Source of the DNA: Lysobacterales bacterium
GTDB lineage: Bacteria; Pseudomonadota; Gammaproteobacteria; Xanthomonadales; SZUA-36
DNA length: 13,504 bases
NCBI GenBank assembly: GCA_030637665.1
Contig: DAOWGA010000114.1
Location: forward strand, 1-13,504
Direction: 5' to 3'
The notes under the pieces were generated by a model. That model was not told the DNA's origin. It saw only the letters and a list, made by a program, of their open reading frames with translations, and searched no databases. Shown piece after piece: positions 1-13,504 of the stretch (its first letter is position 1; each line of letters opens with the position of its first letter). Made by a program: the position numbers and the translations under genes.

Positions 1-41
1 ATGAACAGCTGGGACAGTGAACCCGTGGTGGGGGAACGGAT

Positions 42-638
42 CTAGTAATCCTCCGGGTCTCCGACGATGGACGAGCCCCGCTTGCCGAAGTCGGCGGTGA
101 CGTAGGCGTCCGAGATGGAACTGCTCCCATCGGCCAGGTCGAACTCCAGCTTGTAGGACAGGTGCTCGAACCACGGGTTCAGGCCGGCGATACCGATGCG
201 CAAACGCCGCAGCTCCGCACCGTTCTCATCAACGAAGGAAGGGATGTCGTACGAGGCGATGTCGCCTTCCACGCGGCCGAAAACCTGGAACTGTCTGCCC
301 AGCAGCAATTTGCGCAGCAAGTAGGCGCCCTGTGCGTTCTCTGCGATGGCCAGCGACGACTCCTGGCGGTTTTCAGCAGGCAGGGCGCCTGATTGTTGCG
401 AGGTGTCAGGATCATCCGCAGATTCTTCAGCGGCCCCGTCCACGCCTGTACACCGCTCCCCGGCCTGCCCCTTTGCCGCCCCGGCTGCACCGTTGGGCGG
501 GCCAATTGGGCAGTCGCTCATCGTTTGCGCCTCGTCAGGCGAGGCCGGCGCTGTGGTAGCGGCAAACGCGCCCGGGACTACGTTCAGGGCCAGGCCGGCG
601 ATGAACAGAAGCGTCACGAATTGGGTTGGGGTCTTCAT
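42..638 (-). CDS. N-terminal part of an OprO/OprP-like porin, stopped early by in-frame TAG (probable pseudogene)
   Basis: This 198-residue product starts with a signal peptide (MKTPTQF, hydrophobic core, cleavage near GAFA-ATT). An acidic, Ala/Gly-rich linker of about 70 residues with two cysteines follows. From about residue 110 it resembles the N-terminus of phosphate-selective porins O/P: FQVFGRVEGD, then NGAELRRLRIGIAG, LSYKLEFDLADG and ISDAYV. Members of that outer-membrane beta-barrel family normally run to roughly 400 residues, so more than half is missing. The stop is TAG at 44-42. Reading on in the same frame to the window edge gives IRSPTTGSLSQLF, which aligns without gaps to the family's segment after VGxxxxPF. 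I therefore see a nonsense mutation, read-through or a base error as likelier than a natural end. I chose the ATG at 638 because it begins the signal peptide. An upstream extension to 800 in the same frame has no signal character. The Shine-Dalgarno sequence is weak. Substrate cannot be assigned. Confidence 0.62.
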   Translation of the reverse strand: MKTPTQFVTLLFIAGLALNVVPGAFAATTAPASPDEAQTMSDCPIGPPNGAAGAAKGQAGERCTGVDGAAEESADDPDTSQQSGALPAENRQESSLAIAENAQGAYLLRKLLLGRQFQVFGRVEGDIASYDIPSFVDENGAELRRLRIGIAGLNPWFEHLSYKLEFDLADGSSSISDAYVTADFGKRGSSIVGDPEDY

Positions 639-680
639 CGCTTGATGTTGAGGGCACTTTGCTTGCGTTCTCCCATCCTG

Positions 681-700
681 GGTGCGGGCCGCCCGCGACC
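681..700 (-). other. GC-rich inverted repeat in the porin leader
   Basis: On the minus strand this reads GGTCGCGGGCGGCCCGCACC. GCGGG and CCCGC pair around a three-base loop, and GGT/ACC pair outside with one bulged C. It lies about 45 bases upstream of the porin ATG. No run of T follows, so it is not a standard terminator. A leader-RNA hairpin or a protein-binding palindrome are both possible. Confidence 0.35.
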
Positions 701-712
701 ACCCGATGCGAC

Positions 713-742
713 GGGGTATCTGCTCATCCAAATGGATGCCCC
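713..742 (-). other. Imperfect hairpin in the porin leader
   Basis: GGATG (734-738) and CATCC (725-729) pair perfectly around a four-base loop. GGGG (713-716) and CCCC (739-742) pair outside, with an eight-base bulge on one side only. With the hairpin at 681-700 it would give the porin mRNA a structured 5' leader. I match it to no known riboswitch class. Confidence 0.3.
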
Positions 743-810
743 GCCACTGTAAAGCCACCACGATACCAGCCTCGGCGAAACAAAACCCGTTTCTATCCAA
801 GCTTCAGCCT

Positions 811-840
811 AAAGCAGCAGGGCGGGTAAAATTCTGCTTT
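811..840. repeat. Seven-base inverted repeat AAAGCAG / CTGCTTT
   Basis: AAAGCAG (811-817) and CTGCTTT (834-840) are perfect complements around a 16-base spacer in the intergenic gap. It could be a hairpin in the porin leader or a dyad operator. It is short enough to have arisen by chance. Confidence 0.25.
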
Positions 841-961
841 TCACGACACAAAATTGTCTTCGGATGAATTGGCTGGGCCTTTCCCCATGCCAGTTACACC
901 CGGGAAGAATTTCCAACAATTGCCGCCGTCAACAGCGCTGCAACGGGTTTGTAGCGCCAAA

Positions 962-2452
962 TTAATCCACTACCTTGATCCACTGGCCGTCGCTCGGTTC
1001 GCCATTAGGGTATTCGCCGTTCAGTAAGCGCAGTTGCTCTTCCTGATACTCCTCCAGCGGGCTGTACCTGCCGAGTTGTTCGAAGGTCAGTCCGGGGCTG
1101 GCTTGCAAGTACCTGATTTTTCGGGATAGGGCGAGAATTTTATCCGCCTCGCTAAGGGGCCGAAAACTGGATATGGATGAAACGAAAAGCGTGTCATAGA
1201 AACGTTTCAGGACCTCGTTGTCGGCTTTGGCCAGGAACACAAACGCTCGCCCGCGGTGATAAATGACCGCAATTCGCTGTATTGTTTCGCCCTCTTTCAG
1301 GCCGCTATAGCCGGTGAGTTCGCCCATGGTCAGTTCTTCTGTTTCCCGCAGGTCAGTAATGCCCAGTTTTTGTTCGACATATTGCCTGGGCGTCAGGTCC
1401 TTGATTCCACTCTTGACCCGCAGTTGGATGACAGCATTGTCATCGGGCCCCGTCGCCTGAACGGCACTGGCGCCTTTTTTCACCTCCCAGCCGGTGGGGA
1501 AGGCCACGGTAAAGTCCAGGCTCCGGTGGTAATAGCGATTGCCAATGATCGCGCTGACCAGACTTTCGTCCGAATATTTCAACAGATCGAGGCGTTGCCG
1601 AAATTCCGTATTGTCGTTTCTGATTTCCGGGCCGGTCTTGACTGCGTCGGCATTCTTGATGACGTTCTGCAGGCGCTGGTCATTGCGTGGGTGAGTAGAA
1701 AACAAGCCGTGGTAACCCTGGTATTTTTCTCCTGTCTCCCTGGCTTTCAGGCGGCTGAAGTTTTCGTGGTCCTTGAGAATGCCGATGACTTCTGCCGTGG
1801 CTTGCGGATCATAGCCTGCCTGAGCGAGATAAGCGGCGCCCAGTTCATCCGCTTCAAGCTCCATATCACGGCCATAACCCCGAACCAGCGCCGTGCTTGC
1901 AAGCGAGGTAGCACCAAGCACTTCGTTGGCGGCTACTGAGCTGCCGGTCTGGTAAGCGACCAACGCAGCCAATATGTTGGAAACTGCATTGGCGGCGGTG
2001 CCCGCAGTCTTTTGCCGTGAAGCATGGCGAGCTGCAATATGCCCGATTTCATGGGCAAGTACGGCCGCTAGTTGTGCTTCCGTGGTCATATAGGCCATCA
2101 GTCCACGGTTAATGTAGACGTATCCTCCCGGTGTCGCGAATGCATTGATATCGTTACTGTCGATAATGGTGAAATGATATTCCAGGTGGGGCCGGCTGCT
2201 TTTTTGCGCCAGCTCCTTTCCAATCCGGCCCACGTAATTCTGCAATTCCTCGTCATAATAGATGGGCATTTTTTGCAGAATTTCAGCGTGCATTTCTGCG
2301 CCGATTTCTTTCTCTTTCTTTTCCGACAGGGAGAATACGGATTGCGCGGCGGACAGGTCTGGCGCAGGCAGAAACGGGCTTGCGCATAACATCAGCAGCC
2401 ATAACAGGACTGGCCGGTAGCCGATAATTCCTGTTGCATTTTTTACTGCCAT
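962..2452 (-). CDS. M48-family periplasmic zinc metalloprotease with C-terminal LysM-like tail
   Basis: The zinc-binding HEIGH motif sits at residues 134-138 of this start, and the third-ligand segment ELEAD is near 198-202. Other M48 hallmarks are NAFATPGGYVYINRG before the motif, GYDP after the glutamate, and the FSTHPRNDQRL segment. The N-terminus has a signal peptide or anchor (hydrophobic VLLWLLML). After the protease domain comes a beta-rich segment (FTVAFPTGWEV) and a final stretch, LTFEQLGRYSPLEEYQ then LRLLNGEYPNGE, resembling the LysM-like end of the longer predicted Zn-dependent proteases. BepA-type members instead carry TPRs. The length of about 496 residues fits the longer type. 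It would cleave or quality-control envelope proteins in the periplasm. It is last in the gene series. A TTG at 2464, overlapping the upstream stop by four bases, is an alternative start adding four residues. I prefer the ATG at 2452, although neither has a strong Shine-Dalgarno sequence. Substrate is unknown. Confidence 0.88.
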   Translation of the reverse strand: MAVKNATGIIGYRPVLLWLLMLCASPFLPAPDLSAAQSVFSLSEKKEKEIGAEMHAEILQKMPIYYDEELQNYVGRIGKELAQKSSRPHLEYHFTIIDSNDINAFATPGGYVYINRGLMAYMTTEAQLAAVLAHEIGHIAARHASRQKTAGTAANAVSNILAALVAYQTGSSVAANEVLGATSLASTALVRGYGRDMELEADELGAAYLAQAGYDPQATAEVIGILKDHENFSRLKARETGEKYQGYHGLFSTHPRNDQRLQNVIKNADAVKTGPEIRNDNTEFRQRLDLLKYSDESLVSAIIGNRYYHRSLDFTVAFPTGWEVKKGASAVQATGPDDNAVIQLRVKSGIKDLTPRQYVEQKLGITDLRETEELTMGELTGYSGLKEGETIQRIAVIYHRGRAFVFLAKADNEVLKRFYDTLFVSSISSFRPLSEADKILALSRKIRYLQASPGLTFEQLGRYSPLEEYQEEQLRLLNGEYPNGEPSDGQWIKVVD

Positions 2453-2460
2453 TGGCTGTT

Positions 2461-3123
2461 TCAACCCGCGATGTTTTCTGTAAACATCAGTATGATCTGG
2501 TCGGCGATACTTTCGCAGACCCGTGATTTGACCCGGGCTATCAGCGGTATGGGTGCAATGAACGCAGGCATATACGAAGTGCCGGACGCGGACGCGCTGA
2601 GCCAGGCCACTGAATTGAAATTAGTAACATCCCAGATGGCAATCTCATAAGCTGCATCATCCTCCCACATGCCAAAGCCGAAGCAGGCTACGCCTGTCGG
2701 GCTAATCGAACAGGACATGCCCCCCAAACTATCGCCACGCTGGGTGGAACCTTCCACCCAGACCATATAGTGCAGGTTCATTGCTCTGATTTCGGCAGCA
2801 ATTTTCGGGTTTTCCATCATCAGGCGCAGCCGCTCTGGATTTAACGGTGCTGTACGAGGTTCAAACCAGGGGTAAAGGCGATTGATGAATTCAATTTCGC
2901 CAATGATATTCACGTCCTGCTCAACGGAATGGAGCTCTTTGGCGATACAGTCTATAAGGAAAGGTTCGGTTTCGTTTTGGCCGCTTTGCCTGCGCCCCAG
3001 TATGACCACTGAATCCTGGTCTGCCAGTTCGATCGGCGCCTGCCGGAATTCATTGATGGTGGTTGTTGTACAGCCGCTCATTACCAGGCAGCCAAGCACC
3101 AGTATCTGGCTGATCCTATTCAT
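2461..3123 (-). CDS. Conserved lipoprotein of unknown function
   Basis: This 220-residue protein starts MNRISQ and has a lipoprotein signal ending MSGC, giving a lipidated Cys18 followed by four threonines. The mature part has DSVVILGRR, LYPWFEPRTAPL, a segment YMVWVEGST, a Cys/Gly-rich loop ending GFGMWEDD, and GTSYMP near the C-terminus. I recognise the pattern as a recurring uncharacterised lipoprotein but know no function. The two cysteines in the loop before WEDD could form a disulfide. The ATG at 3123 is supported by AGGAG seven bases upstream (3135-3131). The start overlaps the end of the preceding lipoprotein gene by eight bases, suggesting translational coupling. A longer frame to 3225 would precede the lipoprotein signal with an unlikely extension. 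There is no Asp at +2 after the cysteine, so outer-membrane sorting is expected, though not shown. Confidence 0.8.
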   Translation of the reverse strand: MNRISQILVLGCLVMSGCTTTTINEFRQAPIELADQDSVVILGRRQSGQNETEPFLIDCIAKELHSVEQDVNIIGEIEFINRLYPWFEPRTAPLNPERLRLMMENPKIAAEIRAMNLHYMVWVEGSTQRGDSLGGMSCSISPTGVACFGFGMWEDDAAYEIAIWDVTNFNSVAWLSASASGTSYMPAFIAPIPLIARVKSRVCESIADQIILMFTENIAG

Positions 3124-3784
3124 TACTGATCTCCTGATGGTTGAACTGATTTTCCCCGGCAGTGCTGCCGATTGTACTTTCCAGCCATTGTGCGACTTCC
3201 GGCACTTTGGAAAAGCCGGTAACAAATGCTGCTCCGCAGTCCCTCAGCGCCATCACTGATGCCAGGTTGATAGCCTCCTTGCTTGACTTGAGAAAAGCAG
3301 TTGGTGTCTTGCCATAAACAGGCATTGTCCAGATTGCGATTGTCGAGCCATCGGGCGCCAGTAAATCGAATTGGTATTTGATCCAGACTTCGTAGATCTT
3401 GGCCTTGCTGGTCAGTGGCACGGAATACTCAACATCGGCTACCCGGGGTACCAGGATCGCATCCAGGCCCGCGCGTAAACTGGCGGGCTCTCCCCGTTCG
3501 AGAACTTGCACCTGGGTAAAAACAGCCGGCAATATCCGCTCAAACAGAGATACCTGCGCGCTGCCCAGATCAATACTGGTGTCATCGGCGCCCTGTACAT
3601 CTTTACTTTCGTCATAAACAAAATTGCGAAAGTTCTGCGGGTAGTAAACCCCCATATGTACAGGAATTGGCTCCACCAGCGGTGTGGGGAATTCGAGGAT
3701 GGGGCTTACCACGACTTGCGTGGCGCCACATGCCGCCAGGCAGGCAACAAATATACATGTGACTATCAGCCGATAAGTTTGCAA
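3116..3784 (-). CDS. Lipoprotein of unknown function with TTG start
   Basis: This 222-residue protein has a textbook lipobox, LAAC, with Cys19 after a hydrophobic signal (LIVTCIFVAC). The mature part begins ATQVVVSPI and contains VHMGVYYPQNFRNFVY, SLFERILPAVF and a beta-rich core (LVPRVADVEYSVPL, YEVWIKYQFDLL). The end is helical with AINLASVMALRDCGAAFV. Such short alpha/beta lipoproteins with an amphipathic C-terminal helix are common in envelope assemblies, but I cannot name a family. The start codon is TTG. It is supported by the very strong purine-rich site at 3799-3790, five bases away, and no ATG or GTG lies near enough to give a signal peptide. It begins 15 bases after the vWA gene and overlaps the next lipoprotein gene by eight bases, so it belongs to the same transcript. 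Confidence 0.8.
   Translation of the reverse strand: MQTYRLIVTCIFVACLAACGATQVVVSPILEFPTPLVEPIPVHMGVYYPQNFRNFVYDESKDVQGADDTSIDLGSAQVSLFERILPAVFTQVQVLERGEPASLRAGLDAILVPRVADVEYSVPLTSKAKIYEVWIKYQFDLLAPDGSTIAIWTMPVYGKTPTAFLKSSKEAINLASVMALRDCGAAFVTGFSKVPEVAQWLESTIGSTAGENQFNHQEISNE
3131..3135 (-). promoter_or_regulatory. Ribosome binding site deciding the start at 3123
   Basis: AGGAG lies seven bases before the ATG at 3123 and inside the end of the upstream lipoprotein gene. It supports this start over the longer frame reaching 3225. Confidence 0.65.
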
Positions 3785-3789
3785 AATTT

Positions 3790-3799
3790 CCTCTCCTCT
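3790..3799 (-). promoter_or_regulatory. Strong ribosome binding site for a TTG-started lipoprotein
   Basis: The minus strand reads AGAGGAGAGG, five bases before the TTG at 3784. It is the strongest Shine-Dalgarno sequence in the window and compensates for the rare start codon. It fills nearly the whole 15-base gap after the vWA gene. Confidence 0.7.
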
Positions 3800-4798
3800 T
3801 TACCTGAAGTCGTTCAGTCCCACAAAAGTACCACCGTTGTGGTAGCAGAGTTCACGCATCAGGGCGGCGTAGCGAATGGCCGTGGATTGCAGGTGCGATG
3901 GGGCAGAATAGAGCACCGGGAAGCCGACGGCGTGAATACGGACACGGCGCTGACCGCTCGCATCTTCGGCGTTAATGCGAGCGACGGTATCCAGGACGGT
4001 TTGAATGGAATTACCCTGGAAATCATCCCCGAAGACGTACAGGCTGATCTTCTTGTCACTCGAATAAAACGTACGAATGGCAGCCGTAATACCTTCCACC
4101 GGGCTGCTGTTGCTGAACGGGTTCCAGGTACGGATGCGCTGGATAATGGCCTTGCGACGCCCGGGTGTGTCCGGTATCCACTTACCCCGGTAGTGGGAAA
4201 ACATGTAATTCCCCATGTCGTTCATGATCTGTATGCCCTTGACTTGTGGATAAATGTCCAGGGTGGCGACAAGTTCCTTTTGCATCCGCGGCCAGGCGTA
4301 GCTGAACATACTCCCGGAGGTATCAATGATAAAAATCAGGTACTCACTGTCGACCGGAATACCCCCAATCAATGAATTCCTGCGGGTAAAGTCTTGCCCC
4401 AGCAAGCGTTCCATTTCCGCGGTGAGTTGTTGCCGGGCAATTTCCAGCTCTCCCTGGGTGATTATGTTGGCCGTGGATTGGCTTTTAGTTGCCGCAAATT
4501 GACCTTTGATGGCGTTCAGGTCTCCTTGCAGGCGCGCTATTTTCTCGCGCTGTTCTGAAAGCTGTTCCCGTTTTACGGTCAAATCGCGGTTCAGGATCGT
4601 GGTCTCACCCCGGATGGCAAATAACTGCTTCTGCAAATCCGCGACGATGCCTTCCAGATTCCGGGTTGCCTTCTCCAACACAATGGGCTCGGTGACCTTG
4701 GTGATCATCAGCAGCAGGATGATGGCCCCGAAGCCGCAGGCGATGACATCCAGAAAAGACAGACTGGTATCCTCTTCACTTCTTCTGCGTAATTTCAT
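3800..4798 (-). CDS. Membrane-anchored vWA protein with ExbD-like N-terminal helix (second of a pair)
   Basis: This 332-residue protein starts with a short basic cytosolic tail, MKLRRRSEED. Then comes SLSFLDVIACGFGA leading into a membrane helix (about residues 14-33), a coiled-coil stretch (about 40-130) and a vWA domain (about 150-332). The metal-ion-dependent adhesion site looks intact: DTSGS at 159-163, a Ser/Ser pair near 231 in the usual Thr position, and an Asp pair in YVFGDD near 258. The FLD before the helix matches the FID of ExbD, whose Asp is the proton-carrying residue, so I infer a channel partner for the ExbB-like protein encoded nearby, with the vWA domain in the periplasm. 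The ATG at 4798 overlaps the preceding vWA gene as ATGA, indicating coupling and perhaps equal synthesis. A longer frame to 4855 only adds sequence overlapping that gene. The vWA ligand is unknown. Confidence 0.88.
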   Translation of the reverse strand: MKLRRRSEEDTSLSFLDVIACGFGAIILLLMITKVTEPIVLEKATRNLEGIVADLQKQLFAIRGETTILNRDLTVKREQLSEQREKIARLQGDLNAIKGQFAATKSQSTANIITQGELEIARQQLTAEMERLLGQDFTRRNSLIGGIPVDSEYLIFIIDTSGSMFSYAWPRMQKELVATLDIYPQVKGIQIMNDMGNYMFSHYRGKWIPDTPGRRKAIIQRIRTWNPFSNSSPVEGITAAIRTFYSSDKKISLYVFGDDFQGNSIQTVLDTVARINAEDASGQRRVRIHAVGFPVLYSAPSHLQSTAIRYAALMRELCYHNGGTFVGLNDFR

Positions 4799-5886
4799 GG
4801 CCAATCCCTCGATGGGCTCAGGAACGATCCGCCGGTAGCCTGGGCCAGGCGCCAAAAGGCGGATGCAGCCATGTAATCACCTTCCATCGGAGCAAGGATG
4901 ATATTTACCGGTATTCCAGTGGGCAGTTCCTGCAACGCCTGGTTGTAAAGCTGGAGGCGTTTTTTACCCGAAACAGTGAGTCCCTTGGCGCCTTTGCGGC
5001 CCTGAGTCGGCAGGCCGTCGGTGATCAGGTAAATATTATCGGGCCTGGGAACCAGATTGCCCACCTCCATGAAGGCGTCCTCCAGACTGGTGCCGCCGTT
5101 CGGGACAATGTCTGACAGGTTTTCCACGGCCTCGTTTAGTTGTTCGCTATCGTTAATGGGCAACCACTGTCCCAGCGTGCCCTCAATTGACGCCGAAACA
5201 TCGGTGTTAAATGTATATAGCTGGTAATCGCTGTTCTTCGGCAATTGAGCCGCCAGCCAATCAACTGTCGCCACGGCGCGCAGCCACTTGGCGCTGTTTT
5301 TACGGGTAGCTTCCGGCATATTGCGCATTCGGATGATGTTGACGATGCTTTCGTCCAGCATGCTGGCAGACGCATCGAGCAGGATGAGCAGCCTCCGGCC
5401 TCCCAATTTCAGGCCGGTCAGGTATTGCCGGTCACCCTCACCCAGGAATTGCCGCACATTTTCCCCATCCTGTTGCTCTCCCTGGGCTGCCAGGCGCTCA
5501 CTCTCTTCCTCCAGATTCTCAAGCTCGGTTTGCAATTGATTGATATGGTCAATCCGGGACAGGGAATCTTCCTTGAGCTCAGCCATTTCCTCCCTGGACT
5601 GCAGGGCTTCGTCGATGATGCGGCGCGCCAGCCCCTGGGCTTCGGCCATTTGCTGGTCGACGGCGGCGATGGTATTGCGGACTTTCACCCGCCGGTCCTT
5701 TCCTTCCAGCACTTCTTCTTCGAGCAGCGAAACCTCGGCAAGGAGATCGTAGTTGACCTCCTCAAAATGCACATCGCTGGCGTGGTCGATAATCAGGTAC
5801 AACAACACAACGGCGCCTAAGCCACAGGACATGATGTCCAGAAAGGACAGGCTGAAAGTGGTGGGTTTGCGTTTACGCCTTGGCAT
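4795..5886 (-). CDS. Membrane-anchored vWA protein with ExbD-like N-terminal helix (first of a pair)
   Basis: This 363-residue protein starts MPRRKRKPTT, then SLSFLDIMSCGLGA leads into a membrane helix (about residues 13-33). An acidic coiled coil with many Glu and Leu residues follows (about 45-140), then a vWA domain (about 160-363). The metal site is complete: DASAS at 171-175, GGTS near 264-267 and LITDG near 288-291. The N-terminal layout is the same as in the next gene (shared SLSFLD, then CG, one residue, GA), but the vWA domains differ strongly, so this is an old duplication or a recruited pair, not a recent copy. FLD aligns with the ExbD FID, implying a proton-channel aspartate. It overlaps the Hsp70-like gene by 14 bases at its start and the second vWA gene by four at its end. 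The ATG at 5886 is the only start that fits the basic N-tail. The Shine-Dalgarno sequence is weak, so coupling is likely. Confidence 0.88.
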   Translation of the reverse strand: MPRRKRKPTTFSLSFLDIMSCGLGAVVLLYLIIDHASDVHFEEVNYDLLAEVSLLEEEVLEGKDRRVKVRNTIAAVDQQMAEAQGLARRIIDEALQSREEMAELKEDSLSRIDHINQLQTELENLEEESERLAAQGEQQDGENVRQFLGEGDRQYLTGLKLGGRRLLILLDASASMLDESIVNIIRMRNMPEATRKNSAKWLRAVATVDWLAAQLPKNSDYQLYTFNTDVSASIEGTLGQWLPINDSEQLNEAVENLSDIVPNGGTSLEDAFMEVGNLVPRPDNIYLITDGLPTQGRKGAKGLTVSGKKRLQLYNQALQELPTGIPVNIILAPMEGDYMAASAFWRLAQATGGSFLSPSRDWP

Positions 5887-7207
5887 CGGGGTTGACCCGT
5901 ATCAGTTGCACCGGCTGTCCCTTGAGAGTCAGGCTCAGTGAGTCACCCACGGCCAATGCGGGTATCGGATCACCGCTGCTCAGGGCCAGGCCATTCAGCC
6001 AGATACACGCATCACCAAAAATCTGCAGGCACAGCTTGTCATCCTGCAGGCCGAGCGTGCATTGACTGTTTGACTGTCTTTGCCGCCGGCAGCTCACGCC
6101 ATGGTCGGTATCTTGCAGAAAGCAGGCGGCCGTTAATGGGTAGGCGGTAGAATTCACCAGTACATGGGTAGCTGACGGGGATGCCGGCGGTATCGTTGCA
6201 GCGGCCACGGGCCTGGCCTGCAGCGAACCCTTCATTGCGGGCAGGCGGGTTACAAAGCTGACGGCCGCCCCTTTGGAACGGACGAGGCCGGCATGCTCCA
6301 GGCATGCCCTGGCTGTCGTGTCTGCTGTCAACAGAAGGCTGCCTGGCGAAAAGGTTTCTACGCCCGGGACCGCAGACCACTGGTGGCCCAGCAAGCTGCG
6401 GTCGATGACGGAGCCCATGGTTGCTGCCCGATCGAGCAACTGCTGCCAGGTTTTGGCGCCGACTTGCAATAACGACTCACGCTCGACCCGGGCACGATGA
6501 ACGCTGCTGCCTTGCGGCACTTCGAGATCAACCAGTAAATTACCTCGGGACAGGTATTGCGGTATGTGATCGTAAATGTACTGCTCTGTCGTCGCGCTGT
6601 GCAGAGGATCGAAGCGACACTGTTCGATAAACGCGTCGGCGATGATGTGTGCCCATCGATCATACAGGGATAACAGGCCGGCTCCTTCCACAGTCTGTAC
6701 CGCTTCGCGAATTATTTCACCGGCCACTGAGAGCTTTGTCAGCACAGCCTGGTGGAGTTGCAGGTCAATGTGAACGATATCGTCGACCAGTTCGACACCT
6801 GCGGCTGCAGCGACCGCGGCATCCACCAGTCCGACGGCCTGGAACGGACACTGCCTGGCTACGCCCAGCAGCACCGACAACTGCTGATTACTGAAATTGC
6901 CAGGGACAGCAAAAATGACTTCTTCGGGTTTGCCAGCCAGTTCGTGCAGGTGTAACAGATGGGCATATGCCAGGTCTGCATGGTGTCGCACTACGTCACC
7001 GGAATGGCTTATGGGGTCCATGCCCAAACGCTGCCAGAAGCGGTTATTCAGTTGCTGCGGATGAAGCCTGGCCTGGGCCTTCGCAGCTTCACCGACCACC
7101 AGTTTTGCCCCCTGAACAAGAGCGTAACCCGGGCTGCTGATGGGCTTCAGTTCTGCCGAACTGGCGACTACGCCGATATCATTGAGTTCGATAATACAGG
7201 GAGACAT
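5873..7207 (-). CDS. Degenerate Hsp70/actin-fold protein with C-terminal FHA-like domain
   Basis: This 444-residue protein has no signal peptide or membrane helix, so it should be cytosolic. Residues 96-137 carry an Hsp70-like segment: VIFAVPGNFS (compare TVPAYF in DnaK), then VGLVDAAVAAAAG in place of INEPTAAALAYG. The ATP-phosphate loops are altered. The N-terminal IELNDIGVV replaces the Gly-rich IDLGTT, and HIDLQLHQAVL (147-157) replaces DLGGGTFDVS. ATP hydrolysis is therefore doubtful and the protein may be a pseudo-chaperone or scaffold. The last 60 residues (CIWLNGLAL, then LAVGDSLSLTL) follow the end of an FHA domain, with its NG turn and GD strand. I see no clear phosphothreonine-binding Arg/Ser pattern, so the FHA call is tentative. 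The start ATG at 7207 lies five bases after the ExbB-like gene, and the end overlaps the first vWA gene, so it is embedded between channel and vWA genes. Confidence 0.75.
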   Translation of the reverse strand: MSPCIIELNDIGVVASSAELKPISSPGYALVQGAKLVVGEAAKAQARLHPQQLNNRFWQRLGMDPISHSGDVVRHHADLAYAHLLHLHELAGKPEEVIFAVPGNFSNQQLSVLLGVARQCPFQAVGLVDAAVAAAAGVELVDDIVHIDLQLHQAVLTKLSVAGEIIREAVQTVEGAGLLSLYDRWAHIIADAFIEQCRFDPLHSATTEQYIYDHIPQYLSRGNLLVDLEVPQGSSVHRARVERESLLQVGAKTWQQLLDRAATMGSVIDRSLLGHQWSAVPGVETFSPGSLLLTADTTARACLEHAGLVRSKGAAVSFVTRLPAMKGSLQARPVAAATIPPASPSATHVLVNSTAYPLTAACFLQDTDHGVSCRRQRQSNSQCTLGLQDDKLCLQIFGDACIWLNGLALSSGDPIPALAVGDSLSLTLKGQPVQLIRVNPDAKA

Positions 7208-7212
7208 CGGAG

Positions 7213-8010
7213 CTATTTAGTCCTCAGGTGGGCCATCAGGTTGTTTTCACAATACTGCTGGCTGTCAATGACCATTCGCTCCTGGTGCAGTTGCAGCTGG
7301 TACATGAGGAACATCACCAGAATACTGATCACCAACGCGATAAAAGTAGAGTTGAAAGCTACACCCAGACTTGCGGTTACGCCCGAAATATCGCCTTCTA
7401 CGGCGCGGTGCGCCTGTCCCAGGGCCGACCCGATACCGCGAACGGTGCCGATAAAACCGATGGAAGGTATGGCCCATGCGATATAGCGGATCATGGACAG
7501 TTCGGAATCCAGGCGATCCGCTTCGCTCTCACAGGTTTCCTTGATGGAGGTAGAAACATCCTGGATGTTGTGGGTCGAGCCGAAGCGCTGCAAGCCGATC
7601 AGCAGGGCGCGCGGCAACAGGCTGCTGCGCTCCTCCTCGGGCAAGGCCTGCAGTGCGCGGGAATGCTCGCGCGCATCCTGCGGCAGGATGCTCATTCCAT
7701 CTGAAACATTGATAAAACGCCGCTCCAGCAAGGAGCGGTCCTTGCTGATGGTTCTGGCTTTGTATCCCATCACCGCTATGGCCCAAAACATCAGGATGAA
7801 ACAGGTTTCCTGCTCATAATCCTTGAGAATCACAAAGAGGGAGCGTGATGGTTCGAAGGCCTGGCCCGCCGCCTCCAGCGCAGCCTGTTGTTCCAGAATG
7901 GCATCGGCATTGGGGCGTATCAGGCCCACGTAAAGTGTATGTACCACAATCACTGAAATTAACAGCGCCGCCAGTTGGTAAACAAACTCGGTTGAAAGAT
8001 TACGTTTCAC
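7213..8010 (-). CDS. MotA/TolQ/ExbB-family proton channel protein
   Basis: This 265-residue inner-membrane protein has helices at about 12-30, 69-84, 172-197 and 211-239. The family signature IPSIGFIGTVRGIGSAL (181-197) contains the conserved Thr of the channel lining (compare GLFGTVIGI in ExbB). VTASLGVAFNSTFIALV (211-227) corresponds to the TAMGLFVAIP helix. Family members form pentamers that surround two ExbD/MotB-type helices and convert proton or sodium flow into movement. No classical ExbD, TolR or MotB follows. The likely partners are the two vWA proteins with ExbD-like N-termini encoded 1.3 kb downstream. An extra N-terminal helix pair with a periplasmic loop (about 31-68) before the signature resembles four-helix MotA more than three-helix ExbB. 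The start codon is GTG, with AGGAG nine bases upstream (8024-8020). It is 30 bases after the small acidic protein gene. Confidence 0.9.
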   Translation of the reverse strand: MKRNLSTEFVYQLAALLISVIVVHTLYVGLIRPNADAILEQQAALEAAGQAFEPSRSLFVILKDYEQETCFILMFWAIAVMGYKARTISKDRSLLERRFINVSDGMSILPQDAREHSRALQALPEEERSSLLPRALLIGLQRFGSTHNIQDVSTSIKETCESEADRLDSELSMIRYIAWAIPSIGFIGTVRGIGSALGQAHRAVEGDISGVTASLGVAFNSTFIALVISILVMFLMYQLQLHQERMVIDSQQYCENNLMAHLRTK

Positions 8011-8019
8011 AATATGTTG

Positions 8020-8024
8020 CTCCT
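8020..8024 (-). promoter_or_regulatory. Ribosome binding site for a GTG start
   Basis: AGGAG lies nine bases before the GTG at 8010, in the 30-base gap after the small acidic protein gene. It supports a GTG start for the ExbB-like protein. Confidence 0.55.
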
Positions 8025-8040
8025 GCGGGCCAGAGGCTCC

Positions 8041-8328
8041 TTAAATATCGACGGGGAAAGGCACGGATATATCCTCGGATATTTCCTCGGTGGGAATAAA
8101 TCGACTGGGAGGCGTTTCAACATCGATAGGAATCGGTTCCGATTGCTCTGTTTCCTGTTCCTCAGTTTCCTGTTGTTCAATTGCCGGCTGCTCAGATTCG
8201 GCCTGATCTGATACGGCTTGTTTGTCAGTCTCTTGCACCGGCGTTTCGTCACCGGTTTGGGCATCCAGTGCTATCGGAGTCCAGATCAGGCTGGCGCCAA
8301 GCAGCAAAAGGCAAGCTCTAATAAACAT
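8041..8328 (-). CDS. Small secreted acidic Glu/Gln-rich protein
   Basis: This 95-residue protein has a signal peptide (MFIRACLLLLGASL, cleavage probably near LDA-QTG at about residue 23). The mature part is about 70 residues, almost all Glu, Gln, Asp, Ser, Thr and Pro (EQQETEEQETEQSEP), and is predicted to be disordered. It ends in a more ordered-looking tail, PPSRFIPTEEISED followed by SVPFPVDI at the very C-terminus. The tail's mix of acidic and hydrophobic residues suggests a docking peptide for a partner, and its position between the FGE/PEGA gene and the ExbB-like gene suggests a small accessory subunit. The ATG at 8328 overlaps the end of the preceding gene by 11 bases, with AGGA upstream. 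The same frame stays open to 8610, but that part only shadows the FGE-domain gene. No function is known to me. Confidence 0.72.
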   Translation of the reverse strand: MFIRACLLLLGASLIWTPIALDAQTGDETPVQETDKQAVSDQAESEQPAIEQQETEEQETEQSEPIPIDVETPPSRFIPTEEISEDISVPFPVDI

Positions 8329-10429
8329 AACGTGCAATCCTGAAGCCAACATCGTCACGTGCCTTGTCGCCATAATCCCGGAAGGACAGGCGCAATTCGA
8401 CCACCGTTCCGTGACGCCAGCTGGAATCGCGAATAACGTGGAATCCACCTTGGTCCGGGCCCATCGGATTCGTTTCGATTCTCCCACTGGCCTTGGCGAT
8501 CTGGCCGTAGAAATCATGAATCCATTCTGACACATTGCCGCCCAGGTCATAAAAGCCGGCGGCAGTGGGGGAAAAACTACCCACCGGTGCAGTAACTGCA
8601 AAACCATCATCGTAATCGGGGACTATCCGCCCCAGCATGGACTCTGCTGAGCGGTCGGCGAAATTTCCGGCCTTGCCGGCTGGTGGAAACTGATCGCCCC
8701 AGGGGTATTTAAGCAGGCCTTCAACTGTGACTCGCGCAGCCCAGGCCCATTCTGCCTCGGTGGGTAAGCGATAGCCCGTGGCCTGAACGTCAAATTCCAG
8801 CAGTTGCTCGCCGGAAAAACGATAGGCGGGAGTCAGTCCGTCACGTTGACTCAGCCAGTTGCAGTATTGGGCGGCTTCTTCCCAGCTGACGCCTACCACC
8901 GGTTGCTTGTCGCCGTTCAGGCTGTAGCGACCGGCTCGTGCCGAGGAATGGTCGGGCTTGAACAGCCGGAATTGTGCGTTGGTCACCTCCCGGGTTGCCA
9001 GATAAAAGGGGCGGGTGAGGTCCATTTCACGTAAAGATTCGTTGGCGCGGCGCCCCGCCTCCCGCCGCGATGCACCCATGGTAAATCGGCCTGCGCGAAT
9101 CAGTTTCAGGGTCTGACCCGCTGATGTTACCAACTGCGGCTTGACCGCATCCCATTTCGCCTGTTCTTCGGTTTTCAGAACGACATCGATCTGCTGGGTA
9201 AAACCGGGCTTGGGAGTCATCGTTGTTTGATAATCAACATAGCCTGGCTTGCTGATGGTGATGCGCTGGGGCACCGCAGGCAATTGAATTTTACCACTGC
9301 CCAATTCAGTCTCCCGGCCATTGACGCGGATGGTGGCATCTTCGGGTTGTGTGCGGATAACGATTTCACCCAATTCCGCCCGCAGTGTCAGCGTCAGCGT
9401 CTGTTGCCGGCCGGAGACAATGGTCACAGTTTTCCTGGCGCTTAGGTAACCGGTCTTGAAGGCTTCGATTTGATAACTCTTGCCGGGCGCCAGTTTCAGC
9501 TCCAGCTCGGAACGGCCCGCAAACTGCTTGTCAACCAGAATGTTGGCATTGCCCGGGTGTGTGGTGACGAGTAATTGCCCATCCAAAACTTTCAATTCGA
9601 CTGCCGGCACCGCCACCACTTCATTGGCTGGAATTTCCAATTGGGTTTCCCAGCTTTTGTATCCAGGCAGTGTCAGGCGGATGTCGCGCTTGCCCTGAAG
9701 TAATTCCAGTGTTGCCGGGGTAAGTCCGCGCTCTTCGCCATTTACGCTGATGGCAGCGCCCGGTGGTGTGCTTTCAAAGGAGACTTCAGACCATGCCGGT
9801 TGCAACTCGGCGGTGAGGTCAAGCCGCTGACCGCCACCGGTCAGGCTCAATAATTCGGAGTAGACCTGATAGCGCGGGGCAGTCAATTCCAGTGTATGCT
9901 CACCGCTGGGCAGTTCAATGTCACTCAACGGGGTTTGCCCGACTGGCTGACCGTCAATTCTGACGCTCGCCTCGCTTACGGGTGAGCTGTTGATGCTCAA
10001 TATGTCCGGCAGCAAAACCAGTTGAAATTCAAATTCCTGCCCGGATTCAGCCGTCACCAGAAAGGGTTCTCGCAGGGGGTAATAGCCTTCCGCTGCAGCC
10101 TCCAGCGTGTACTCGCCAGGTAGCAGCAGGTAGCGATTACCCACTGGCAAGACCGGTCCGCCATCTATGTTCAACTGTTCCACCAGTGGGATAGTATCGA
10201 TGGTAATGGACCTGGCCGAGAACAGGAAAAAGATGATGGGTAAGCAGGCCAACAGTGCAATTGCAACTGCAACCAAAGGCCGACTGGGTTTGAAGCGGCG
10301 TCCCCCCGGCCGGCCGGTTGGGGGTGTAAATTCGGCGGGTTCAATGGCCTTGTGCCCGCCATTGTCCTCCACTGAAGGAATCGACAGGTCATCCGGCTGA
10401 TTGCCTGTTGGGTCAGATTCGTTCTTCAC
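8318..10429 (-). CDS. Inner-membrane protein with PEGA-like repeats and C-terminal FGE-sulfatase-fold domain
   Basis: The product is 703 residues from a GTG start. A cytosolic tail of about 50 residues precedes one membrane helix (51-73). About five PEGA-like beta repeats follow (roughly 78-140, 143-209, 214-282, 285-350, 354-420), recognisable from the recurring pattern of LPSGEHTLELTAPRYQ and LTLPGYKSW and from TPPGA, HPGNA and QPEDA turns. The FGE-sulfatase/SUMF1 domain spans 438-703, with GRFTMGASRREAG, PVVGVSWEEAAQYCNWLS, GYRLPTEAEWAWAAR, YPWGD, GFYDLGGNVSEW and DDVGFRIAR. The two copper-binding cysteines of true formylglycine-generating enzymes (SYMCHRSYC in human) are replaced here by SSWRHGTVV, so sulfatase activation is unlikely; a binding or structural role is more probable. 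The domain should be periplasmic. The GTG at 10429 overlaps the TPR gene by 17 bases. The same frame is open to 10642, but that part overlaps the TPR gene and looks non-coding. The start is the least certain point. Confidence 0.85.
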   Translation of the reverse strand: MKNESDPTGNQPDDLSIPSVEDNGGHKAIEPAEFTPPTGRPGGRRFKPSRPLVAVAIALLACLPIIFFLFSARSITIDTIPLVEQLNIDGGPVLPVGNRYLLLPGEYTLEAAAEGYYPLREPFLVTAESGQEFEFQLVLLPDILSINSSPVSEASVRIDGQPVGQTPLSDIELPSGEHTLELTAPRYQVYSELLSLTGGGQRLDLTAELQPAWSEVSFESTPPGAAISVNGEERGLTPATLELLQGKRDIRLTLPGYKSWETQLEIPANEVVAVPAVELKVLDGQLLVTTHPGNANILVDKQFAGRSELELKLAPGKSYQIEAFKTGYLSARKTVTIVSGRQQTLTLTLRAELGEIVIRTQPEDATIRVNGRETELGSGKIQLPAVPQRITISKPGYVDYQTTMTPKPGFTQQIDVVLKTEEQAKWDAVKPQLVTSAGQTLKLIRAGRFTMGASRREAGRRANESLREMDLTRPFYLATREVTNAQFRLFKPDHSSARAGRYSLNGDKQPVVGVSWEEAAQYCNWLSQRDGLTPAYRFSGEQLLEFDVQATGYRLPTEAEWAWAARVTVEGLLKYPWGDQFPPAGKAGNFADRSAESMLGRIVPDYDDGFAVTAPVGSFSPTAAGFYDLGGNVSEWIHDFYGQIAKASGRIETNPMGPDQGGFHVIRDSSWRHGTVVELRLSFRDYGDKARDDVGFRIARYVY

Positions 10430-11942
10430 ACTGGATGGCCATGTGCAGTGATTGGTTGCTCGGCGCAACCGTGAATTCCTTGCGCACGTCGCGGTAGCCC
10501 TCACGGCTGGCAACGATGACATAGTTTCCTGGTTTAAGCTCGAGTTCGCGGGTGGCAAAGCTGCCCAGTTGTGCCACCTTGTGCAAGGTGACCTGGGACA
10601 GATTATCTGAGCTGAAGGTAACCACAACCGGTGTAATGGCATCCTGTAGTTGCTGTTGCAGGGTAGTGATTTGCCGCTTGAGCCGTGGCCCGGGATTATC
10701 GATCGCGGTGGCTTTGCGGTAAAGCACCTGAGCGGCTTGCCAGATAACGTCGCTGGTCAGGCGTTGCGGACGGGTGGTTGCATCCTGCAGGGCTGCATCC
10801 AGTCTGGCGCGGGCCGCTGTTTCCTCCCTGCTCTGCAGGACCACAACCAGGTTAGCGTCAATCTCAAGCGCCTGGTTGTATTCCTTGAGTGCCTGCTGCC
10901 ATTCTTCCTGCGCGCGCAATTGTTCCGCCCTCTCAAGGTGGCCATTTATCGCGAAGACGTTTTGCTCGTTTTGTGCCTGTTTCAGCGCCTCCTGTGCTTC
11001 TGTTGCCTGCGCGTCCAGTTTGATGGCGGCCTGAAAAGCGGCAATGGCCGCGCTGTAGTTCCCGCGTCCGAGCGCCTGGTAGCCGGCTGACATCTGGCGG
11101 TTAAACTCGCTCTGGTCGAGCAATGCCCGCAAGCGTGCAATGGAATGTCCTACTGAGCCGCGCGCCGGGTCAAGCCCGGCGACTTGCTGTAGCGTCGCCA
11201 GCGCTTCGATCATACTGCCGCTTTTTTCAAGCTCCCCCGCCCTGGCCAACAACTGCCGGACTTTGTCCACGACACTGGCGCGTTGCAGTCCCTGTAGCGC
11301 TTGCGGATTGTCGGGCTCAATGATCAACGCCAGTTCGAAGGCACTTGTTGCGGCCGCCGAGTTTCCGTCCGCAATATTCGCGTTGCCGGCCGAAATGGCA
11401 TCTGTCAGCGCCTGCTCCTTCTGCGCCAGCAAGTGTTCCATGAGTTGCAAGCCTGCTTCATAGGAGGTCAGTGCTGCCTCAAACTGCCGGTTGCGGTAAT
11501 GCTCATCGCCCTCATTAGCCAGCGCCACAGCCCGCGCGAAATCTTCGCCGGCCCATTGCACCACTGCAATTTCCTCGAGTTGAAACTGGCGGTCCAGCAG
11601 CTTTTCCAGCAAATCCTGCGCGGCTGTGCGCTGTTTACGGAGTTGGGCTTCCTGCCAGGGGGAGGCGTCCGGCTTGCCTTGAGGCACTTGTAAGCCATTT
11701 GATGGCTGATCACTGATTATGTCAGGTGCTGCCGGCTTTTGGATGTGGCTCGGCAATAACAGGATTACCAGCAAGGCAAGGCCAACCAGGCCGCCAAACA
11801 GGATCCCCAGCCAAAATGCTTTTCCAGCCTTTTTGTCATTTTGCGCTTCATTATCACCAGGACGGGCAGAACTAAGCGTCAGGTCCGCTGGCTGTATCTG
11901 GACAAAAGCTGTGCTGTCCTCACTGCGATCGTTATGTCCCAT
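10413..11942 (-). CDS. Membrane-anchored TPR protein with C-terminal PEGA-like domain
   Basis: This 509-residue protein has an acidic cytosolic N-tail of about 40 residues (MGHNDRSEDSTAFVQ), one membrane helix (about 43-64) and a Pro-rich linker. From about 135 to 380 come tetratricopeptide-type helical repeats, clearest at YRNRQFEAALTSYEAGL, GNSAAATSAFELALIIEPDN, LGRGNYSAAIAAFQAAIKLD and EEWQQALKEYNQALEIDANL. The last 70 residues (VVVTFSSDNLSQVTL, then LELKPGNYVIVASREGY) form a beta domain very like the PEGA repeats of the next gene product. It should be anchored in the inner membrane with TPRs and PEGA in the periplasm, acting as a scaffold. The PEGA-like ending shared with the neighbouring FGE protein suggests the two interact or arose from shared modules. 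The ATG at 11942 lies 18 bases after the lipoprotein gene, and the end overlaps the next gene by 17 bases. Confidence 0.85.
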   Translation of the reverse strand: MGHNDRSEDSTAFVQIQPADLTLSSARPGDNEAQNDKKAGKAFWLGILFGGLVGLALLVILLLPSHIQKPAAPDIISDQPSNGLQVPQGKPDASPWQEAQLRKQRTAAQDLLEKLLDRQFQLEEIAVVQWAGEDFARAVALANEGDEHYRNRQFEAALTSYEAGLQLMEHLLAQKEQALTDAISAGNANIADGNSAAATSAFELALIIEPDNPQALQGLQRASVVDKVRQLLARAGELEKSGSMIEALATLQQVAGLDPARGSVGHSIARLRALLDQSEFNRQMSAGYQALGRGNYSAAIAAFQAAIKLDAQATEAQEALKQAQNEQNVFAINGHLERAEQLRAQEEWQQALKEYNQALEIDANLVVVLQSREETAARARLDAALQDATTRPQRLTSDVIWQAAQVLYRKATAIDNPGPRLKRQITTLQQQLQDAITPVVVTFSSDNLSQVTLHKVAQLGSFATRELELKPGNYVIVASREGYRDVRKEFTVAPSNQSLHMAIQCEERI

Positions 11943-11960
11943 CGTCTGGCTAATGAATAA

Positions 11961-13157
11961 TCATAAATCGGTGTTGCTGATGCTACCGTCTCCCACTTCG
12001 GAAACATATATGTCGCGTAAAATTACTCGCCATTGTTCATATTGGTCCTGTGCGGTTCCTGTCAGGGTAACTGTTCGGTCTTCCAGTTCAATAACCTGAG
12101 GGCCGACTTCGGCACTCAGGGAAGCCCCAAGTTCCTGTAGCGCCTCGGCATGAATCGATGATTCCAGATGCTTGTCCATCGCATTCTTGATCAGCCAACC
12201 ACCCCCGACCACCGCCGCGCCGCCCGCAGCTCTGACAGAGCGATTGCCGCTGCTGGCTGCCAGTATTCCGGCGATCATTGTTGCAGCACCGGCAATGGCA
12301 TTCTTTCTGGAACTGCTGCGCAGTTCGTCGTAGGCTAACACCTCCTCGTAGCTGTTCCGGAGCCACTCCTGGTAGGGTTCTTCCATTTCACGCACAAATG
12401 AACCGTAGTAATCCTGCAAGGTATCGATATACAGGTAATCACGTTCACGAATCCTGTGGATCCGTTCCATCATCGGATCGTTGTCTGCCGGTAAGCGCTT
12501 GAAAATGTAAATTCCCTTTTTATCCGTTGCCAGGTACCCTCCAAAGGCTTCCGGGGAAAAACTCTCGGCGAACCTCAATTCCGCGATGGTGCGTATTTTC
12601 TTGACTTGTACACTCGACAGCTTCTTGCGATAACGTGCAATGTCATTCGCAATGCGATTGTAAATATCCTGATAAGGGTCCTGGTTGTGGTTCCTGCCGG
12701 CCTCGTAACTGAATTTGCTGGCCTGGGCACTGTACGTTTTTTCAAACCACTCAAGCCCGGTTGCGTCACTGACCCTGATATTCAGCGACATGCTTTCACC
12801 ATCGGAGTGCAAAATTTCACCCGCGACGATGACATCGACCGAACTGGTGTCCCTGGGAATAATTCGTACTGCGCCCCAGTTGGCGCTGGCCTGCATGGTA
12901 TCCATCAACTGGTAGGGCATATACCTGGCTTCGGCCAGGCGAACTTCGGGGTAAGCGGTGATATCGTCTTCCTTGATATATTCGAGGCCCGGATTGAACA
13001 ATTCAATCCCGACATCCACCAGCTGTTGTTCCGGGATATTGTGGTCCCCCCGCTCGACCGGTGTCACCGCAGTTGTCCTGACCGTGGTGCTGCTGCAGCA
13101 AGCGAGCAACAACGAAAGCAAGATAATGGGGGTGAGTTTCAGGGATCGACGTATCAT
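11961..13157 (-). CDS. Large lipoprotein with glycine-zipper segment, function unknown
   Basis: This 398-residue protein has a lipoprotein signal ending LLACC, with lipidated Cys20 (or Cys21) followed by SSTT. Residues about 45-180 form an alpha/beta region: VDVGIELFNPG, RYMPYQLMDTMQ, WGAVRIIPRD, DVIVAGEILHSDG and LNIRVSDATGLEWFEKTY. The last resembles the way small lipoproteins describe a value in terms of variants, but I cannot name a family. A helical, aromatic-rich stretch follows (IDTLQDYYGSFVREMEE). A Gly/Ala-rich segment at 286-326 (AIAGAATMIAGILAA, AAGGAAVVGGG) looks like a glycine zipper that could insert in a membrane. The last 70 residues (IELEDRTVTLTGTAQDQY) are polar. The ATG at 13157 lies 19 bases after the stop of the preceding gene, with no strong Shine-Dalgarno sequence. 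Position suggests an outer-membrane-side component of the same assembly. Confidence 0.82.
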   Translation of the reverse strand: MIRRSLKLTPIILLSLLLACCSSTTVRTTAVTPVERGDHNIPEQQLVDVGIELFNPGLEYIKEDDITAYPEVRLAEARYMPYQLMDTMQASANWGAVRIIPRDTSSVDVIVAGEILHSDGESMSLNIRVSDATGLEWFEKTYSAQASKFSYEAGRNHNQDPYQDIYNRIANDIARYRKKLSSVQVKKIRTIAELRFAESFSPEAFGGYLATDKKGIYIFKRLPADNDPMMERIHRIRERDYLYIDTLQDYYGSFVREMEEPYQEWLRNSYEEVLAYDELRSSSRKNAIAGAATMIAGILAASSGNRSVRAAGGAAVVGGGWLIKNAMDKHLESSIHAEALQELGASLSAEVGPQVIELEDRTVTLTGTAQDQYEQWRVILRDIYVSEVGDGSISNTDL

Positions 13158-13176
13158 GATTTCACTGGCTGCCTAA

Positions 13177-13504
13177 TCACTTCTGTTTGTACTTGCGATA
13201 TTCTTCCCACAATTTCTCGCGCAATTCGGGGTCAGTTTCCGCCATGGCGGCTTCTCGTATCTGCCGGGCCACCACATCATCATCGGAGCCATCGGGAATG
13301 TCGGGTGGTATATCATCTGCTGAGGCAGTATGGCGATAATCGCCCTGCCGCCGGCTGCCGGGAGACGCCGGTATGCCACCCTGCCCACTATCGGCAGGGT
13401 CGTAAGCGCCTGCTCCCGGGATTCCGGCCTCTGTGCCTTCTCCGCTACCCTTTTTCCCTGCCTCACCATCCAGTTCCCCCAGTGGCGAGCCATCGGCACC
13501 GACA
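13177..13504 (-). CDS. C-terminal end of a Gly/Asp-rich protein, cut by the window edge
   Basis: This frame is open from the window edge to TGA at 13179-13177, showing 108 residues and no start. The first 60 residues are Gly/Ala/Asp/Pro-rich (VGADGSPLGELDGEAG, PGAGAYDPADSGQGG) and look like a disordered linker. The last 45 are compact: ADDIPPDIPDGSDDDVVARQ, then IREAAMAETDPELREKLWEEY followed by RKYKQK. The end therefore has an acidic run followed by an amphipathic helix with alternating charged and aromatic residues, which looks like a conserved functional tail. I recall similar tails in uncharacterised gammaproteobacterial proteins but cannot name the family. A different frame over the same bases (13173-13499) is open but gives a Trp/Pro/Arg-rich nonsense-looking product, so I reject it. 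The gene lies 19 bases upstream of the lipoprotein gene and probably starts, or continues, the same transcript. Confidence 0.7.
   Translation of the reverse strand, partial: VGADGSPLGELDGEAGKKGSGEGTEAGIPGAGAYDPADSGQGGIPASPGSRRQGDYRHTASADDIPPDIPDGSDDDVVARQIREAAMAETDPELREKLWEEYRKYKQK

Follow-up and report, generated by a model that had tools for sequence, protein, structure and literature searches.

A conserved gene cluster around a TolQ-like and paired vWA motor core, a candidate ion-driven machine of the cell envelope

Gene content of the locus

The window, meaning the whole stretch of DNA analysed here (13,504 nt), comes from a Lysobacterales bacterium (GCA_030637665.1, contig DAOWGA010000114.1, positions 1 to 13,504 of the forward strand). 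The minus-strand gene series described in an earlier note on this DNA is confirmed and consists of 11 complete genes and a truncated 12th, arranged head to tail:

13177..13503 (-), Ser/Gly/Pro/Gln-rich lipoprotein, C-terminal part, cut at the contig end; conserved tail ...DDDVVARQIREAAMAETDPELREKLWEEYRKYKQK
11961..13157 (-), lipoprotein LppA; N-domain with a predicted FlgT/PelC/CsgG/TolB-N fold; long helices
10413..11942 (-), TPR-PEGA-like protein; one N-terminal membrane segment (by eye)
8318..10429 (-), protein with four PEGA domains and an FGE-like domain; a single membrane segment, judged by eye
8041..8328 (-), secreted protein, small (95 aa) and acidic; C-terminal end FPVDI
7213..8010 (-), ExbB/TolQ-like motor subunit; Thr189 and Thr222
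5873..7207 (-), Hsp70-fold protein, an optional module; its nucleotide motifs are degenerate, and its small FHA-like tail is rich in beta structure
4795..5886 (-), vWA1; carries Asp17 in its membrane helix, a coiled coil and a MIDAS vWA domain, and ends in DWP
3800..4798 (-), vWA2; likewise has Asp17 in its membrane helix, a coiled coil and a MIDAS vWA domain
3116..3784 (-), lipoprotein LppB, family unknown (alignment A6); in 49/50 loci
2461..3123 (-), lipoprotein LppC, family unknown (alignment A7); in 49/50 loci
962..2464 (-), M48 metalloprotease, BepA-like, the facultative end of the cluster; in 35/50 loci

The start codon of the PEGA-FGE gene is uncertain, as its open reading frame extends to 10642. 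Our own promoter and terminator scans returned a number of sites not above that of shuffled sequence.

Conservation of the cluster

The gene neighbourhood is conserved across related genomes and is not unique to this one. Nine genes keep the same order and strand in 49/50 long related loci, a figure that applies to close relatives only since the loci were chosen as the best 80 of 584 ranked by ExbB similarity. The divergence of the genes is correlated, with distances between relatives agreeing at 0.85-0.96 (46 loci, nine genes, without a housekeeping control). Motif counts and distances refer to those ORFs that could be called, and alignments A1-A9 consist of selected, mostly full-length rows (for example, 20 including the window, with 71 vWA1 relatives available). 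Co-occurrence is also seen in a sample of 200 genomes of the order, in which LppA is strongly detected in 23 genomes, all of them within the set of 26 vWA1-positive genomes; in the three vWA1-positive genomes without LppA the locus sits at a contig edge. Likewise, each of the 15 genomes with LppC and 18/19 of those with the Hsp70-like gene are vWA1-positive. That the genes form one system, as the earlier note had proposed from their layout, is strongly supported by conserved order, co-occurrence and correlated divergence.

The core is kept in relatives of another class of the same phylum, which are without the Hsp70-like gene, LppB, LppC and M48. The Hsp70-like gene is also absent from 7/26 vWA1-positive genomes, where vWA1 directly follows ExbB and the neighbouring genes are intact. 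These four genes are optional members of the cluster. A divergent M48, LppC, LppB and the end of vWA2 were observed on contig C23 of the window's own genome, which is either a second copy or a foreign contig. Spread by plasmids was considered and rejected, with no vWA2 match and four distant ExbB matches among 72,556 plasmid records.

The motor core

The ExbB-like protein matches Pfam MotA_ExbB (E 7.9e-15), which places it in the MotA/ExbB/TolQ wheel family, and aligns with TolQ/ExbB relatives by hhalign (E 2.7e-7). Its Thr189 and Thr222 align with the GTV and AT threonines of TolQ/ExbB (hhalign), and the motifs GTVRGI and FNST are present in 78/79 and 76/79 relatives, respectively. vWA1 matches Pfam VWA_2 and aligns with vWA2 (hhalign E 6.5e-21), and the coiled coil of vWA2 finds matches in the PDB. 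Asp17 in the membrane helix is invariant in alignments A1 (vWA1) and A2 (vWA2); the strict Asp motif occurs in all 70 vWA2 ORFs and in 58/71 vWA1 ORFs, the latter set including ORFs, such as L036 and L090, whose start was placed too far downstream. All 71 vWA1 relatives end in DWP. Both an axle aspartate (Asp17) and a wheel threonine ring (Thr189/Thr222) can be recognised in this cluster. The vWA membrane stretch shows weak profile similarity to ExbD (hhalign probability 2-3%), and none of the ten window proteins scanned matches Pfam ExbD. The same genome encodes a separate TolQ/ExbD pair, in adjacent genes on contig C11.

Motors composed of a TolQ-like protein and paired TPH-vWA force transducers have recently been predicted in the main text of PMC12204202 (Mol Biol Evol 2025), where independent modelling of a TolQ-vWA pair placed the two Asp inside the Thr ring and where roles of the axle membrane Asp and the wheel Thr ring are described. 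The cluster presented here is alike in its TolQ-like gene, its two different membrane-anchored vWA genes and its Asp and Thr ring, with no ExbD/TolR gene in the place of the pair; two differing vWA genes near a tolQ-like gene without tolR/exbD are the arrangement expected of TPH-vWA motors. What the present work adds to that account, which includes an Idiomarina cluster, is the set of genes beyond the motor core together with the optional modules and the FPVDI mini-protein. In a term search, the main text contained no PEGA, formylglycine or Hsp70. The description of the system as undescribed in the earlier note is consequently only partly right, because the motor core is already published as a prediction (PMC12204202, main text). 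Our literature search found no description of the LppA-fold lipoprotein or of Hsp70-fold, FGE (without Cys in the catalytic segment) and TPR-TonB parts in such a cluster.

Envelope scaffolds, lipoproteins and accessory proteins

The TPR-PEGA protein, which is found in 50/50 loci, matches Pfam TPR_2 (E 9.8e-10), and its PEGA match lies under the cut-off. The second scaffold matches both Pfam PEGA (E 1.5e-47) and FGE-sulfatase (E 1.7e-42). The catalytic cysteines of FGE are located in its C-terminal segment. Cysteine is found in 0/60 recognised catalytic segments (75 relatives, 15 of which do not match the pattern), and an active FGE enzyme was rejected on this count. The Hsp70-like protein, whose gene is located between ExbB and vWA1, has the predicted nucleotide-binding-domain fold of Hsp70 and, with no signal or membrane segment seen, would be cytosolic. 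The phosphate and adenosine motifs of Hsp70 are DLGxGT and GGxTRxP; each is present in 0/74 relatives. The M48 protein matches Pfam Peptidase_M48 (E 8.5e-40) with HExxH present, and scores 139 bits against the BepA model (cut-off 570).

The Ser-rich lipoprotein is present in 50/50 loci, with its tail pattern in 60/69 relatives and a lipobox-like pattern, by a simple regular expression, in 40/61 of the longer ones. The N-domain of LppA appears to adopt the FlgT/PelC/CsgG/TolB-N fold, its predicted structure being closest to FlgT and a chain of the LPHT-ring; Foldseek returned nothing at E <= 0.001 (best 3.7e-3, TolB). A Gly/Ala-rich hydrophobic hairpin is predicted at about 285-330 with low confidence. 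No sequence match in the PDB was found for LppB or LppC, and a comparison of the three lipoproteins for common ancestry gave hhalign probabilities of 37-61%, with the LppA-LppB alignment beginning in the signal peptide. Most relatives also encode, upstream of the cluster, a TPR protein whose end resembles TonB (E 7e-8 to TonB; 16-20 bits against TonB_C, under the Pfam cut-off of 24.6). In the window's own genome, the search for this gene returned only a weak partial match (E 9.4e-4), which adjoins a canonical ExbB/ExbD.

The small secreted protein ends in [FYLM]P[VIA]DI in 73/73 testable loci, and the codons of this tail vary synonymously between loci. The pattern is missing for 5/115 ExbB ORFs, whose loci overlap between genomes and are not all independent. 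L182 is among these five since its ExbB has moved, and FPADI lies there between FGE and Hsp; in L150 the tail reads FPLDI; L183 has MPSDI where the shown stretch stops, with no stop codon seen; and in L134 and L138 the pattern was not found in the locus sequence analysed. In one lineage the mature protein shrinks to ~16 residues (cleavage site by eye). We propose that the FPVDI-type end is a putative docking tail for vWA or TPR domains. If the protein is kept for its last five residues, it would be a rare docking element that is sharply testable.

Comparison with known systems and alternative explanations

Several known machines share parts with this cluster. Tol-Pal differs in that the ExbD/TolR domain, the OmpA-like domain of Pal and the TolB propeller are absent from the window (Pfam, ten proteins). 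The flagellar stator MotAB with its FlgT/FlgP outer rings has a homologous wheel family, and the LppA N-domain matches FlgT, but the window is without flagellar genes and its axle carries a vWA instead of an OmpA-like domain. The conflict systems with vWA, Hsp70 and FGE, as described in the text portions of PMC7159879 compared here, were rejected on account of their different architecture.

The likeness to the GldK-L-M/PorKLMN motor, a proton motor with an FGE-fold envelope protein, raises the alternative of a T9SS/gliding-type secretion or surface-motility motor, in which surface proteins would be exported or moved through a ring, driven by ExbB-vWA, and the FGE-like protein would take the place of GldK/PorK. 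The ring-type lipoprotein folds add to this resemblance, and in NCBIfam the FGE-like protein matches GldK/PorK best. However, that match scores 115 bits, far under the cut-off of 350, for a protein that is here an inner-membrane PEGA fusion; the NCBIfam/Pfam matches of the ten scanned window proteins include no other T9SS component, and no conserved cargo gene was seen in the flanks, where the largest other ORF cluster is in 13/50 loci. We regard this explanation as unlikely. A sensory or regulatory complex, with a PMF-gated channel informing the Hsp70/FHA-like protein in the cytosol about the state of the envelope, would agree with an Hsp70 fold without nucleotide motifs encoded between ExbB and vWA1, and with a distant plasmid ExbB relative (L272) that adjoins FHA, phosphatase and kinase genes (labels by eye). 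Yet most genes encode periplasmic proteins or lipoproteins, and the Hsp70-like protein cannot be the main output since its gene is missing in 7/26 genomes and in the other class, so that we give this reading little credence.

Far more remote is a Zorya-like anti-phage defence that depolarises the cell or acts at the envelope. ZorAB has an ExbB-family wheel and our ExbB weakly matches ZorA in PADLOC (E 9.5e-4), but ZorB, ZorC, ZorD and ZorE have no match, an effector-like gene is missing, and exchange is low, with fixed order and correlated distances over nine genes. Across the ten proteins PADLOC gave otherwise only chance-like matches, none of them credible, and a defence system was rejected. 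It is equally improbable that these are unrelated envelope genes merely lying side by side without a common function; the Hsp70-like, LppB, LppC and M48 genes are indeed optional or displaced in some genomes, but the conservation of core order and co-occurrence makes such a coincidence very hard to sustain.

Proposed mechanism and outlook

The cluster probably encodes one trans-envelope machine that is powered by an ion gradient and works on the outer membrane. The ion-driven envelope machine of the earlier note is supported, by inference, through ExbB/TolQ kinship, conserved threonines and membrane aspartates. Starting from the observed gene set, its conservation, the conserved residues and the predicted folds of two proteins, we infer the stoichiometry, assembly and localisation of the machine, its ion flux and force, and its biological role as follows. 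A pentamer of the ExbB/TolQ-like protein would form the inner-membrane wheel, and vWA1 and vWA2 would each give one axle membrane helix with one proton-carrying aspartate, making the axle a built-in heterodimer. In the periplasm, each axle subunit would have a coiled coil together with a vWA head that bears the MIDAS metal site, replacing the peptidoglycan-binding domain of TolR/ExbD. Ion flow could rotate these heads or alter their state, so that partners are gripped and then let go. Such partners may be LppA, with its ring-forming type of fold (FlgT/PelC/CsgG/TolB-N), the Ser-rich lipoprotein, LppB, LppC, the two inner-membrane PEGA scaffolds, the FPVDI mini-protein and, in most relatives, the periplasmic TPR protein with the TonB-like end. 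As an outcome, the outer membrane would be worked on mechanically in the manner of Tol-Pal, with the Hsp70/FHA-like protein as an optional regulator in the cytosol and the M48 protease providing envelope housekeeping for the machine. It is conceivable, as a tentative extension, that this is a distinct class of machine in which the MIDAS vWA heads of the two axle subunits grip the free C-terminal (F/Y)P(V/I)DI tail of the secreted mini-protein under tension via the metal site, or pass it to TPR proteins, and convey force to an outer-membrane ring of TolB-N/CsgG-fold lipoproteins.

To our knowledge, few ways of supplying energy to the Gram-negative outer membrane are known. The locus provides, in strict order, the complete list of parts that surround a recently predicted motor without a reported phenotype, and with such a list the role of the cluster could be tested by simply deleting genes in a cultured host, for example Microbulbifer.

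Gene order in the window and in relatives

The window comprises the entire contig C49; the genome to which it belongs is fragmented, with 351 contigs adding up to 1.97 Mb, and is 77% complete. An earlier note had described a minus-strand gene series, and reading of the window genes bears this out: all cluster genes lie on the minus strand, in the 5' to 3' order pre (a Ser-rich lipoprotein, end only), LppA, TPR-PEGA, PEGA-FGE, mini-protein, ExbB, Hsp70-like, vWA1, vWA2, LppB, LppC and M48, where the Lpp names are our own labels for lipoproteins. Two features of the window are located as follows:

8041-8328, minus strand, mini-protein (small secreted acidic protein ending FPVDI)
42-800, minus strand, left end of the window, judged only by eye to be a possible piece of an outer-membrane porin

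Scanning genome contigs for ExbB gave at least 584 relatives, and the best 80 loci of the 584 were used. By name, most of these belong to Pseudomonadales, Cellvibrionales or other Gammaproteobacteria, among them Microbulbifer, Halioglobus, Exilibacterium and Porticoccus; 50 of the loci, of 20 kb or more, were used for the order test. Conserved order, which the earlier note had named as a check, was recovered, with the nine genes from LppA to LppC complete, collinear and on one strand in 49/50 loci; only in L075 do LppB and LppC lie upstream in reversed orientation. Pre, LppA, TPR-PEGA, PEGA-FGE, ExbB, Hsp70-like, vWA1 and vWA2 were each found in all 50 loci, LppB and LppC in 49 each, M48 in 35 and a TPR gene upstream of the cluster in 47, while other ORF clusters reach at most 13/50. 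Median gaps between most neighbours fall between -10 and 30 nt, and the 308 nt median gap from PEGA-FGE to ExbB is occupied by the mini-protein gene. Furthermore, pairwise distances of nine proteins in 46 loci, compared among themselves, correlate at 0.85-0.96 (median 0.91), as would be expected under joint inheritance.

Core and optional genes

Co-occurrence, also named as a check in the earlier note, was examined for vWA1, LppA, Hsp70-like and LppC in one set of 200 genomes of the order, and matches to the last three fall almost exclusively in genomes with vWA1. vWA1 is present in 26 genomes; LppA occurs in 24, and its 23 strong matches all lie within the 26, the remaining match (G049) being weak and partial. 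In the three vWA1-positive genomes lacking LppA (G142, G161, G178) the locus abuts the edge of its contig. Hsp70-like was found in 19 genomes, 18 of them vWA1-positive and one a weak match elsewhere (G066). It is missing, with ExbB followed directly by vWA1, in G070, G117, G122, G127, G132, G152 and G196, and also in G178, but there at the contig edge. All 15 genomes with LppC are vWA1-positive, and in five (G004, G016, G026, G034, G082) LppC lies upstream on the opposite strand.

In a class-level search vWA2 matched 36/369 genomes (28 at E 4e-81 or better), and in a phylum-level search vWA1 matched 16/398 (15 strong); a single family from outside the class accounts for 12 of these genomes. 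Four loci from that family (L176-L179), together with L184 and L185 from other families within the class, carry pre, LppA, TPR-PEGA, PEGA-FGE, ExbB, vWA1 and vWA2. None of these six has Hsp70-like, LppB, LppC or M48; L176 and L178 stop soon after vWA2, but the other four do not. Because these loci keep the former genes without the latter, the cluster divides into a core and an optional part.

Divergent relatives of single genes were also seen. One family of the order has second, more divergent LppA-like genes located away from the main cluster (G004:C65, G016:C35, G034:C63). A 3.6 kb contig of the same genome as the window may hold another copy of the cluster or may be foreign to the genome:

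C23 (L275), 616-3615, divergent M48, LppC and LppB with a vWA2 end

Motor proteins

ExbB contains a MotA_ExbB domain and aligns with TolQ/ExbB relatives of its family at E 2.7e-7. Its Thr189 and Thr222 line up with the GTV-motif and AT-motif threonines, which are ring threonines according to PMC12204202. GTVRGI is found in 78/79 ExbB ORFs and the second motif in 76/79.

The two vWA proteins are related to each other (E 6.5e-21) and share an N-terminal membrane stretch, S-F-L-D-x-x-x-C-G-F-G-A, followed by a coiled coil and then the vWA domain. Asp17 is invariant in 20 aligned vWA1 rows and 24 aligned vWA2 rows. The strict membrane pattern occurs in 70/70 vWA2 and 58/71 vWA1 ORFs, and late-called ORF starts explain at least some of the vWA1 misses (e.g. 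L036, L090). The MIDAS motif DxSxS is present in 69/71 vWA1 and 70/70 vWA2 ORFs, and vWA1 ends in DWP in 71/71. Against a motor reading, the membrane stretch resembles the ExbD helix with low statistical significance.

Other ExbB-family loci were noted, the first of which, from the same genome as the window, reads as a paralogous motor of similar design:

C335 (L276), 834-4582, another ExbB relative, two proteins beginning S-A-I-D-L-F-A-S-A-x-G-A and a possible FHA gene (by eye)
L272 (Rhizobium leguminosarum plasmid pRlBT01d), 6958-23351, a membrane-Asp protein and a distant ExbB, next to genes resembling those for FHA, PP2C phosphatase and two kinases (by eye)
L273 (Anabaena cylindrica plasmid pANACY.03), 579-12118, MotA/TolQ/ExbB-family gene immediately downstream of a type III-B CRISPR (Cmr) gene set

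The mini-protein tail

The mini-protein begins with a signal peptide, judged by eye, and continues through an acidic linker to its FPVDI end. Among the 80 loci (L036-L115), 73 had both PEGA-FGE and ExbB callable with a gap under 900 nt, and all 73 hold a gap ORF ending [FYLM]P[VIA]DI, with exact FPVDI in 58. Over all locus sets, which overlap so that cases are not independent, the tail lies just upstream of 110/115 ExbB ORFs. Read in six frames, the 80 loci contain only 81 such tails in 2.81 million strand-bases. Synonymous codons vary freely at all five positions (e.g. CCA, CCC, CCG and CCT for Pro), so it is the peptide and not the DNA that is kept. In the family outside the class (L176-L179) the mature mini-protein has about 16 residues, ending SFPVDI or TFPVDI, and in L182, where ExbB has moved, the mini-gene still follows PEGA-FGE.

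Similarly, pre has a low-complexity linker followed by a conserved tail (in 60/69). Tails of this kind resemble docking peptides. The classical ligand of a MIDAS site is an acidic residue, and C-terminal carboxylates are ligands of TPR clamps; either a MIDAS site or a TPR clamp would fit as candidate partner of the mini-protein tail. The Mdn1 MIDAS is reported to form catch bonds (PMC8837202).

Relation to described systems

The cluster had been proposed as undescribed, and this stands only for part of it. PMC12204202, starting from an Idiomarina query, describes heterologous vWA pairs beside tolQ-like genes without tolR/exbD, places an Asp-bearing helix inside the pentamer and states that its vWA transducers have no reported deletion phenotype. 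Its motor and that of the cluster share the same design, and a motor core of this design is already predicted in print. The partner set is largely undescribed in the literature searched: no description of the wider cluster was recognised among the matches listed (including PMC7159879), and flanking genes may be drawn in the figures or supplements of PMC12204202.

To summarize, the cluster is a real, conserved, multi-gene envelope system, and it is best read as a trans-envelope machine of the Tol-like kind, driven by the PMF through an axle that is a vWA heterodimer.
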